Positions 1-64,000 of a stretch of 64,000 nt of DNA are shown here, in pieces (the first letter of the stretch is position 1; the number at the start of each line of letters is the position of its first letter). The translations under genes were made by a program, and so were the position numbers. This DNA comes from Hyphomicrobiales bacterium (lineage in GTDB: Bacteria > Pseudomonadota > Alphaproteobacteria > Rhizobiales > Rhizobiaceae). The stretch lies in the NCBI GenBank assembly GCA_900473915.1, contig UCNG01000006.1, forward strand, positions 62,001-126,000, read 5' to 3'. The notes under the pieces are model-generated. The model had not been told where the DNA came from and made no database searches. It saw only the letters and a list, made by a program, of their open reading frames with translations.

Positions 1-1
1 C

Positions 2-895
2 CTATTTAGCAGTCGCGATCTGGTCCTGGGGGGAAAAGGAGAACAGGCCGTCCGTTTCTGGATTGTTATTGAGCTTTACAATAGGAAGAACCCGGCCTGT
101 CTGTTCCAAGAAATCCTTCTGCACATATTGTGCACCAGCCAGCTGATCATTCATATAGAAGATGGCTTCGAGCGGCAGCTGGGTCGGGATATCCTGAGCC
201 CAAACGGCGACGACCGCTTCATTCCAGCTTTCCCAGTCATTTTCGAATGGATCTGGCAGTACAGTGCGCGCCTGAATGCTCAGATCGAAAGCATCCTTGT
301 CAACTCCCAGCGAACATTGTTGGTCGTCGCCGGTGATCGCGTAGTTGGCTTGCCAACCCGCAAGGGTCGTAATACCCAACTGCGCGCATGGTACGCTTTT
401 CGGATTGTTGCTTTTATGAATGCCGCACTTGTCCGGGCGTTCGCCTGAATGGCCATCAGTGGGATACACGCAACGCATTTCAAAGGGATGGTCTGCGGGT
501 GCTCCAAATTCCCGACTGACAAGCCCTACCGGAACGGCATATTTCGCGGCCTGATTTAGATCAATGCGCTGAAGGTCGCTCCGGAGATAGACAAACGAAA
601 CACCGTTGCGCTCAACGGCTTCCGGGCTGGGATTCCACGCATGGAAATCCGGGCCGTATCCGGTGAAGCGGAGGACAACGCCATTACACTTATAGGCGGC
701 TTGGCCATCGGGGCATGGCGTGGTGTTGAGATAGCGTGCATTGAGCCGTGTTGCAACGTCAGCACCAGTTTGTGCACTGGCAGGCAAACTCCAAGCGGCT
801 GCCAGAGCTGCGACGGCGCAAAATACCGAAACACCTCGACGCTGCTGAAAATTCCGCGAAATGAGTTTCATTAAATATCGAGAGAATATTTTCAT
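2..895 (-). CDS. Secreted halovibrin HvnA-like protein
   Basis: A 297-residue protein with an N-terminal export signal (basic start, hydrophobic stretch about residues 22-40, likely cut after PASA). The mature part recalls the halovibrin HvnA-like secreted proteins I know from Pseudomonas and Vibrio: 'ATRLNARYLNT' near the start, 'HAWNPSPEAV', 'GVSFVYLRSD', paired cysteines, 'AQDIPTQLPLEAIFYM' and 'DFLEQTGRVLPIVKL' near the end. The assignment is from memory of the family and was not searched. Halovibrin was first described as an ADP-ribosylating protein, but no catalytic motif is verifiable here. The start at 895 is preceded by AAGGA at good spacing. It stands alone, 490 bp downstream of the Ig-repeat gene on the same strand, with its own AT-rich upstream region. 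Confidence 0.6.
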   Translation of the reverse strand: MKIFSRYLMKLISRNFQQRRGVSVFCAVAALAAAWSLPASAQTGADVATRLNARYLNTTPCPDGQAAYKCNGVVLRFTGYGPDFHAWNPSPEAVERNGVSFVYLRSDLQRIDLNQAAKYAVPVGLVSREFGAPADHPFEMRCVYPTDGHSGERPDKCGIHKSNNPKSVPCAQLGITTLAGWQANYAITGDDQQCSLGVDKDAFDLSIQARTVLPDPFENDWESWNEAVVAVWAQDIPTQLPLEAIFYMNDQLAGAQYVQKDFLEQTGRVLPIVKLNNNPETDGLFSFSPQDQIATAK

Positions 896-1387
896 TGCTT
901 ATTCCTTGAATATAAAGCCTTTTCAGCAAAGAAGTAATTTCATGTGACATAATGCGATAAAATATTCAGGATGGGCCGAAAGACTCCATTTTACTGAAAA
1001 CGCTCTAGGTTAACTGCAGGACTTATATCGCCTCTATTTTGAAAATCTGACTACTGTCAATATTGTCACTGTCCTGCTGCGCCAATGCATCCTAGTAATT
1101 TTGCCGACGAGAGGGGAAGCAAACGGGTGAATTCAAAAGGAGCGCTCACTGCCCCAAATGTCATCCTGCAAGCGTTTTTTTGAAGAAGTGCTAGACGGAC
1201 ATAGCAAATTTGCAGGCTAGCGTAGCGGACCCATTGAAACCAAAGGCCAGCGTCTCTGCATCGCGGCAACCGCTATCTTCTGGCTCTGATCAATGAGTCC
1301 CCTTCCAAGGACTCGCTCAAGCCTTTGGTAACAAAAAGCCACGAACGCTCGCGCGTTCGTGGTTATAGTCAGTCCCGGACGCAAAAT
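896..1387. other. Intergenic region between halovibrin-like and Ig-repeat genes
   Basis: About 490 bp without a credible gene. It holds the AT-rich upstream region of the halovibrin-like gene (about 896-1060) and the terminator of the Ig-repeat gene (1332-1362). The short open frames between them show no recognisable protein. Confidence 0.6.
1332..1362 (-). terminator. Rho-independent terminator of the Ig-repeat gene
   Basis: A perfect 10-bp stem (CCACGAACGC / GCGTTCGTGG) with a 4-base loop. On the minus strand it is followed by GC and TTTTTG. It lies 26 bp beyond the stop codon of the minus-strand Ig-repeat gene. Confidence 0.85.
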
Positions 1388-3403
1388 TTAATCTATCATG
1401 TGTTCTGGGCGATCAGGATCATATGGGGCCTTGCCCCTCAGTCCGCGCACGTCACATATAATATCAGTCTGCGGCGACTTAGCGCTGCCATAATCATTTG
1501 TCGCTATATATGTCAAATGTCCCTTGGCCGTTTGGTACAGATAGAGGAGTCTCTCGGACGGTATTTCGAAGCGCACCCCCCCATTAGCGATGTCTTGATC
1601 AGTAACCCTTTTTGCTTCCACGCTCCCGTCCTGTGGAAATGCCGCCCTCTGAATCGCTGCACCCGAGCCACTAAACCCCCAATTTGCCGTGAAGGTGATC
1701 GATATGAGGTCATTGACCTTCATGTTAATATACTTAGGTACCGTGATCAGCGCTCCGGCCAGAGCAACAGGAGTATTAAGGATCTCGTCAGCAAATATCG
1801 GGTCAGGTAGCGGATCGTCTCCCCCAGGCAGATCTTTTGAACTTTGAACGGCAACGCTTTGCTTTGGCGAGTAGGCCGAGTTTGATAGACCTGGTGCTAC
1901 CTTGCGCGACGCAACGTATTGCGCATCAATTTTACCGCTGCCCGCTCTTTGAAGCACAGTTGCAGGCAAGGTGACAGTGATTTTTTCCTGCTTCGTAACG
2001 TCATTGTCTGTGATCGTATAGTCTTGAAATTTTTCGCCGTTATAGAAAAACTCCAGCACGTCGTCTTTCTTGAAGGCGTTGCCACTTGGCGTCGAAGCGG
2101 TAAACCATGGAACGATAAAACTCGCGTCTTTTCTCGATTCCTCCAGTGTAATGGTATTTTCCGGCTTGCCCGATGTCCAGCCATTCGCGTGGACAGTCGG
2201 CTTACCAAGCGCCTCATTTTCGGGCGTTAACGGGTCGGTATCACGCCCCCCTGGCTGGTCCAAATTGACCTCGACAACGGTTGGGTTCGCAGGCTGCCCA
2301 ATGAACTTTCCCGCGCGGTAGACACTATAGGTTACCGAGATAGTGCCCGTCCCTTCAGCTAAAACGGCAGGATACGGCACTGTGACTGTCATCATTGGCG
2401 TCTGTGTAGGATCGATGACGAGCACCGTAGGCATTTGTTGCGTGCCCCACGAGACAAGTATCGTATCGCCGACCAGAAGATCATCATTTCCCGGAATCTG
2501 AACGTCTACACCCAATCGTGCAATAGCTTCACCAATTATTTTTGGGGCCTGCTCGGAGGCAGGTACTGAGGGTGGCTCCAGCACAATCTGCGAGCTCTTA
2601 ATCATCAGGTCGAGCCAAGCGTCTTCCGACAATAAGGACGTATGTCCGGCAAGGTCCTCTATAACGTACCTGAATAACACCAGGCCATCGCCCACCGCTT
2701 CCAGGTTCGCTCGGCTGAAACTGACCTGCACCGGGGCATTCGTGTAGTTAAGTGGAATTCGCACAGGAGTAGCCTTTTCCGGCGTACCTCCAGCCCTTGC
2801 AACGATTTCAGCGCGAATTAAATCGCCAGCAGTCAAGTTCTTATAGCTTGGAACATTCGCCTTAAGCTCATCACCCAGACCAGTGAGCTGTGCGGACGTC
2901 AGCGTTCTGTCGTTCTCAACAGTCGAATCTGTGAAGGTTAACGCTCCCAAACCACTCCCGTCTGGTGGATTGCCTGCTGGAGTGTATTTAGTCTTGAAAA
3001 ACGCTGGGGCGCTGGGCGTCGGAACTTTATCAAATATACCCATAAGTGTATAGAAAACACTGTATTCCCTCTCTTCCTTTCGTTGATCTGGAGTTATTTC
3101 AACTGTAATAAATCCAAGATCATTTTCTGTCTTCTCAATATGTCTTCCTGGATCCTCAAAATCACCTACCCCATTTATAAAAAAGTTAAAGTAATCCCCA
3201 GTGGAAAAATTAGGATCAATAGCAACTCGTACGGAAATATTTTTATCCTTTACTCCATAATCGAGAATATATTGATCTTGGAATTCGTTTGGTACGCTTG
3301 CAAATACATCGCCGTCGATGCTCGGCGCTGGGAGTTCTTCGTCGGTGCCCGCTGCACCCACATGGTGTCTTACCCTGAAACGCTGGTAGTTATTCGGCTC
3401 CAT
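1388..3403 (-). CDS. Ig-like repeat protein, no RCC1 part
   Basis: A 671-residue protein made of about five immunoglobulin-like beta-sandwich modules of roughly 100-130 residues. Each opens with a Pro-rich strand (for example 'LEPPSVPASEQ') and later has 'GDTILVSWG' or 'KDDVLEFFYNG'. The start at 3403 (MEPNNYQRF) is chosen because AAAGGAGA sits about 7 bases before it; the open frame extends 37 codons upstream without a ribosome site. No signal peptide, membrane segment or cell-wall anchor is visible, so its location is unknown. It is divergent from the 1648-residue paralogue across 178 bp. Its modules are more diverged than those of the plus-strand paralogues, and the gene looks more AT-rich (not calculated). 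The function is unknown; such repeats are usually adhesive or structural. Confidence 0.75.
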   Translation of the reverse strand: MEPNNYQRFRVRHHVGAAGTDEELPAPSIDGDVFASVPNEFQDQYILDYGVKDKNISVRVAIDPNFSTGDYFNFFINGVGDFEDPGRHIEKTENDLGFITVEITPDQRKEEREYSVFYTLMGIFDKVPTPSAPAFFKTKYTPAGNPPDGSGLGALTFTDSTVENDRTLTSAQLTGLGDELKANVPSYKNLTAGDLIRAEIVARAGGTPEKATPVRIPLNYTNAPVQVSFSRANLEAVGDGLVLFRYVIEDLAGHTSLLSEDAWLDLMIKSSQIVLEPPSVPASEQAPKIIGEAIARLGVDVQIPGNDDLLVGDTILVSWGTQQMPTVLVIDPTQTPMMTVTVPYPAVLAEGTGTISVTYSVYRAGKFIGQPANPTVVEVNLDQPGGRDTDPLTPENEALGKPTVHANGWTSGKPENTITLEESRKDASFIVPWFTASTPSGNAFKKDDVLEFFYNGEKFQDYTITDNDVTKQEKITVTLPATVLQRAGSGKIDAQYVASRKVAPGLSNSAYSPKQSVAVQSSKDLPGGDDPLPDPIFADEILNTPVALAGALITVPKYINMKVNDLISITFTANWGFSGSGAAIQRAAFPQDGSVEAKRVTDQDIANGGVRFEIPSERLLYLYQTAKGHLTYIATNDYGSAKSPQTDIICDVRGLRGKAPYDPDRPEHMID

Positions 3404-3581
3404 AATTCGTCTCCTTTGAAACCGGTTTTCTGGAGTTTCGAATATGCAACCAGAAGATATGGATTGTAACGGCCAAAACTGACAGTTGTCGGCAGCCGGT
3501 CCGCATGGCTTCATAACGCTTACACACCTCTAAATGGGCGGCACCCTACTGGCCGCCATACACCCATGGAGACGTTCGTTC
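3404..3581. promoter_or_regulatory. Divergent promoter region of the Ig-repeat cluster
   Basis: A 178-bp gap between two Ig-repeat genes that point away from each other. It must carry both start regions. No clear -35/-10 pair or operator could be read with confidence. Confidence 0.4.
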
Positions 3582-6500
3582 ATGAAAACCAAAGATCCCT
3601 TGCTCTCATCACATGCCTCCGCAGGAGCCACGCTACCTGCGCCAAGTGTGCCACTGGCCGACGCCAACAAAGGTGGTTTCGGGCCTCAGATGACTCCCAA
3701 TCTGAAGAGCCGCGTGATCGTAGTGATTCCTCCGGATGCAAACACAGGAACTGGCGACACGTTTTTTCTCTACTGGGGCGATCCCGATCGCGCAGTAGAT
3801 ACATACACTGTGCCCTCGGGCAGTCCCACTTTCTCAATGAGTGTACCGCTACTCGACGTTGCGAGGAAAGGCGCCGGTTACGTCGAGGTCTGGTACGAGC
3901 GTAAATCGCCCGCAGCGGGAGAGGCTCCGATACCATCTTCTCGTACCACCGTCCTGGTGAAAACAACCATACCCGGCGGCACAGATCCCGATCCGGCCAA
4001 TACACCACTCGTGAACGAGAATCTTACTCTGCCATCAATCAGTCCGGAAGGGATCATCGACAGGAGCCGAGCCTTCAGCGGTGTTCAAGTCACCGTGAAC
4101 CCTTGGATTGATATGGCAGTTGGCGACCAGTTGACTGTGCAATGGGGCACCCACTCTATCGTCCGCAATGCTCTGGTATCCACCGACATAGGATCGCCGG
4201 TTACTGTCACCATCGACTCTGATACCATTCTACGTGAAGGCGATAACGACAAGTTGCCCGTTTATTATTTCATCGAGGATGTCGTGGGCCAGTGGTCATA
4301 CTACTCTCCTCAAGCCCATGTAGAGGTCGAAGCGAGCGCGGATGTATTTGAGGAACCGTTTATCGTCAACGCCAATGACGGCACACTTGATAGGGACGAG
4401 CTGGGCACCCGTGACGCCATTGTTGAAATTACTGTCAAGGATACAACAATTGCCGTAGGCGACAAGATTCATCTGATGTTCAATGGGCATACGGCGGATG
4501 GGTGGCCCGTAACCGAGGAAAGCGACGAAACGGTCAAAGTTCTCCGCTACACCCTCCCCATGAGAATCAGCAATGCGGTGCTTGCAAACGTCGCGCCAGG
4601 TAATGCCTCGTTGCGCTATGAGGTTATAGGCTCTGATAAGAAGTCCAAAGGGCTATCCTCGCGGACCTACGTGAAGATCACCGGCACAGCGGTCCAGTTA
4701 CCAGCTCCCAAGATCACCGAAGCGAAAGACGGCACGCTTGATCCGGCCATGACGGAGCTTGGCGCTCACGTAATGATCGAGGCTGCGCTGGCCTGGCGCG
4801 TCGGCGATAAAATTTCGTTGGTGTGGAACGGCACGATGGCCGACGACCGACCGGACTTTGTTATCCAAGAGCATGAAATCCAGTCTGGGGAGGAACGGGA
4901 ATCCCTGATCTTTACCATACCTTCCGAGAACGTCGAACGGATCGCCGGCGGTAAAGTCGATGTCTATTACCTGGTCAACCGGGATAATAACTCGCGGGAA
5001 TCAGACCACACCGCACTGACGATCATGAACATAAACCGACTTGCGCGACCAGAAGTGGAAGGTGTCGTAGATGGCCAGCTGTATTCGGGCTCGGTTCCCA
5101 ACGGCGCCAAGATCACCATACCCATATGGTCAAGTATGGCAATTGGCGACAAGGTCAACTGGACTTGGAAGGGCCAAGCTGCGGCAGGTAGTACACAAGG
5201 CTCGGAAACCTTGGCGAGTTCTGGCCAACTTGGCAAGCCTGTCGTCGTCAACGTTCCCAGCGTCGTCATCGAAGCTAACGCGGACAATGAAGACTATGTG
5301 ACTGTGAGGTACACGCTTACCCGCGCCAGCACAACCACCTTGGAATACTCCCAGACGACCAGCTTCAACGTCATCAAGTCATTGGAAGAAAAGCTGCCTG
5401 CTCCTTCGGTCGACGATGCCATCGGCGATATTCTCGACCCGACGACGCTGCCGGACACCGGCACGATAGTACGAGTCAAGCCCTACAACGGAAGACAGAT
5501 CGGCGACTGGGTCACTGTGTATTTCGGTCGCGGCACTGGTCATGGGGAAGTTTCCGACGAATTCAACCTGACCAAAAAGATGCTCGACGAGGACATCACC
5601 ATGCAGGTGCCAAAAGACAAAGTCAGGGCGCATCTGAACAGTCAAGTCGCCGTCGAATATATCGTTGACGAAGAGACCCGCAATATCAAGTCAGACGTTC
5701 TTGTTCTGAACGTACAAGAACAGGCAAAATGGCCTGCTCCAACTGTGGTCGAGGCGAACGGCCATTACTTTGACCCGGCCAAAATCCCATATGGTGCTAC
5801 GGTCCGCATTCCACAGAACGTGAATATGCAGTCCAAAGATGAAATCCACTTGCATTGGGGCTCGGAGAACGGCGATATTCCTCCCTACACGGATTCTACA
5901 CGTATAAATGATCCTCGCGATTATACTTTTCGCGTGCTATCCAACGAACTGGCGAAGTGGAACAATCGCGTTGTTCCAATTAGCTATACTATAGAACGGG
6001 GCACGGAACTTTTTCCGTCCTATACCTTTCTGTTGGGCATAGGTGTGACCGACCCAACTGATTTCCCTGCGCCTGTTATACTCGAGGCCATTGATGGCGT
6101 TCTGGACCTAGACCGGCTGACGACAGGCTCTGCCACAGCGGTGATACCAGCCGATGCCGACCTGTCAATGGGCGATGTTGTCATCTTAATTTGGGGAGGA
6201 GGAGTGGAGAATGGCGGCGCCTTCTGGAGGATCGAAATCACCGCAAATATGGTAGGCCAGCCGATCACACAACCCATTCTTATTGAGAACATTAGGAACT
6301 TTCTTGGCAGAACCGCGACTTTGTATTACGATGTAAATCCTGAATCTCTGGAGCGACGCCGATCCCGCACGCTTACCGTATCGGTTGAACAGAAGGGTGG
6401 GGCGCTACCGCCACCATCAATGCCCGACGTCAAAAATGGTATACTCGATCCACGTAGTATATCCGATAGCGGCACCACTGTTGTCGTTTCCCGTTCGCCC

Positions 6501-8528
6501 GGTATGCGCCAAGGCGATCCAATAAAGTTGCACTGGGATCCCTCCTCGTCGCCCCACCGGAATAATGAAGCGCTTGTCCCATCGTTGAACGACATCCACA
6601 TTGAGGTACCCCGCGAGTGGGTCAGCTCGATTGATGGAGAATCCGTGCAGGTTTGGTACGAATGGTATCGTGGCCCAGCCTTGCAGGGAACAAGTTCGCA
6701 TCTCAAGATCGACGTCAAGTTGTCGAAACTCCCGCTTCCGATTATCGACGAGGCTCGCAACGCGACATTGTATACCGGCGATGTAGACGACTTTGCCCAT
6801 GTCCGCATCCCGAACAGCGGGGAGTTCAGGAGCGAAGACAAGATCGAACTGCATTGGAGTGGAATATCCGACGAGGGTAGCGACAATTTCCCGCACACCA
6901 TTTCGCCTAACGAAGCCGACAAAGACATTGTCTTCGATGTGCCAAAGCGATTGGTAGATGCCAACAATGGGTATAGCGTGACGCTCGACTACACCGTCAC
7001 ACAGTTTAAGGGAGGCGCACAAGAAAATTCTGCGGCGGCTCGGTACGAAATTCGAACCGCAATTGGCAGCGGCGCGCTTCTCGTCATGGGCGCCCGTTCC
7101 CCAGGCGGTACGCACCGCGCCTCCGGTGGAGTGCAGTACATGCGCGCCCTGAACAAGGATAGCAAGCAAGATCTGATCGCCCAATGGCGTTATCAGGACG
7201 AGACAACCTGGACCATTGGCACTAGCTTCAAGGACACTCGCCCGTGGGTGCTGCTGCATGTGCGGTCAGAAACGGATGAGGTAGTGATCAATGCTGCAAA
7301 TATCTTCGGTTCAGGCGCGGACAGCCAGGTAGCCGGTGTTTCAGCATTAACTGCGATGTATCAGAGCGTTCCAAATGGCTTCTCTGTGATTAGCTGGGGG
7401 AATACCCTGTACGGCGGCAACACGGGCTCCACCATAATGACCAACGAGGATATTGTCGAAGTGAGCTCAACGCAAAGCGCTTTTTGTGCGCGGCGCAGCA
7501 ATGGCCTCGTATCCGTATGGGGAAATCCCTCGGAAGGCGGATTGATAACAGGTAGCATCAAAAATGTGCAACGCGTTTTCGGCAACGGTTCAGCATTCGC
7601 CGCAATCTGCGATTCAGGCACGGAGCAAACTTTGGCGGCATGGGGTGTTGGCGCTAGCGGCGGCTCCCTAACCGAGGAAGCAAAGAAACTTAAGGATGTG
7701 ATTAAAGTAGCAGCTTCAGGCAAGGCCTTTTGTGCGTTGCGCAGCAACAAAGCGGTAGTCGCTTGGGGGGACGTAGGCTCTAGCACGGTGCCCCAAGAAA
7801 TTGCGCAATCCAATAATATCCTCGACGTGCGCGGTAATTTTACGGCGTTTTGCGCACTGACGGAACATGGGCACGTGGTCGCATGGGGGGCAGTCACCGA
7901 CGGTGGCAAAGTACCGGATGAGATCGCAAGGCGCAACGACATTCTCGAGCTGGCCAGTGCCTCTGCGCGAGCCTTTGCCGTGCGAACGACTGGCCATGGA
8001 GTGTTGGCGTGGGGCAGTTCAAATCACGGTGGCACGATTCCCGACGGCATCAAGCGAGAGGAGTTTGACGACATTGAAGAAGTAACCGCCACATGGGGCG
8101 CGTTTTGCGCGCGACGTGCCACTGGTCATGTAATTACTTGGGGTGACAGCCAGCGCGGCGGAACTTTCCCCGACGAGCTGGCACTACAAAACAAAGATAT
8201 CGTGCAGGTCGTAGGCACATCATCAGCATTTGCCGCTCTGCGCAGCGACGGTTCCGTCATTGCATGGCCGAGCACGGTCCCAGCAGGCAACACCGCATCC
8301 GTGGCAAAAGAACTTGTCAACATCCGTGCTATATACGCCAACAGTGAAGTATTCGTTGCCGTGAAGAATAGTGGCGGCGTAGTAACCTGGGGTGTTACCG
8401 CTGGTGGCGGTATTCCCTCCGAAGACATCTCAACACTTCTCAATCAAAAACTGCACTATGAAGCTAAGACGAGTAATTTGTCTGAGACCACGAACCAAAA
8501 CAAGACGATCATAACCACCAACAACTAA
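3582..8528 (+). CDS. Giant Ig-like repeat protein with RCC1-like propeller
   Basis: A 1648-residue protein. Residues 1 to about 1160 hold ten Ig-like modules with the pattern 'LPAPSVDDAxxGxLDP ... GAxVxIPxxxxMxxGDxIxLxWxG'. A linker of about 90 residues follows ('LLVMGARSP', 'AQWRYQDETTWT', 'GTSFKDTRPWVLLHVR'). From about residue 1250 to 1600 come RCC1-like blades of 45-50 residues ('GHVVAWGAVTDGG', 'AFCALR'). The start at 3582 (MKTKDPLL) has GGAGA nine bases upstream; an open frame reaches back to 3534. The N-terminus is hydrophilic with no signal peptide, and there is no RTX or LPXTG-type end. The linker and propeller are clearly homologous to those of the 1059-residue neighbour, so the pair arose by duplication. 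I recall similar uncharacterised proteins in Pseudomonas. Role unknown. Confidence 0.8.
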   Translation: MKTKDPLLSSHASAGATLPAPSVPLADANKGGFGPQMTPNLKSRVIVVIPPDANTGTGDTFFLYWGDPDRAVDTYTVPSGSPTFSMSVPLLDVARKGAGYVEVWYERKSPAAGEAPIPSSRTTVLVKTTIPGGTDPDPANTPLVNENLTLPSISPEGIIDRSRAFSGVQVTVNPWIDMAVGDQLTVQWGTHSIVRNALVSTDIGSPVTVTIDSDTILREGDNDKLPVYYFIEDVVGQWSYYSPQAHVEVEASADVFEEPFIVNANDGTLDRDELGTRDAIVEITVKDTTIAVGDKIHLMFNGHTADGWPVTEESDETVKVLRYTLPMRISNAVLANVAPGNASLRYEVIGSDKKSKGLSSRTYVKITGTAVQLPAPKITEAKDGTLDPAMTELGAHVMIEAALAWRVGDKISLVWNGTMADDRPDFVIQEHEIQSGEERESLIFTIPSENVERIAGGKVDVYYLVNRDNNSRESDHTALTIMNINRLARPEVEGVVDGQLYSGSVPNGAKITIPIWSSMAIGDKVNWTWKGQAAAGSTQGSETLASSGQLGKPVVVNVPSVVIEANADNEDYVTVRYTLTRASTTTLEYSQTTSFNVIKSLEEKLPAPSVDDAIGDILDPTTLPDTGTIVRVKPYNGRQIGDWVTVYFGRGTGHGEVSDEFNLTKKMLDEDITMQVPKDKVRAHLNSQVAVEYIVDEETRNIKSDVLVLNVQEQAKWPAPTVVEANGHYFDPAKIPYGATVRIPQNVNMQSKDEIHLHWGSENGDIPPYTDSTRINDPRDYTFRVLSNELAKWNNRVVPISYTIERGTELFPSYTFLLGIGVTDPTDFPAPVILEAIDGVLDLDRLTTGSATAVIPADADLSMGDVVILIWGGGVENGGAFWRIEITANMVGQPITQPILIENIRNFLGRTATLYYDVNPESLERRRSRTLTVSVEQKGGALPPPSMPDVKNGILDPRSISDSGTTVVVSRSPGMRQGDPIKLHWDPSSSPHRNNEALVPSLNDIHIEVPREWVSSIDGESVQVWYEWYRGPALQGTSSHLKIDVKLSKLPLPIIDEARNATLYTGDVDDFAHVRIPNSGEFRSEDKIELHWSGISDEGSDNFPHTISPNEADKDIVFDVPKRLVDANNGYSVTLDYTVTQFKGGAQENSAAARYEIRTAIGSGALLVMGARSPGGTHRASGGVQYMRALNKDSKQDLIAQWRYQDETTWTIGTSFKDTRPWVLLHVRSETDEVVINAANIFGSGADSQVAGVSALTAMYQSVPNGFSVISWGNTLYGGNTGSTIMTNEDIVEVSSTQSAFCARRSNGLVSVWGNPSEGGLITGSIKNVQRVFGNGSAFAAICDSGTEQTLAAWGVGASGGSLTEEAKKLKDVIKVAASGKAFCALRSNKAVVAWGDVGSSTVPQEIAQSNNILDVRGNFTAFCALTEHGHVVAWGAVTDGGKVPDEIARRNDILELASASARAFAVRTTGHGVLAWGSSNHGGTIPDGIKREEFDDIEEVTATWGAFCARRATGHVITWGDSQRGGTFPDELALQNKDIVQVVGTSSAFAALRSDGSVIAWPSTVPAGNTASVAKELVNIRAIYANSEVFVAVKNSGGVVTWGVTAGGGIPSEDISTLLNQKLHYEAKTSNLSETTNQNKTIITTNN

Positions 8529-8541
8529 GACAGAATTGCTA

Positions 8542-8579
8542 GAGTGGCTCCTGTTTCAACGGGATGGTCGGAGCCACTC
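8542..8579 (+). terminator. Hairpin after the giant Ig/RCC1 gene
   Basis: A perfect 10-bp inverted repeat (GAGTGGCTCC / GGAGCCACTC) with an 18-base loop, starting 14 bp after the stop codon at 8528. There is no strong T-run, so termination is likely but not certain. Confidence 0.6.
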
Positions 8580-8652
8580 CATTCCACTGATTTAATGCAT
8601 TTTCGAACGCAAAACCGTTTCACAATTTTGCTGATACTTTCAGGAGACCATT

Positions 8653-11600
8653 ATGGTTCAACGAAATGAAACCCTGCTGCTGTCTCGCAGCCGTCCATTC
8701 AAGTCCCGCGCATCCCTGAAAACTGCAACACTCTCCCTGCCGGCTCCCGTGTGCACCGACGCTGACGCTGGAGCCCTCAATCCTGAAGCCCTGCCGTCGA
8801 GCGGCGCAAGCTTTGTTGTCGCTACCTACGAAGGCGTCGCAATGGGCGATTTTGTCGAATTCCACTTCGACTTAGATGGACCCGGCGAGTTCAAAGACTG
8901 GTTTTCCGTTTCCAAGAACACCACCGACCAAAGCTACACTTTTAAGGTGCCAAAAGCGAACATCGAGAGGGCGCTCGGCACTACGGTATCGGTCGGCTAC
9001 AATGTAGCCCCCATAGATAGCAGCGACACTTTCGACTCCGCACCTCTTTCCTTGTTCATCGGAACGCCGCCCCAACTAACCGCACCCAGCGTCGATGAAG
9101 CTTCTGACCACCATCTGGATGTTGAATTTACCCAGACCGGGGTCCACGTCAGAATCCCTGTCTATGACGGCATGGCCCCTGGCGACATGATCTATATGTA
9201 TTGGGGTAACGCCGCTGAGGCAGGCTTTTACGATGATGAAATCAAGGTCCGCATTCCGCGCGAGATCACTTTCCTTGTGCCCGCAGAATACGTCGCTGCC
9301 TATCTCGATCAAAGCGTCAACGTACGCTATGATGTCCAACGCGACGATGGCGTTCACACCTCCCTTGTGCTTCGCCTGCGCGTCGGCAATGCCGTGGACG
9401 ACACCAAGCCGCTAGCGCCAGAACTCAAGGAGGCCATCGGCGGCATTCTCAATCCTGATCTCGTGCCGAACGGCGCTACCGCCCTCGTGGGCCCCAACAA
9501 CAGCCTCCGTAATGGAGATAGAGTCAGGCTCACCTGGGGAAACGGTCTACCTGATGGAGCCGTCTGGTATTTCGACATTACCAAAAATTACGAGACCGCC
9601 CCCTACTCGCAACATATTCCTTACGAAAAAATCTTACCGTTCATCGACAGCACTGCTACTCTCTTCTACGAGATCGAGCAGGACGACGGTTCATGGCAGA
9701 TATCGAACACTCTAACCGTCAAAGTAGAACAGGATATTGCTAAAGTCGAGCCACCTTCAGTACCCCAGGCCGTCAACGGATGGCTCGATCCTCGCGACGT
9801 TTCGCCCGAGGTGGGGCTTTTCGTAATCGTGCCAACCAATCCGCACACCCGCCAAGGCGACGCCCTGAGCTTGACTTGGGCATCTGAGAACTCCGCCGGC
9901 AGCTGGGATAGTCTGCAATACCCTACGACTGACGAGCTTGCGAACCCGTTCTCCTTCAAAGTTCCTTTCAATACGCTCGTGGCTGGCCTTGAATCCACCG
10001 TCACCGTCTCCTATGACATCGTGCGCGGCAACAAGGCCTATGCCTCCGGCTCACCGATCAAATTGGTTATCCGTCAGGGAAACCTGCAGGCCCCAAGCAT
10101 TGATCAGGCCGACAAAGACCGCCTAAACCCCGCCGACTGCCCTGCCGGTGCAACCGTGCGCCTGGACGCCACCTCCGGCAAGTTTCGCGAGGGCGACGAG
10201 ATTAAGCTATTCTGGAACGGCGCCGTTGGTAATGGCTCTATCGCCATGCGCCATACCGTCGCCCCAGAGGAGGTCGGCGGTGACATTCTAGTGATCGTGC
10301 CACTTGATACTGTGAAGGCCAATGCTAACCAGCGCTCCTCTGTCGACTATCACGTTAGCCGCGCCAGCGGCACGCCCGAGGAAGAGTCGCCATGCGCCAT
10401 TTTTGATGTCGTTGATGAGCCGGGGCAGGGCCTACTGCAGGTGATGGGCGCGCGCAGCACAAATCATAGCTTTCGTGGCGAACGCCAGCCGGACCGTCTG
10501 TACGCATTCAACAAAGCGACACTTGATCCGGTGGAAGCCCAATGGGGCTACGAAGACGATGACATATGGACGCTGGGCGTTTCGTTCAAGGATACGCGCC
10601 CCTGGGCGCCCCTCCGGGTGCGCACGCTGAACGATTCCATAACGATCAATCCGGCTAATATTACCGGTTCGGGATCTGTTTCGGCCACACAGGGCGCCGC
10701 GTTTGTCGCTCATCTCAATGATGGCCGAGTCATCAGCTGGGGGCACCCCGCATGGGGCGCTTCGGAGTCATCAACCATCACCACGATTGACGACGTGCTG
10801 GAAGTGAGCGCCACGGAAGGTGCCTTTGCGATACGGCGGAGCAATGGACGCATTGCTGCATGGGGCCACAACGAGTATGGTGGCGTTATACCTCCCACTC
10901 CAGCGAACAACATAAAAGATGCCGCAAGAATCGTCGGTGGCGGTGCGGCATTCGCCGTCTTGCATACCAGCGGCAAGGTTACGGTTTGGGGAGATACGAG
11001 TAGAGGAGGAACTTTGCCTCAGGATATCGCAGACCTAACCGACATAGAAGAAGTCTTTCATGCAGGGAGTGCATTTGCTGCCTTGCGGAAATCAGGAGAG
11101 GTCGTGGCATGGGGCAGCGCTAGCTTGGGTGGAAAGCTACCGACGACGATTGAGAGCTTTAGTGACATTGTAGACGTGCGCGGGAACTCTAACGGCTTTT
11201 GTGCCTTACGCGATAATGGAACTGTGGTGGCATGGGGAGACGCGGACAAGGGCGGCGAGGTTCCTCAGGAAATTGCGCAACGTAACGACATCATAGAACT
11301 TGCAGCGGCCGGAAATTCTGCCTTTGCAGTACGCACCAAAACCAAAGAAGTCTTGGTCTGGGGCGATCCCGATGCGGGTGGAACGGTGGATTCCGACATC
11401 GCCGGTTTTACCGACATCGAAGCGGTAACGGCTTCCGGAGCCGCCTTCGCAGCACTGCGCAGCAATGGCCATGTGATCGCGTGGGGTGACGCCGAAAAAG
11501 GCGGCAGTGTTCCGACCGTCATCGCTGCGTACAACGACATTGTTCAGATTACAAGTACCGATCATGCCTTTGCAGCATTGCGCAAGACCGGTGATGTCGT

Positions 11601-11832
11601 GGTGTGGGGGAACCCGGATTTCGGTGCCGACACGTCGTCCGTTACCGCACGGCTCCAGAATGTGCGCGCGATCTATGGAAATGCGGACGCTTTCACCGCT
11701 GTCCTTGCCGATGGCGATGTTGTGACCTGGGGGCTGCCGGCTAACGGCGGCAGCAGCGATTCAGCCGCGAAGTATCTCAAGAGCGATGTGACCTATCAAG
11801 CCACCGCGGCTGTACGCGGACGTGCAATGTAG
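8653..11832 (+). CDS. Ig-like repeat protein with RCC1-like propeller
   Basis: A 1059-residue paralogue of the preceding gene with half as many Ig modules. Five modules span about residues 28-590 ('LPAPVCTDADAGALNP', 'LTAPSVDEASDHHLD', 'VEPPSVPQAVNGWLDP', 'LQAPSIDQADKDRLNP'). They are followed by the same linker ('LLQVMGARSTNHS', 'GVSFKDTRPWAPLRVR', 'NPANITGSGS') and about eight RCC1-like blades ('GHVIAWGDAEKGGSVP'). AGGAGA precedes the ATG at good spacing. There is no signal peptide and the N-terminus is basic (MVQRNETLLLSRSRPFKSR). The high similarity of the C-terminal halves, with differing Ig copy number, points to tandem duplication followed by loss or gain of modules. Function and export route are unknown; a surface or contact-dependent role is speculation. 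Confidence 0.8.
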   Translation: MVQRNETLLLSRSRPFKSRASLKTATLSLPAPVCTDADAGALNPEALPSSGASFVVATYEGVAMGDFVEFHFDLDGPGEFKDWFSVSKNTTDQSYTFKVPKANIERALGTTVSVGYNVAPIDSSDTFDSAPLSLFIGTPPQLTAPSVDEASDHHLDVEFTQTGVHVRIPVYDGMAPGDMIYMYWGNAAEAGFYDDEIKVRIPREITFLVPAEYVAAYLDQSVNVRYDVQRDDGVHTSLVLRLRVGNAVDDTKPLAPELKEAIGGILNPDLVPNGATALVGPNNSLRNGDRVRLTWGNGLPDGAVWYFDITKNYETAPYSQHIPYEKILPFIDSTATLFYEIEQDDGSWQISNTLTVKVEQDIAKVEPPSVPQAVNGWLDPRDVSPEVGLFVIVPTNPHTRQGDALSLTWASENSAGSWDSLQYPTTDELANPFSFKVPFNTLVAGLESTVTVSYDIVRGNKAYASGSPIKLVIRQGNLQAPSIDQADKDRLNPADCPAGATVRLDATSGKFREGDEIKLFWNGAVGNGSIAMRHTVAPEEVGGDILVIVPLDTVKANANQRSSVDYHVSRASGTPEEESPCAIFDVVDEPGQGLLQVMGARSTNHSFRGERQPDRLYAFNKATLDPVEAQWGYEDDDIWTLGVSFKDTRPWAPLRVRTLNDSITINPANITGSGSVSATQGAAFVAHLNDGRVISWGHPAWGASESSTITTIDDVLEVSATEGAFAIRRSNGRIAAWGHNEYGGVIPPTPANNIKDAARIVGGGAAFAVLHTSGKVTVWGDTSRGGTLPQDIADLTDIEEVFHAGSAFAALRKSGEVVAWGSASLGGKLPTTIESFSDIVDVRGNSNGFCALRDNGTVVAWGDADKGGEVPQEIAQRNDIIELAAAGNSAFAVRTKTKEVLVWGDPDAGGTVDSDIAGFTDIEAVTASGAAFAALRSNGHVIAWGDAEKGGSVPTVIAAYNDIVQITSTDHAFAALRKTGDVVVWGNPDFGADTSSVTARLQNVRAIYGNADAFTAVLADGDVVTWGLPANGGSSDSAAKYLKSDVTYQATAAVRGRAM

Positions 11833-11856
11833 GCGGCATAAGCAACGATAATTTAG

Positions 11857-11876
11857 AACGGGCGGCATCGCCCGTT
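11857..11876 (+). terminator. Hairpin after the second Ig/RCC1 gene
   Basis: A perfect 8-bp stem (AACGGGCG / CGCCCGTT) with a GCAT loop, 25 bp after the stop codon. No T-run follows. Confidence 0.55.
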
Positions 11877-11934
11877 ACCGGGGCTGCGGACTGCCTTGCC
11901 CCATACACGCGCCCTATTAAACCGGAGCAGCCCG

Positions 11935-13095
11935 ATGTATCTGAACAAAAATGCAAGCAATGAAAGTGTTAACAATTCACTCCTGACGCAACCTTCGGTT
12001 AAGGAAGCCCCCGACGGCATACTGGACCCAGAGGCAGATTACGCAACGGTCATTATCCCGGACTACTCGGGCAAGGCCGTAGAAGACGAGATCTGGTTTT
12101 ACTGGGATGCTGAAGTTGCAGACGGGTCAACATCGGACGAAACCTTAGTCAGTGAAATGACCAAGAATCGCCCTATTCCCTTCAATGTCAAAGCCAAGTA
12201 CATCAAGATCAACAAGGGAACTGTGGTCAAAGTGCGCTATATGGTAAAGCGTAATGGCACTGAATACCATTCCGAAGTTTTACCTCTCACAATCGCGCAG
12301 GAAGTTCCGGAAACCTATAACTTGCAGCCGCCCACCATCGAAGCTGCAATCAATGGTGTACTCAATCTAGAAACTGTGCCCGAGGAAGGGGCCAAGGCGA
12401 CGGTTCCCGCCTATGATCAGATGGCCCTTTATGATTCTGTATACATTCAACTCAACGATGGACAATGGGAAAAAGGCCAGCAACTCACTACCCCGGAGCA
12501 AATTGGTGTTTCGGTCGATTTCATCATCCCACGGGAAGAGTTGATGAAAGATTCCGGCAAAACCATACGCCTGTTTAGCCGCGTGATCCGTGCCGGGAAC
12601 CCGGTCGACTCTGAGGATGAATATATTTGGGTCTTGCAACCTGTTGGCGATCTGCCGCCGGTCAGTGTCCCACAGGCTCGAAACAACGCCCTGGACCCCA
12701 AGAATGTGCTGGGAAACTCCGTCGAAGTGATTGTCAAACAATATCAGGGCATGGCGGAAGAGGACGTAATTGAATTTACATGGCAGAATAAGGATGATGT
12801 GACAGAACCGTATCGAGATAAACGAACGGTTGATCCGAAGCTTCAGAACGAGCATTTCTGGGTTCCTCGCGCGCAGGCAGACCAGAATATCAACGGCACG
12901 GCCGAGTTGTCCTACACCGTTACGCGGGGCAGTGCCCCGTCCAAGGCATCAGAACTGCTGAGCCTATGGATCGGCGACGATTTCGCTGCTCCTGCGGAGC
13001 TGGATTTGACTGGGCTTGGATATATCATTGCTGAGCCACTGCCCCCATGGTGCCTTCAGAGTATTGTTTCACGCGTGAAGCCCGCTTCGGCCTGA
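11935..13095 (+). CDS. Ig-like repeat protein, 5' part of a frameshifted gene
   Basis: The intact reading frame gives 386 residues from ATG 11935 (MYLNKNASNES), with GGAG a few bases upstream. It contains three Ig-like modules ('TQPSVKEAPDGILDPE', 'LQPPTIEAAINGVLNL', 'LPPVSVPQARNNALDP') of the same family as the two genes before it. At the C run 13042-13046 the frame leaves the homologous sequence and ends in an out-of-frame tail (WCLQSIVSRVKPASA). The continuation lies in the -1 frame from 13047. One extra C in that run would rejoin the two parts into a protein of about 534 residues. The break may be a true mutation, a reversible slippage event or a sequencing error. Confidence 0.75.
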   Translation: MYLNKNASNESVNNSLLTQPSVKEAPDGILDPEADYATVIIPDYSGKAVEDEIWFYWDAEVADGSTSDETLVSEMTKNRPIPFNVKAKYIKINKGTVVKVRYMVKRNGTEYHSEVLPLTIAQEVPETYNLQPPTIEAAINGVLNLETVPEEGAKATVPAYDQMALYDSVYIQLNDGQWEKGQQLTTPEQIGVSVDFIIPREELMKDSGKTIRLFSRVIRAGNPVDSEDEYIWVLQPVGDLPPVSVPQARNNALDPKNVLGNSVEVIVKQYQGMAEEDVIEFTWQNKDDVTEPYRDKRTVDPKLQNEHFWVPRAQADQNINGTAELSYTVTRGSAPSKASELLSLWIGDDFAAPAELDLTGLGYIIAEPLPPWCLQSIVSRVKPASA

Positions 13096-13538
13096 AACCC
13101 TATACTTATAAGAGCGACAACACGGAAATTGCTACTGTCGACAACAATGGCAAAGTGACGGTTATTAGCAATGGGCTCGTGAATATCTCCGCCACTGACA
13201 GTAACCTTATGACGTTATCTTACAGTCTCACCGTAAGCGGCGTACGACAACTATTCTTTGTAAACGCATCTAGCAGTTATTCAGGCGCACAGGATGCCTG
13301 CGCTTCAATGAACTTACGCAGCGTCATGCCCTCAGAAATGCAGCAATTCTGGGAATTGTACCGTAAGAGCGTCACTGTTCCCATCACAGATTACCTGGAC
13401 TGGTTACCCTATTTATTCTGGACCGGAGAGGAATCGGGTGCCGGCACAGCTCTTGCCTATGATTTAAATGGCTCCTCAATTAATACCACTGGACGTAGTA
13501 AAGATGATTACTTGCAGGTGGCGGGCATCACACCGTGA
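13047..13538 (+). pseudogene. 3' part of the frameshifted Ig gene: BIG2 and lectin-like domain
   Basis: Downstream fragment in the -1 frame relative to the 11935 gene. The first 60 residues look like a BIG2 (bacterial Ig-like group 2) domain: 'YTYKSDNTEIATVDNNGKVTVI', then 'SATDSN'. The remaining 100 residues ('SYSGAQDACASMNLRSVMP', 'LFWTGEESGAG', 'YDLNGSS') resemble the C-terminal C-type-lectin-like domain found at the end of some intimin/invasin-type and other Ig-repeat proteins. This is judged by eye. There is no ribosome site before the ATG at 13047, so independent translation is unlikely. It probably forms the natural C-terminus of the upstream gene. Confidence 0.6.
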
Positions 13539-13542
13539 ATCG

Positions 13543-13561
13543 CGGCGGCTAAACGCCGCCG
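13543..13561 (+). terminator. Hairpin at the end of the Ig-repeat cluster
   Basis: A perfect 7-bp stem (CGGCGGC / GCCGCCG) with a 5-base loop, 5 bp beyond the stop at 13538. It suggests that 13538 is the natural end of the frameshifted gene. The T-run is poor. Confidence 0.5.
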
Positions 13562-13581
13562 TCGGTTGCTGTTCTCAATAC

Positions 13582-14002
13582 GGCTCTGTTGCAAAAATTC
13601 CGATTGGCTGTGAAGAGGTCTTCCCAGGCCTCGGTCCCGCGGTTTTGGCGCCGAGATTCTGCTCAAGCATTGCCACACCTCGGTGAGCGCGCTCGGCCCG
13701 ATGCCGAAGGCTCGTTCAACGATGCACCCATTGTCCGTGGACCTTTACATAGGTCTCGTCAACGCGCCAGCTGGTTGACTGCAGCTGGCGCCAGTTCCAG
13801 CGCAACCGCTTTTCAATCTCCGGCGCGAACCTTTGAAGCCGGCAGTAGATCGTCGAATGATCAACAGGCACACCCCGCGCGCCATCATTTACTCAAGGTC
13901 GCGGCAGCTGATCCCATAGCGGCCACTTGAAATCGCTCATTAAAAGTCTCGCTGAAAATCACCAGCGCTATTTCCAATATCAAAGCGATTGTTGCAACAG
14001 CC
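13582..14002 (-). mobile_element. Decayed IS6-family insertion sequence
   Basis: The left end 13582-13599 reads GGCTCTGTTGCAAAAATT, an IS6-family terminal inverted repeat. A weaker copy of its complement (TTGCAACAGCC) ends near 14002. On the minus strand, pieces of an IS6 transposase can be read: 'RYGISCRDLE', a stop, 'VPVDHSTIYCRLQRFAPEIEKR' (shortened here from the full match), then 'STSWRVDETYVKVHGQWV'. The DDE core after the first Asp region is missing and at least one nonsense codon and one deletion are present. At about 420 bp it is half the usual 800 bp, so it is dead. No matching 8-bp target duplication is seen. Confidence 0.75.
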
Positions 14003-14076
14003 AGAATATCTAACATATTGGTCGACGGCGTTTTGGGAGTTTATTAGAGTAGATTCTCCACAATGAGATTCCGCGG

Positions 14077-15168
14077 GTGACGATTATGAGTAATGAAAAT
14101 AATGATCGACAGCGCAGAGATGTGGAGATACCCGTCGTCTCCTATACCGGATCTTATGCCTGGCAGACGAATTTCTACGATACCGAACTGGATTTGCGTG
14201 ATTGGCTCGCGGCTATTGTAGATGGATCAGATGATGCAATCATCAGCAAGGACCTGCAGGGGAATATCAAGACCTGGAATCGGGGAGCCCAGCGTTTGTT
14301 CGGCTACGATCCCGAGGAGGTTCTAGGAAAACCCATCACCATTCTTATTCCGGAAGATCGTCTCAATGAGGAGCCAGCCATACTGGCGCAAATTCGAGAT
14401 GGAATGCGTGTCGAACATTTCGAAACTGTCCGCAAGAAGAAGGATGGCACGCATCTGGATATTTCTCTAACAATCTCTCCGATCCGCAACGCTCAAGGCG
14501 TGATCGTTGGCGCCTCCAAAATAGCCCGCGACATTACCGAGCGCCGCAAAGCGCAGGAAAAATTGTTTCTATTATTGGGCGAAATGCACCATCGCGTTAA
14601 AAACCTGTTTGCACTGGCAAACGGGATCGTATCGCTGAGTGGGCGGGATGCGAAAAATGTCGATGAATTTCGCCAAAGCGTCCAGTCCAGACTGTCTTCG
14701 CTGGCAAGAGCGCACGAATTGACGATGCCTGCCTGGGATGAAAATCCCGATATGTCAGCCGCTATTCCCATCCAGACCCTTATACATACAATCCTTGATC
14801 CATATCAGGGCTGTAATATCAGCCTTGCGGGAGCCAACCCGTCTGTTTCCGGGAAGTCGCTGACAAATCTGTCTCTCCTGTTGCACGAATTTGCAACGAA
14901 CGCGGCCAAACATGGAGCGCTTTCGTCAACGACAGGACGCCTCGACATTTTTGTCGAGGAGACGAGCGGAATGGTCAGATTATCGTGGACTGAAAGCGTC
15001 GGGGGGAAAGCCGGGCAGATAAGCACGGAAGGATTTGGAACGCGTCTGGAAGCCGGTCTTTCATCTGCCCTGAACGCCACAGTTTATCGGAACTGGCTGC
15101 CAACCGGGTTGGAAATCAAAGTATCGATCCCAATTTGCATACTGTTATCGGACACGGAAGAAAAATAG
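14077..15168 (+). CDS. PAS-domain sensor histidine kinase, HWE family
   Basis: A 363-residue soluble kinase. A PAS domain covers about residues 40-155 ('IVDGSDDAIISKDLQGNIKT', 'PIRNAQGVIVG', 'ITERRKAQEK'). The HWE/HisKA_2 phosphoacceptor motif 'GEMHHRVKNLFAL' puts the phosphorylated His at about residue 172, and the ATP-binding part has the N-box 'LLHEFATNAAKHGAL' and 'GFGTRLEAGL'. There are no membrane segments, so it should sense a cytoplasmic signal. Kinases of this family feed the PhyR-NepR-EcfG general stress pathway in alphaproteobacteria, and this gene opens a stretch rich in EcfG-type promoters, which suggests that role. The GTG at 14077 gives the longest form; ATG at 14086 is equally possible, and neither has a strong ribosome site. 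Confidence 0.85.
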   Translation: MTIMSNENNDRQRRDVEIPVVSYTGSYAWQTNFYDTELDLRDWLAAIVDGSDDAIISKDLQGNIKTWNRGAQRLFGYDPEEVLGKPITILIPEDRLNEEPAILAQIRDGMRVEHFETVRKKKDGTHLDISLTISPIRNAQGVIVGASKIARDITERRKAQEKLFLLLGEMHHRVKNLFALANGIVSLSGRDAKNVDEFRQSVQSRLSSLARAHELTMPAWDENPDMSAAIPIQTLIHTILDPYQGCNISLAGANPSVSGKSLTNLSLLLHEFATNAAKHGALSSTTGRLDIFVEETSGMVRLSWTESVGGKAGQISTEGFGTRLEAGLSSALNATVYRNWLPTGLEIKVSIPICILLSDTEEK

Positions 15169-15475
15169 AGCCGGAGCCGCCAACACGGCCAGCTCCATTC
15201 TTGGCTTCCGTCCCGCGCTTGTCCATGCCAGCAGCAACGCCTTCAACCTTCTGATCGAAAGACATGACGGACCGGCGGGCGGTCAGGTTTCGGATAGGCA
15301 CCAGATGCACATTCAAACATGGACGGAACCATTCGAACCATTGTTTCGTTGATCTCCTTTCTCCGGCATCTATATGAATGGTGGGTCGGTTTCATCAGAA
15401 CCCGAGTTGCCTCAGGAAGTTCGACCATGGGGAACCATCAAGTTTGCCGGAGACACGCCGCGACGGGAGACGACC
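15169..15475. other. Intergenic region with EcfG-type promoter
   Basis: About 300 bp after the kinase gene. It carries the predicted stress promoter at 15325-15350 and nothing else that is convincing. Confidence 0.5.
15325..15350 (+). promoter_or_regulatory. EcfG-type stress promoter
   Basis: GGAAC at 15325-15329, 17 bases, then CGTT at 15347-15350, matching the known EcfG consensus (GGAAC, 16-17 bp, CGTT). It lies about 125 bp before the start of the 66-residue gene at 15476. Confidence 0.7.
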
Positions 15476-15676
15476 ATGGTAGAAAACGGGTACAAACTTC
15501 AGCAAAACGGCGATGGCACATGGTCTGTGATAGACGCTTTCAAAGGCCACCCCATCACGTTCGAGGGCCGCTTGCAGATCGCCCTGCACGAGGAGGAGGC
15601 AAAGCGCGTTTTCGATTGCCTTAACCGCCAGAATCTTGAACGCCACCCGGAACACGGAAGCGGTCGGGTGCCATGA
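15476..15676 (+). CDS. Small hypothetical protein, 66 aa
   Basis: A 66-residue hydrophilic protein (MVENGYKLQQNGDGTWSV...). The start at 15476 is chosen for the GGGAGA just upstream; the open frame extends back to 15374 without a ribosome site. No family is recognised with confidence. It is the first gene after a predicted EcfG promoter and is followed 91 bp later by another small gene on the same strand, so it is probably a stress-induced product. Confidence 0.6.
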   Translation: MVENGYKLQQNGDGTWSVIDAFKGHPITFEGRLQIALHEEEAKRVFDCLNRQNLERHPEHGSGRVP

Positions 15677-15767
15677 GCCGAAGCAATATCGAAATATGAA
15701 GTGATCAAGAACGCCTATCTTAAATAATTGAGAAGCGTATTGTTGAGGTATCCCGAAGGAGGATCGC

Positions 15768-16055
15768 ATGCCGCTCTTCAACGAAGCGAGCCGTATCTAC
15801 AAGCCGGAAGAAGTGACCTTCATGCGCAGCTGTTTTTCCCACGCCGCAATTATTCTTGAAGAAAGCGACAGGGAGTATGCTGCCACGGATCTTTCGACGG
15901 CAATCATAATGCTTTACCAGAACGGCCTGAGGGATCTGAACTACATTGCCGAACTGGCGTCCCGGCTTGCCCACAAAAGATATCGGGACCGCCATCTGGA
16001 GGCACCCGTCGCCGCTAACCTGAACATCGTGCCGAACTCAGAACCCTCTCCCTGA
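15768..16055 (+). CDS. Small hypothetical protein, 95 aa
   Basis: A 95-residue soluble protein that reads as mostly alpha-helical ('PEEVTFMRSCFSHAAIILEE', 'DLSTAIIMLYQNGLRDLNYI'), with a less ordered tail. AAGGAGGA precedes the ATG at ideal spacing, which makes the gene credible. No known domain is recognised. It may be cotranscribed with the 66-residue gene from the EcfG-type promoter at 15325. It is convergent with the small-protein operon on the minus strand, only 11 bp away. Confidence 0.6.
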   Translation: MPLFNEASRIYKPEEVTFMRSCFSHAAIILEESDREYAATDLSTAIIMLYQNGLRDLNYIAELASRLAHKRYRDRHLEAPVAANLNIVPNSEPSP

Positions 16056-16066
16056 TGTCGGTCGCC

Positions 16067-16321
16067 TCAAGCATTCTGCTCTGCGTTCACAAATTTGTTA
16101 AAGCGGCTGTCGCCTGCATCTTCATAGAGGAAGGCAAGTTTTCGGTCGTCGAATATGGCAAAGAAATCGCCCCATTCAATCTCTTCCAGATTTTCGTCTT
16201 TCTCCGCGAAGTCAATGCGTAATATGCCGCTTTGGTTGCCTGTATCCACGATGGCCGGGCGCCCGTTGCGGTCTTCCGCCCATCGGCGGATCTTGTCGTG
16301 ATCTCGCGTGATCTGAGCCAT
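16067..16321 (-). CDS. Conserved small protein of rhizobial type, 84 aa
   Basis: An 84-residue acidic protein ('DHDKIRRWAEDRNGRPAIVD', 'GILRIDF', 'LEEIEWGDFFAIFDDRKLAF'). Its pattern matches a small conserved family in rhizobia that is often mislabelled as 1,4-alpha-glucan branching enzyme because of a short local resemblance; it is far too short for that enzyme. It is the last gene of a four-gene minus-strand unit starting at 17140 and lies 5 bp after the stop of the 54-residue gene. The unit has an EcfG-type promoter, so the protein is probably stress-induced. Biochemical role unknown. Confidence 0.7.
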   Translation of the reverse strand: MAQITRDHDKIRRWAEDRNGRPAIVDTGNQSGILRIDFAEKDENLEEIEWGDFFAIFDDRKLAFLYEDAGDSRFNKFVNAEQNA

Positions 16322-16326
16322 TGTTC

Positions 16327-16491
16327 CTATCCTTCCGCTTTAAACTTCTTCGCTTCTTCAAGCAGCTTTTGCCTGTCCCTGCCAAAACGTTCGATCAACT
16401 GGCGTGCCTGCAACGGGGAAATATCCGAATTCTCCGCGAGAAACTTTACGTCTTCATCGTCCGTAAGCGGGGTGGTTGGTTGCTCGTTCAT
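16327..16491 (-). CDS. DUF3606-like small protein, 54 aa
   Basis: A 54-residue protein, too short for most gene callers: it begins MNEQPTTPLTDDEDVKFL and continues with 'SDISPLQARQLIERFG'. This resembles DUF3606 proteins, which are short and built round a helix-turn-helix-like 'LAxxxgvSxxxlrxLiexvG' core. Its ATG overlaps the TGA of the upstream membrane-protein gene (ATGA at 16488-16491), and GGAGG sits upstream, so translation is probably coupled. It is third in the stress-promoted unit. The overlaps at its start and the tight spacing at its end are the main support that it is real. Confidence 0.65.
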   Translation of the reverse strand: MNEQPTTPLTDDEDVKFLAENSDISPLQARQLIERFGRDRQKLLEEAKKFKAEG

Positions 16492-16787
16492 GATCGGCCT
16501 CCATTCTGACCTTCTGACGGATTGGCTGGCTGGTCGCCTCCCGTACCCGTCTGCGGCCGCTGGTTTTCAAGCGGCGGATTTTGTCCCGGCTGTTCGCCGG
16601 AATCCGTCGCCGGCGGCGTCTGTATGCCCTGCTGCTGCTGCGATACCAATCCGCCTCCGGTCAGGCTCCATCCAAGGAATAAAAGCAGCAGAACCGCCAA
16701 TATGACCAAGGCGAAGCGGGGGAAGTATCCAAGCGTTCGCGAAGGCTGGACCCTTTTGTCTTGCTCAGGTTTCGATTGCATATTCAT
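16488..16787 (-). CDS. Small single-pass membrane protein, 99 aa
   Basis: A basic cytoplasmic start (MNMQSKPEQDKRVQPSRT) is followed by one membrane segment (about residues 24-45, 'FALVILAVLLLLFLGWSL') and a Gln/Pro/Gly-rich tail that should face the periplasm. The start at 16787 overlaps the stop of the upstream gene (ATGA), implying coupled translation; an open frame reaches to 16844. It belongs to the unit 17140-16067. No family is recognised. Confidence 0.65.
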   Translation of the reverse strand: MNMQSKPEQDKRVQPSRTLGYFPRFALVILAVLLLLFLGWSLTGGGLVSQQQQGIQTPPATDSGEQPGQNPPLENQRPQTGTGGDQPANPSEGQNGGRS

Positions 16788-17140
16788 CGCCACACCCATG
16801 AAATTACGAAATAGCCAATGACGACCATCGCGATGATGAACCACCAGACGAGATAGGCTGGGCCTTCCCCCCGGGTTGCGTTTCCGCTTGCGGTTCGCAC
16901 GTTGCCTTCAGAGGGCCATTCCCGCAAGCCGGATGCATGGCTGGAAGCGTTGCTGTCATCAGCCTTTGGGGGCAGCGGTTGGGGCTCGTCGTCAGGCTGG
17001 GAGCTGCCGCCTGCTTCCGCATCCGTTTCCATTGGAGCAGCCGCCGGATCGAAACCGGGAACCTTGTCGCCGGTCTCACCCCGTTGAATGGCGCCCCTTG
17101 TGCGAGCGCCAATACTTTTGTCTGCTAAAACTCGTTTCAT
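16784..17140 (-). CDS. Small protein with C-terminal membrane anchor, 118 aa
   Basis: A 118-residue protein with a long low-complexity, disordered N-terminal part (residues 1-95, rich in Gly, Ser, Glu, Pro) and one membrane segment at the C-terminus ('LVWWFIIAMVVIGYFVISWVW'-like, shortened). This tail-anchored layout would leave the long part in the cytoplasm. The start at 17140 (MKRVLADKS) is chosen for the GGAGG about nine bases upstream. It is the first gene of the four-gene unit and has an EcfG-type promoter directly upstream (17162-17186). No family is recognised. Confidence 0.65.
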   Translation of the reverse strand: MKRVLADKSIGARTRGAIQRGETGDKVPGFDPAAAPMETDAEAGGSSQPDDEPQPLPPKADDSNASSHASGLREWPSEGNVRTASGNATRGEGPAYLVWWFIIAMVVIGYFVISWVWR

Positions 17141-17161
17141 CGCTTTGGACCTCCAGGGTCC

Positions 17162-17186
17162 AACCATGAGGCATGCCAATTGTTCC
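17162..17186 (-). promoter_or_regulatory. EcfG-type stress promoter
   Basis: On the minus strand: GGAAC (17186-17182), 16 bases, GGTT (17165-17162). It lies about 22 bp before the start of the gene at 17140, so the leader is very short. It is the best-placed stress promoter of the island on this strand. Confidence 0.7.
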
Positions 17187-17264
17187 AAAACTTATCGGCC
17201 CAATCCCGCCGCTTGCTTTCCGACACGCTGCATCCCGTGTCGTTCAATGAAACAATCTGGCAAT

Positions 17265-17289
17265 GAAACAATCCGGCGTTTGAACGGTT
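17265..17289 (+). promoter_or_regulatory. EcfG-like stress promoter with GAAAC -35
   Basis: GAAAC (17265-17269), 16 bases, GGTT (17286-17289), 31 bp before the start of the 70-residue gene. The -35 differs from the consensus at its second base. An imperfect direct repeat (AATGAAACAATC) lies just before it. Confidence 0.5.
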
Positions 17290-17320
17290 GGGCAGTCAGT
17301 TTCAGCAAACGGAGGCTCCG

Positions 17321-17533
17321 ATGAAGCACGACCCGAAAGCAGGCACCACCGACCAGAAACCGAAATGGGAAGGCCCGCCGGAAAACCGGCCGCGGGGCTA
17401 TGAACCTGCCGTTGACGACCCGGCAAAAAAGCGCGACGCCGCTGGGCATAACCTGTCTGACCCCGACCGCAAGAACCTTTCCGATGCGCTGAGCGAGCCG
17501 AAGCACGCGGGACGAAAAGGGGAAGACGGGTGA
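17321..17533 (+). CDS. Small hydrophilic stress-type protein, 70 aa
   Basis: A 70-residue, highly charged, probably disordered protein (MKHDPKAGTTDQKPKWEGPP...). Chosen start 17321 has GGAGG seven bases upstream; the open frame reaches back to 17288. No domain recognised. Its composition (Lys, Asp, Pro, Gly; no Cys) is common among desiccation and stress hydrophilins. It is preceded by an EcfG-like promoter. Confidence 0.55.
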   Translation: MKHDPKAGTTDQKPKWEGPPENRPRGYEPAVDDPAKKRDAAGHNLSDPDRKNLSDALSEPKHAGRKGEDG

Positions 17534-17560
17534 AGTGAAACACCTGAAACCGCCGCTTCC

Positions 17561-17812
17561 TCACCACAAGGCGTGGTGCATTGTCGGCTGGTCCGGACTG
17601 ACCGGGCCGGGTGACGGATGTTCGGGCAGGGGAAGCGGCGGGACCTGCTCCGGTTCATCGGGGCTGAACGGCCCCTTGTCCGGTTGCGGAATGGTTTCCG
17701 GCGGCTCGACCGGAATACCATCCGGCTCCTTTTCGGGTATTTCCGGCGGTTCGGGATTTCCGGACAGAACGAACATCAACCATTCGCGGTTTTCATCAAG
17801 ATGGATTTTCAT
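17561..17812 (-). CDS. Proline-rich small protein, 83 aa
   Basis: An 83-residue protein: a short ordered start (MKIHLDENREWLMFVLSGN) followed by a Pro/Glu-rich tail with PEPPEIPEKEPDG-like repeats. The start at 17812 has GGGAG upstream; the frame extends to 17854. It lies 38 bp after the DUF3175 gene on the same strand and is probably cotranscribed with it. No family recognised. Confidence 0.5.
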   Translation of the reverse strand: MKIHLDENREWLMFVLSGNPEPPEIPEKEPDGIPVEPPETIPQPDKGPFSPDEPEQVPPLPLPEHPSPGPVSPDQPTMHHALW

Positions 17813-17850
17813 TCGAATTCTCCCTTTGCCAGTAGCGCCCGTAGCGGACA

Positions 17851-18138
17851 TCAAGCGTGATCCGGCTTGCCATAGGCCTTGCGTAGTTCGCCTTTGGCTG
17901 CTTCCAGCACATGCTTGCGTTTTTCCGGCAGATTCTTGCCCGCGCGGTTGATGTAGAAAATCAGCATGGACATAGCCGAGCGAAACGGCTCTGCCTTGCG
18001 CTTACGGCTCTTGTCGGCTGAGCGCTTCAAGGAAGCTGCAATTTTCTTCGGATCATCCTGTTCGAACACATGCGGCTCCAGATCCAGCGCGTCGCTGTGT
18101 TCGGTTACGTCAGCCGACCATTTCTTTGTCTGGGCCAT
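17851..18138 (-). CDS. DUF3175 domain protein, 95 aa
   Basis: A 95-residue protein matching DUF3175 over almost its full length: 'KWSADVTEHSDALDLEPHVF', 'DDPKKIAASLKRSA', 'PFRSAMSMLIFYINRAGKNL'. The family is widespread in rhizobia and burkholderias and has no assigned biochemical function. It is basic and soluble. An EcfG-type promoter (18168-18192) lies 30 bp upstream, back-to-back with another for the plus-strand unit at 18305. The downstream Pro-rich gene is likely in the same transcript. Confidence 0.85.
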   Translation of the reverse strand: MAQTKKWSADVTEHSDALDLEPHVFEQDDPKKIAASLKRSADKSRKRKAEPFRSAMSMLIFYINRAGKNLPEKRKHVLEAAKGELRKAYGKPDHA

Positions 18139-18167
18139 ATCAAAACTCCTCTCTTAAGAGCTTCGAT

Positions 18168-18192
18168 AACTGCCGAAGGCTGCCCATGTTCC
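18168..18192 (-). promoter_or_regulatory. EcfG-type stress promoter
   Basis: On the minus strand: GGAAC (18192-18188), 16 bases, AGTT (18171-18168), about 30 bp before the DUF3175 start. Confidence 0.6.
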
Positions 18193-18234
18193 CTATCATC
18201 TGTCCGCGACGTCGGCTGGTTCGTCACCTTTGAC

Positions 18235-18259
18235 GGAACAAAAATCCCGCAAGTCGGTT
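18235..18259 (+). promoter_or_regulatory. EcfG-type stress promoter
   Basis: GGAAC (18235-18239), 16 bases, GGTT (18256-18259), 46 bp before the start of the 89-residue gene. It is back-to-back with the promoter of DUF3175. Confidence 0.65.
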
Positions 18260-18304
18260 CGGGGGCCTGTTCAGCCGTCATGGCATCCAACTGGAGGAAC
18301 CGCG

Positions 18305-18574
18305 ATGTTCTACGATGCCTCAAGCATCAAATATCCTTTTTTCGACAAGGATCGCGTCGGAGCGGGCGAGCCGTCCGAGCACGAACCACGCGACCATCAG
18401 GCGCGACCGACACATGAGCAATCGAACGCACCGGGCAACCCGCGCCAGCCGCAACCGGACGACCCGCAAAGGAACTTCGATTTCGACAGCCCCAACGGCG
18501 AGCGCCCGAATGATCTGGCTAACCCCAGCGCGCGCGAACTGCGGCGGGAAAGCCGTGGACCCGAACAGAATTGA
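18305..18574 (+). CDS. Disordered small protein, 89 aa
   Basis: An 89-residue protein with an ordered start (MFYDASSIKYPFFDKDRVG) and a tail rich in Pro, Asn, Asp, Arg and Gln that is probably disordered. The start at 18305 follows TGGAGGAA; the open frame reaches to 18230. First of a three-gene plus-strand unit with the DUF3008 gene and the 46-residue membrane peptide. No family recognised. Confidence 0.55.
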   Translation: MFYDASSIKYPFFDKDRVGAGEPSEHEPRDHQARPTHEQSNAPGNPRQPQPDDPQRNFDFDSPNGERPNDLANPSARELRRESRGPEQN

Positions 18575-18592
18575 CTACCACAGGAGGTGAAA

Positions 18593-18781
18593 ATGCCTGC
18601 GAAATCCAAAGCGCAGCAACAGGCTGCCGGCGCGGCTCTGGCCGCGAAGCGCGGAGACAAGGCCAAAAGCGAACTGCGTGGAGCGTCCAAGGAAATGGCC
18701 AAATCCATGAGTGAAAAAGAGTTGGAGAAAATGGCTTCCACCAAGCAGAAAGGGAAGCCTGAGCACAAATCCAAATCCTGA
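18593..18781 (+). CDS. DUF3008 family small basic protein, 62 aa
   Basis: A 62-residue Lys/Ala-rich protein: 'MPAKSKAQQQAAGAALAAKR', 'ELRGASKEMAKSMSEKELEK', a basic tail. It matches DUF3008, short stress-associated proteins of unknown role. The start at 18593 has AGGAGGTG upstream; a GTG at 18587 is inside that ribosome site and is unlikely. It is 18 bp after the previous gene, so the two are probably cotranscribed from the promoter at 18235. Confidence 0.8.
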   Translation: MPAKSKAQQQAAGAALAAKRGDKAKSELRGASKEMAKSMSEKELEKMASTKQKGKPEHKSKS

Positions 18782-18802
18782 CAACGCAGACGGGAAGTAA
18801 CG

Positions 18803-18943
18803 ATGATTACTCTGAAATGGCTTGCCGTCGTGATGTTCGTGGTGGCGCTGCTGGGGTTGGGCAGTTTGTTCATCACTTCGGACAAGGGAGATGTATCCCC
18901 GGACAGCCCAACACCACCGGCCGGTTCACCCACGCAGCCCTGA
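18803..18943 (+). CDS. Tiny membrane peptide, 46 aa
   Basis: A 46-residue reading frame: MITLKWLAVVMFVVALLGLG with a single hydrophobic segment, then a Pro/Ser/Thr-rich tail. GGGAAG precedes the start. It follows the DUF3008 gene by 21 bp and probably shares its transcript. Support is the signal-anchor layout and operon spacing only. Confidence 0.45.
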   Translation: MITLKWLAVVMFVVALLGLGSLFITSDKGDVSPDSPTPPAGSPTQP

Positions 18944-18967
18944 CGTTTTGATTTTTGTCCAAGGTGC

Positions 18968-18992
18968 GAAACAAAATGATGGCTGCGGAGTT
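18968..18992 (+). promoter_or_regulatory. EcfG-like stress promoter with GAAAC -35
   Basis: GAAAC (18968-18972), 16 bases, AGTT (18989-18992), about 70 bp before the DUF892 gene. Two positions differ from the best consensus, so it is weaker than its neighbours. Confidence 0.4.
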
Positions 18993-19061
18993 AGATGTGC
19001 CGTCGTGGGGATTTTCAGCCACACGACAAGGACAGTTTCGGAACAATAGGAGGAGCCTGAA

Positions 19062-19565
19062 ATGGCCAGCACCAAGCAACGCAATCTCGAAGACCTTTTC
19101 TACGATACCCTCAAGGACATTTATTATGCGGAGCGCAAGATTCTGAAAACGCTTCCGAAAATGTCGCGTGCAGCTGCCGATGAAAAGCTGAAGAACGCAT
19201 TCGAAAAACATCGCGAACAAACCGAAGGTCATGTGGAACGCCTGCAGCAATGCTTCGAGATTCTCGGCAAGCGTGCGCAGGGCAAGACCTGCGATGCCAT
19301 TGAAGGCATCATCGCCGAGGGCGAGGAAATCATCGAAGAATTTTCGAACAGCCCCGCGCTGGACGCAGGTCTCATATCCGCAGCCCAGGCCGTGGAACAC
19401 TATGAAATCACCCGGTATGGCACCTTGAAACGCTGGGCTGAAACCCTTGGATACAAGGACGTCGCGAAAATCCTCGACCAGACCTTGCAGGAAGAAGGCC
19501 AGACGGACAAGGACCTCACGAAACTTGCCGAGTCCTCCGCCAATCTCCGTGCGGAAGCGGCTTGA
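19062..19565 (+). CDS. DUF892 (YciE/YciF-like) ferritin-like protein
   Basis: A 167-residue protein matching the DUF892/YciE ferritin-like family: 'LEDLFYDTLKDIYYAERKIL' at the start, 'HREQTEGHVERLQQCFEILG', 'QAVEHYEITRYGTLKRWAET' and 'ILDQTLQEEGQTDKDLT'. These four helices carry Glu/His residues (for example E23, E52, H56, E116, H117 approximately) that could bind a di-metal centre. The family is induced by osmotic, desiccation and general stress; its reaction is unknown. AGGAGG precedes the start. It begins a three-gene unit with DUF3182 and an alpha/beta hydrolase. Confidence 0.85.
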   Translation: MASTKQRNLEDLFYDTLKDIYYAERKILKTLPKMSRAAADEKLKNAFEKHREQTEGHVERLQQCFEILGKRAQGKTCDAIEGIIAEGEEIIEEFSNSPALDAGLISAAQAVEHYEITRYGTLKRWAETLGYKDVAKILDQTLQEEGQTDKDLTKLAESSANLRAEAA

Positions 19566-19603
19566 CGAGGGACCTGCAAGGTCTGCAGCGAGGTCATGAT
19601 CCC

Positions 19604-20683
19604 ATGCGGACAATTCGCGTCGTCTGCGGGGCTTCGGACAGCCCCCATACCGTAGCCAGCGCGGAAGCGCTGGCTACGCGTCTCTCTACCCTGACGGATC
19701 GACAATTACTCCCCACCCGGCAGAGCTTCGATGAAAACGGTGAAACGTTTTTCATCCCGACCTTTGCCCTCGTCCGGCAGGAGGGGAACCCGGAAATGAC
19801 CGTAGACCGCTTCTATGGCGGCATAGTCCACCGCGGTTTCATGGCAACCAAGCTTGTTAGCCATCCACACTGGCATGACCACGACAACCTGCCGGAAGGA
19901 TGGACGGGGCATTTCGCGGCATGTTTGCAGGATTGCGTTCTACCGGGCTTCTCGGTGTTTTCACACCGCCACGCCCTCGACGCGGCAACTACCTTGCTGA
20001 AGAAGCATAAAGTGCGCTTCAAGAACCCCTTCGCGTCCGGCGGTGCAGGCCAAAACGTCATAGACACGGTTCGTTCGCTCGACTGTTTTCTGGCCGCGGT
20101 TTCAGAGGGCGATATCGCGAAAGGACTGGTTCTGGAAGAGGATGTGGAAAATTCCACCACCTATTCCGTCGGACAGATCCGGCTTGAAAACCATATCGCA
20201 ACCTATCTGGGCCGTCAGTATACGTCCCGCGACAAAGCCGGGAATGAGCTTTATGCCGGCAGCCGCTTGCGTGTGGTGCGTGGCGACTGGGATGCGCTCC
20301 TTCAACTTCTGCAATCGCCAACAGCACGCAAGGTCGTGGAGAATGCCCGGCGCTACGACGAGGCTGCACAGGAGCATCTTGGACTCGTTGCTTCACGCCG
20401 GAACTATGACGTTCTTGTCGGGCCGATAACCGAAAACGGCGTGCGTTGTGGAGTGCTGGAACAGTCGTGGCGTGTGGGGGGCGCTTCCCCCGCCGAACTT
20501 CTGGCGATGGAAAAACTGATGCAGGATGAAACCGTTACCGCCGTGCAGGCCGTTTTGCACGAGAGCCGCGACGAAGCGCCGACATTCCGGGAGGATGATT
20601 TCATCGTTTATTCCGGTGGGGATGATCTCGGGCAGCCCCTGCATAAATATGCGAGAATCGAGAAAATCTATCATGATCCGTAA
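19604..20683 (+). CDS. DUF3182 family protein (ATP-grasp-like)
   Basis: A 359-residue protein that I recognise as DUF3182. Seen features: 'GGIVHRGFMATKLVSHPHW', 'HALDAATTLLKKHKVRFKNP', 'ASGGAGQNVID', 'GLVLEEDVENSTTYSVG', 'VGPITENGVRCGVLEQSWRV'. The order (a Lys-bearing segment, a glycine-rich loop, an Asp/Glu-rich strand) is reminiscent of ATP-grasp enzymes, but the reaction is not known. The start at 19604 (MRTIRVVCG) follows the DUF892 gene by 38 bp; the frame extends to 19562. Its last codons overlap the start of the hydrolase gene by 11 bp, so the two are translationally linked. Confidence 0.75.
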   Translation: MRTIRVVCGASDSPHTVASAEALATRLSTLTDRQLLPTRQSFDENGETFFIPTFALVRQEGNPEMTVDRFYGGIVHRGFMATKLVSHPHWHDHDNLPEGWTGHFAACLQDCVLPGFSVFSHRHALDAATTLLKKHKVRFKNPFASGGAGQNVIDTVRSLDCFLAAVSEGDIAKGLVLEEDVENSTTYSVGQIRLENHIATYLGRQYTSRDKAGNELYAGSRLRVVRGDWDALLQLLQSPTARKVVENARRYDEAAQEHLGLVASRRNYDVLVGPITENGVRCGVLEQSWRVGGASPAELLAMEKLMQDETVTAVQAVLHESRDEAPTFREDDFIVYSGGDDLGQPLHKYARIEKIYHDP

Positions 20684-21401
20684 CGATACCGCCGTCAGTG
20701 TCGACCAGTATGAACTGGCCGCAACTGTAATCTCTCCAGACACCACCATTCCCGGCGTTCTCTTTCTTCATGGCTGGGCCGGCAGTCAGAAACGCGATAT
20801 CGAGAGGGCGAATGCGATATCCGCCCTCGGCTGCGTCTGCCTCACCTTCGATATGCGCGGCCACGGGGATTTACTCTCCAGCAACAAGACCGTAACGCGC
20901 GGTGAAAACCTGGACGACGCAATCGCGGCCTATGACAGACTGGCCAGTCTCAAGATGGTTGAGGACGACTCGATTGTCGTCATAGGCAGCAGTTACGGCG
21001 GATATCTTGCGACATTGCTGACCGAGTTTCGTCCCGTCCGCTGGCTGGCGCTCAGAGCTCCCGCCCTTTATCGTGACGAGCTCTGGCAGGTTCCCAAGGC
21101 AAGGCTCGATCGCAGGGACCTGCAATCCTACCGCTCGGCACTGGTTAGCTATGACGACAACCGGGCCTTGCGGCAGGCGCGGGAATTTCGCGGCGATGTG
21201 CTGCTGGTCGAGTCCGAGCATGACGTCATCGTCCCGCACCCGACAGTAGCGAGCTATCAAACCGCCTTCATCAATGCCCGTTCGCTGACCGTTCGGATGT
21301 TGGACGGCGCTGACCATGCGCTCTCCGAAGAGCGCCATCAAAAGACCTACAACCAGCTTCTGACCCGCTGGATCAGGGAAATGGTTCTCGGTGCCCGTTG
21401 A
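20673..21401 (+). CDS. Alpha/beta hydrolase
   Basis: A 242-residue serine hydrolase of the alpha/beta fold: oxyanion region 'FLHGWAGSQKRD', nucleophile elbow 'VIGSSYGGYLATLL', acid segment 'VESEHDVIVPH' and catalytic His in 'DGADHALS'. No signal peptide, so cytoplasmic. The start at 20673 lies inside the end of the DUF3182 gene; the longer open frame to 20526 has no ribosome site. Substrate unknown; the pairing with DUF3182 suggests they act on the same compound, perhaps an amide or ester made or broken during stress. Confidence 0.8.
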   Translation: MIRNDTAVSVDQYELAATVISPDTTIPGVLFLHGWAGSQKRDIERANAISALGCVCLTFDMRGHGDLLSSNKTVTRGENLDDAIAAYDRLASLKMVEDDSIVVIGSSYGGYLATLLTEFRPVRWLALRAPALYRDELWQVPKARLDRRDLQSYRSALVSYDDNRALRQAREFRGDVLLVESEHDVIVPHPTVASYQTAFINARSLTVRMLDGADHALSEERHQKTYNQLLTRWIREMVLGAR

Positions 21402-21424
21402 ATTTCCACGGGAATATTCCTGAG

Positions 21425-21449
21425 GGAACATTCATCGAGCTCGTTGGTT
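21425..21449 (+). promoter_or_regulatory. EcfG-type stress promoter
   Basis: GGAAC (21425-21429), 16 bases, GGTT (21446-21449), 33 bp before the secreted PepSY-like gene. It would drive the four-gene unit that ends with UdgX. Confidence 0.7.
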
Positions 21450-21481
21450 GGGACAGTCTCTCAGAAACAAGGGAGCCAACG

Positions 21482-21799
21482 ATGAAACAGTCTATTCGAT
21501 ATGTCGCGGGCGCGGTTTTCCTGCTGGTCACTCCGGCAGCGTTTGCCCAAACCGCCCCTTCCGCAGAGCCGCAAACGCCCGCTGTTACGACACCCGGAGA
21601 GAAAAACCCGAAGGCGCCCGTGCCGGGGCAGAACAGCTTTACCGAAGATCAGGTGAAGGAACGCCTTACCGAAGAAGGCTACACCAACATCATGCACCTT
21701 CAGCTCGGTGAGGACGGCGTCTGGCGTGCCGACGCTGCGCGCAACGGCCAGCCCGTCAAGGTTCTTTTCGATTTCCAGGGAAACATCACCACGCAGTGA
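21482..21799 (+). CDS. Secreted PepSY-like small protein, 105 aa
   Basis: A 105-residue exported protein: signal peptide of about 23 residues (MKQSIRYVAGAVFLLV..., cut after AFA), a Pro/Ala-rich linker, then a PepSY-like fold ('FTEDQVKERLTEEGYTNI', 'LGEDGVWRADA', 'VLFDFQGNI'). PepSY-type domains of this size often occur in periplasmic modulators of unknown target. The start at 21482 is taken because the signal peptide begins there. It is first in the unit 21482-23297 with its own EcfG-type promoter. Confidence 0.7.
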   Translation: MKQSIRYVAGAVFLLVTPAAFAQTAPSAEPQTPAVTTPGEKNPKAPVPGQNSFTEDQVKERLTEEGYTNIMHLQLGEDGVWRADAARNGQPVKVLFDFQGNITTQ

Positions 21800-21837
21800 C
21801 CCGGCTGTAACCGGCAAACGAATTAAAGGAGATGAAA

Positions 21838-22443
21838 ATGGCTTATATCACAGGTCTATTCGACAACTATGATGAAGCGGCCGATGCTGTCCGTGCCCTT
21901 GAGGAAGCGGGAATTTCTTCTGAAAATATCAGCCTGATTTCGAACAACACAGACGGCCGATATGCTGGTGATGCGCTGAAAGGCGACGATGGCGCCGTTA
22001 CCGGCGTCGAAACCGGTGCTGGTATCGGCGCAGTCGCGGGCGGCGGTGCCGGACTGCTGACGGGGCTGGGTCTCCTGTCGATTCCGGGCGTCGGCCCGGT
22101 CGTGGCGGGCGGCTGGCTCACCGCGACACTGGTCGGGCTGGTCGGCGGCGCCACAGCTGGCGGCGTTACGGGCGGTATCGTTGGGGCTCTCGTCGACACC
22201 GGCGTACCCGAAGAAGAAGCGCAAGCCTACAGCGAAGCCGTTCGCCGAGGCAGCACTCTGGTCGCGGTTCGTTGCGACGAAGCCGAGCGCGGAAAGGTCG
22301 AAGCCATTCTGGAAGACTGGGGCCGCGTCAATATAGGCCAGAGACGAGACGCTTATCTCGAAGAAGGATGGGAGAATTTCAATGCGTCAGCCGCGCCCTA
22401 CACGGCGGACGAGATCGAACGCGAACGTCAGCGCTGGGGCTAG
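21838..22443 (+). CDS. General-stress membrane protein with glycine-rich core
   Basis: A 201-residue protein of the general-stress/low-temperature-induced group (YflT-like start): 'ITGLFDNYDEAADAVRALEE', 'ENISLISNN', then a long Gly/Ala-rich membrane-like core (about residues 60-125) with 'GVETGAGIGAVAGGGAG', and a C-terminal 'DTGVPEEEAQAYSEAVRRGS' segment followed by 'VAVRCDEAERGKVEAIL'. Relatives occur in many stress-tolerant bacteria; molecular role unknown. AAAGGAGA precedes the start at 21838. Second in the unit. Confidence 0.8.
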   Translation: MAYITGLFDNYDEAADAVRALEEAGISSENISLISNNTDGRYAGDALKGDDGAVTGVETGAGIGAVAGGGAGLLTGLGLLSIPGVGPVVAGGWLTATLVGLVGGATAGGVTGGIVGALVDTGVPEEEAQAYSEAVRRGSTLVAVRCDEAERGKVEAILEDWGRVNIGQRRDAYLEEGWENFNASAAPYTADEIERERQRWG

Positions 22444-22455
22444 GCGGAGCGACCG

Positions 22456-22671
22456 ATGAAAGAGGTAGATCCGCGCAGGGCTCGTCAGGGTTTGAATGGA
22501 CGGCGTATCCTGACGATCCTCCTTTCGAGCCTGTTGCTGGCAATGATTGTCTGGGGCGTGGTGGAATTTTACGGAAAGATGCGTCCAGGACGTGGTTTCA
22601 TGGATGACAACAGCAAACCACCGGCATCCACGGAATCGCAACCGCTGCCTTCCGCCACGGGGCGGCAATGA
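22456..22671 (+). CDS. Small single-pass membrane protein, 71 aa
   Basis: A 71-residue protein with a basic start (MKEVDPRRARQGLNGRR), one membrane segment ('ILTILLSSLLLAMIVWGVV') and a Pro/Ser-rich outer tail. GGAG lies upstream, 12 bp after the previous stop. Its stop overlaps the start of the UdgX gene (ATGA), so the two are translated together. Function unknown. Confidence 0.65.
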   Translation: MKEVDPRRARQGLNGRRILTILLSSLLLAMIVWGVVEFYGKMRPGRGFMDDNSKPPASTESQPLPSATGRQ

Positions 22672-23297
22672 CGATCCCCGCCCCGGCAACGACACATCAC
22701 CCGCCTGGCCTTGAGCAAGTCTGCGCCGAAGCGCGGACTTGTCGGCGTTGCGAGCTCTACAAGGATGCGACACAGACGGTCTTCGGCGAAGGCCCGGTCG
22801 GGGCGCGAATTTTTTTCGTCGCCGAACAGCCGGGCGACAAGGAGGATATCGGCGGGCGACCATTGATCGGTCCCGCAGGCCAGGTTTTTGACGCCTGTCT
22901 CGCCGAAGTCGGCATCCAGCGCGAGCGGTGCTATATTACTAACGCGGTCAAACATTTTCGCCATACCCAGCGCGGCAAAAGACGCCTCCACCAGCGCCCG
23001 TCGACCAGCCACATAGAGGCCTGTCGCTGGTGGCTCGAGCAGGAAATTGAACTTGTGTCACCGCATATCATCGTGGCGCTGGGCGCAGTCGCCGCACGCG
23101 CCGTTTTTGGCAAGCCCGTCAAGATCGCAGCCGCGCGCGGTCGTCCCATGCAGCACGAAAACCGTCGCATCTTTGTGACCATCCACCCGTCCTATCTGCT
23201 GCGTTTACGCGGCAGAAGCGGTTTTGACCGCGAACGGGCGATATTCCTGAAGGACCTCGCTGAAGTTGCGGAGTTCGGGCGCTCCTCCCAAACGTGA
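22668..23297 (+). CDS. udgX: UdgX-type uracil-DNA glycosylase
   Basis: A 209-residue member of the uracil-DNA glycosylase superfamily, UdgX branch. It has motif A 'VAEQPGDKED', 'PLIGPAGQVFD', 'YITNAVKHF' and the UdgX-specific loop 'KRRLHQRP' (residues 104-111; His about 108). In characterised UdgX this loop His forms a covalent bond with the uracil-excised DNA site, shielding it. 'VTIHPSYLLR' is the second DNA-binding motif. Cysteines at about 25, 28, 77 and 88 could hold the 4Fe-4S cluster. The loop has Leu where the reference has Ile. It sits last in a stress-promoted unit and overlaps the preceding gene by 4 bp, tying DNA-uracil repair to the stress response. Confidence 0.85.
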   Translation: MTIPAPATTHHPPGLEQVCAEARTCRRCELYKDATQTVFGEGPVGARIFFVAEQPGDKEDIGGRPLIGPAGQVFDACLAEVGIQRERCYITNAVKHFRHTQRGKRRLHQRPSTSHIEACRWWLEQEIELVSPHIIVALGAVAARAVFGKPVKIAAARGRPMQHENRRIFVTIHPSYLLRLRGRSGFDRERAIFLKDLAEVAEFGRSSQT

Positions 23298-23319
23298 AGT
23301 TTATTACAGGCTTTTTCTT

Positions 23320-23344
23320 GGAACATCCTTCAGGCCCCAAGGTT
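23320..23344 (+). promoter_or_regulatory. EcfG-type stress promoter
   Basis: GGAAC (23320-23324), 16 bases, GGTT (23341-23344), 70 bp before the 61-residue gene. One of the cleanest matches in the island. Confidence 0.7.
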
Positions 23345-23413
23345 AGGTTTATGTCACGCGCGACAAACTCAACTCCCAGAATCATTGGTTTGGAACCACT
23401 GAAAGGAAAGAGA

Positions 23414-23599
23414 ATGGCACAGAATCACACGCAAGGTGGCACACACGAACAACACGTGAAGGCCGGCCAGCAGAGCCACAAGAACGACGGCAAGCAAGCA
23501 AGCAGCGGAGGCGGCGGCGACAAGCAGCAGTCATCTTCCCGTGGCGGAACCCACGAACAGCATGTGAAGGCAGGCCAGCAGAGCCATAAGAATTCGTAA
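23414..23599 (+). CDS. KGG-like hydrophilic stress peptide, 61 aa
   Basis: A 61-residue, very hydrophilic protein built from two copies of a 17-residue unit 'GGTHEQHVKAGQQSHKN' separated by a Gly/Ser/Lys/Gln spacer. The layout resembles the KGG/GsiB-type stress-induced proteins, but the repeat is His-rich (GTHEQH...SHKN) rather than the usual GGKxx. The start at 23414 follows AAAGGAAAGAGA. There is no Cys, no aromatic core and no signal peptide, so it is probably disordered. His-rich repeats might bind metal ions; this is speculation. An EcfG-type promoter and a terminator frame it as a single-gene unit. Confidence 0.75.
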   Translation: MAQNHTQGGTHEQHVKAGQQSHKNDGKQASSGGGGDKQQSSSRGGTHEQHVKAGQQSHKNS

Positions 23600-23608
23600 C
23601 TTACCAAA

Positions 23609-23634
23609 GGGGCGGCCTTGTGCCGCTCCATTTT
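23609..23634 (+). terminator. Rho-independent terminator of the KGG-like gene
   Basis: Stem GGGGCGGC / GCCGCTCC (one G-T pair) with loop CTTGT, followed by ATTTT. Ten bases after the stop. Confidence 0.65.
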
Positions 23635-23667
23635 CAACCCGGACATTGATCCGGAAAGGCCACACCG

Positions 23668-24171
23668 ATGTCGTTCACCCCAGATCCCGACTACGTGCTT
23701 CAGCCGGATCAGCTTGTTGAGATGATACCGGCTCTTCGCGCTTTTTCCCGCACATTCTACAGCCAGAAGGAAGATGCTGAAGATCTCGTTCAGGAAACCT
23801 TGATGAAAGCACTGGCCAACCGGGAAAAATATACGCCCTATTCACCGCTTAAATCGTGGCTTTTTACGATCATGCGCAACACATTCTGCACCCGGATTCG
23901 TATTCAGAAACGCGAAGCACCAGGTGCCGTTGAGTGTGTCTCTCCAATAGCCTCGGTCGAAGCATCGCAGGAACTGACCCTTGAAGCCCATGATGTGCAG
24001 ACAGCCATGGCGACCCTGCCCCACAAATATCGCCGGGTATTGGCGATGGTGGTGTTGGAAGGGAAGAGCTATGAGCGCACTGCGGAACTTTGCGATTGCT
24101 CGATAGGCACGGTGAAAAGCCGCCTGCATCGCGCCCGTCACAAGCTGCACGATATCATGGAGGGAGCCTAA
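23668..24171 (+). CDS. ECF sigma factor of the EcfG (general stress) type
   Basis: A 167-residue ECF sigma factor. Region 2 ('LRAFSRTFYSQKEDAEDLVQ', 'ETLMKALANREKYTP', 'LKSWLFTIMRNTFCTRIRI') recognises the -10 element; region 4 ('LPHKYRRVLAMVVLEGKSYE', 'LCDCSIGTVKSRLHRARHKL') contacts the -35. The wording fits the EcfG group, which drives the alphaproteobacterial general stress response from GGAAC/GTT promoters. No NepR anti-sigma or PhyR gene is adjacent, unlike the classical locus, so this may be a second EcfG paralogue. No EcfG-type promoter could be read just before it. The next gene starts within 4 bp. Confidence 0.85.
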   Translation: MSFTPDPDYVLQPDQLVEMIPALRAFSRTFYSQKEDAEDLVQETLMKALANREKYTPYSPLKSWLFTIMRNTFCTRIRIQKREAPGAVECVSPIASVEASQELTLEAHDVQTAMATLPHKYRRVLAMVVLEGKSYERTAELCDCSIGTVKSRLHRARHKLHDIMEGA

Positions 24172-24174
24172 ATA

Positions 24175-24672
24175 GTGTTGTTCAGGCACAGTATCCCGCG
24201 CTCTCGCACTGTGGCTCGTGATGTGGATTCAGCACGAGGCATCTTGTCATTTGGTCCTGGACATGGCCAACTGTTTTTAATGAATAAGTCAAGTGATGAT
24301 ATTATGCGTCTATTCTCGGGAAAGCGCATTCTGATTTTTGAAGACGGGTTTCTGCTATCGGAAGAAGCAGCCGCCAGACTGGTGAATGCCGGAGCTATCG
24401 TGCTTGGCCCGGTCAGTACTGCCAATCAGGCACTGAATTATCTGGAAACCGGGGCGGTAGACGCTGTCGTTATGGATGTCGCGCTGGAGCCGGACGCCGT
24501 GCTCCCGCTCATCGCCCAACTGGAACTGGATGCCATACCCTTTATATTCGCCCTGCCGGAGAACCCAAGACTGGATAGCCAGCGCTTTGCCGGATTCGTG
24601 CTGAGTGCCCGCCACAAGGACCTCTCTACAATAGCCGAAGCATTGTTCCTGCGCCGCACTATGGAACAATAG
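24175..24672 (+). CDS. Receiver-domain-only response regulator
   Basis: A 165-residue protein: a non-homologous N-terminal extension of about 45 residues and a receiver domain ('KRILIFEDGFLLSEEAAARL', 'AVDAVVMDVALEPDAVLPL', 'IPFIFALPENP'). The phosphorylatable Asp lies in 'VMDVAL' (about residue 101), and the acidic pair 'FED' near the start of the domain is kept. No output domain. The GTG start at 24175 has a perfect GGAGGG inside the end of the sigma gene, so translation is coupled to it. The shorter form from ATG 24280 would lack a ribosome site. It may relay or absorb phosphate for the stress pathway; partner unknown. Confidence 0.75.
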   Translation: MLFRHSIPRSRTVARDVDSARGILSFGPGHGQLFLMNKSSDDIMRLFSGKRILIFEDGFLLSEEAAARLVNAGAIVLGPVSTANQALNYLETGAVDAVVMDVALEPDAVLPLIAQLELDAIPFIFALPENPRLDSQRFAGFVLSARHKDLSTIAEALFLRRTMEQ

Positions 24673-24882
24673 AGCTCTTCCAGATCAGAAAAGGTTCGGC
24701 AAAGCAAAGGGTTAAAGCGACCTTTCTTCCCGCATCCCAGGCGGCAAATGGCCTGACTGTTTGCGACAGACCATGGCTCCTCGTCAGGACGTTGCCATCG
24801 CAAATTTCATGGTCCCAACTTTTCTCCATCTACTTGTTGCGATTGATTTGCAATGAGAAAAGATGCTTTCTATTTCTATTGT

Positions 24883-25027
24883 TAGAACGAAGAACATTTG
24901 GCTCGAATGTCGGCTAAAAAGTAATATTCGCATTTGTTTAATTTTCAGGGAAGCGCCTCCCCTCGGATGCTTCCTCCCTTTAATCTGTGCACCCATTCGC
25001 CCCTGCGCCCTCGCGCGGGGGCCTTTT
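24883..25027 (+). ncRNA. Candidate small RNA with anti-Shine-Dalgarno loop
   Basis: A possible promoter (TTGCAA at 24848, 17 bp, TATTTC at 24871) would start a transcript near 24883. It would contain a hairpin (GGAAGC 24949-24954 / GCTTCC 24969-24974) whose 14-base loop includes CCTCCCC, complementary to a ribosome-binding site, plus a second CCTCCC run. It ends in a 10-bp GC-rich hairpin with a CCUC loop and a T-run (24999-25027). C-rich loops of this kind are a hallmark of several alphaproteobacterial small RNAs. The ends are estimates. Confidence 0.4.
24999..25027 (+). terminator. Strong Rho-independent terminator with no upstream gene
   Basis: Ten-pair stem (GCCCCTGCGC / GCGCGGGGGC, one G-T pair), loop CCTC, followed by CTTTT. 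The nearest plus-strand stop is 330 bp upstream, so it probably ends a non-coding transcript. Confidence 0.65.
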
Positions 25028-25106
25028 CGCATATCTTGCGCGCAAGAGACCGCTAAAAAGAGCCTGCGTCGTACTCGGAGAAAGAAGTCTTCTTCGACTG
25101 TTTGGT

Positions 25107-25146
25107 GCATCGGCCCAAAAATCGATTCCGGTTTGCCGGCCGATGC
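25107..25146. repeat. Palindromic intergenic repeat
   Basis: GCATCGGCC (25107-25115) pairs with GGCCGATGC (25138-25146) around an ATCGATTCCGG core. This is the style of palindromic unit common between genes in Brucella/Ochrobactrum. Copy number in the genome cannot be seen from here. Confidence 0.5.
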
Positions 25147-25406
25147 TGCGAAGTCGATAAAAGGTTCCCGAGAGACCTCAGCGATTGTAGGTACACACCT
25201 TCCCGCTGATCGAGCAGCGCCTTTAATTGCCGCGCCATTTCCAGGACGATTATATCTCGGCACCATAAGACACTCTCTGAAAAATGGTTCGGCTTCGATA
25301 TCACCCCTCTGTGAGCGGGATTGAATACAAGCTTTCGCTTCGCCGGATTGATCCGACGAGCCTGTTGTGTTCTTACAAATCCTATTACCAGCACCGAGTA
25401 TCTCCC

Positions 25407-26807
25407 ATGACGTCCCGAAAAGCCTACCATGCCCAAGCCCTGAATTATGTCGAAAGCGGTCAACTGGCAGGCGACCTCGGGCGCCTGGTGGCCCGCCGCT
25501 CCATCAGCCAATCCGAAGGCACCCCAGATGCATTGCGCGCCTATCTGACAGACGACATCAGCCCGCTGCTTCGAGGCTATGGCTTCGATACGACGGTCTA
25601 CGATAATCCGCTGCCTGACGGTCCCCCGCTGATGATCGCCCGATATCTTGAGGACGCGGCTCTGCCAACCATCCTTGTTTACGGCCATGGGGATGTCTGC
25701 AACGGCGAAGCACATCGCTGGCGCGCGGGCCTGCATCCATTTGAGTTGGTGCAGGAAGATGACCGCCTCTACGGGCGCGGCACTGCTGACAACAAGATCC
25801 AGCATCTGATCAACATCACTGCCCTTGGCCTGCTGCTCAAGGCGAAGGGGAAGCTTGGATTCAATGTCAAGTTCATATTGGAAATGGGCGAGGAAACCGG
25901 CTCTCCCGGCTTGCGAGAGTTCCTTGAAATGAAGCGCGGCGAACTCGCGGCAGATGTATTGATCGCTTCCGATGGACCGCGCCTTTCACCTGCTATTCCA
26001 ACTGTTTTCATGGGTTCCCGCGGAGCGGTTGATATCGACTTTACGGTGCGGCTACGAGACGAGGATCATCATTCCGGCAACTTTGGCGGGCTTCTGGCCG
26101 ATCCCGGGATCATTCTGGCGCATGCTCTGGCAAGCATTACGGACAGCCGGGGCCAGATAAAAATTCCCGAGTGGCGTCCAGACAGCCTGTCGAACGAGGT
26201 ACGCGCTGCGTTGGCAGACCTACCCTATCGTCAGCATGATCCCGAATGGGGCGAAGAAGCCCTGACCCCTTCAGAACGGGTCTTTGGCTGGAATTCCTTC
26301 GCGGTTCTTGCCCTGTCTTCGGGAACGATCGATGCACCCCAATCGGCAATTTCAACAACGGCGCGAGCTGTCGGCCAGTTGCGTTTCGTGGTCGGAACGG
26401 ACATGGACGACATCGTGCCTGCTCTCAGACGTCATCTGGATGCACACGGCTTCAACAGGGTAGATGTCTCGTGCCGTGGCGAAGCATTCAAGGCGACGCG
26501 TTCCGCGCTCGATCACCCCTGGGTGACTTTTGTCTGCAGCTCAATTGCGCGAAGCATCGGACAACGACCGCATATTTTACCCAATCTGGCCGGCTCACTG
26601 CCAAATGACATGTTTACCGATATTCTTGGTTTGCCCACCATATGGGTGCCGCACAGTTATGCCGAATGCTGTCAGCACGGACCAAACGAACATGCGCTAC
26701 TCTCGATCGCGCGACAGGGCATGCAAATCATGACGGATTTGTTTCTCGATATCGGAGCCGCCACCGACACAGCCCGTATCGGCCCAGACGGTTTCCAAAC
26801 ATCGTAA
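25407..26807 (+). CDS. M20-family metallopeptidase
   Basis: A 466-residue zinc hydrolase of family M20 (dipeptidase/carboxypeptidase type). Metal ligands and catalytic residues appear in order: 'LVYGHGDVCNGE' (His), 'YGRGTADNKIQH' (bridging Asp), 'EMGEETGSPGLREF' (catalytic Glu and ligand Glu), 'IASDGPR' (Asp) and 'PHSYAECCQHGPNEH' near the end (His). The dimerisation insert lies in between. The start at 25407 (MTSRKAYHAQ) matches the usual family start; the open frame runs back to 25284. It is cytoplasmic and convergent with the peptide importer, so it probably cleaves the imported peptides. Confidence 0.85.
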   Translation: MTSRKAYHAQALNYVESGQLAGDLGRLVARRSISQSEGTPDALRAYLTDDISPLLRGYGFDTTVYDNPLPDGPPLMIARYLEDAALPTILVYGHGDVCNGEAHRWRAGLHPFELVQEDDRLYGRGTADNKIQHLINITALGLLLKAKGKLGFNVKFILEMGEETGSPGLREFLEMKRGELAADVLIASDGPRLSPAIPTVFMGSRGAVDIDFTVRLRDEDHHSGNFGGLLADPGIILAHALASITDSRGQIKIPEWRPDSLSNEVRAALADLPYRQHDPEWGEEALTPSERVFGWNSFAVLALSSGTIDAPQSAISTTARAVGQLRFVVGTDMDDIVPALRRHLDAHGFNRVDVSCRGEAFKATRSALDHPWVTFVCSSIARSIGQRPHILPNLAGSLPNDMFTDILGLPTIWVPHSYAECCQHGPNEHALLSIARQGMQIMTDLFLDIGAATDTARIGPDGFQTS

Positions 26808-26860
26808 TCATGAACCCTCATGGTTGCGATGTGAAACTTGCGTTCGACCCGGTGTGCTTG

Positions 26861-28546
26861 TCACCAGGCAAGCTTAGGCACCGCGTCCAACAGCATCCGC
26901 GTATATGGTTGCCGTGGCGCGGCGAATATATCAGAAACAGCGCCTTCCTCGACAATCTTGCCGTGGTGCATGACGACGACCCGGTCGCAAAGATGGCGCA
27001 CCACGGACAGATCATGGCTGATGAAAAGCAAAGTCAGGTTGAGGCTTTTCCGCAGTTCAAGCAGCAGGTTGATAACCTGCGCCTGAATCGAAACGTCAAG
27101 CGAAGCCACGGGTTCATCGCAAACGATCAGTTCCGGCTGCATTGCCAGCGCCCGTGCTATGGCGATGCGCTGTCGTTGCCCACCCGAAAACTGGTGAGGA
27201 TAACGGTCGGCCAATGAAGGATCGAAGGCAACCGATTTCAGCCAGCCATTGACGTAATCTCGTGCGTCTTTCTTGGTGCAAAACCCGTGGGCGATGGGTC
27301 CCTCGGCAACTGACTGGAATATGGTGCGGCGCGGATCGAGAGAGGCAAAGGGGTCCTGAAAGATCATTTGGACGGACGTCCCGATCTTGCGCTCATTCTC
27401 CCGTAGTTTGCGACCATCTACCTGAACATTTCCAGATGTGGGCGTGGAGATGCCGCATATGATGCGGCCCAGCGTCGACTTTCCCGAACCGGATTCGCCG
27501 ACAAGACCCAGCACTTCGCCGCGCGCAATCGTTAGATTTGCCGACTGGACTGCACGGACCGCGTGCGGCGGTTTCGCCAGACCGAGCCGCTGCGCGAAAC
27601 GGCCAAGCGAACCGACCGGCTTTTGGAAAACCATTGTGACATCCTTGGCGGTCACGAAGTTCGGATTGGGTTCGGCCGGCTTGCCGATCTTTGCTTGCGC
27701 GGCAGAAAAATGCCCAACGCTCTCGGTTGCGTTTGAGGTCAGGAGCTCTCCGGGTTGCTTTCGCGACGGCAGGGCGTCCAGCAGTCCCTTTGTGTAAGGA
27801 TGTTGGGGGGATCCCAGAACATCGGCAACATTCCCTTTCTCGACGATCTTGCCAAGCCGCATGACGGCAATTTTTTGCGAAATCGAGGCAATTGTCGCGA
27901 GATCATGGCTGATCCAGATCATCGAAATGCCGAGTTCGGCAACGAGGGCCTTAACCTCTTTCAGGATTTCAGCCTGTACAGACACGTCGAGCGCTGTCGT
28001 CGGTTCGTCTGCGATGACCAGTTTCGGCTTGTGAAGCAAAGCGATGGCAATCGCCACTCGCTGACGCATGCCGCCAGAAAATTCGTGCGGATACTGATCG
28101 ACCTTCTTTTCCGGCTCAACGATGCGCACGCGGGCCAGTGCTTCAACGGCTCTGCGGCGCACTTCCGCATCCGAGGCCTTTTCATGGGCACGGATCGCCA
28201 TGGCGATCTGGTCGATCACCTTGAGAACCGGATTGAGGGTCATCATCGGGTCTTGAAAGACCATCGAGATTTCCCGGCCACGCATGCGGCGCAACTGGCT
28301 TTCCGGCAGTCCGACCAGTTCCTTGCCTTCAAACCGGATGGAGCTGCCGGATTGAATTTTGCCCGGCTTGTCGATCAGTCCGATAAGCGAGAAGCCGGTG
28401 ATCGACTTGCCGGACCCGGATTCTCCCACCAAGCCGAGGATCTCGCCCCTGCCTAGCTCGAATGAAATGCCATCGACGGATTTCACTATGCCGCGGTCGG
28501 TCTCGAAATAGGTTCGCAGGTTATCGACATGTAACAGAGCGGTCAT
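26861..28546 (-). CDS. Peptide ABC transporter, double ATPase (DppD-DppF fusion type)
   Basis: A 561-residue protein with two complete ABC ATPase domains. First: Walker A 'GESGSGKSITG' (about residue 41), signature 'FSGGMRQRV', Walker B 'VIADEPTTALD'. Second: Walker A 'GESGSGKSTLG', signature 'FSGGQRQRI', Walker B 'IVCDEPVASLD'. Each is followed by the oligopeptide-binding-protein C-terminal extension ('PQHPYTKGLLDALP', 'PRQPYTRMLLDAVP'). It energises import through the two permeases encoded upstream; its ATG overlaps the permease stop by 4 bp. It is the last gene of the minus-strand unit, convergent with the M20 peptidase. Confidence 0.93.
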   Translation of the reverse strand: MTALLHVDNLRTYFETDRGIVKSVDGISFELGRGEILGLVGESGSGKSITGFSLIGLIDKPGKIQSGSSIRFEGKELVGLPESQLRRMRGREISMVFQDPMMTLNPVLKVIDQIAMAIRAHEKASDAEVRRRAVEALARVRIVEPEKKVDQYPHEFSGGMRQRVAIAIALLHKPKLVIADEPTTALDVSVQAEILKEVKALVAELGISMIWISHDLATIASISQKIAVMRLGKIVEKGNVADVLGSPQHPYTKGLLDALPSRKQPGELLTSNATESVGHFSAAQAKIGKPAEPNPNFVTAKDVTMVFQKPVGSLGRFAQRLGLAKPPHAVRAVQSANLTIARGEVLGLVGESGSGKSTLGRIICGISTPTSGNVQVDGRKLRENERKIGTSVQMIFQDPFASLDPRRTIFQSVAEGPIAHGFCTKKDARDYVNGWLKSVAFDPSLADRYPHQFSGGQRQRIAIARALAMQPELIVCDEPVASLDVSIQAQVINLLLELRKSLNLTLLFISHDLSVVRHLCDRVVVMHHGKIVEEGAVSDIFAAPRQPYTRMLLDAVPKLAW

Positions 28547-29457
28547 TTGCGCAACCTCGGGTTCAATATATCCCTGATCTGGTCGCCCATGAGATTGATG
28601 GCCATGATCAGAACGATTAGTGCAACGCCCGGATAAATGGAAATCCAGTAGCGGCCTGACAGAAGATATTGGAAGCCGTTGGCGATCAGCATGCCCAGGG
28701 ATGGTTCCGTCGGAGGAAGGCCAACGCCGAGGAACGAGAGCGTTGCTTCAAGCGAGATGGCTGACGCGACCTGCACAGTCGCAACGACAATAAGCGGCGG
28801 CAGGGAGTTGGGCAGGATATGTCTTGTCACCACGTGCCAGCCGCTCATTGGCACCGAAAGCGCGGCCTGCACGTAATCCTTCTGCCGTTCCGCAGAGGCA
28901 GCGCCGTGTGCAGTGCGCACGAAATAGGCATATTGGGCGAAGACGAGGGCCAGAATAAGCTGCCATTTCCCCTGCCCGAGCACAGCCGCGACCACGAAAG
29001 CCAAAAGGATCGCGGGAAACGACAATTGCACATCGACAAGACGCATGATGAACGTCTCTGTCCTTCCGCCAAGATAGGCAGCAAAGCAGCCGACAACCGC
29101 GCCAAGGCTGAACGCGATAGCGCCTGCGATCAGCCCCATTTCGAGCGATATGCGCAAGCCGTAGATAATAGCGGACAACAGGTCGCGTCCCTGGCTGTCC
29201 GAACCGAGCAGATAGTGCATGCCGCCAGCGCCCACATAACCCGGAGGACGGCGCGCATCGCGCAGCACCAGCGACTTGAGGTCGTAGGGATCTTGCGGCG
29301 TAATCCACGGTGCGAATATGGCCAGCAATGCAATGATGGTGACCACCGCCAGCGCGATAACCGCCACCTTGTTTCTTGAAAAAGCCCGCCAGAACTCCCT
29401 CACAGGAGATGTGCCGACTGTTGCAGCGATGGGTTGAGTTGATACTGTTTCAGTCAT
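28543..29457 (-). CDS. Peptide ABC transporter permease (DppC type)
   Basis: A 304-residue inner-membrane protein with an N-terminal membrane segment ('VAVIALAVVTIIALLAIFAP'), a periplasmic region ('LLGSDSQGRDLLSAIIYG') and the BPD transmembrane domain ending in the EAA-type loop 'EATLSFLGVGLPPTEPSLGM'. This is the DppC/OppC pattern. The start at 29457 (MTETVSTQ) fits; the frame reaches further up into the next gene. The gene begins immediately after the DppB-type permease stop and overlaps the ATPase gene. Confidence 0.92.
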   Translation of the reverse strand: MTETVSTQPIAATVGTSPVREFWRAFSRNKVAVIALAVVTIIALLAIFAPWITPQDPYDLKSLVLRDARRPPGYVGAGGMHYLLGSDSQGRDLLSAIIYGLRISLEMGLIAGAIAFSLGAVVGCFAAYLGGRTETFIMRLVDVQLSFPAILLAFVVAAVLGQGKWQLILALVFAQYAYFVRTAHGAASAERQKDYVQAALSVPMSGWHVVTRHILPNSLPPLIVVATVQVASAISLEATLSFLGVGLPPTEPSLGMLIANGFQYLLSGRYWISIYPGVALIVLIMAINLMGDQIRDILNPRLRK

Positions 29458-29458
29458 C

Positions 29459-30430
29459 TCAGCGACCTTTCTGGCGCAGACGCGGATCAAGGGCTGCATA
29501 AGCCAGATCGACGCACAGGTTGATGACGACAAAAAGTATGGCAACCATCATCAGATAGGCGACCATGACAGGGCGATCGAGCGACGCGATGGAGTCGACG
29601 ATGAGCTTTCCAAGTCCCGGCCAATTGAAAATGGTTTCCGTGACGAGAGCAAATGCAAGCGTCGAGCCGAGTTCCAGACCGAACACCGTAACGAGCGGAA
29701 TGGAGATCAGTTTCAAGACATGCCGGCGCAGAATTACATGTTCAGGGATGCCAGCGGCGCGGGCAAATTTAATCGTGTCGGTGGTCATGATTTCACGGGT
29801 GCCCGCTGCTGCCAGGCGGCACATCATCGCCATCTTGAACAATGCCAGATTGAAAACCGGCAGCAGGAGATGCGACCAGCCATCCCGGGTCAGAAACGAA
29901 AACGGAATTCCGAAAATATCGGCGGCCGCTCCCCGGCCGCCAGCGGGCAGCAGACCGAGCTGAACCGCAAACACCATGATCAGCATCAATCCGATCCAGA
30001 AGGTGGGCACGGAAAAGCCGAGTATAGAGCCGGCCATGATCAGCTTTGAAACAATGCCGTCCGGTTTGTAGCCAGCATAAACGCCTAAAGGAATGCCGAT
30101 CAGGGAGGCCAGCAAAACGGCGATAACGGCAAGTTCCAGCGTGGCGGGCAGCCGCTGGGCAATCAATTCGCTGACCGGCATGTTGAACACGAATGATCTG
30201 CCGAAATCTCCGCTGACGGTCTTGGCGACGAAGTCGGCATATTGTTTCCAGAGCGGTTGATTGAGACCATATTCCTCGATAACCCGCTGGCGGATTTCGT
30301 GCGTCACATCCGGCGAGATAAGCACGTCAATGGGATTGCCGATGACGTAAACGCCAATGAACACGAGAAGGGACATGACTACCAGGACGATGAGCGCCTG
30401 TCCTGACCTGCGCAGAATGAATGAGGCCAT
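29459..30430 (-). CDS. Peptide ABC transporter permease (DppB type)
   Basis: A 323-residue inner-membrane protein of the DppB/OppB type: 'ILRRSGQALIVLVVMSLLVF' at the start, the periplasmic 'RQRVIEEYGLNQPLWKQYAD', and the cytoplasmic loop 'LVTETIFNWPGLGKLIVDSI'. It pairs with the DppC-type permease, whose gene starts one base beyond its stop. The gene is separated from the upstream creatininase gene by 213 bp that hold a palindromic repeat, so it may have its own promoter. Confidence 0.92.
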   Translation of the reverse strand: MASFILRRSGQALIVLVVMSLLVFIGVYVIGNPIDVLISPDVTHEIRQRVIEEYGLNQPLWKQYADFVAKTVSGDFGRSFVFNMPVSELIAQRLPATLELAVIAVLLASLIGIPLGVYAGYKPDGIVSKLIMAGSILGFSVPTFWIGLMLIMVFAVQLGLLPAGGRGAAADIFGIPFSFLTRDGWSHLLLPVFNLALFKMAMMCRLAAAGTREIMTTDTIKFARAAGIPEHVILRRHVLKLISIPLVTVFGLELGSTLAFALVTETIFNWPGLGKLIVDSIASLDRPVMVAYLMMVAILFVVINLCVDLAYAALDPRLRQKGR

Positions 30431-30444
30431 TGGCTTTTCTCTGG

Positions 30445-30605
30445 TTAGAGCATTTCCCGCAAAAGTGCGAAGCGGCTTTGCGTAGGATAATGCGAGAACA
30501 AATAGTCAGACCGGTTCCGGCGATTTCGTGGTGACCGGAACCGATCTGCCGCACCGGCTCAAAATCGGGATCGATTTTGGAAAGCCGATGCATGGGTTTA
30601 AAACT
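30445..30605. repeat. Palindromic intergenic repeat block
   Basis: Starts TTAGAGCATTTCCCGCAAAA, a sequence style found between genes in many rhizobia and brucellae. It contains an inverted repeat GGTTCCGG (30513-30520) / CCGGAACC (30535-30542) with a 14-base loop and an ATCGGGATCGATTTT segment. It separates the creatininase gene from the transporter genes and could act as a processing or attenuation site. Confidence 0.5.
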
Positions 30606-30643
30606 GGAACGACATTCGTGCACCCAGATGGACGTATGGCGCC

Positions 30644-31345
30644 CTAATGCCAGTCATGCTCGATCTCGTGGCGGGTTTCCTCAACAGCCACTTTCCAGAT
30701 TTCCATCATGTCCTGATCGGGCCGCTGAAAGACGCCGTGATAGTTGCCCTCTGCAATGCGTTCGCGCTTTCTGCCTGCATCGACCCGCGCGGACGCGGCA
30801 AAATCGATGCGCTCCTTCTTGAAATTGGGGATCGGCGCACCTTCCAGACGGGTCCACGGAAAGTTTTCCATCCAGCTGGCATGGCTGGCGGCAGGGTCTA
30901 TCTCCAACACTTTTGCCATGGTTTTCGGAGCGCGCCACCAGTCATGAAGCTTGACCGAACTATCCCGATGGCTGTTCATCCATTCCGAAAGGAGCGGGTT
31001 GATCGGCGTATTGCCGCCATGGCCATTAACGATCAGGATGCGGCGGAAACCTGCATGGTAAACGCTGTTCAGAATATCCTCGATCACATTGATGTAGGTC
31101 CGTAGCGTCAACGTAATTGTACCGGGGAAATCAGCGAAGCCGGAGGCCATCCCATAGGGCAGGCAAGGAAACACCGGCACGCCTGTTGGTTCGGTTGCCT
31201 CCACCGCGACCCGTTCAGCCAGAATCATATCAGTCGCAAGGCTCAGATAGGCGTGTTGCTCGACGGACCCGATCGGGATCACACAGCGATCATCCTCCTT
31301 CACACGTGCTTCGACCTGCGACCAATGCATGTCCTGAATACGCAT
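30644..31345 (-). CDS. Creatininase-family amidohydrolase
   Basis: A 233-residue member of the creatininase family (creatininase, MftE, formamide-hydrolysing Fapy enzymes). Metal-site motifs are 'PIGSVEQHAYLSLATDMI' (Glu, His, Asp) and 'IVNGHGGN', with 'FPGTITLTLRTYINV' between. The usual EQHGxHLP is here EQHAYLSL, so the glycine and second His of that motif are changed, which may alter metal binding or substrate. AGGAGA precedes ATG 31345; the frame continues to 31501. It is first in the minus-strand unit with the importer and divergent from the MarR gene. It probably opens a cyclic amide or trims an imported compound. Confidence 0.8.
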   Translation of the reverse strand: MRIQDMHWSQVEARVKEDDRCVIPIGSVEQHAYLSLATDMILAERVAVEATEPTGVPVFPCLPYGMASGFADFPGTITLTLRTYINVIEDILNSVYHAGFRRILIVNGHGGNTPINPLLSEWMNSHRDSSVKLHDWWRAPKTMAKVLEIDPAASHASWMENFPWTRLEGAPIPNFKKERIDFAASARVDAGRKRERIAEGNYHGVFQRPDQDMMEIWKVAVEETRHEIEHDWH

Positions 31346-31468
31346 TTTCGTCTCCTGCAATTTTCCGATTGGCAACCAGTGCGCGCTTACCCCTTGAGAA
31401 GAAGCTGAACGACGGCGTCCCCATATTTTAATTTTTAATTCGGTTCCATTAGGAACAAAAAAATAGAG

Positions 31469-31496
31469 TTGACGCAAGATTATTTTTAAATATCGT
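31469..31496 (+). promoter_or_regulatory. Candidate promoter of the MarR gene
   Basis: TTGACG (31469-31474), 16 bp, TATCGT (31491-31496). The MarR-type palindrome overlaps its downstream edge, as expected for self-repression. Confidence 0.45.
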
Positions 31497-31517
31497 TCCA
31501 AATAGTACTAATTGGAA
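31496..31517. promoter_or_regulatory. MarR-type operator palindrome
   Basis: A 22-bp near-perfect palindrome centred at 31506/31507: left half TTCCAAATAGT, right half ACTAATTGGAA, 10 of 11 positions pair. A smaller perfect one, GTTCC-ATTA-GGAAC, lies at 31443-31456. Both lie between the divergent creatininase and marR-type genes and share TTCCA/TGGAA-like ends. Confidence 0.6.
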
Positions 31518-31536
31518 AATCTTCGAGGATTTGCCG

Positions 31537-32115
31537 ATGGACGATCTGTTGCGTACAGCCCTTTATGAAGGGCGTGCCGGGAGGGAGGAGCCGGGGCTGT
31601 CGAGCCTTTCGGAAGGTGACCCCCTTTATCCCAAGCTTTGGCGAAATCCGTGCTGGCTTTCCTTCCGATTGAACTATCTGGCGTTGCGGTTCAACAATCC
31701 TGTCTACGGATTGATCCAGCAGCAGCTCGGCCTGTTGCGCCCGGAATTTGTTGTGCTCTGGTCGCTTTACCTGAGCGACGAACTGACCCTGACCGAAGTC
31801 GTGCGCTCGTCCGGCTTTCCGAAAAATACGTTGAGCCGCGCCGTGAACAAGCTGGACACGCTGGGTATGATCAGCCGCGATCTCGACCCCATTGATCAGC
31901 GCCGCGTTGCATTAAGGCTGACAGAAAAAGGGCGCTCCGCCGTTGAAGCTGTCGAGGGCCGGATGATGGATCACGAGCGGATCATGCTCGAATGCCTGTC
32001 ACCCGCCGAACGTTTAAACCTGTCCGAAATTCTGACCAAGCTGGTGGTGGCCTCTGAAAACTGGCCGCAACAGCTCGCTGCCGATTCAGAAGCGGCCGAG
32101 GGCGAAGATAACTGA
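31537..32115 (+). CDS. MarR-family transcriptional regulator
   Basis: A 192-residue winged-helix regulator: 'PEFVVLWSLYLSDELTLTEV' , recognition helix 'SSGFPKNTLSRAVNKLDTLG' and wing 'RDLDPIDQRRVALRLTEKGR'. It has an N-terminal extension of about 45 residues over a typical MarR. GAGG lies eight bases before ATG 31537; TTG at 31531 is less likely. It is divergent from the creatininase-importer unit and just upstream of the solute-binding protein gene. The operator at 31496-31517 suggests it controls both directions in response to a transported ligand. Confidence 0.88.
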   Translation: MDDLLRTALYEGRAGREEPGLSSLSEGDPLYPKLWRNPCWLSFRLNYLALRFNNPVYGLIQQQLGLLRPEFVVLWSLYLSDELTLTEVVRSSGFPKNTLSRAVNKLDTLGMISRDLDPIDQRRVALRLTEKGRSAVEAVEGRMMDHERIMLECLSPAERLNLSEILTKLVVASENWPQQLAADSEAAEGEDN

Positions 32116-32198
32116 GAAAGCCTGTACCGACCGATAAGGGTAGGCCCGCTGGCCGCGGATTTTACTGATGATCAATACAATGAGAAAAGGGGAATAGG

Positions 32199-33776
32199 AT
32201 GACCATTCGCGCGATATTCAACACCGCCTTGCTGGCATCAACACTGATGATGCCGCTGTCTGCGATGGCAGCCGATCTCGTCATTGCGACGAAATCCGGG
32301 CCAGCTTCGATGGACCCGCATTTTACGGCAACCTCCGCGAACGCCGAAGCGACCAAGCATGTCTTCGACACGCTTTTGAAATCAGGCAACAAGCTTGAAG
32401 TGGAGCCATCACTGGCGGTGAGCTGGAAGCCAGTCGATGAGACGACGTGGGAATTCAAGCTGCGTGAAGGTGTCAAATTCCATGATGGTTCGGATTTCAC
32501 CGCCGAGGACGTCAAGTTCTCGATTGAGCGCATTCCCAATGTGACAGGGCCAAATCCTTCCACCATTTATGTTCGCCGGGTGAAGGGTGTGGAAGTGGTT
32601 GATCCGCTGACTGTCCGTGTGACCACAGTTGGATCCGCGCCGACTTTGCCAAATGATTTCGTGCGTCTGTTTATTGTTTCCCACAAGGCTGCGGCAGATT
32701 ATTCGACCAAGGAAACGGCTGCCGACGGCTTCAATTCAGGCAAGGCTACAATCGGTACCGGCCCTTACAAGTTTGTCAAATGGGCTCCCACGCAGGATCT
32801 GGTGCTGGAAAAGTTCGACGGTTATTGGGGTGGCGCCCAGCCGTGGGACCAGGTGGTGCGCAAGGAAATTCCAAATGATGCCGCCCGCGTCGCCCAGCTG
32901 AAGGCCGGGCAGGTTGACCTGATATCCAAGGTCCCCTCGACCGATCTTGCGGCATTGGAATCCGATCCGAAGCTGGAAGTCGTGAAGGACGAGTCCGTCT
33001 ATATTCCCTATCTGGAGTTCGATTTCCGCAAGGAAACGCCAATGGTCTGGGACAAGTCCGGCAAGAAACTGGAAAAGAATCCGTTCCTCGACCCGCGCGT
33101 GCGTGAGGCATTCGATCTGGCCATTGATCGCCAGACAATCACGGAAGTCGCGCTGGAAGGCATGGGCTCGGTTCCGACGCAAATGGTGGCTTCCAATATC
33201 TTTGGCTACAACAAGGATATCGCTCCGGCTGCATATGACGTCGAGAAGGCTGCCAAGTTGATGGCAGATGCCGGTTATCCTGACGGTTTCAAGGTGTCGC
33301 TGAACTATGCCAATGACCGTATGCCGATGGAACTGGGCCCGACAATTGCCCAGTTGTTGGCCGCGATCAATGTTCAGGTCGATGTCAGCGGCGTTCCTGC
33401 GGCCGTGTTCAATCCGGCCAAGACGCGTGGAGATTATTCCCTTTACATGGCCTCCTGGGGCACGCTGACGGGTGAATCCAACTACATGCTTTCTTCACTG
33501 ATGCATACCAATGATCCGGAAAAATCACTGGGCGCTTTCAACACGCGTGGATATTCTAACCCGGAAATGGACAAACTGATTGAAGATGCTGGCAGTGAAA
33601 TGGACGAGGCCAAGCGCGGTGCTCTCCTTGAAAAGGCCAATCTGCTTGTTTCGACAGACAGGCCGGACCTGCCGCTCGCCGTGAACATGTCGGCATGGGG
33701 CGTGAAAAAGGACAAGATTTCCTATACGCCACGCTCCGATGAAGACACTTTGGCGATGGACATCAAGCCGAAATAA
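32199..33776 (+). CDS. Peptide ABC transporter substrate-binding protein (family 5)
   Basis: A 525-residue periplasmic protein: signal peptide cut after 'PLSAMA' (about residue 24), then the family-5 solute-binding pattern: 'SLAVSWKPVDETTWEFKLRE', 'GVKFHDGSDFTAEDVKFSIE', 'GTGPYKFVKW' and 'DPRVREAFDLAIDRQTITEV'. It should deliver a peptide or similar cationic/amide ligand to the DppB/DppC permeases on the other side of the regulator. GGGGAATAG precedes the start. Gene order (binding protein separated from permeases by regulator and amidohydrolase) is unusual but coherent. Confidence 0.92.
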   Translation: MTIRAIFNTALLASTLMMPLSAMAADLVIATKSGPASMDPHFTATSANAEATKHVFDTLLKSGNKLEVEPSLAVSWKPVDETTWEFKLREGVKFHDGSDFTAEDVKFSIERIPNVTGPNPSTIYVRRVKGVEVVDPLTVRVTTVGSAPTLPNDFVRLFIVSHKAAADYSTKETAADGFNSGKATIGTGPYKFVKWAPTQDLVLEKFDGYWGGAQPWDQVVRKEIPNDAARVAQLKAGQVDLISKVPSTDLAALESDPKLEVVKDESVYIPYLEFDFRKETPMVWDKSGKKLEKNPFLDPRVREAFDLAIDRQTITEVALEGMGSVPTQMVASNIFGYNKDIAPAAYDVEKAAKLMADAGYPDGFKVSLNYANDRMPMELGPTIAQLLAAINVQVDVSGVPAAVFNPAKTRGDYSLYMASWGTLTGESNYMLSSLMHTNDPEKSLGAFNTRGYSNPEMDKLIEDAGSEMDEAKRGALLEKANLLVSTDRPDLPLAVNMSAWGVKKDKISYTPRSDEDTLAMDIKPK

Positions 33777-33790
33777 GAACAATCTCTGCT

Positions 33791-33808
33791 GGCGGCTTAA
33801 GGGCCGCC
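33791..33808 (+). terminator. Hairpin after the binding-protein gene
   Basis: GGCGGC / GCCGCC stem with a 6-base loop, 14 bp after the stop at 33776. The T-run is weak (CTGCTTTCATT). Confidence 0.5.
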
Positions 33809-33953
33809 GGACTGCTTTCATTCTTGCCCATGCGCATGTCACCAAGGCGTTGGCGCAGCGTCCCGGCTTCTGATACGGACCACTTCAGCACCGCTTCTGC
33901 AGCTATCACATATGAGCCACTGGCAGAACGTTCCGGTTTGCTCCAGCAGGAAA

Positions 33954-33973
33954 GCCCCGGTTGTTACCGGGGC
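33954..33973 (-). terminator. Rho-independent terminator of the autotransporter
   Basis: Perfect 8-bp stem (GCCCCGGT / ACCGGGGC) with a 4-base loop; on the minus strand it is followed by TTTCC. It lies about 30 bp beyond the autotransporter stop. Confidence 0.7.
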
Positions 33974-34001
33974 CTTGATGTGTGTGAGGCTATGTTTTGG
34001 T

Positions 34002-37000
34002 CTACCACTTGACCTTGAAGCCGATATTGCCCTTGAGGGTGTAGCTGTCGGCGAAGTGGTTGAGGGATGTGTTGATGGAGCCTTCGCCATAGAGGGCGTA
34101 TTTGTTGTCGGCCCAGGCATACGTGCCGCCGGCGCCGATGCCGCCCCAGGTGTTGTCGCTGTCTGTGGCCATATGCGTGCCCGCATAGTTCGTGCGGGCA
34201 TTGCCCATCAGTTCCTGATAGAGATTGGCAATACCGTAGACCGACGTGTTGACCATCAGGCCGTCCTCGCCCTTCCAGCTATTGGCATAGTTGGCGGCAA
34301 GGCCGAGACGCGCCGTCAGGCTGTCGCCGTCGCGGTTGGAGATGCGCGCGCCATAGCTGTCATGGAACGTATCGAAGTCGACCGATGACCACATCAGCTG
34401 CGCCTGCGGCGTCAGCGACCAGTTCGGGTCGAGGACGATGCGCTGGCCTGCTTCCAGGCTCAAGGCATAGCCAAAGCCCCGGTTGCCATCTTTCAGCGTC
34501 GGGTTGACCGCATCGACACCAAGGTCGCTGTCATACCAGTTGGCCTGTGCCTGCGCATCGAGATAAAAGCCCGAATTGCCGTACCAGGTCGCGGTTGCAC
34601 CCAGCCCCCAGCCCTGCGTGTCGATGGAGCCAGAACCGTCACCGGTCCGGTTGTCGATGCTGGAATGGGCATTGCCATATTGCCCGGTGATCCCGGCGAT
34701 CAGCCGTCCGGTCTCGTCTTCATAGAACTGGCCGTCAACACCAGCCTGCAGGATGACGGTGTCGATATCCTGATGCAGGTTGCCCGCTGTCGAGCCGTTT
34801 TCCAGACGGTTATGCGCCCCTTCGATACGGCCCCAGACTGCCTTGCTGTCGGTCCCGCCGCTCTGGGTGCCGCTCTGGTTGACAGACAGGCCGCCCAGAT
34901 AACGTTCGCCCACGCGCTGCTGCAAGGTCGGCAGCTTGTTCAACGCCTGCAAGGTCGAAGTGTAGGATTCATAGACCGGAGCAGCCGGGCTGAAGCGCTC
35001 GGGCGGACAGGTGTTGGTTGCGTGGCAGTCCGGATCCGGGCCCGGACCCGGCTTCTCATACTGGCTGACCAGATACCAGTTGCCGTCATCGGGCGTGCCG
35101 GTGCTTCCCTTGCGCAGCGTATAGGCATAGGCGGAATCGGTCATGATCGCCTGCTGGCCGTCCTTGGTGGTGTAATCGCCCAGAAGCGTAAACTGCCCAT
35201 CCGAAGCCCCGCCGACCGAGATGATCTCGATGCCATTGACGGTCTGTGCGCCAAAACCATTACGGTTGGTGATGCCGACCTTGCTGGTGCCCGACGTATC
35301 GCCGCCGACAATCAACCTGTCAGCCAGCGAATTGTCGTCGCCAAGCTCGGCCGACATATGCAGCGTGCCGCCATTGCCGGTATAATCGCCCGACACATTC
35401 AACACCGTGCCGCCGTTGCCGCCGAAGATGACATCGCCGCCATTGGCAAGACTTGCCATCGCCGTGTCGAAACCGCCAAGCTCGATCGAAGCGCCGCTGG
35501 CAACCTTATAGCCGGAAGCCCCCGAGAAGCCGCCTGCAGCGCCTTGCACCAGAGCGCCCCTGTTGACCGCCGTGGTGCCGGAATAGTCGTTCTCACCATA
35601 AAGCACCAGATCGCCATCGCCGTTCTTGGTGATCCCGCCGGCACCGGAGATGATACCGGAGAAGTCGCCATGCAGGGTCTGGTTCAGCGTCAGCGTGCCC
35701 GCGCCAAGCTCGATATTGCCATCGCCGGACGTCTCGCCGACCAGATTGCCGACCGTTTCGTTGAAGTCTGCAAGATCAAGCGTCGCCCCGCCCTTCACCG
35801 TCACAGTACCCGAACCGAAGGCATTGTCGGCAATTCCGGCCTTGGCCGTGCCGCCCTTGACCGTCAGCCCGCCGCTGAACGTGTTGTCGCCAGTAAAGGT
35901 GGTGATGCCGGTGCCGTCCTTGGTCACCGCGCCGATACCGCTCACCTTGTTGGTGAGCGTAAAATCCTGGTCCTTGTTGATGACCAGATTGCCATGGCCA
36001 AACCGGGTGCTGGCGAGAATGATGTTGTCGCTGTCATCAATGCTGCCTCCATCGCCGAGTGTCAGCGTTCCCTGCGTGACCGTCGTGTCACCGCTATAGG
36101 TGTTCTGCCCCGTCAGAATGAGATTGCCCAGGCCGAATTTGTACAGCCCTTCATTGCCCTGAAGAACCGAATTGATCTCGGCGGAAATATTGACGCTGTC
36201 TACCGAACCATTGCCGACGATGATGACCGGATCGCCATCACCGCCAAGCGTGATCGGACCACCGCTCAGCCTGTAGCCGGTATTCATGAACTGCATGCCG
36301 TTGACGCTTGGCGTGAAACCGCCATCAATGACAACATTGCCGCCATTCTGCCCGGTGCTTGGATCATTGGCAAAGACGGCAAAACTGTTATTGCGCCAGT
36401 TAGAGTTCGCTGTCCCGTCAATACCGGTCCAGTTGGTATTGGTACCATCCCATGTGCCGTCACCGCCCTGAATGATACCGTCGTTCTGCGGACCATTGCC
36501 ATCCCAAAAGAAGAAGTCGCGGCCTGCAGTGCTGACGATATTGACCTGGTGTTGGATCGATGTCTGTAACTCGAAGTCGGATGGATCGTCGCCGGCGGGC
36601 ACACCGCCGATGGTCATGCCATTATTGGTCAGATTGCCGGAATAGTTGAAAATGCGATAGACGCCAGCGCCTATCACGCTGTCCCGATCGATATTGAGTG
36701 TTCCGCTGATGGTCAGATCGCCGGTGACATCGAACAGGGCCTGCGTTGATGGCCCGCCATTCAGCGTCACATCGACCTGACTGGTATTGCCAAGTATCAG
36801 CCCCTGTTTGAAGGCTAGCTGCTGCCCCGTCTGGCCGAACAGATTGCCGCCATCGGCAATTGTGGTTGCGCCGCCAATCGTGCCCTCGCCGCCGAGGGCA
36901 GCACCCGAAGCGACATGGACCGTACCGGTGCCGTCGCCAAGCTTGCCGCCGTCAAGGCGCAGCCTCCCGGCATTGACATCCGTATTGCCCTTGAAACCGC

Positions 37001-38846
37001 TGCTGTCGCCCAAAAGCGCCAGCGTGCCGTCACCCGATTTGGTCAAGCTGCCCGAACCAGTGAAGACATTCGACAGCGTAAACACATTGTTGGCATCAGC
37101 AATGTCGAAGCCGCCGCCATTGGTGCCCCAGTTGATCAACTTGGTGGTGCCGTTGAAATGCGTGCCGGTCACCCGCAGCGTGCCGCCATCAAAATTGAGC
37201 GCGCCCGAACCGAGGTTATCTTCCTGCCTGACCGAAATCACGCCAGCGTTAAGATAAGTATCGCCATAGCTGTTATTGCCCGAAAGCACCAGCGTGCCGG
37301 TGCCCATCTGCGTCACGCTGCCTGTGCCGTCGATCGCGCCGGAAAGCGCGGTTGTGCCAGTGTTATCGACCACAAGATCGCCGCCCGTCAGGGCGATATC
37401 GCCAACAATCGCACCATCCGTGGTGCCGTCGCCCAGTTGCAGAATGCCGCCCAAAACCGTCGTCCCGCCCGTATAGCCGTTATCCGCCGTCAGGACCAAT
37501 ATGCCAGCACCGGATTTGGTCAGCGCGCCGCCTGAAGCAAGCTTCTGGCCGACCGTAAACGTGTTGCCCGCATCGGCAATGTCAAACCCGCCGCCCTCAC
37601 TGCCCCAGTTGATCGTGCGGCTGGTCTCATTAAAATCGGTACCGGTGATCTGCAAGATGCCGCCATCGAAATCGAGCGCAACCGTCGCATCGCCAAGGTT
37701 TTTCTCCGAGCCGACCGAAAGCGTGCCGCCATTGATGTTCAGCGTGCCGGTAAAGCCGGAATTATCTGCCGTCAGGCTCGTTAAACCAGCGAGCTGGTTA
37801 ATCGTCCCAACACCGGAAATCGACGGGTCAAATCTATAGTTGGTATCCGTATGATTGAAGTTGATCCTGCCTGTGCCACCAGTGCCGACGCCACCTACGC
37901 CGATGATAACAGACTGGGCCCGCAACTGCCCGGCCCCAGCAGCTGATTCCCCAACAGCACCACCAATATTCAAAGTGCCGCTGCCACCAAGACGTCCCAC
38001 CTCAACTTTACCCTGCCCTTTGTCACCTTGGGTAACAATTGCACCATTACTGATGGTCAACGTGCCAGTTTGTGCGCTCCCTATTTTTGTCTCCGAGCTA
38101 ATGTCAATCCAAGTCGAACCGACCCCGTCGACGACGACCGTGCCGGTAGTGCCATCGATCAAGCCGTCGCCGGTGCCGGTGCCAATTGTAGAATATGGCG
38201 CCACACCACCAAGAGTACCACTGGTTACTGCGCCGCCTCCACGGATGATCAAGGTGCCATACGCTGTTCGCCCACTACTGCGGCCTATCTCCAGCTTGCC
38301 ACTAAGCATCAACGATGACCCTTGTCCGTCGACCGTCACATACCCCTGAGACCCCCGAGTCCCCGAATGACCTATGTTCCCGTCGGTGCCAGAAACCGTG
38401 CCGCCATTTGTAATGTTCAACGTGCCATCGCCGTGGCCAATTCCGACAGACACCCCGTCCCTGATACCCAGAGATGAGCCCGCCCCATCAACAGTAACGA
38501 CGCCGACCCCCCCCCATTTACCTACGCTTGCGGTTGAGCCGCCGACTGAGAGGCCGCCCTTCACGGTGACTTGCGCGCCTGAATTGACATTGAGGGCACC
38601 ACCGTCAGTGCCTCCAACGTTGAGACTGCCATCAACCTGCCAACCTGAATCATGGGTGCCCGGAACAGTCTCTGTCTTGCCGCCATCAATTGTGTAGTCA
38701 GCAGCAAAAGCAGGCTGCACCATGCCTGCGCCGAGCCCCCCGACCACGAGCGCCAGCACGGAAGCGCCTGCGCGCAAGCTGCGTTTGAACGGAACCGCCA
38801 AAGGCGAACGGGTTGACAGTGCTGGCTGTCTCGAACGGTCAATCAT
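34002..38846 (-). CDS. Large autotransporter adhesin (type Va)
   Basis: A 1614-residue outer-membrane autotransporter. The N-terminus carries a long signal peptide ('FKRSLRAGASVLALVVGGLG', cut after PAFA near residue 48). The passenger is a beta-helix with many copies of the autotransporter-associated repeat ('GAGILVLTADNGYTGGTTVL', 'GTGTLVLSGNNSYGD', 'GLGNLILTGQNTYSGDTTVT'). Residues about 1300-1614 form the beta-barrel ('LQQRVGERYLGGLSVNQ', 'YALSLEAGQRIVL'), ending in a strand closed by Trp (FKVKW), as needed for BAM insertion. The start at 38846 follows GGAAGA; ATG 38885 is an alternative. Likely adhesion or aggregation; Brucella has related adhesins. A passenger processing site is not evident. 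Confidence 0.92.
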   Translation of the reverse strand: MIDRSRQPALSTRSPLAVPFKRSLRAGASVLALVVGGLGAGMVQPAFAADYTIDGGKTETVPGTHDSGWQVDGSLNVGGTDGGALNVNSGAQVTVKGGLSVGGSTASVGKWGGVGVVTVDGAGSSLGIRDGVSVGIGHGDGTLNITNGGTVSGTDGNIGHSGTRGSQGYVTVDGQGSSLMLSGKLEIGRSSGRTAYGTLIIRGGGAVTSGTLGGVAPYSTIGTGTGDGLIDGTTGTVVVDGVGSTWIDISSETKIGSAQTGTLTISNGAIVTQGDKGQGKVEVGRLGGSGTLNIGGAVGESAAGAGQLRAQSVIIGVGGVGTGGTGRINFNHTDTNYRFDPSISGVGTINQLAGLTSLTADNSGFTGTLNINGGTLSVGSEKNLGDATVALDFDGGILQITGTDFNETSRTINWGSEGGGFDIADAGNTFTVGQKLASGGALTKSGAGILVLTADNGYTGGTTVLGGILQLGDGTTDGAIVGDIALTGGDLVVDNTGTTALSGAIDGTGSVTQMGTGTLVLSGNNSYGDTYLNAGVISVRQEDNLGSGALNFDGGTLRVTGTHFNGTTKLINWGTNGGGFDIADANNVFTLSNVFTGSGSLTKSGDGTLALLGDSSGFKGNTDVNAGRLRLDGGKLGDGTGTVHVASGAALGGEGTIGGATTIADGGNLFGQTGQQLAFKQGLILGNTSQVDVTLNGGPSTQALFDVTGDLTISGTLNIDRDSVIGAGVYRIFNYSGNLTNNGMTIGGVPAGDDPSDFELQTSIQHQVNIVSTAGRDFFFWDGNGPQNDGIIQGGDGTWDGTNTNWTGIDGTANSNWRNNSFAVFANDPSTGQNGGNVVIDGGFTPSVNGMQFMNTGYRLSGGPITLGGDGDPVIIVGNGSVDSVNISAEINSVLQGNEGLYKFGLGNLILTGQNTYSGDTTVTQGTLTLGDGGSIDDSDNIILASTRFGHGNLVINKDQDFTLTNKVSGIGAVTKDGTGITTFTGDNTFSGGLTVKGGTAKAGIADNAFGSGTVTVKGGATLDLADFNETVGNLVGETSGDGNIELGAGTLTLNQTLHGDFSGIISGAGGITKNGDGDLVLYGENDYSGTTAVNRGALVQGAAGGFSGASGYKVASGASIELGGFDTAMASLANGGDVIFGGNGGTVLNVSGDYTGNGGTLHMSAELGDDNSLADRLIVGGDTSGTSKVGITNRNGFGAQTVNGIEIISVGGASDGQFTLLGDYTTKDGQQAIMTDSAYAYTLRKGSTGTPDDGNWYLVSQYEKPGPGPDPDCHATNTCPPERFSPAAPVYESYTSTLQALNKLPTLQQRVGERYLGGLSVNQSGTQSGGTDSKAVWGRIEGAHNRLENGSTAGNLHQDIDTVILQAGVDGQFYEDETGRLIAGITGQYGNAHSSIDNRTGDGSGSIDTQGWGLGATATWYGNSGFYLDAQAQANWYDSDLGVDAVNPTLKDGNRGFGYALSLEAGQRIVLDPNWSLTPQAQLMWSSVDFDTFHDSYGARISNRDGDSLTARLGLAANYANSWKGEDGLMVNTSVYGIANLYQELMGNARTNYAGTHMATDSDNTWGGIGAGGTYAWADNKYALYGEGSINTSLNHFADSYTLKGNIGFKVKW

Positions 38847-39128
38847 CTTGTCTTCCAAACTTGCTTCAAAAAAATCGATGCGCATGAATGCTCAGCCGGC
38901 AGATGGCTCTTACCGAGCCAACCGTCACCGGCTGCTATGTGCGAAAACATCGCCCCCGCCTGCATCCGCCAGACAAGGCGCGTCATTTCACGCAAGAACA
39001 ATAAAAATTTCTGTCCCGATTTTCAGCTTATACACGCCAGACAATAAATATCAATTAATCAGTACGAGTTCTATTTACGTTGTTGATAAGAATTAGTTTA
39101 GAAGAAGCTAAATTATTTAGGATTACAT

Positions 39129-39157
39129 GATGATAGTTTGATACACTTACTATCATC
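39129..39157. promoter_or_regulatory. Perfect inverted repeat upstream of the autotransporter
   Basis: GATGATAGT (39129-39137), 11 bases, ACTATCATC (39149-39157). It lies 283 bp before the autotransporter start, in AT-rich DNA with no T-run, so it looks more like an operator than a terminator. Confidence 0.4.
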
Positions 39158-39355
39158 GCCTCGCATCAACAGGACTTCAATTTAGGAATTGCTTAAAATA
39201 TGACAGGCAGAGCCGAAGACCCGGTTGCACGAGCATGAGATCAAGATCGCCGCAGTCAATGCGCCGATGCCTGTTGCCCAGTCTCCCGTTCCCTCCGAAG
39301 GTTGGGTTCGCCGCATGATCCTGCGCGTCAAAGCAGGAACAAATGGCCGTCCTTC

Positions 39356-39463
39356 GTTAGAGCGCGTTTCGATCTGATTGGATCAGATCGGCGCTCTAAC
39401 TTATTCAATTTCAAGCATAATCATATCGATCCTCGTTTCACTCCGGTCGGATTATGCTCTAAT
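39356..39463. repeat. Composite palindromic repeat element, about 108 bp
   Basis: GTTAGAGCGC (39356-39365) pairs perfectly with GCGCTCTAAC (39391-39400) around an inner GATCTGAT / ATCAGATC palindrome. The second half has GCATAATC and GATTATGC arms and ends GCTCTAAT. Size and design recall the Bru-RS palindromic repeats of Brucella; the identity is inferred. Confidence 0.55.
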
Positions 39464-39466
39464 TCC

Positions 39467-41521
39467 TCACCGGTAAATATCGTAATTGTCTTCCGGCGGC
39501 AGTTGGCTGCGGCTTCTCGCATAACCATGTCCTGCATAGGTTGCCGCAGCGATGATGCCCGGAGAAAGACAGTCACCGATGCGCTCGACCGTTTCCAAAC
39601 CGTGATCCATCCAGTGATGTTTCAAGGCTACCAGATCGTGCCAGAGCTGATCGTTTGGCAGGCGCGACGTGACCGGAACCAGTATCGCGCAATCGACAGT
39701 GCGGATTTTGCCGGAATAAACGCAGGCAATATCAAGCGCATCCTTCCGGCGTCCAGCAAGCTGATGCAACGGGACAAGCTCGACGCCCCTTTCAATCAGG
39801 CGGCGCTGCACGCGGCCTTGCTCGAGCGTGTGTTCGGTCCAGGGCGCGACAATCGCGGTAGGAGTGACAAAAGTCACGGCTCGTCCCGACGCTGCAATGA
39901 GTTCTGCGAGAACGCTCGCCATATAATAGCGGTCGTCATCGAAGATCACGACCGGCCCATCGTTCGCAAGCGCATCCACGCCGTTTTCGAGCAGCGCGTT
40001 GACGCTGACAATCGCACCCTCGGCGAGATAATCGAGCGGTTCACGATGAACCCGGCCAACTCCATCGTCCCGCCAGCGCGCGCCGGTAGCAATCGCCACA
40101 TGCGGGACGCCGTAAGAAAGAACATCTTCCGCACTAAGCCGGCTATCGAGATAGAGTTGCGCGTTGGGCGCCTGTCGCAACTGGCCAAGACGCCAGTCGC
40201 GCACGCGGCCCCAGGCAGCGAGGCCAGGAAGGCGACATTCCTGCGCAACGCGGCCACCCCATTCCTGTGCCGCATCAGCCAGCATCACATCCGCGCCGCG
40301 CTGCGCCGTGGCTCGCGCCGCTTCCAACCCGGCGGGTCCGCCGCCGATAACGAGTACGGATTGCGGCGCCTCAAGAGGCGGGATAATTTCCGGGTGCCAG
40401 CCCTTGCGCCATTCTTCGCCAATGGTCGGGTTTTGCGTACAGCGCATCGGTGCCACCGTGTTGTCACTGGCCGTGCAGATGTTGCAGCCGATGCACTCGC
40501 GTATGTCGTCGATGCGGCCATCGCGAATTTTCGCTGGCAGGAAGGGATCGGCAATCGACGGGCGTGCCGCGCCTATCAGATCGAAAATGCCTTTTTTGAT
40601 CGCACGCACCATCGCGTCGGGAGACGTATAACGCCCTACCCCCACAACGGGTTTTGAGGTGAGAGGTTTTACAAAGGAGACGAACTCCTCCTGAAAGCCC
40701 TCCTGCGAAAACCGGGAGGTTTGGCTGTCATTCGACCAGTTGGAGAGGTTGACGTCCCAGAGATCGGGTTCGTCGGCAAGCGCCGCTACAACATCGCGCC
40801 CTTCACCATCGTGGGTCAGACCATCGGCGCCCAAAAACTCCTCAACGGCAAAACGCACCGCAATGGCGCATTTATCGCTCACGGCGTCGCGCGTATCAGC
40901 GATTACCTCCCGGAAAAGGCGGAGGCGGTTTTCAAAGCTGCCGCCATATTCATCAGTGCGCTTGTTGTAACGGCTGAGCAGAAAATGCTGCAGCAGGGTC
41001 ATGTCATGACCGGCATAGACATAAATGATGTCGAAGCCCGCGCGCTTGGCGCGCAATGCGGCATCGCGATGCCATTTGCGGAATTGAGCTATGTCGCTTT
41101 TATCCATGGCACGCGCCTGAACCGGATCTTCCACGTCAACCATGATATCCGATGGCCCAATCGGCGAAAGCCGCGTCAAGCGGTTGGCGATATGGATGCC
41201 GTTGTGCACAAGCTGGATCGCTGCGAGGCTTCCCTGTTCATGCACGGCATCGGTCAACTGGAGAAGGCGCGGAATGTCCTTGTCGTCCCACAGCCTGCCC
41301 TGATTGGACGGGGTGATATCAGAGGTGGGGTGGATTTCGGTTTCCTGCGTGGCGACGACGCCCCAGCCGCCCTCTGCCTTCATCCGCCGCATATGGCGGT
41401 CGGCGTCAGGATAGCGATGCCCCATGCCGCTGCAATGCGGCACCTGATAAAAGCGGTTGGGCGCGGTGACCGGACCAATCTTGATGGGTTCGAACAATAT
41501 ATCGTAACGTGGCTCGCGCAT
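39467..41521 (-). CDS. Iron-sulfur flavoprotein of the trimethylamine dehydrogenase / DgcA type
   Basis: A 684-residue oxidoreductase. Residues 1-340 form the FMN-binding Old Yellow Enzyme barrel ('YDILFEPIKIGPVTAPNRFY', 'LLSRYNKRTDEYGGSFENRL'). The 4Fe-4S motif has Cys 343, 346, 349 and 361 ('CIGCNICT'), close to the spacing in trimethylamine dehydrogenase (345, 348, 351, 364). Then comes an ADP/NAD-binding domain ('VLVIGGGPAGLEAARA'). Such enzymes demethylate methylated amines, for example dimethylglycine in Pseudomonas DgcA. The start at 41521 (MREPRYDILF) fits relatives; the frame is open to 41752. Three 8-bp repeats precede it. A divergent BetI-like TetR gene supports an amine or betaine substrate. 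Exact substrate unknown. Confidence 0.82.
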   Translation of the reverse strand: MREPRYDILFEPIKIGPVTAPNRFYQVPHCSGMGHRYPDADRHMRRMKAEGGWGVVATQETEIHPTSDITPSNQGRLWDDKDIPRLLQLTDAVHEQGSLAAIQLVHNGIHIANRLTRLSPIGPSDIMVDVEDPVQARAMDKSDIAQFRKWHRDAALRAKRAGFDIIYVYAGHDMTLLQHFLLSRYNKRTDEYGGSFENRLRLFREVIADTRDAVSDKCAIAVRFAVEEFLGADGLTHDGEGRDVVAALADEPDLWDVNLSNWSNDSQTSRFSQEGFQEEFVSFVKPLTSKPVVGVGRYTSPDAMVRAIKKGIFDLIGAARPSIADPFLPAKIRDGRIDDIRECIGCNICTASDNTVAPMRCTQNPTIGEEWRKGWHPEIIPPLEAPQSVLVIGGGPAGLEAARATAQRGADVMLADAAQEWGGRVAQECRLPGLAAWGRVRDWRLGQLRQAPNAQLYLDSRLSAEDVLSYGVPHVAIATGARWRDDGVGRVHREPLDYLAEGAIVSVNALLENGVDALANDGPVVIFDDDRYYMASVLAELIAASGRAVTFVTPTAIVAPWTEHTLEQGRVQRRLIERGVELVPLHQLAGRRKDALDIACVYSGKIRTVDCAILVPVTSRLPNDQLWHDLVALKHHWMDHGLETVERIGDCLSPGIIAAATYAGHGYARSRSQLPPEDNYDIYR

Positions 41522-41525
41522 GGGC

Positions 41526-41549
41526 ATTGTTCCATTGTTCCATTGTTCC
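41526..41549. repeat. Three tandem 8-bp repeats at the flavoprotein start
   Basis: Three perfect copies of ATTGTTCC (GGAACAAT on the coding strand) immediately upstream of the flavoprotein start. Each unit carries a GGA and, with the next base, an ATG. Such short repeats are prone to slippage. Confidence 0.7.
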
Positions 41550-41799
41550 GGAAAGCGGACCGTGGGGTCCGCCCTCGCCGGCTCATGACTATCGATGGCG
41601 TGTCGGGTGAGGTTTTCAGCTTGGCCGATCGACCGGGAGGCATTGACAGGTTTGCAAGGCAGGGCCGCGACCTTTGCCGCCGCGCATCGCTTCGCACTTT
41701 TACTGAAAATGCTCCTCCGCCTGATCGTATTCCCCTGCTGCCTTGCCGGCACTCTTGTTGGGCAATCGCCTATGCCGGAAGCTATACATATTCAATGTT

Positions 41800-41817
41800 A
41801 TTATGCAAGTGCATAAT
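41800..41817. promoter_or_regulatory. TetR-type operator palindrome
   Basis: ATTATGCAAGTGCATAAT, a perfect 8-bp inverted repeat with a 2-bp centre, between the flavoprotein and the divergent TetR gene. Its size suits a TetR/BetI dimer. Confidence 0.55.
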
Positions 41818-41885
41818 TACGGGCACCGTCCTTGCCTTTGCCGTCATATATGCGACAGATGTAGCCGAAGGAGAATTTGCGCTTC

Positions 41886-42512
41886 ATGACAGGCTTGTTC
41901 AAACGCGCCCCAGAAAGCGAACGCCGCCGCGAGTTGATTGAAGCGACATTGGAATGTATATCCGAGGTCGGCATTCAGGCGACGACCGTGCGTGCCGTTG
42001 CGGCTCGCGCGGGCGTGACAAACGGGCTGATACGCCACCACTTTGAAAACAAGGCCAATCTGATTGTCGCAGCATATCGGCGCACGATGGAGCTGATCAC
42101 GGCCTCCAGCATGGCAATATTGGAAGGGCGAGAGGGGAAACCGCAGCAGCGGCTACTGCAATTCATCAAGGCAACGCTTGAAGGGCAAGCATCCGATGAT
42201 CGGATGCTGTCGCTTTGGGCCACGTTCATCAGCCAGAATCGCGTGGACCCGATGATTATGGCGGTGCGCGATGAAAGCTATGCAAATCTTCGCCGGGCAA
42301 CCGAACCGCTTCTCGCCGAAGTTTTCACTGCCGAAGGGCGCGAATTCTCGTCCGCGGAGATCGAGCGCGCCGCCATTTGTGTCCATGCCATCCTGGATGG
42401 TCTGTGGCTCGAAGCTTGCCTCGATCAGACGCGCAAGAAAACGGATATGTTTGTGCAGCTCGCCACCGAAATGATCGAGAAAGTTCTGGATACTTCTCTT
42501 TCTGACGCATGA
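41886..42512 (+). CDS. TetR-family regulator, BetI-like
   Basis: A 208-residue repressor. The N-terminal helix-turn-helix reads 'LIEATLECISEVGIQATTVR' and 'AARAGVTNGLIRHHFENKAN'; this is very close to BetI-type regulators. The C-terminal ligand domain has 'LSLWATFISQNRVDPMI' and 'AILDGLWLEACLD', also typical of BetI. BetI senses choline; here the divergent TMADH-like gene suggests a methylated amine or betaine signal. The start at 41886 is placed about 12 bases after AAGGAG; TTG 41877 is an alternative. It probably represses itself and the flavoprotein via the palindrome at 41800. Confidence 0.85.
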   Translation: MTGLFKRAPESERRRELIEATLECISEVGIQATTVRAVAARAGVTNGLIRHHFENKANLIVAAYRRTMELITASSMAILEGREGKPQQRLLQFIKATLEGQASDDRMLSLWATFISQNRVDPMIMAVRDESYANLRRATEPLLAEVFTAEGREFSSAEIERAAICVHAILDGLWLEACLDQTRKKTDMFVQLATEMIEKVLDTSLSDA

Positions 42513-42601
42513 TCTGCCTCACGGAAAGCGGCGATGTCACGTTCTCGGCCGCAGTACCTGATGCAAAGCCTAGCAAAGCATAGTCGGCGATAGTCTGCCA
42601 T

Positions 42602-43537
42602 TTACAGGCAGTAATTTCTGCGCTTGCTCCGAAATGCCGACGGAGCAAGCTCATATCGAGCCAAAAACGCGGCCGAAAAATTTGCGGGAACCGGATAACC
42701 ACAAGCGACTGCAATTTCGGCTATGGGGAGGTCGGATGTGGCCAGCAGCCTGCACGCGGTGTCCATCCTGATTTCCGTAAGGAAAGCAAAAGGAGTGCAA
42801 CCTACTTTCTGCCGGAAGAGCCGGGCGAAATGATATTTGCTGATGCAGGCTTCGTTTGCCAAATCCTCAAGTGTCAATTCATCTGCAAATCGCACCGACA
42901 TGAGCTCAATGACACGCGCGAGGCGGCTGTCAGTGATTATGCCCGCTGAACGATTTTCATCCATCCCCGCATTTATCCCGTAGCGGGTTACGAGATGAAC
43001 AGCGAGCCATGCCGCAGCAGTTCCTGCATATAATTCATCCACGCCGCTAAGCATCGCCTGCATGAGATTTGCAAACATCTGGGCGATTGCGGGATCGCGT
43101 TCGACAAGAACATTGAAGGATGGTGTCTGCGCGGATTGCCCGATGCGGCGCAAATGTTCGAACGCTGCCTGCAATTGTCCATGGGGCAGATAGAGCAACG
43201 CACTTTCTGCCATTCGGTTTGGCGCGATGGTCAATCGTCCGCGCGTTGGCTCACCGCCCCTACCCATCCCGATTGAGCCTGGCTGACGAATGGATCGATG
43301 CCATCGTCCGCCGCGATACATGTCGAGATCGTAACGCCCTGCTACAGCAAGGCCAATGGTCTGATCGGGCGTGACAATGGAAGAATAGTCGTCCTTTGAC
43401 GATGTAAACCAGTGACGATCAAGCAGCAGCGATGTCCAGCCGAGTGCCCGGCTCGACTCCTGTCTTACGCTTGGCAGGGCCTTCAAGCAGGCAAGGCTTT
43501 GCGTTGCGATCTTATATCCAGGCTCTGTCACAAGCAT
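42602..43537 (-). CDS. AraC-family transcriptional regulator
   Basis: A 311-residue regulator with an N-terminal sensing domain (residues 1-205) and a C-terminal AraC/XylS DNA-binding domain: two helix-turn-helix units, 'LTLEDLANEACISKYHFARL' and 'LPIAEIAVACGYPVPANFSA', with the family signature spacing. The end 'YELAPSAFRSKRR' matches the P-S-x-F/Y-R motif. AAGGA lies close before the start. It stands alone, divergent from the isochorismatase-type hydrolase 400 bp away, and may activate it. The inducer is unknown. Confidence 0.88.
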   Translation of the reverse strand: MLVTEPGYKIATQSLACLKALPSVRQESSRALGWTSLLLDRHWFTSSKDDYSSIVTPDQTIGLAVAGRYDLDMYRGGRWHRSIRQPGSIGMGRGGEPTRGRLTIAPNRMAESALLYLPHGQLQAAFEHLRRIGQSAQTPSFNVLVERDPAIAQMFANLMQAMLSGVDELYAGTAAAWLAVHLVTRYGINAGMDENRSAGIITDSRLARVIELMSVRFADELTLEDLANEACISKYHFARLFRQKVGCTPFAFLTEIRMDTACRLLATSDLPIAEIAVACGYPVPANFSAAFLARYELAPSAFRSKRRNYCL

Positions 43538-43943
43538 TTTCCTTTTGGTTCATGCAATGACATCTTGCGCAATTCTTATGCGTCGTTGCGCTTCAATTCA
43601 CGTGAACTTATGCGCACGCGCAGATCAGTTTATTAGCAGATTCTGATGCAGCTTTGTGATAAAATTCTAATGGAAACACCATGTCCAGAATGAATTCGAT
43701 GGCACCTGTTTGGATCACAAAAGTCACGGCTAACCGCAGCGCCTATATTGTTGGAGCGGTTATGGCTGATCTGCGTGTCCGGTCTGCTTCAGGCCCCAGG
43801 ACGGCATCCGCTTTTACTGAATTCGGTGCGCTCTGGTGCGGGCTGGCTACAGGCCCGGTCATGCGCGCTGCCGGATATATGGGCAAGTCGTAATGAAACC
43901 AAGTCGGTGTTTGCCCCGCTGACTCCTCGAAAGGAGAATTGCA
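43538..43943. other. Intergenic region between AraC regulator and hydrolase
   Basis: About 400 bp. The first 140 bp are AT-rich and probably hold divergent promoters. A 70-codon open frame (43681-43893) lies here, but it has no good ribosome site and no recognised relatives, so it is not called as a gene. It could be a degraded remnant. Confidence 0.4.
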
Positions 43944-44585
43944 ATGACGAGTGAACCGATCCGCGATCCGGCCAAGGATCGCCTGCTGACGCCGCAGAAT
44001 TCTGCTTTTATCATTATCGATTACCAGCCGGTACAGGTGAACTCGATCGCCTCCATGGATCGCCAGTTGTTGTTGAACAACATAGCGGGCACGGCAAAGG
44101 CTGCCGTCGTCTACGGCTTGCCGATCATCCACTCGACCGTGAACGTGAAAACGGGACTGAACAAACCCCCTGTCCCGCAGGTTCAGAAGGTGTTGGCGGA
44201 TTATCCCACATATGACCGCACGACGATCAATTCGTGGGAAGACGTCGAGTTCCGCAAGGCTGTGGAAGCAACGGGGCGCAAGAAACTGATCATGACAGCC
44301 TTGTGGACGGAGGCGTGTCTGACATTTCCTGCAATCGATGCGCTGGCTGAAGGCTATGAGGTCTATGTTGTGGTCGATGCGGTCGGGGGAACGTCGGTTG
44401 CAGCGCACGATGCCGCCTTGCGCCGTATCGAGCAGGCTGGTGGAAAGATGATCAGTGTTGCGCAGCTGTTCTGCGAACTTCAGCGTGACTGGTCGCGTAG
44501 CAAGACCGTTCCGGCTTTCATGAATCTCTTCATTGAGACCGGCGGTACGGCAGGCATCCAGTTCTCCTATGATCGAGGCGAATGA
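43944..44585 (+). CDS. Isochorismatase-family (YcaC-like) cysteine hydrolase
   Basis: A 213-residue hydrolase of the isochorismatase-like fold. Catalytic triad positions: Asp about 26 in 'AFIIIDYQPVQ', a Lys or charged residue in the middle, and Cys 125 in 'MTALWTEACLTFPAI'. The 'GYEVYVVVDAVGGTSVAAHD' segment is characteristic of the YcaC branch, which forms octamers and acts on small amides of unknown identity. AAAGGAGA precedes the start. It is cytoplasmic and downstream of the divergent AraC gene. Confidence 0.85.
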   Translation: MTSEPIRDPAKDRLLTPQNSAFIIIDYQPVQVNSIASMDRQLLLNNIAGTAKAAVVYGLPIIHSTVNVKTGLNKPPVPQVQKVLADYPTYDRTTINSWEDVEFRKAVEATGRKKLIMTALWTEACLTFPAIDALAEGYEVYVVVDAVGGTSVAAHDAALRRIEQAGGKMISVAQLFCELQRDWSRSKTVPAFMNLFIETGGTAGIQFSYDRGE

Positions 44586-44637
44586 GCCGGTCTGAACACA
44601 TGGCGGCAACCGTTGTCTCCCGGTTGCCGCTCGTCCG

Positions 44638-45240
44638 GGTTCTGTTGCAAAAATTCGATTGGGACGGACAGGGGCTTATCGCTGGACGCAGTTATGCTGC
44701 AAGTGCTGTGAATTATTGTTTGAGTGAAAGCGGTGCGGTTGACCCGAAATTGCCTTGCAGCTTTCGCATCATGTGAACGAACTCAATACCAGTCAGAGTG
44801 ATGCTGGCGGCGGCTTCGGACTTGAAGCCCAGCATCGACCGGATCCGGCGCTTGACACGGCGGTGATCCTGCTCGATGGCATTGTTCATGTATTTGCTGG
44901 ATCGGATAGCGATGGGTCCTCCGGCCTGCCGCAACGGTTTTCCGCATCGCACAGCATGATGGCCATGCGGTTGGTCTGGCTGCCGTCAATGGTGATCCGC
45001 TCCGGCTTGCCATGGCGCGCCAGAGCCTTGCGCAGAAAGCGCTTCGCGGCCTGGAGATCGCGGTTTGCGGTGAAGTAGAACTCGACCGTATCGCCATAGT
45101 TGTCGAGGGCGCGATACAGATAAAACCACGCGCCTTTGACCTTTACAGAAGTCTCGTCGAGGTTCCATTGCCGCGGGACCTCGCCTTTTCTCCGATTGAA
45201 GCAGTCAAGCAGCTTGGGGCTGAAATGCAAAACCCGAGCT
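44638..45240 (-). mobile_element. Truncated IS6-family insertion sequence
   Basis: The left end 44638-44655 (GGTTCTGTTGCAAAAATT) is an IS6-type inverted repeat differing by one base from the copy at 13582. The transposase remnant fills the rest on the minus strand. The right inverted repeat and the N-terminal coding part are missing; similarity stops near 45235, only about 15 bp past the DUF4139 stop codon. The element is inactive. Confidence 0.8.
44713..45240 (-). pseudogene. IS6-family transposase, truncated and frameshifted
   Basis: Two frames together give most of the DDE domain. The upstream frame has 'FSPKLLDCFNRRKGEV', 'WNLDETSVKVKGAWFYLYRA', 'AAKRFLRKALARHGKPERIT' and 'IDGSQTNR'. After a frameshift near 44930-44945 the other frame continues 'GGPIAIRSSKYMNNAIEQDH' and 'RRVKRRIRSMLGFKSEAAAS'. 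The first Asp (LDET), second Asp (IDGS) and Glu (IEQDH) are all recognisable, but the N-terminal HTH part is lost. Confidence 0.8.
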
Positions 45241-45250
45241 TCAAGCCCAA

Positions 45251-47245
45251 TCAAAATTGGCGGATCGTCTCACGCACCTGATCATCAATATGATCCGTGA
45301 CTTTCTTGGCGGCTTCACGTTTTTCGGTGGCCCGAACGATACTCGTTTCGCTCTCTTCAAGAATTTTCAGATACTTGGTTTTCAAGTCGCTATTCTCGGG
45401 GACGGCACCGATGTTTTCTCGGATGCGCTCCTGCTCTTCGGCAAGCCGCTGAATATCTTCACTGGCTTTTTCCAATTCCCTGTGCGCATCGACCTGCTTC
45501 CTGCGTACCTCGGCCAGCTGTGCAAGCTTTTCCGCTACTCCCTTGTCGGCGGCGGAAGACGACCAGCCAAGCAGAACGTCCGGTTCCGCGTCAGCCAGTG
45601 TGTAGCTGTTGCTTAGGAGCAATTCGTCTACCGCGGTGACGGAAGCTTCGCCCCCCGCTTCAACATTTGCCTGCAACCGGTGATGCGTGGCGGTTCGACC
45701 GTTCTCTGCTTGCGACACAAACGACCAGCCATCACGAACCGGATGTTCGATCACGATTGTCCGTTCACCATCCAGAGCACCCGAAATCGTGTAGGTTGTG
45801 GTTTCCAGCAGTTTTTCTGTCGTGCGGATCGTTCCATCCACGATTTTGATATCCACGATCTTCTGCGTCGGTCTGCGATCCTCGGTTATGGTCACTTTCC
45901 GGTCAGTGGCAAAACTTGCCATGCGTGTATCGCCCTTGGGCAAGCCCGCGAGTTCGGCATCACCAATATAGCCTGCACTGGCATCATAAACGGTCAGGAT
46001 ACCGCCCGGCATGCTTGCGCCGGTCGAATTGCTAATCTTGATCGCTGCAATCGGATGGCGCAGCTTGCTTCCCGCACTATAGACAGAAACCATCCGTGCT
46101 TCCACCGATGCATCCGCGATAGGGACCGAGAGGGTATCGCCATTTGCCAGATCGTAGCTGCCGGGCAAGTCGAACGTGGCTGAAGTATCGCTCTCGGTGG
46201 CTGTTGCGCCAGTCTCGGCCTCGCCCGTCGCGCCCCCATCGCCAGCAGGAGCCGGCGCTACTGCCGCCTGGTCCGCTACAGTCTCCATGGTTGGCGCCAT
46301 CATGGCTTTTTTATCGGAAGCGGCGTGCGTCCGAACTCGATTTGACAAGTTGCCTGTATCGGGAGCCGCCACATTATCCGACGCCGTGTTGACGACGACT
46401 TCAGACCGTTCTTTCCAGTAGAGCTGATGCAAGCGCTGTTTCAGAGTAACGGGATCGGCGGAGGACAGCGCGATCTTCACACCTTTCCAATCTACTCCGC
46501 TGGCATTTTCAAGTATGGCCCACGCCTGAAGACGAGCTTTGGCGTCCTTGCCGACGACCACCCGATAGGCTGTCTTCCAGATCGGCGCAGCGATCACATA
46601 GCTAAGCCGAACTTCTTGTCCACCAGCTCCGGCAATATGTACATTAACGACACGTGCACCGTCATTCTTTGCGCGTCCCGTCGCCGCAACCGCCTCGGCC
46701 AGTTTCTGGCGCATCTCCGGATCTTCGACTGTCAGCGCGGCATCGTCGCCCAATTTGAGTGTGTCAATCCTGTCGTCCTTGCCAAGCACCGTCAGCAATG
46801 CACGTTCTGCCGTTTTCTCGCTGCCGCGCGTTTCCACGCCAAGAACCTTGCCCATCACTGTTTTTCCGCCACTCGTGACCGATACCACCGTGCCTTGCAT
46901 GGACGCGAGCAGTGCAGGCGCTGACACCAGAGTTTCAGGCGTGAACGGCAGGCCCTTGAAAGTCTCCTCGAGAGGCCTGGGTCCGGCGAGCGATATCCGA
47001 TCGATCGTTCCAGCGTTGCCATTCAAGACGAGGCTTTTCAGAATATCGTCCACCTGGTCGAAAGGCACTTCGATCTGTATCGTTCCGTCAGCCGTTAGGG
47101 TGGCTTTTCTGGAAATTTCCGCCAGTCCGCCAGAGGACAACCGGATCGCGTCGATCCCACCGCTATCACCCGCTACGGCGATACCGGAAAGTGCAGTACC
47201 AAGGAGCAGTGCGGCAGCCCCGGCTACATGGATGCGTTGGAACAC
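45251..47245 (-). CDS. Exported DUF4139 protein
   Basis: A 664-residue exported protein: signal peptide of about 25 residues ('AAALLLGTALSGIAVAG'), a DUF4139-type beta-rich domain ('VRLSYVIAAPIWKTAYRVVV', 'WAILENASGVDWKGVKIALS'), an Ala/Gly/Thr-rich linker (about residues 300-350), a second beta domain, and a C-terminal coiled coil (about 570-655). Family members are periplasmic or envelope proteins of unknown function. The end (ETIRQF) looks natural for the family. The IS6 fragment begins about 11-15 bp past the stop codon, so the gene itself seems intact. Confidence 0.8.
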   Translation of the reverse strand: MFQRIHVAGAAALLLGTALSGIAVAGDSGGIDAIRLSSGGLAEISRKATLTADGTIQIEVPFDQVDDILKSLVLNGNAGTIDRISLAGPRPLEETFKGLPFTPETLVSAPALLASMQGTVVSVTSGGKTVMGKVLGVETRGSEKTAERALLTVLGKDDRIDTLKLGDDAALTVEDPEMRQKLAEAVAATGRAKNDGARVVNVHIAGAGGQEVRLSYVIAAPIWKTAYRVVVGKDAKARLQAWAILENASGVDWKGVKIALSSADPVTLKQRLHQLYWKERSEVVVNTASDNVAAPDTGNLSNRVRTHAASDKKAMMAPTMETVADQAAVAPAPAGDGGATGEAETGATATESDTSATFDLPGSYDLANGDTLSVPIADASVEARMVSVYSAGSKLRHPIAAIKISNSTGASMPGGILTVYDASAGYIGDAELAGLPKGDTRMASFATDRKVTITEDRRPTQKIVDIKIVDGTIRTTEKLLETTTYTISGALDGERTIVIEHPVRDGWSFVSQAENGRTATHHRLQANVEAGGEASVTAVDELLLSNSYTLADAEPDVLLGWSSSAADKGVAEKLAQLAEVRRKQVDAHRELEKASEDIQRLAEEQERIRENIGAVPENSDLKTKYLKILEESETSIVRATEKREAAKKVTDHIDDQVRETIRQF

Positions 47246-47431
47246 GGTTAAATCTCCTCAGAACAGAATCGGCGTAGGGCCTTATCGTTTTCGGAATTTC
47301 GGTCAAAACTTCGGCTTCGTCGTGGCTTTTTCCGCCATACAGACGTTAATCATCGATTTGATCCCAGAATAGGAAGCCTGCATAGACATCCACAAGTGTC
47401 TTATGGAGGATGGCCAGCCCCGATACGACGG

Positions 47432-47451
47432 AAGGCCGGACGAGCGGCCTT
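47432..47451 (-). terminator. Hairpin after the acylase operon
   Basis: Perfect 7-bp stem (AAGGCCG / CGGCCTT) with a 6-base loop, five bases beyond the penicillin-acylase stop. No T-run. Confidence 0.5.
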
Positions 47452-47456
47452 GTTGG

Positions 47457-49787
47457 CTATGCTTCCAGCATAATCGTGTGCACGGTCGCAGCCTGCACGG
47501 CTTTTGGCGAATAGACCAGGGGACAATGGTCGCCCTCAAGCCAGCGAGGAAGAAGGTCCTTATAATGGGGCGAGCCGGGCAGGCCAGACTGTCCCGGATT
47601 GTTGACAAACAGGCTGTTGTCCCATTCTCCCACATCGATCACTATCCGAACCGACGGACCAGCCAGAACAGAAAAATCATTGAAGCGATAATTGGCATAA
47701 TTGAGGGTGGAGCTGCTACCGCCCAACTCCAAAGCCTCGAGGGACCAAGCCTCCTCCGTCAGAGATTGCAAGGGATGAGACAGCTTGAGTTGATGAACAC
47801 GGCCCCAAGACCATTCCTCCGGTCTCTCTCCCATCAATGACACGCATTCTGCCCAGGCGTCATCAAGACTTTGTGCAATATCCTTGTGGACATTTCCAAC
47901 CGGCTCCGCTTCTTCCAGCCATTCCACGATGCTGGGAGCATCGAACGGCATGAGCATCGGAATGATATGGGGCTCCGCGCCTTCCCTTCGGGCGACAAAT
48001 GGGCCGAGATGTTTGCTGAGCCAAACTTCAAATAAAGCGGCAGGAGCTGAATTTGCTGCCAGATTACCGTCCCAGTTTCGAAGCAGTTGCCATGCGGCGG
48101 TTTCGTCCGTCACCTCCATCGCTTTCAGGCATTTCAGAGCGCGCGCAGCAATCGGCGAAAAGGTCGAACATTGTAATTCCACGCAATCCTCAAGGGAAAT
48201 CAGCGTATCGCGCGACAGTTCCCGATGCAACGTATCATGCCTGCTGCTGTCGAGCCATTCATAGCCAATGGTCGGGCTTGCGGCAGCCCACTCATCCGGT
48301 ACGTTCATCGCATTGGCGGTCGCGATGAAACCACGCGCGGGATTGATCTCGGACGGCCCTGCTTGCGGGAGCAGATAACCGTTCCATTCGTAGCGCCCAT
48401 CACCGGGAACGGGTAACAAGCCATCCCAATTCTGACGTATGGGCGACGCACCGGAAGGTTTCCATGCAATCTTATTGGTCGTATCCGCGTAAATGTGATT
48501 GACGGACGGACAGCCCCATCCATTCAACGCTTCGGCGTATTCCGCATAGCTCCTTGCCTTCATGACGGAGAGGCTGGCCATGTAAGGTGCCATACCAGCA
48601 TCCATCCAGACGGTTCGCAATCCAAAAGCCCTGTTGTTCTCAGCATCCCGATAGATGACAGGGCCATGGCGGGTAAACTCCAGCGTCACCGTCTGGTCTG
48701 GACAACCTTTTACTGGAATGGCTTCCGTAATGGTCGTGACTTTTTCCCAACCATCCCGATAGGCATATTGCTCAGGATCATCTTCACGGGTCCGATAGAC
48801 ATAGATATCTTCCTGATCCGCCCCGAAAATGGTGAGCCCGAAAGCGGCAGTCCCGTTATGGCCCATCGATATCCCCGGTACCATTGGTTCACCGGCACCG
48901 ATCACATCAAGGCCCGGCGCAGACAGATGCACTACGTAACGGATAGACGGCAAGACATGCGTTCGATGCGGATCAAGCGCCAGTATCGGGCGCCCTGTAG
49001 TGGTTTTCTCGGCTGAGATTGCCCAATTGTTTGAGCCTTCTTCGAAGGAAGCCCTGATGATCTCTCCAGAGGGCGCAACGGTCGTCCAGAGAGCTGCGTT
49101 CTCAAGCGTGGCCGCAAGCCTGTCACGGGAAAAGGTCGCCGGACTGACGGCAAGGTTGAAATCACGCAAAACTCGATCCGTCATGATCGCCGGATCAAAC
49201 CCGTTGACCGGCTTTGAGACAACGCCATGCGACAACTGCTTGCGCAACCTATCAAGCCTTGCGCCAAGCTCGCTTCCAACAGCGGCCATCACCTTTGACC
49301 GTAACAATTCGGAAGATGCATTGCGTGTCAGCGAGTGGGTTCGCACACGCACCACATCTTCCGCCTTCCATCGGTCGGGGCGATGGCCAAGCAGCGTAAA
49401 TTCCGGCGGAAGTGGTATCGAACCCGCATCGCAGGCATCAATATAGGTATTGATCCCGTTGGCGAATGCGGAGCAGATTTCTTCCGAGTGAGGACCGTAG
49501 GCTTTCCATTCGGGTGCCATATCGCCACGATAGAGAAACAGCCGCGCTGCCCTGTCCTGTTCGAGATAGCCGGGACCGAAATCCCGCGCCAGCAGACCAA
49601 GACCGCGCTTGCGCGCGATATCGATCTGCCAGAGGCGATCACGTGCGGCATTCCAGCCTTGCGCGAAGAAAAGATCATGAAGATTGTTCGCCTGGATATG
49701 GGCTACTCCCCACCGATCCACCCTGATCGTAACATCTTCCTTAAGGCCTGGAACCTCATGGGCTGCAAGTCGCTTCTCGTCGCGCAT
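47457..49787 (-). CDS. Penicillin acylase-family Ntn hydrolase
   Basis: A 776-residue member of the penicillin/cephalosporin/acyl-homoserine-lactone acylase family (S45). The nucleophile is Ser 252 in 'EEGSNNWAISAEKT'; in the family the precursor is cut just before this Ser to give an alpha chain (here about 250 residues) and a beta chain. Other features: 'VTIRVDRWGVAHIQANN' at the start, 'HNGTAAFGLTIFGADQEDIY' and 'YADTTNKIAWKPSG'. No signal peptide is visible, whereas most family members are periplasmic, so it may act in the cytoplasm on an imported compound. Last gene of the import operon. Substrate (N-acyl peptide, beta-lactam, AHL) cannot be told. Confidence 0.85.
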   Translation of the reverse strand: MRDEKRLAAHEVPGLKEDVTIRVDRWGVAHIQANNLHDLFFAQGWNAARDRLWQIDIARKRGLGLLARDFGPGYLEQDRAARLFLYRGDMAPEWKAYGPHSEEICSAFANGINTYIDACDAGSIPLPPEFTLLGHRPDRWKAEDVVRVRTHSLTRNASSELLRSKVMAAVGSELGARLDRLRKQLSHGVVSKPVNGFDPAIMTDRVLRDFNLAVSPATFSRDRLAATLENAALWTTVAPSGEIIRASFEEGSNNWAISAEKTTTGRPILALDPHRTHVLPSIRYVVHLSAPGLDVIGAGEPMVPGISMGHNGTAAFGLTIFGADQEDIYVYRTREDDPEQYAYRDGWEKVTTITEAIPVKGCPDQTVTLEFTRHGPVIYRDAENNRAFGLRTVWMDAGMAPYMASLSVMKARSYAEYAEALNGWGCPSVNHIYADTTNKIAWKPSGASPIRQNWDGLLPVPGDGRYEWNGYLLPQAGPSEINPARGFIATANAMNVPDEWAAASPTIGYEWLDSSRHDTLHRELSRDTLISLEDCVELQCSTFSPIAARALKCLKAMEVTDETAAWQLLRNWDGNLAANSAPAALFEVWLSKHLGPFVARREGAEPHIIPMLMPFDAPSIVEWLEEAEPVGNVHKDIAQSLDDAWAECVSLMGERPEEWSWGRVHQLKLSHPLQSLTEEAWSLEALELGGSSSTLNYANYRFNDFSVLAGPSVRIVIDVGEWDNSLFVNNPGQSGLPGSPHYKDLLPRWLEGDHCPLVYSPKAVQAATVHTIMLEA

Positions 49788-49804
49788 GGCCGCATCCGTT
49801 TTGT

Positions 49805-50938
49805 TCAGTTGAGCCGCAGAAACAGCCCTGCGTGGAGACGCGCCCGTTCTATCAGGCTGTCCTCGAAGATATGTTCACCCAGGGTATGGAGACCTTCGCC
49901 CCGAACGCCGATGGAATCGAGCGTCGGCACGCCAAGTGCGCCTGTGAAATTGCCGTCCGAACCACCACCCGAACTCTGGGCCGTCATCGTGAAACCTATC
50001 TCCTTCGCAATATCGTTGGCGAAGTTGAAGAGCTCCATGTCCTGCGGCTGCCCGTGATCCCAAACCGGGCGCGTGACGCCACGCGTCACGATGAATTCCA
50101 CATCATCTTTCACGCCGGCAAGCGCCAAGATGCGAGAAACACCCTCTTCCAGATCCTGCTGGGTCTTGGCCATGCTGAGTGCTTCCGCCTTGCAGCTCGA
50201 AGATACGCAATTGACCCATTGTCCCGCATGAATGACACCGACCGAGAAGGTGCAGTCATCTGTGGTGAGCGCTTCAATATCGATGATCTTTTCCGCCATG
50301 CGGCGGATGGCGGAACGGCCTTCCTGAAGCATCCAGCCAGCATGGCTCGGACGTCCAACGGTTTCGAGATTATAGCGCGCAATCGCGTAACGCCCCACGA
50401 CGGCCCCGCCGTCGCGACGCGCCGGCTCAGGAACAAGCACATATTTGTTTTTTAGTGCTTCCTGTTCGATCAAATCACGTGTGGAGGGCGTTCCGACTTC
50501 TTCATCGGGCGTCAGCAGGAACGTCACCGGCAGCTTTGTCGCCAGCCCCGAACGGGCGATCTGGCGCATTGCCTCGAGGGCCACGAAATTGCCGCCCTTC
50601 ATATCCTGGATGCCCGGCCCGTAAATCTTGCCGTCATCGCGGCGATAGGGGTTCACATTGATGACGCCGAGCGGATGGACCGTATCGAGGTGGCCGGAAA
50701 CCAGAATACCCGGCCTGCCCTGATCCGCATGGGGAAAACGGGCGCGCAACGACCCGCCAAAGCCCATGCGTCCGGGTATGATTTCCACGCTCGCACCGGC
50801 AGTAGCAAAATCATAGGCCGCAGTGTCAACCATGCGGTTCACAGCGGTCGCGTCGAAGGTCGGACTTTCTGTTTCGATCCATGGACGCAAGCGGGCAATC
50901 ATATCATCGAGATCAAACGGCAATTCATGCGCACTCAT
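49805..50938 (-). CDS. M20 peptidase, carboxypeptidase G2 type
   Basis: A 377-residue cytoplasmic zinc hydrolase: 'GILVSGHLDTVHPLG' (His), 'YGPGIQDMKGGNFVAL' (Asp), 'LLTPDEEVGTPSTRDLIEQE' (catalytic Glu pair) and 'VLVPEPARRDG' (Glu/Asp). The pattern is that of glutamate carboxypeptidase / carboxypeptidase G2, which removes C-terminal glutamate from N-acyl or pteroyl peptides. Start ATG overlaps the stop of the upstream M20D gene by 4 bp; the acylase gene starts 17 bp beyond its stop. Part of the uptake and degradation operon. Confidence 0.88.
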   Translation of the reverse strand: MSAHELPFDLDDMIARLRPWIETESPTFDATAVNRMVDTAAYDFATAGASVEIIPGRMGFGGSLRARFPHADQGRPGILVSGHLDTVHPLGVINVNPYRRDDGKIYGPGIQDMKGGNFVALEAMRQIARSGLATKLPVTFLLTPDEEVGTPSTRDLIEQEALKNKYVLVPEPARRDGGAVVGRYAIARYNLETVGRPSHAGWMLQEGRSAIRRMAEKIIDIEALTTDDCTFSVGVIHAGQWVNCVSSSCKAEALSMAKTQQDLEEGVSRILALAGVKDDVEFIVTRGVTRPVWDHGQPQDMELFNFANDIAKEIGFTMTAQSSGGGSDGNFTGALGVPTLDSIGVRGEGLHTLGEHIFEDSLIERARLHAGLFLRLN

Positions 50939-52116
50939 GCGGAAAGTTCCTTATTCACTGGCAAACGGGTTTCCACGATCCGGGCATAGATCGACGATCC
51001 GATTGGCAACGTCGCGGGATCGAGCGTAAAGGCGGGATTGTGGAGGGCGGCTTTGCCGCCATGCAGCACATTGATGTAAGCACCGGGAACGCGGGCGAGC
51101 ATGTCGGCGAAATCCTCGCTGCCCATGAAGGCGGGGCAATCCTCGGTCACGTTTTCCTCGCCCAGCACACCGCGTGCTGCCGCGATATAAGCGTCGGTTA
51201 ATTCATGATCGTTGCGCAGAACATCAAACACGTTGCGGATATCGACATCGACAGTAATGCCGAAACCTGCAGCGATACCGGCACAGATCTCGCGCAGGCG
51301 GGTTTCGGCAAGATCGCAGACCCGCTTTTCGAAATAACGGATCGTGCCGGTGATCGTGGCGACTTCCGGCACGATGTTATAGGCGCTGCCGGTATGGAAT
51401 TGCGTACAGGAGACGACACAGGCTTCCGTAGCTGGAATATTGCGGGACACAATGGTCTGCAGTTGGCCGACGAGATCGGCACCGATCACCAGCACGTCAC
51501 GCGCATTATGCGGCTGGGCCGCATGGCTGCCCTTGCCGGTCAGCTTGATGTCGAAGAAGCTGGCGCCCGCCATGGCTGCGCCCTTGCGGATCGCGGCTTT
51601 GCCCAGTGTACCAAGAGGCTGATTGTGCATTCCATAGATTTCATCACAGGGAAATCGCTCAAAAAGCCCTTCCGAAATCATCCTGCGCGCTCCACCAAGG
51701 CCTTCTTCGGCTGGCTGGAAGACTAAAACCGCGCTGCCTTCGAAATTGCGCGTTGCCGCCAGATACTGTGCGGCGCCAAGCAGCATTGTCGTGTGTCCGT
51801 CATGACCGCACGCATGCATGCGCCCCGGATTCTGCGAGGTGTAAGGGACGCCGGAAATCTCATCGATGGGCAGTGCGTCCATATCGGCGCGCAGGCCGAT
51901 GCGGCGATTGCCACCATTGCGTCCCTTCAGTATGCCGACGACGCCGGTGCTGGCGATGCCGGTATGAACTTCATCGAAACCCCATCTTTCCAGCAGACCG
52001 GCCACAACGCCGGAAGCGTGCTTCTCCTCGAAGCCAATTTCGGGATGACGATGGAGATCTTCGAAAACCGCGCGCATCTCGCCGGCTTTCTCCTCAATAA
52101 ACGGTATGATGGGCAT
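50935..52116 (-). CDS. M20D amidohydrolase (hippurate hydrolase / IAA-amino acid hydrolase type)
   Basis: A 393-residue amidohydrolase: 'IGLRADMDALPIDEISGVPY', 'HACGHDGHTTMLLGAAQY' (metal Cys and His), 'VFQPAEEGLGGARRMISEGL' (catalytic Glu) and 'YGMHNQPLG' (His). Enzymes of this branch cleave N-acyl or N-aroyl amino acids. The start at 52116 (MPIIPFIEEK) follows AGGAAT; the frame is open to 52161. It lies 59 bp downstream of the ATPase gene and overlaps the next M20 gene. Confidence 0.9.
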   Translation of the reverse strand: MPIIPFIEEKAGEMRAVFEDLHRHPEIGFEEKHASGVVAGLLERWGFDEVHTGIASTGVVGILKGRNGGNRRIGLRADMDALPIDEISGVPYTSQNPGRMHACGHDGHTTMLLGAAQYLAATRNFEGSAVLVFQPAEEGLGGARRMISEGLFERFPCDEIYGMHNQPLGTLGKAAIRKGAAMAGASFFDIKLTGKGSHAAQPHNARDVLVIGADLVGQLQTIVSRNIPATEACVVSCTQFHTGSAYNIVPEVATITGTIRYFEKRVCDLAETRLREICAGIAAGFGITVDVDIRNVFDVLRNDHELTDAYIAAARGVLGEENVTEDCPAFMGSEDFADMLARVPGAYINVLHGGKAALHNPAFTLDPATLPIGSSIYARIVETRLPVNKELSA

Positions 52117-52175
52117 GATTTCATTCCTGTTTGAAACTTTGAAGAGGACCAGGGCTGCCACCGGCAGCCCTTCGA

Positions 52176-53822
52176 TCAGGCTGCAGGACGTCCCGCGGCA
52201 AAATCCCAGAAGCGGCCCGGGGCGGCTTCGATCAACGAACGCGTATAGTCGTGGGAAGGATTGCCGAGCACGTCCGCGGCGTTACCCTGCTCCACAACCT
52301 GGCCGTGCTTCATTACCAGCACTTCATCGCAAATCTGTGCCGCAACACGCAGGTCATGCGTGATAAAAATGATCGCGATACTGGTATCCTTCTGCAATTC
52401 TGCCAGAAGATCGAGAACCTGCGCCTGCACGGAGACATCGAGCGCAGACACGGCTTCGTCGGCAACGAGAATGTCCGGGCGAAGAGCGACGGCACGCGCA
52501 ATCGCGATGCGCTGGCGCTGTCCGCCCGAAAACTGATGCGGATATCGTTTCAGCGCATCTTCCGGCAATGAAACGATCTTGAGCAAACGCCTCGCTTCGG
52601 TGACCGCATCCTCATAGCGAACGCCATAGTTCAGCGGCCCTTCGGTCAGGCTCTGTTCGATGGTCCAGCGGGGATTGAGCGAGCGGAACGGGTCCTGAAA
52701 GACGACCTGAAGTTTTTTGCGGAACGGCTTCATGTCGCGTTTTCCAAGATGTGCAATGTCACGTCCGCCCACGACAATTTGCCCTTCCGTCGGCTCGATC
52801 AGGCGCATGATCGAACGCGCCACGGTGGTTTTGCCTGAACCGGATTCGCCAACAATGCCGAGTGTTCGGCCCGGCTGGAGGTCGAAGCTGACCGCGCGCG
52901 ATGCCTTGACGCCGGGCTTTCTGCTGAAAAGGCCCCCGCTTCGATAAGTCATACCGAGATCACGCACCCGGATGACGGCTTCGCGCTCTTCCTGCCCGCG
53001 CGCAGGGCGAGGTATGAGACTTGGTACGGAGCCAAGCAGATCCTTCGTGTATTGCTGTTGAGGTTCAGACAGAACCTGACGAATGGTGCCACGCTCCACG
53101 ATTTCGCCGCTGCGCATGACGCAGACCCGGTCCGCGATCTCGGCAACGACGCCCATATCATGCGTGATGAACAGAACCGCTGTTCCGTGCTTTTCCTGTA
53201 GCTCCGCGATCAGGGACAGTATCTGCTTCTGTGTCGTTACGTCGAGCGCTGTGGTCGGCTCATCTGCAATCAGAACCACGGGCTCCAGGATAAGCGCCAT
53301 GGCAATCATGATGCGCTGGCGCTGCCCGCCTGACAACTGATGCGGATAGCTTTGATAGATGCGTTCCACGTCCGGCAGATGGACCTGCTCCATGATATTG
53401 ATGACTTTGGCACGCTTGGCGGCAGCCGTCAGCCCGGTATGGATATCCAGAACTTCCGTGATCTGCTCTCCGACCCGCATCACAGGATTGAGTGCGGTCA
53501 TCGGCTCCTGAAAGATCATTGAGATGCGCGTGGCACGCATCTTCTTCATATCGGCTGGCGAAAGTTGCAGCAGGTCCCGCCCGTCAAGGCGGATTGCACC
53601 ACCCGTCACGCGCAGTGCGTTTTGCGGCAAAAGCCCCATGGCGGTGAGGGATGTGACGGATTTTCCCGAACCCGATTCACCTACGAGACAGACGGTTTCG
53701 CCTTTTCGAATATCGAAGCTCACGCCGCGAAGTACAGGCGTGCCAGCGGGAAGTGCCACGGCAAGATTATCCACTTCCAACACGACAGGCTCTGCCGAAA
53801 AGTCACGATTTCGCAGTTCCAT
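52176..53822 (-). CDS. Peptide ABC transporter, double ATPase (DppD-DppF fusion type)
   Basis: A 548-residue protein with two ABC ATPase domains. First: 'CLVGESGSGKSVTS', signature 'LSGGQRQRIMIAMAL', 'LIADEPTTALD'. Second: 'GIVGESGSGKTTVA', signature 'FSGGQRQRIAIARAV', 'LVADEAVSALD'. It ends with the oligopeptide-type extension. It follows the DppC-type permease gene by one base and energises the importer of this operon. Same layout as the ATPase at 26861, but a separate system. Confidence 0.93.
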   Translation of the reverse strand: MELRNRDFSAEPVVLEVDNLAVALPAGTPVLRGVSFDIRKGETVCLVGESGSGKSVTSLTAMGLLPQNALRVTGGAIRLDGRDLLQLSPADMKKMRATRISMIFQEPMTALNPVMRVGEQITEVLDIHTGLTAAAKRAKVINIMEQVHLPDVERIYQSYPHQLSGGQRQRIMIAMALILEPVVLIADEPTTALDVTTQKQILSLIAELQEKHGTAVLFITHDMGVVAEIADRVCVMRSGEIVERGTIRQVLSEPQQQYTKDLLGSVPSLIPRPARGQEEREAVIRVRDLGMTYRSGGLFSRKPGVKASRAVSFDLQPGRTLGIVGESGSGKTTVARSIMRLIEPTEGQIVVGGRDIAHLGKRDMKPFRKKLQVVFQDPFRSLNPRWTIEQSLTEGPLNYGVRYEDAVTEARRLLKIVSLPEDALKRYPHQFSGGQRQRIAIARAVALRPDILVADEAVSALDVSVQAQVLDLLAELQKDTSIAIIFITHDLRVAAQICDEVLVMKHGQVVEQGNAADVLGNPSHDYTRSLIEAAPGRFWDFAAGRPAA

Positions 53823-53823
53823 G

Positions 53824-54705
53824 TCAGCCCTCCCGCTTTTTCAGGCGCGGATCGAGCGTATCGCGAGCCGCATCGCCCAGAAGGTTGATAGAAAGGACGC
53901 ATAGCGTCAGCAAAAGTCCCGGCCAGAGTACGATCGACGGCTTGATGCGAAAGAACTGGCGCCCTTCCGCCATGATATTCCCCCAGGTCGGTATCTCGGT
54001 GCTGATGCCAGCTCCAAGAAAGGAAAGAATTGCTTCGGTAAGGATCGCCGATGCAACGATATACGTGCCCTGCACGATCAGCGGTGCCATTGTGTTCGGC
54101 AGAAGATGACGGAACAGGATTTTCGGTGTGCTGGAACCGAGCGCCAAGGCGGCCTCGACATAAGGCTCCTCTCTGGCACTCAGAATGACTGAACGGACCA
54201 GACGCACCACCCGGGGAATTTCCGGAATGGTGATCGCCACGATCACCGAGCCAATGGAGGGTCCATTAAGCGCGACCAGCGCAATGGCGATCAGGATTGA
54301 GGGCATCGCCATCAGAGCATCCATCATGCGCATGATGATTGCATCGGCAGTACGAAAGAATCCGGCGATAAGACCGATGAATACACCAACCATTATCGAG
54401 GAAGCCGCCGCGAAAAGCCCGATGAGGAGGGAAATGCGTCCCCCGAGGATCATACGTGAGAAAAGGTCCCGACCGTAATTGTCCGTGCCAAGCAGATATT
54501 CGTCTGAGGGTGGCTTGAGGCGCATCATCGGGTTCATGGCCAGTGGATCGTGGGGTGCGATCCACGGAGAGACAAGGGTGAGAAGAATGATTGCGGCGAG
54601 AAGCAAGGCAGCAATCAGTGGTCCGATGCCAACGCGGGCGACGCGCGGCAGCGAAAACAGGCGAAGCATCCAGTGCATGCCAGCCGATGTCGATTCTGTG
54701 CGCAT
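53824..54705 (-). CDS. Peptide ABC transporter permease (DppC type)
   Basis: A 293-residue inner-membrane permease: first membrane segment 'IGPLIAALLLAAIILLTLVS', 'LLGTDNYGRDLFSRMILGGR' and the EAA-like loop 'TEAILSFLGAGISTEIPTWG'. The ATG at 54705 overlaps the stop of the DppB-type permease gene (TGATG); TTG 54708 gives the longest frame. It forms the channel with the partner permease. Confidence 0.92.
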   Translation of the reverse strand: MRTESTSAGMHWMLRLFSLPRVARVGIGPLIAALLLAAIILLTLVSPWIAPHDPLAMNPMMRLKPPSDEYLLGTDNYGRDLFSRMILGGRISLLIGLFAAASSIMVGVFIGLIAGFFRTADAIIMRMMDALMAMPSILIAIALVALNGPSIGSVIVAITIPEIPRVVRLVRSVILSAREEPYVEAALALGSSTPKILFRHLLPNTMAPLIVQGTYIVASAILTEAILSFLGAGISTEIPTWGNIMAEGRQFFRIKPSIVLWPGLLLTLCVLSINLLGDAARDTLDPRLKKREG

Positions 54706-55646
54706 CAATAACGAATCCTCGGGTCGAACAATGTGTATGAAAGATCGATCAGCAGATTAACGAACACATAGAGTGCACTCGTCAGCAGGATCATGGCCTG
54801 AATTACCGGATAATCACGGGCAAGCACCGCATCGACCGTCAGGCGGCCGATACCGGGTATGTTGAAGATGCTTTCGGTAACCACGACGCCGGAGATCAGC
54901 AGCGCAAACCCCGTCCCCACAATGGTAACGACAGGCACGGCCGCATTTTTCAAAGCGTGCACGAACAGAAGACGGCGATCACTCACACCCTTGGCGCGCG
55001 CGGTGCGGATATAATCCTCGCCCAGAACGTCCAGCATCGCTGCCCGGGTCATGCGGGCAATCAGTGCGATATAGATGGAAGCCAGTGTCAGCGCAGGCAG
55101 GATTGCCCGTTCCATGAAGGCGCCCAAACCCGCCGAGATCGGCTTGAACCCCTGTACCGGCAGCCAGCCCAGATTGACCGAAAAGACCAGCAACAGCACA
55201 TAGCCGACAAGAAAAACCGGGACGGAAAAGCCAAGGACGGAAAAGCTCATTACCAGATAGTCGATCCACGAGCGGTGGCGCCATGCGGCGAGTACACCCA
55301 TAGGGATAGCAACAAGGACCGCGATGATGATGGTCAGGACAGCGATCGAAATCGTCGGTCCGATGCGCTGCGAAACCATATCAAGAACAGGCACGCCCGA
55401 AATCAGCGAAACACCAAGATCGCCCTGAAAGATCCTTCCCATCCATGTGAAATATTGCGTCAGGATCGGTTCATTAAGGCCCATGGCCTCACGAATACGC
55501 TCCAATTGCTCCGTCGTCGCAGCATCCCCCGCGAGAATTGCAGCCGGATCGCCCGGCGTCAGTCTCAGGAGGAGGAATACGAAAATCGATACCAGCAACA
55601 GTACCGGCACCAGTGCAAAAATGCGTTTTAGGAGATAGACAGCCAT
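54705..55646 (-). CDS. Peptide ABC transporter permease (DppB type)
   Basis: A 313-residue inner-membrane permease: 'LLKRIFALVPVLLLVSIFVF' at the start, 'RIREAMGLNEPILTQYFTWM' in the periplasmic loop, and the cytoplasmic loop 'VVTESIFNIPGIGRLTVDAV'. The start at 55646 (MAVYLLKRI) is preferred; GTG 55652 is the longest form. It follows the binding-protein gene by 103 bp on the same strand. Confidence 0.92.
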   Translation of the reverse strand: MAVYLLKRIFALVPVLLLVSIFVFLLLRLTPGDPAAILAGDAATTEQLERIREAMGLNEPILTQYFTWMGRIFQGDLGVSLISGVPVLDMVSQRIGPTISIAVLTIIIAVLVAIPMGVLAAWRHRSWIDYLVMSFSVLGFSVPVFLVGYVLLLVFSVNLGWLPVQGFKPISAGLGAFMERAILPALTLASIYIALIARMTRAAMLDVLGEDYIRTARAKGVSDRRLLFVHALKNAAVPVVTIVGTGFALLISGVVVTESIFNIPGIGRLTVDAVLARDYPVIQAMILLTSALYVFVNLLIDLSYTLFDPRIRY

Positions 55647-55749
55647 ATGCACGCCCCGCGTGATGCGGAACCGGCAGGAAAAACCGGCTCCGCGGTGGAC
55701 TGGGAGTTATCGCGCCTAGAACAGATGAGCACGATAACCGCGGGCAAAA

Positions 55750-57357
55750 TTACTCTTCGGTCTTCTTGACGTTCCAGAAGACCGGCACTGGCGAACCCAG
55801 CATATCGATGACATTGGCACGACGCCCCTGAGGCGGGTTGTATTCGCCGAGGGGGATGTAGAGTACATTCTCAAGCGTGTGCGCCTGGATCTTCTCGATC
55901 ACAGCTTTCTGATCTTCAGGCGTCTGAGCTGAAATATACTCTTTCTTCAACGCTTCGATCTTGTCATCCTGCGGCCAGCCGAACCAGCCTTGATCGCCGC
56001 GGCCATTCAACATGACCGAGTTCAGCGGCGTCCAGATTTCCGGTATCTGCCAATTCGTGAAGAAGATATTCCATCCACCCTTGGACGGTTCGTCCTTGGA
56101 CGCACGGCGGCCAACCAGCGTTTGCCAATCCATCGGCTGCATGTCGACATTAAACCCGGCGGCTCGTAACTGTTGTGCGGCAACAACAGGCTGCGGCGAC
56201 AGGCTGGTAACATCCGTCGGCTGCATCAGCACAACCGGCTTGCCGTCATAGCCCGCCTTCTGCAACAGCGCCTTCGCTTCTTCGATATTGCCCTGCCCTG
56301 TGATGCTCTCGGAACCGACATTGGTGGCATTGGGCGTTCCGCAACCAAAGATCGCTCCACAAACCTTGTAATAGTTCGGATCAGCCATCAGCGCGGCAAG
56401 CACCGGCTCCTGCGACATGGCGAGAAAAGCTGCGCGGCGGATATCGGGATTGTCGAAAGGCGGGTGCTTGAAGTTGAGACGGCCCATCGTCTGGTATCCC
56501 AGAGGATCTCGCTGCTCCAGCACAACACTGTCGTCACCTTCGAGCAATGGAACAAGATCAACGGGAACCTGCTCGATATAGTCGATCTCGCCGCTGGTCA
56601 GGGCGTTTACCGCTGTCTGCGCATCGGTCATCGTGACCCAGCGCACCTTGTCGACATTGACGACCTTGCCGCCAGCCATCCAGTTTGCCGGTTCCTTGCG
56701 CGGAACATAATCCTCATTCTTGACGTAGCTCACGCCGACGCCGGGCTGGAACTCACCCGGCACGAATTTGAACGGGCCGGAACCTATGTGTTCGGTGATG
56801 GCCGTGTCCGCCGGCGTCGCCGCGATACGCGCGGGCATTATGAAAGGAGGCAGAGCCGCCTGCTTGGCCAGTGTATCGAGGAAGGGCGCAAACGGCTCCT
56901 TCAGGGTCCAGACAAGGGTTTTGTCATCGGTCGCCTTGAGTGAATCCGTGATGTCCATGATAAGCTGGCCGCCAGCATCGCGCTTGGACCAGCGCTCCAG
57001 TGAAGCCACGGCATCAGCCGCCGTGACAGGCGCTCCATCGTGGAATTTCAGACCGTCGCGCAGCGTGAAAGTATAGACCTTCTTGTCGTCTGAAACGGTC
57101 CAGTCGGCCATCTGCGGCTGCGGCTTGAAGTTCTCGTCTACGGCGATCAACACGTCATAGATCATATAGGCATGATCGCGCGTGATATGCGCAGTCGTGA
57201 TTATCGGATCGAGAATGCGCAAATCCGAATGCATCACGGCCGTGAGCGTGGTTTCCGCCCATGCGTTGCCAGCGCCCAGAGCAAACAAGGAAGCGGCAAC
57301 GCCATATTTCAGCCTGCGAAGAACGGGGCCAGGTTCAGGAGATTTGAAAAACTGCAT
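55750..57357 (-). CDS. Peptide ABC transporter substrate-binding protein (family 5)
   Basis: A 535-residue periplasmic protein: signal peptide cut after 'GNAWA' (about residue 34), then 'QMADWTVSDDKKVYTFTLRD', 'GLKFHDGAPVTAADAVASLE', 'IGSGPFKFVPGEF' and 'PDIRRAAFLAMSQEPVL'. It contains two cysteines close together ('VCGAIFGCGTPN') that may form a disulfide, as in several relatives. GAGGA precedes the start. It defines what the operon takes up, most likely a peptide or peptide-like compound. Confidence 0.92.
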   Translation of the reverse strand: MQFFKSPEPGPVLRRLKYGVAASLFALGAGNAWAETTLTAVMHSDLRILDPIITTAHITRDHAYMIYDVLIAVDENFKPQPQMADWTVSDDKKVYTFTLRDGLKFHDGAPVTAADAVASLERWSKRDAGGQLIMDITDSLKATDDKTLVWTLKEPFAPFLDTLAKQAALPPFIMPARIAATPADTAITEHIGSGPFKFVPGEFQPGVGVSYVKNEDYVPRKEPANWMAGGKVVNVDKVRWVTMTDAQTAVNALTSGEIDYIEQVPVDLVPLLEGDDSVVLEQRDPLGYQTMGRLNFKHPPFDNPDIRRAAFLAMSQEPVLAALMADPNYYKVCGAIFGCGTPNATNVGSESITGQGNIEEAKALLQKAGYDGKPVVLMQPTDVTSLSPQPVVAAQQLRAAGFNVDMQPMDWQTLVGRRASKDEPSKGGWNIFFTNWQIPEIWTPLNSVMLNGRGDQGWFGWPQDDKIEALKKEYISAQTPEDQKAVIEKIQAHTLENVLYIPLGEYNPPQGRRANVIDMLGSPVPVFWNVKKTEE

Positions 57358-57390
57358 CTGCTTGGGTTCCTCTGAAGGTTGTTTTTGTTT

Positions 57391-58890
57391 TTATTTAAAT
57401 TCCGGTCCGAGCGGCTCCAGCCGTATGCCCGAACGCAAATTTTTCCATGACAGTCTGGCCGGGCTGAGCGGCATCGCGCCCGGTGCGGTGCAGACCAGAA
57501 GTTGTTCGGCTATGGGTGCAAAGTCTGCACGAAAATGTACCGAGCTCTTGTTGACGAGAATGGCTTCCTTCTCCGGCTCGATACCCACCATGCGATAAAG
57601 CGCACGATCGGCCATCTGGGCGAGATTGGTGGTGACGACGATCCGTGTGCCGCCCAGACGCAGGCAGGCTGACGGCCCCATGTTCAGCCAGGTTCCACCA
57701 TAATAGGGTCCTGTCGCATGAGCCTTGCCGTCGGAAAGCTTTTCCACGGTAAACAGGGCCTTGAACGGCGCGTCGCCCTCTATCCCCGACTTGCCGCCGA
57801 GCGCGATTTCCACCGCCGCTCCCTCTCCGGCCTGATGTGCAATCCTTGCTGCTTCCGGGTCGTGAATGCAGCCGATGGAAGCCCGCTCCGCGCCACAGGC
57901 AACGAGTGCGCGAAGCATCCCGGTTGTATCAGAACTACCACCTGCTCCCGGATTATCCTGCGTATCCGCGATGATGATCGGTCGGCGCGCATCCCGCGCC
58001 AGCTCAATCGCCTTCGCCACTCCCTCCTCCGGCTGATAGGCCGTACCGGCAAAGGAAGGTTCGGCCGCGGCCAATGCGGCAATGACCGCGTCTGCATGGG
58101 CCTCAACGGCCGTTCGATCCCAACCATAGGCGAAAACCGACGGCCCGCATTCGGCAAAGTCTGCCGCCGGAAAGCCCATGAACAAGGATGCCGTCAGCAC
58201 ATTCTCAGGCAGCTCCGCCGTCATGGCATAAAGGCCTTTGGCCGGCTCCTCATCCGTACATTGCCAGGCAATCGGGATCAGGTAATCCCCCTGCCGCATT
58301 GCCTTGTGCCAGCCTTTCGGCTTGTCCATCAAAGCCTGCAACGCCTGTGCCGCCCGGTAGCCGGTTTCGGCCATATCAACATGCGGATAGGTGCGAAAAC
58401 CCACCATCACGTCGGAATGTTCGAACATCCTTCGCGTGATATTGCCGTGGAGATCAAGGGCGACAGCTATCGGTTCGGTCGGGCGAACCGCACGGACACG
58501 CGCGAGAAGCTCCCCTTCGCCATCGTCGACATGCGCGGCGACCATAGCACCATGCAAGTCGATGAAGATCCCGTCGAGCTGGCCGCAATCCTTAAGCCCT
58601 TCGACAATTTCCGAAACGATGGCTTCATAGGCATCCCGGGTGACTGGAGCGGATGGAATGGCGCCGGCCCACAAGATGGGAACGACTTCCCACCCCGCTT
58701 CGCGAGCGAAATCCAGCGCACCGGCAATGCCGAGATTTACATTGCGCGCATTTTGAAGAACCGCCTCGCCGCGAGACAGCGGAATATATCCGCCTCCCTG
58801 GACAAACGCCGCCATATCGGCTGGCGCCGAGGCGAAGGTGTTCGTTTCATGCAAGAAGCCAGCCACAGCCACGCGCTTGAGCACGAGCAT
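57391..58890 (-). CDS. M81-family metallopeptidase (MlrC-like)
   Basis: A 499-residue protein of the M81/MlrC group: N-terminal 'VAVAGFLHETNTFASAPADM', 'DGIFIDLHGAMVAAHVDDGE' and 'VALDLHGNITRRMFEHSDVM' (metal His/Asp), 'FRTYPHVDMAETG', and a C-terminal domain with 'ADTQDNPGAGGSSDTTGML'. MlrC is the enzyme that breaks linear microcystin; most relatives have no known substrate. ATG 58890 is used; GTG 58884 has better spacing to GGGAG. It is first on the minus strand, 33 bp before the binding-protein gene, and divergent from the IclR regulator. Confidence 0.85.
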   Translation of the reverse strand: MLVLKRVAVAGFLHETNTFASAPADMAAFVQGGGYIPLSRGEAVLQNARNVNLGIAGALDFAREAGWEVVPILWAGAIPSAPVTRDAYEAIVSEIVEGLKDCGQLDGIFIDLHGAMVAAHVDDGEGELLARVRAVRPTEPIAVALDLHGNITRRMFEHSDVMVGFRTYPHVDMAETGYRAAQALQALMDKPKGWHKAMRQGDYLIPIAWQCTDEEPAKGLYAMTAELPENVLTASLFMGFPAADFAECGPSVFAYGWDRTAVEAHADAVIAALAAAEPSFAGTAYQPEEGVAKAIELARDARRPIIIADTQDNPGAGGSSDTTGMLRALVACGAERASIGCIHDPEAARIAHQAGEGAAVEIALGGKSGIEGDAPFKALFTVEKLSDGKAHATGPYYGGTWLNMGPSACLRLGGTRIVVTTNLAQMADRALYRMVGIEPEKEAILVNKSSVHFRADFAPIAEQLLVCTAPGAMPLSPARLSWKNLRSGIRLEPLGPEFK

Positions 58891-59019
58891 ACTCCCATCT
58901 ACCGATTTATCCCCAGAGCAAAACCGTGTATCTGTCAGCGATACATCTATATTGTTTTTAATGATAGGAATCAATTTTGCTCCTTGTCAATCTATGAATG
59001 GCGACTAAAGCTTGTTCCC

Positions 59020-59874
59020 ATGAACCAATTTCGCGACCTGACCGGACTATCCACTTTCGACCCTGACGAAGCGGATGAATTCAAAAACGACCCCTTGTTT
59101 CTACGTTCGGTTGCGCGCACGGTCGCTGTGCTGTCCGCCTTCCAGAGCGCTCGACACCCGCTATCCCTTACGCAAATAGCGACCGCATCAGGACTTGATC
59201 GCAGCGCGACGCAACGCATCGTCAATTCGCTTATGAAGCTCGGCATGGTTGCGCGGGACCCGGAGGATCGCGGCTATCTTCCCGGCTTGCGAATTCTCGA
59301 TATGACACATGACTTTCTGCGGCTGAACCCGATGCTGCAGCGAGCCAATCCGGTTATGCTGGAACTGCGCCGAAGGGTGCGCGAACGCGTGGATCTATCG
59401 CTTTTCGATGATATACGGCTGGTCTATGCCCTGCGTATGCCGTCAAAACACGAAGTCTTCAGCGCTACCATCGTTGGCAATGCTGTTCCCACTTACTGCA
59501 CGGCGGGCGGCATCGCAGTCCTGTCGCGCCTGCCGGACGACCGGATTGCGGATATCGTAAACCGTTCCGACCTCACCCCGTTCACACCCTATACGATCAC
59601 CGATCTTGCCGGCGTAATGGAACAGGTCGATGCGACGCGCAGACGGGGACACTCCGTTCTCTGCCGTCAGTTGCTGGCCCACGAAATAGCAATCGGCGCG
59701 CCCGTTACCGATGCAAAGGGTGTGCCCATCGGAGCAATCCATATCGCCGGCAATTTACAGGAATGGTCGGTAGAAAGCTTCAGCGACAATTTTGGGCCCT
59801 TGATTGAAAATGCCGCCCGCACGGTTTCCGAGCGTCCCAGGCCTTTCGACGCCAGAAACGCACCCGTCGTCTAA
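59020..59874 (+). CDS. IclR-family transcriptional regulator
   Basis: A 284-residue regulator. The winged-helix part spans about residues 25-90 ('SVARTVAVLSAFQSARHPLS', 'IATASGLDRSATQRIVNSLM'). The IclR ligand domain follows ('VDLSLFDDIRLVYALRMPSK', 'GGIAVLSRLPDD', 'RGHSVLCRQLLAHEIAIGAP'). The start at 59020 (MNQFRDLTGL) is chosen because homology begins soon after; the open frame upstream is the antisense of the M81 gene. It is divergent from the M81-importer-hydrolase operon and likely controls it. No clear operator can be read in the 129-bp gap. Confidence 0.9.
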   Translation: MNQFRDLTGLSTFDPDEADEFKNDPLFLRSVARTVAVLSAFQSARHPLSLTQIATASGLDRSATQRIVNSLMKLGMVARDPEDRGYLPGLRILDMTHDFLRLNPMLQRANPVMLELRRRVRERVDLSLFDDIRLVYALRMPSKHEVFSATIVGNAVPTYCTAGGIAVLSRLPDDRIADIVNRSDLTPFTPYTITDLAGVMEQVDATRRRGHSVLCRQLLAHEIAIGAPVTDAKGVPIGAIHIAGNLQEWSVESFSDNFGPLIENAARTVSERPRPFDARNAPVV

Positions 59875-60225
59875 TCGGGCCCCGACGATCTCCTGGTTTC
59901 GGCCAGAGCCCTTCGGCGTAACCGATTGAACGGATCTCCCTCTCGCTTCATCTTCCCTCCTGGCTGCCAGGAGACGAAATAGCGAGTACCGAGATTTTCG
60001 ACCACCAGCGGTGATGGTTGCCGGATATCTCGGCACAGCACCTCAGCCTTTCCGCGCTATTTTGAAAGAAGCAGCCTCACCTCAAGGGTTCAAGGCGCGC
60101 TTGAACAGAGGGCCGTGAGCTGCAATGGCTATCTCGCTATAAATGAGTTCGGCCCACGGCCTATGTGTCCGGCTAGCTCGCCGAAGTCGCCAAACACAGT
60201 TTTCAGCAGTATGACGCGATCGAAA
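59875..60225. other. Intergenic region between IclR and HutC-type genes
   Basis: About 350 bp between convergent genes. No whole gene is seen. On the minus strand about 60135-60245 a 35-codon stretch ('TEADFDRVILLKTVFGDFGE') in a frame other than the HutC-type gene looks protein-like and may be a remnant. Confidence 0.35.
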
Positions 60226-60966
60226 TCAGCCTCGGTTCGCACCTTTTTCTGTACTTACGAGATGGCCAGGCTGGAACGCCACCCTGGCGGTCGTGATCGG
60301 GCCCAGGGCATTCCAGGTCGTGCGATGCATGATCAGCAATGCCTGCCCTGGTTCAGTCTGTAGCAATCTGGCATCGCGCCGGTTGGCATTTTCGGCTGAA
60401 AATGTCAGGTCAGCTCTCAAATAAGGCGCGTTGCGCACCAGCCATTCATTGGCATTAAGTTGCCAGAAATCCGCCTTTTCAAGTTCAGGTGATGCGCGCA
60501 GATTGACCCAGCGGTCCTCCAGTTGGAAGGGCTGGCCGTTGCCGTAATGCACAGCCCGCATATGAACGAGAATCTCCCCTTCCGGAAGTCCGAGCCGCGC
60601 CGCAATCTCTGCCGGGATCGGACTTTTTCGCTGTGCTACGACGCGATAACTGTAGATCATGCCGGCCTGTTCGACCTGTTCACGCACAATCGAGATTGAA
60701 ACTGTCGCCTTGCGCACCGGATCAATCGCGATACGGGTACCGGCTCGGCGGCGGCGATCCAACAATCCTTCGTCGGCCAGAAGCTGCAATGCCTTGTTGA
60801 CGGTTGCTCGCGCGACGTCAAACTCGATCGCAAGATCGGCCTCGTCTGGAATTCGGTCGCCCTGACGCCATTCAAGTTCAACGATGCGGCGCCGCACTTC
60901 GCTGGCAATTTTCTGTGCTTTTGGAGAGGTCGAGCCCAGATGGCCGCCAGATCGCTTGTCGATCAC
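60226..60966 (-). CDS. GntR-family regulator, HutC/UTRA type
   Basis: A 246-residue regulator. The N-terminal winged helix has 'IASEVRRRIVELEWRQGDRI' and 'EFDVARATVNKALQLLADEG'; the C-terminal UTRA domain has 'YRVVAQRKSPIPAEIAARLG', 'HYGNGQPFQLEDRWVNLRAS' and 'LIMHRTTWN', close to HutC. HutC itself represses histidine use and binds urocanate. The GTG at 60966 lies five bases after CAGGAG and is preferred over GTG 60972. It is divergent from the CoA-transferase operon, whose upstream region has two sites of the HutC-family pattern. Product end looks slightly unusual (STEKGANRG). Confidence 0.88.
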   Translation of the reverse strand: MIDKRSGGHLGSTSPKAQKIASEVRRRIVELEWRQGDRIPDEADLAIEFDVARATVNKALQLLADEGLLDRRRRAGTRIAIDPVRKATVSISIVREQVEQAGMIYSYRVVAQRKSPIPAEIAARLGLPEGEILVHMRAVHYGNGQPFQLEDRWVNLRASPELEKADFWQLNANEWLVRNAPYLRADLTFSAENANRRDARLLQTEPGQALLIMHRTTWNALGPITTARVAFQPGHLVSTEKGANRG

Positions 60967-61466
60967 ATGCACTCCTGCAATCCGCCGATAGAAATCAGGT
61001 AATCAGCAATCATACGATCATGGTCAAGTTGCCTGCGATTTCGCACCCTATGACGACTCGCAGCCGGGACGTCGCTGGCTAGCCTATTTGGCATCGAATT
61101 TACGTCCTGCAGCCGCGCTCCTGCATTCAACCCTAAGGGCACGCAGCGGCAATTCAACACGCTAAGCGCCGAACGATACATGTCCATTCCGACTTTCGCA
61201 ATACGAACGCCCATTCCGTGCTCGCCAGTTTAGCCTATCGATAAGTTTAAACATATAAAGAAATAAGTTTAGACATATATAAATTTTTATGATTAGCTCA
61301 AAAAATAACGAGGCTTTCGGGAGCAAGCCCAGATGCAGATTTTGAAGCATGCCACCGCGCGTATGGAGAGAAAGCAGAGGAGCTCTCTCCCTGCAGAACG
61401 TACTTCCATCATTCTCGAAGACAACCGAGCCGAACGGACCGAAATCCCGGGCCGGGAGTTGAAAAT
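60967..61466. other. Divergent regulatory region of the CoA-transferase operon
   Basis: About 500 bp between the HutC-type regulator and the CoA-transferase gene. It contains two GTnTAnAC operator-like sites (61245 and 61267) in AT-rich DNA and an untranslated leader of about 180 bp without a convincing gene. Confidence 0.5.
61245..61274. promoter_or_regulatory. Pair of HutC-type operators
   Basis: GTTTAAAC (61245-61252) and GTTTAGAC (61267-61274), each inside a repeated AAGTTTAxACATATA. Both fit the published HutC-subfamily half-site pattern GT-N-TA-N-AC. Their 22-bp spacing puts them on the same face of the DNA. Confidence 0.6.
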
Positions 61467-62618
61467 ATGAGCGGCCCGCTGACCGGAATCCGGGTGCTCG
61501 ATCTGTCCCGCGTTCTCGCGGGGCCGTATTGCACGGCACTACTCGCCGATCTGGGCGCGGAAATCATCAAGCTGGAACCACTTTCCGGCGACGACTATCG
61601 ACATGTCGGGCCGTTCAAGGAGGGTGAAAGTGCCTTGTTCACGCTCAACAATCGCGGCAAAAAAAGCATAGCGCTCGATCTTAAAAACCAAGCTGACCTG
61701 GAACTGGCGCAGACGCTCGCGGCCCGCGTGGACGTAGTTGTCGAAAATTTCCGTCCGGGCGTTGCCGCCCGGCTGGGACTTGGCGCAGCCGCCTTACGCG
61801 AAGCCAATCCCCGGCTCATCTATTGTTCCATTTCCGGTTTCGGACAGGAGGGACCGTTCAGGGACCTTCCAGCCTATGACCTGGTGGTGCAGGCCATGTC
61901 CGGCTTGATGACAGCGACCGGAGAGGAAGGCGGCGCGCCACTGAAAACAGGCGAAAGCATCGCCGATCTGATCGCGGGCCTGTTTGCTAGCTGGTCGATT
62001 ATGGCCGCACTGGTTCAGCGCAATGCAACGGGGCATGGCGCGACGCTCGATGTTGCCATGTACGACGCGCTGTTTTCGATGTTGACCACCAGCCACGCCC
62101 AGCATTTCTACAGCGGCGTTCTGCCAAGCCGTGTTGGCAACCGACATCCGATATCCACGCCTTTCGGCTGTTTCAAGACAAGTGACGGCGAGGTGGTAAT
62201 CGCAGTGCTGAACGGAGGGCAGTTCGGAAAACTGGCAAAACTGATGGGCAAACCCGAGATTGCTGACGATCCGCGTTTTGCCAGCGACAGCCGCCGTACC
62301 GAGCATGAACCGGCACTCAAGGCACTCATCGAGGAATGGTCGGGCAGCCTGACCACTGAAGACGCGGTGTCTGCGCTGGTAGCGGAAGGTCTGCCAGCGG
62401 CGCCAATCTGGAACATCGCGCAGGCCGCCGACAATGAACATGCGGCCGCACGCGGCCTTGTCACCCAGCTTGCCCATTCGGTTCTGGGTCAGGTGCCAGT
62501 GGTTGGACAGCCCGTTCGTTTCAATGGACACAAGCCCGTCGCTGCGACCGCCGCACCACGACTTGGCGGCGACATCGCAACGGTGTTGAAGGAATTCGGA
62601 CTGAAGGAGCGCGCATGA
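61467..62618 (+). CDS. CaiB/BaiF-family CoA-transferase (class III)
   Basis: A 383-residue class III CoA-transferase: 'IRVLDLSRVLAGPYCTALLA', 'IIKLEPLSGDDYRH', 'ENFRPGVAARLG', catalytic Asp 167 in 'TGESIADLIAGLFA', and 'GHGATLDVAMYDALFSML'. It moves CoA between carboxylic acids through an aspartyl-CoA thioester. GGGAG precedes the start. Its stop overlaps the start of the acyl-CoA dehydrogenase gene (ATGA), so the two enzymes act in order: activation, then alpha-beta oxidation of the acyl-CoA. The acid is unknown. Confidence 0.92.
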   Translation: MSGPLTGIRVLDLSRVLAGPYCTALLADLGAEIIKLEPLSGDDYRHVGPFKEGESALFTLNNRGKKSIALDLKNQADLELAQTLAARVDVVVENFRPGVAARLGLGAAALREANPRLIYCSISGFGQEGPFRDLPAYDLVVQAMSGLMTATGEEGGAPLKTGESIADLIAGLFASWSIMAALVQRNATGHGATLDVAMYDALFSMLTTSHAQHFYSGVLPSRVGNRHPISTPFGCFKTSDGEVVIAVLNGGQFGKLAKLMGKPEIADDPRFASDSRRTEHEPALKALIEEWSGSLTTEDAVSALVAEGLPAAPIWNIAQAADNEHAAARGLVTQLAHSVLGQVPVVGQPVRFNGHKPVAATAAPRLGGDIATVLKEFGLKERA

Positions 62619-63778
62619 CGCAGATCAATGATCCCTGGCATATGCTGGCCGAAGAAGAGAGCATGTTCTGCGATGTGCTGGAGCGGATATGTGCTGACAA
62701 AATTGCGCCGCTGGCGGCAGAGACCGACGAGACATCGCGCTTTGTTGACCGGCAGATCGCCACGCTCGGCGAAGCAGGCATGATGGGAGCCAACTTGCCG
62801 GAAGCCTATGGCGGCAGCGGCATTTCCGCGCCCGCTCTGTTGCGAGCCGTGTCGATCGTGGCTGCCGCCTGCGGGTCCACCGCCTCGGCACTGACAGCGC
62901 ATTATCTGGCAACCGATTCCATTCTGATCGGCGGCACCGAGGCTCAGAAACAGGAGTGGTTGCCCAAAGCTGCCAGCGGGAAAGCGCTCGCCGCCTTCGC
63001 ACTCACCGAGCCGACAGCAGGCTCCGATCCTGCAGACATGAAGACACGTGCCAAGCGAATAGAAGGCGGCTGGCATCTCAAAGGCACAAAGTGCTTTATT
63101 TCGAACGGCGGTGTGGCCGACTTCATTGTGGTTTATGCAGTGACTGATCCTGCAAAGGCGCATCGAGGTATTTCTGCTTTTATTCTGCCGAAGGATACCC
63201 CCGGTTTCGAGGCGGGTCCGGCCGAGAAGACAATGGGCCTCAAAGGCGGCCATGTCTTCACGCTCAATCTGGACTGCACGCTTCCCGAACATGCTTTGCT
63301 CGGTGAAGAGGGTAAGGGCTTTCGCACTGCCATGCAGGTGCTCGACAATGGCCGCATTGAAGTGGCCGCCCAATGTCTCGGCCTTGCTGGCGCGGCGATG
63401 AATGCTGCCATCGCCTATGCGAAAGAACGCATCATCGGCGGCATGCCGCTGTCGGAACGGCAGGGCATTCGATGGATGATTGCCGATATGGCCCTTGCAT
63501 ATCATTCTGCACTTTTGCTGTCGCAGGAGGCCTCGCGCCAGCGCGATCTGGCGCATCACCATGGTGGACGCTTTTCGCTGGCAGCATCCATGGCCAAGCT
63601 CGGCGCTTCTGAAGCAGCCGGGAAAATAGCTGATATAGCGCTGCAAATACATGGCGGTTACGGTTATACGCGTGATTTCCCCATAGAGCGGATCAATCGA
63701 GACCTGCGCATTATGCGTATCTATGAAGGATCCAGCGAAATCCAGCGCATGATCATCTCCGGCAATATGCTGGCCTGA
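62615..63778 (+). CDS. Acyl-CoA dehydrogenase
   Basis: A 387-residue FAD enzyme: N-terminal helical domain ('MMGANLPEAYGGSGISAPAL'), middle beta domain with 'AFALTEPTAGSDPADMKTRA' and 'KCFISNGGVADFIVVYAVTD', and C-terminal domain ending 'IHGGYGYTRDFPIERINRDL' and 'IMRIYEGSSEIQRMIISGNM'. The Glu of 'YEGSSE' (about residue 374) is the catalytic base position of short/medium-chain enzymes. Translationally coupled to the CoA-transferase gene. Soluble; electrons go to ETF. Substrate likely a short or branched acyl-CoA. Confidence 0.93.
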   Translation: MTQINDPWHMLAEEESMFCDVLERICADKIAPLAAETDETSRFVDRQIATLGEAGMMGANLPEAYGGSGISAPALLRAVSIVAAACGSTASALTAHYLATDSILIGGTEAQKQEWLPKAASGKALAAFALTEPTAGSDPADMKTRAKRIEGGWHLKGTKCFISNGGVADFIVVYAVTDPAKAHRGISAFILPKDTPGFEAGPAEKTMGLKGGHVFTLNLDCTLPEHALLGEEGKGFRTAMQVLDNGRIEVAAQCLGLAGAAMNAAIAYAKERIIGGMPLSERQGIRWMIADMALAYHSALLLSQEASRQRDLAHHHGGRFSLAASMAKLGASEAAGKIADIALQIHGGYGYTRDFPIERINRDLRIMRIYEGSSEIQRMIISGNMLA

Positions 63779-63901
63779 CGGGGTCGGTTATCATCTCGCT
63801 CGACTTTTCTGTGAGCGGCCATATCCGGCACCACGTGAAATGTGCTTAATAACGTTCTGTAGGGCGAACATCGCCACGCAGTTTATCTGGGAGAAAATAA
63901 A

Positions 63902-64000
63902 ATGACGTTTTCGGGAACATTGAAATCCGCCCTCCTCGGTATCGCCGTGCTGGGCTTGACCATGCCTGCAATGGCCGATCAGCTGTCGGATATCAAGGCG
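63902..64000 (+). CDS. Secreted protein, 5' end only; probable ABC binding protein
   Basis: The first 33 codons of a gene that runs off the window. MTFSGTLKSALLGIAVLGL is a signal peptide, with a probable cut after 'PAMA', and the mature protein starts 'DQLSDIKA', as amino-acid ABC binding proteins often do. GGGAG lies upstream. It follows the acyl-CoA dehydrogenase gene by 123 bp on the same strand and may be the uptake part of this operon. The family is only inferred from so few residues. Confidence 0.55.
   Translation, partial: MTFSGTLKSALLGIAVLGLTMPAMADQLSDIKA

Follow-up and report, generated by a model that had tools for sequence, protein, structure and literature searches.

How do bacteria use long proteins that are built from Ig-like modules and carry no signal peptide, and do such proteins act inside or outside the cell? 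The question is raised by a group of adjacent genes at one end of a 64,000-nucleotide stretch of Hyphomicrobiales DNA (hereafter, the window). Table 1 lists the features of this region.

Table 1 Features of the Ig/propeller gene cluster in the window
Feature	Position	Strand	Description
Halovibrin-like gene	2..895	-	Signal peptide-like N-terminus, single Hvn domain
g1	1388..3514	-	5 Ig-like modules; no signal peptide
g2	3534..8528	+	10 Ig-like modules (3633-7013), linker (7032-7445), propeller repeats (7374-8429)
g3	8653..11832	+	5 Ig-like modules (8737-10371), linker (10390-10788), propeller repeats (10675-11763)
g4	11896..13095	+	3 Ig-like modules; 5' piece of a frame-split gene
g5	13047..13538	+	Big_2 and C-type-lectin-like tip; 3' piece of the split gene begun by g4
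Probable IS6-family insertion-sequence remnant	13582..13975	Not assigned	Beside the g4/g5 split gene

Architecture of the cluster

A first-pass annotation described four neighbouring genes with a common family of Ig-like modules. A profile grown from one module of g2 bears this out, recovering 23 modules over g1–g4, the lowest-scoring of which lies in g1 (i-E 2.7e-4). The repetition is visible in the proteins only; Tandem Repeats Finder revealed no DNA-level repeats. None of the 21 single modules tried matched a Pfam Ig family, and the label “Ig-like” therefore rests on fold. Modelled modules do give Ig folds, and structure comparison revealed that they resemble Ig/FnIII domains as well as domains of SiiE, invasin, and intimin. 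Searching PDB sequences with either the Ig or the g1 profile yielded no useful match. The open frames of g1, g2, and g3 encode 708, 1664, and 1059 amino acids, respectively. Comparison with the N-termini of relatives indicates that the true start of g1 is probably near 3403 (Met38) and that of g2 is likely near 3582, both internal to their open frames.

The conserved linker and RCC1-like repeats that the annotation placed at the ends of g2 and g3 were also recovered. The linker motif (MGAR...W.Y...N..N) is conserved, and both proteins score above the cut-off of Pfam RCC1_2 (PF13540; 52.2 bits for g2 and 95.7 bits for g3, cut-off 22) and below that of the RCC1-like domain PF25390 (WD40_RLD; 50.2 and 101.2 bits, cut-off 150). 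Models yield a propeller whose closest counterpart is BLIP-II, with structure matches that mainly span residues 169–568 of the model; a PDB sequence search with g3 alone gave nothing useful.

The annotation treated 11896–13538 as a single open gene, a reading that proved incorrect. The segment consists of two overlapping frames (g4 and g5), and the matching sequence in the nearest relative (L022/L068) falls within a single open frame. The Pfam match of g5 to Big_2 scores 33.6 bits; intimin profiles also match g5, far under their cut-offs. The profile of the tip family matches intimin 1e5u with an E-value of 3.4e-10, and structure comparison of a modelled intact relative revealed an intimin/invasin-like Big_2 domain and lectin tip. 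Pfam detected no IAT_beta barrel in either piece or in the intact relative (L068:540-2162). The neighbouring sequence is probably a remnant of an IS6-family element. Positions 13922–13975 share 90.7% identity with an IS6 transposase gene of Agrobacterium, and GGCTCTGTTGCAAA, which we take to be an IS6 inverted-repeat-like motif, occurs exactly at 13582, a match that is weak by itself, since loose matches in the window number 11 where 6.7 would be expected. PADLOC matched none of the six proteins searched, and matches to PHROG were confined to the Big_2 part of g5.

The halovibrin-like protein is 33% identical over 85% to annotated HvnA/HvnB of Serratia plasmids and, over 254 residues, shares 62% identity with the second of the two Hvn domains in a protein from Pandoraea horticolens. 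It is predicted to be a secreted enzyme, probably an NAD glycohydrolase; a PDB sequence search returned nothing useful. Halovibrin-type proteins of relatives often contain two tandem Hvn domains, and the window copy contains one.

Recurrence of the locus and its autotransporter partner

The locus recurs beyond this window. Relatives were found with a spaced DNA pattern; scans with peptide patterns gave none. Of the 58 genome loci retrieved by the DNA pattern, 37 matched a window protein in tblastn (E <= 1e-3), and the remaining 21 were set aside; one of six viral-contig loci was a relative (L004). In a Rhizobiales relative, gene order is conserved and the aligned parts of g1, g2, and g3 share 53–64% identity; residues 32–704 of g1 are 53% identical to the counterpart in the Rhizobiales genome G008. 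We read 19 loci from further Pseudomonas and Pandoraea genomes, chosen from about 27, the remainder of which may have fewer partners. These contained the tip gene (14), the autotransporter discussed below (13), the halovibrin gene (12), and g1 (12); all four occurred together in 9 of 19, and in one locus (G404) the core profile did not call the propeller core gene. The halovibrin gene is part of the same recurrent neighbourhood, and its proximity to the Ig genes, pointed out in the first-pass annotation, recurs among relatives. The core can do without the rest of the locus, because 4 of the 19 loci contain the core alone and free-standing propeller cores of about 464–491 amino acids lack Ig modules; one of these (L092) adjoins housekeeping genes.

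More distant relatives are scattered. The plasmid search returned 22 records that match g3. Among those listed, the record from Yersinia frederiksenii matches over most of the length of g3 and is the only one that also matches g1; the others match mainly the propeller. A phage search gave no match, and neither did a search of E. coli genomes with one enteric core as query. A distant core is present in Xenorhabdus, and in the enteric relative L100 the surroundings of the core gene include pilus genes and a gene of the SpvB/TcdB type. An inverse autotransporter lies within about 12 kb of the core in three of seven Enterobacterales genomes (G003, G011, and G025), a weak association because G025 has 11 such genes. 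The core tree used for transfer inference left out the g3-type core of L022.

The conserved partner gene that the first pass had suggested looking for in the neighbourhood is an autotransporter, present in many relatives and containing PF03797 and PF03212. It lies near 13 of 18 loci (G404 left out), where 1.1 would be expected (P = 6e-13, a guide only because loci inside one genus are not independent), and was present, as predicted, in all three Pandoraea flanks that had not been read beforehand. In Pseudomonas and Pandoraea it is tied to g1. With profiles seeded from the loci themselves, 145 of 150 g1 matches listed in Pseudomonas genomes have an autotransporter match within 5 kb (0.5 expected); the matches listed cover 78 of 87 g1-positive genomes. 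The five unpaired matches comprise two near the start of a G359 contig and three in genomes without a listed autotransporter. Reciprocally, a g1 match is listed within 5 kb of 87 of the 106 listed autotransporter matches scoring at least 700, and among the remaining 19, a weaker g1 is known for those in G451 and G402. At least 74 of 149 sampled Pseudomonas genomes, one per species, contain g1 paired with an autotransporter of its own clade.

This clade emerged from trees of the barrels. In a tree built after five barrels had been reassigned from “other” to “linked” on reading their flanks, with L117 (identical to L089) omitted, one clade (100/93) holds 33 of 36 linked barrels, none of 35 other barrels, and none of the nine G008 barrels; the program cautioned that long branches come together among the “other” barrels. 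The first tree used 40 “other” barrels hand-picked among the matches listed; nine of the 10 autotransporters counted in G008 were tested. Barrels within the clade of this first tree that had been thought unlinked all had, as predicted, a g1-type neighbour (5/5), compared with 0/2 sister barrels and 0/7 controls, one of which was never placed in the tree. Neither on the 31-kb contig of G008 nor in the window, which ends 1.4 kb past g1, was an autotransporter of the g1-linked clade seen. The window's only autotransporter (34002-38885) scores 89, compared with 418–503 for six cognates scored alongside it. This revises the first-pass picture of genes without a barrel: in many relatives a barrel protein belongs to the neighbourhood, although none was seen with the cluster here. 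In the portions of the literature available to our search, no description was found of the g1–autotransporter pair or of Ig-linker-propeller proteins.

Signal peptides and routes of export

The Ig rods of the window lack signal peptides, as the annotation had stated; no Sec signal peptide was seen in g4 or its L068 homologue. We scored open frames of relatives, some of them cut by stretch ends, for a hydrophobic h-region (KD >= 2.0 within the first 70 residues), a measure that is crude and differs from SignalP. Frames with such a region numbered 4 of 66 for cores, 1 of 28 for g1, and 4 of 39 for tips, compared with 33 of 48 for halovibrins and 19 of 25 for autotransporters. One of the nine positive core, g1, and tip frames was judged convincing, the tip gene of G453 (L126 16822-17835). 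In addition, 2 of 48 Hvn frames (L076 and L110) combine a signal peptide, two Hvn domains, and three to four modules of this Ig family. Because these Hvn-Ig fusions and the G453 tip gene bear signal peptides, their sequences suggest that Ig modules are exported in some cases at least. A composition classifier, crude and trained on a noisy set, called 76% of cores, 55% of tips, and 17% of g1 proteins extracytoplasmic.

The G453 locus contains core, tip, and halovibrin genes, lacks g1, and has an autotransporter outside the g1-linked clade. This locus, without g1 and the cognate autotransporter, is also the one (n=1) whose tip gene bears a convincing signal peptide.

No known exported family was found for the N-termini, and Pfam and NCBIfam detected no RTX repeats on the cluster proteins, in agreement with the first pass. 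That annotation had offered type I, type VI, and vesicle or lysis release, or an intracellular role. Among annotated recurrent neighbour clusters, none was recognised as a type I or type VI secretion set, the sole ABC cluster being a mixture of unrelated ABC ATPases, mostly of importer types. Release may occur through lysis, vesicles, or another path.

Possible roles and relation to known systems

We give even chances to the reading that the cluster was gained by horizontal transfer and represents one copy of a modular locus for surface or extracellular interaction. The neighbouring outer-membrane and secreted proteins in relatives suggest a surface system undescribed so far. The Ig rods would be extracellular binding proteins, with the propeller face and lectin tip contacting targets; they would exit the cytoplasm without a cleavable signal by lysis, vesicles, or a new route. 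The outer-membrane autotransporter may hold or aid the rods, and the halovibrin-like protein would be the secreted enzyme of the locus. In favour of this reading are the modelled folds, the recurrence of the locus, the g1–autotransporter pair with its own barrel clade, and the signal peptides of the Hvn-Ig fusions and the G453 tip gene. Against it weigh the lack of a recognised exporter among annotated neighbours, the placing of all nine tested G008 barrels outside the clade, the low score of the window's autotransporter, the cores that occur without the other genes, the make-up of the G453 locus, and the mixed outcome of the composition classifier. The set in this window looks reduced, given its split tip gene, probable IS6 remnant, one-domain halovibrin, and no cognate autotransporter seen.

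These same features are what would be expected if the window cluster were decayed passenger DNA, the inactive remains of a transferred island. We consider this improbable, as g1, g2, and g3 remain open with conserved order and identity to the Rhizobiales relative, and the frame split could be a sequencing error. An intracellular role is similarly doubtful. Eukaryotic RCC1 proteins act on intracellular partners, and the propellers might do likewise, with g1 serving as a chaperone-like or regulatory partner of the autotransporter. The near absence of signal peptides, the strict g1–autotransporter pairing, compatible with a biogenesis partner, the cytoplasmic-looking composition of g1 (by the crude classifier), and the free-standing cores, one adjoining housekeeping genes, favour such a role. 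However, long Ig rods and a tip like that of intimin or invasin are features of extracellular proteins, BLIP-II is a secreted protein, and the Hvn-Ig fusions and one tip gene bear signal peptides.

The proteins might instead be effectors, delivered by a contractile or other injection machine or freed by programmed lysis, whose lectin tip and propeller recognise host or competitor targets. Programmed lysis has been proposed for release of Tc-type proteins, and Legionella has RCC1-type injected effectors. The general lack of signal peptides, the gene context of L100, and the Xenorhabdus core fit this possibility, which we nonetheless regard as unlikely: the annotated recurrent neighbours (open frames of at least 80–90 amino acids) included no recognisable injection, lysis, or immunity family, the PAAR match of g2 is far below its cut-off (E 0.021; 14.9 of 124 bits), and a rod of 10 Ig modules would be an unusual effector.

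It is tempting to speculate, at longer odds than for any of these readings, that g1 and the tipped Ig rods are cargo or display partners of the dedicated autotransporter clade. In such a multi-partner type V arrangement, a separate autotransporter would export proteins that lack Sec signals or mount them on the surface. The signal peptide on the tip gene of G453, where g1 and the cognate autotransporter are missing, is a single-case hint in this direction. Rods located at the surface would require a new route of export or display; rods that stay inside would mean that the g1-linked autotransporters have an unrecognised cytoplasmic partner.

Several known systems resemble parts of the locus. 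The propellers of g2 and g3 share with BLIP-II and the RCC1 family RCC1 repeats above the RCC1_2 cut-off and the propeller fold, whereas those of the window sit on 5–10 Ig modules with a specific linker and no signal peptide. The halovibrins (HvnA of P. aeruginosa, PA1914; HvnA/B of Vibrio fischeri) have in common with the window protein a signal peptide-like start and Hvn similarity. P. aeruginosa HvnA bears a C-terminal DUF2599 (PMC3510237). In contrast to HvnA, the gene considered here is tied to Ig/propeller genes and often encodes two Hvn domains in relatives. The tip gene shares with intimin and invasin a Big_2 and lectin-like C-terminal ectodomain. Unlike these inverse autotransporters, it is a separate gene with no IAT_beta barrel on the chain and, except in G453, no convincing signal peptide. 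Finally, the partner in relatives shares its two domains with type Va autotransporters (pertactin/BafA-like). It differs in forming a separate clade tied to a signal-less Ig gene, a tie that, to our knowledge, is no feature of the recognised type V subtypes.

The g1-autotransporter gene pair

The first-pass annotation described a cluster of four Ig-repeat genes, two with RCC1-like propellers, and this observation was correct. Its interpretation held for rods that lack a signal peptide and are linked to a halovibrin-like (Hvn) gene, but not as a feature confined to the window. Instead, g1-type genes (g1 is the first of the window's multi-Ig genes, g1 to g4) and an autotransporter form a gene pair that is widespread and apparently undescribed, and a larger modular locus surrounds it.

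The partner autotransporter is pertactin-like, about 750-870 aa in length, and contains PF03212 and PF03797. In a first tree, the starred clade held 23 of 26 locus barrels against 5 of the 40 others drawn from the same genome set; a g1-type gene adjoins all five of the latter. Among flanks read for barrels of the sister clade (two) and controls (seven, one outside the tree), none had such a gene. Three previously unread Pandoraea flanks each contained two such autotransporters. A second tree, with Pandoraea flank barrels added and five barrels relabelled from other to linked, yielded one clade (100/93) that comprises 33 of 36 linked barrels and excludes 35 other barrels and nine from the Rhizobiales relative G008. 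Two Yersinia plasmid barrels and one from genome G453 are the linked barrels outside it. The window's own autotransporter falls outside by score (89 versus 418-503 for cognates).

Among the matches listed for 149 Pseudomonas genomes, 145 of 150 g1 matches have a listed autotransporter match no more than 5 kb away (0.5 expected by chance), and 105 of these pairings are on the same strand. Profile seeds for both genes were drawn from the loci themselves; the query did not include co-location.

Features of the window and of related stretches
Feature	Location	Strand	Remarks
Classical autotransporter, 1627 aa	window 34002-38885	-	PF03797, PATR repeats, AC_1
Ig protein, Ig-linker-propeller protein, other-clade autotransporter	L001 (Yersinia frederiksenii plasmid) 9472-18193		all on one strand
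Core gene near inverse autotransporter	L086 (Enterobacterales) 5603-13187		Big_1 domains; small Ig proteins without signal peptide nearby
Core gene near inverse autotransporter	L094 (Enterobacterales) 3679-13863		small Ig proteins without signal peptide nearby
g1-type gene, example of one Pseudomonas subgroup	L124 3863-5812		C-terminal recurring MPSGExC...C motif, two cysteines
Four tandem two-domain halovibrin-like genes	L075 (Pseudomonas koreensis) 5583-12046		one locus
Free-standing linker-propeller protein, 466 aa	L092 (Enterobacter hormaechei) 9417-10817		between pyruvate dehydrogenase genes and aconitase gene
Propeller core gene	L100 (Pseudescherichia vulneris) 7381-19507		adjoins PapD-type chaperone, fimbrial adhesin, SpvB/TcdB-type gene
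Tip gene, apparently also in two frames	L070 (Pandoraea sp. PE-S2T-3) 1884-3122		open in related G031
Tip gene with convincing signal peptide	L126 16822-17835	-	genome G453

A modular and probably transferred locus

The spaced DNA pattern of the linker that, with the propeller, forms the core of g2 and g3 retrieved 58 genome loci, 37 with a tblastn match to a window protein. The 37 come from 33 genomes, chiefly of Pseudomonas, Pandoraea and Enterobacterales; one is from Rhizobiales. According to profile searches, the core is present in 14 of the 149 Pseudomonas and 13 of the 32 Pandoraea genomes searched (already known genomes included) and in 1 of 297 genomes of G008's order, G008 itself.

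Apart from the Ig/core family, gene clustering of 41 stretches (the window, the Yersinia plasmid and 39 genome stretches) showed that 18 contain halovibrin-like genes and 8 an autotransporter. One remaining cluster comprised mixed ABC ATPases and another includes a LysR member; no secretion system was recognised among the annotated clusters or beside the Ig/core genes. We read 19 of about 27 listed loci in further Pseudomonas and Pandoraea genomes, chosen without the DNA pattern. The tip gene (Big_2 with a C-type-lectin-like end) was present in 14, the autotransporter in 13, and halovibrin and g1-type genes in 12 each; nine loci contained all four partners and four the core without partners. 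A frequent order, clearest in Pandoraea and variable among Pseudomonas loci, is autotransporter(s), g1, divergent core gene(s), tip gene and halovibrin gene(s). The window and G008 keep the order g1 to g4, and the autotransporter is absent from the sequence available.

The window copy is probably transferred and possibly reduced. A tree of 34 cores places the window's g2 core as sister to the Rhizobiales core (100/100), and a Pandoraea horticolens core joins them (99/93), all within a Pandoraea group; the g3 core pairs with a different P. horticolens core (97/96). This topology is compatible with transfer from a Pandoraea-like donor, the probable direction. GC content (51-58% across 1-14 kb versus 52-62% beyond) lends transfer weak support. 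Judged by its closest relatives, the window itself probably belongs to Rhizobiales.

Export and proposed function

N-terminal hydrophobic stretches occur in 33 of 48 halovibrin-like and 19 of 25 autotransporter ORFs and are rare in core (4/66), g1 (1/28) and tip (4/39) ORFs. By reading, one of these last nine, the G453 tip gene, has a convincing signal peptide; the other eight stretches resemble pieces of the initial Ig module or of the segment leading into it. The G453 locus lacks g1, and its autotransporter falls outside the linked clade. In two Pseudomonas ORFs, a signal peptide and a pair of Hvn domains share one chain with 3-4 modules from this Ig family. Signal peptides on these fusions and the G453 tip gene predict Ig-module export for these proteins at least.

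In our preferred reading, the Ig proteins would be extracellular binding rods linked to an outer-membrane partner, and the halovibrin-like protein a secreted enzyme accompanying them. NAD+-glycohydrolase activity is attributed to Vibrio fischeri halovibrin in PMC3510237. The extracellular-rod reading is weakened by free-standing cores, one close to housekeeping genes, by loci that hold the core only, by Rhizobiales copies without the cognate autotransporter, and by the mixed outcome of a composition test.

Among known systems, BLIP-II is a secreted protein, RCC1-type effectors are known in Legionella, and release by programmed lysis has been proposed for Tc-type proteins. To our knowledge, an autotransporter clade fixed to a signal-less Ig gene is not a feature of type V subtypes.
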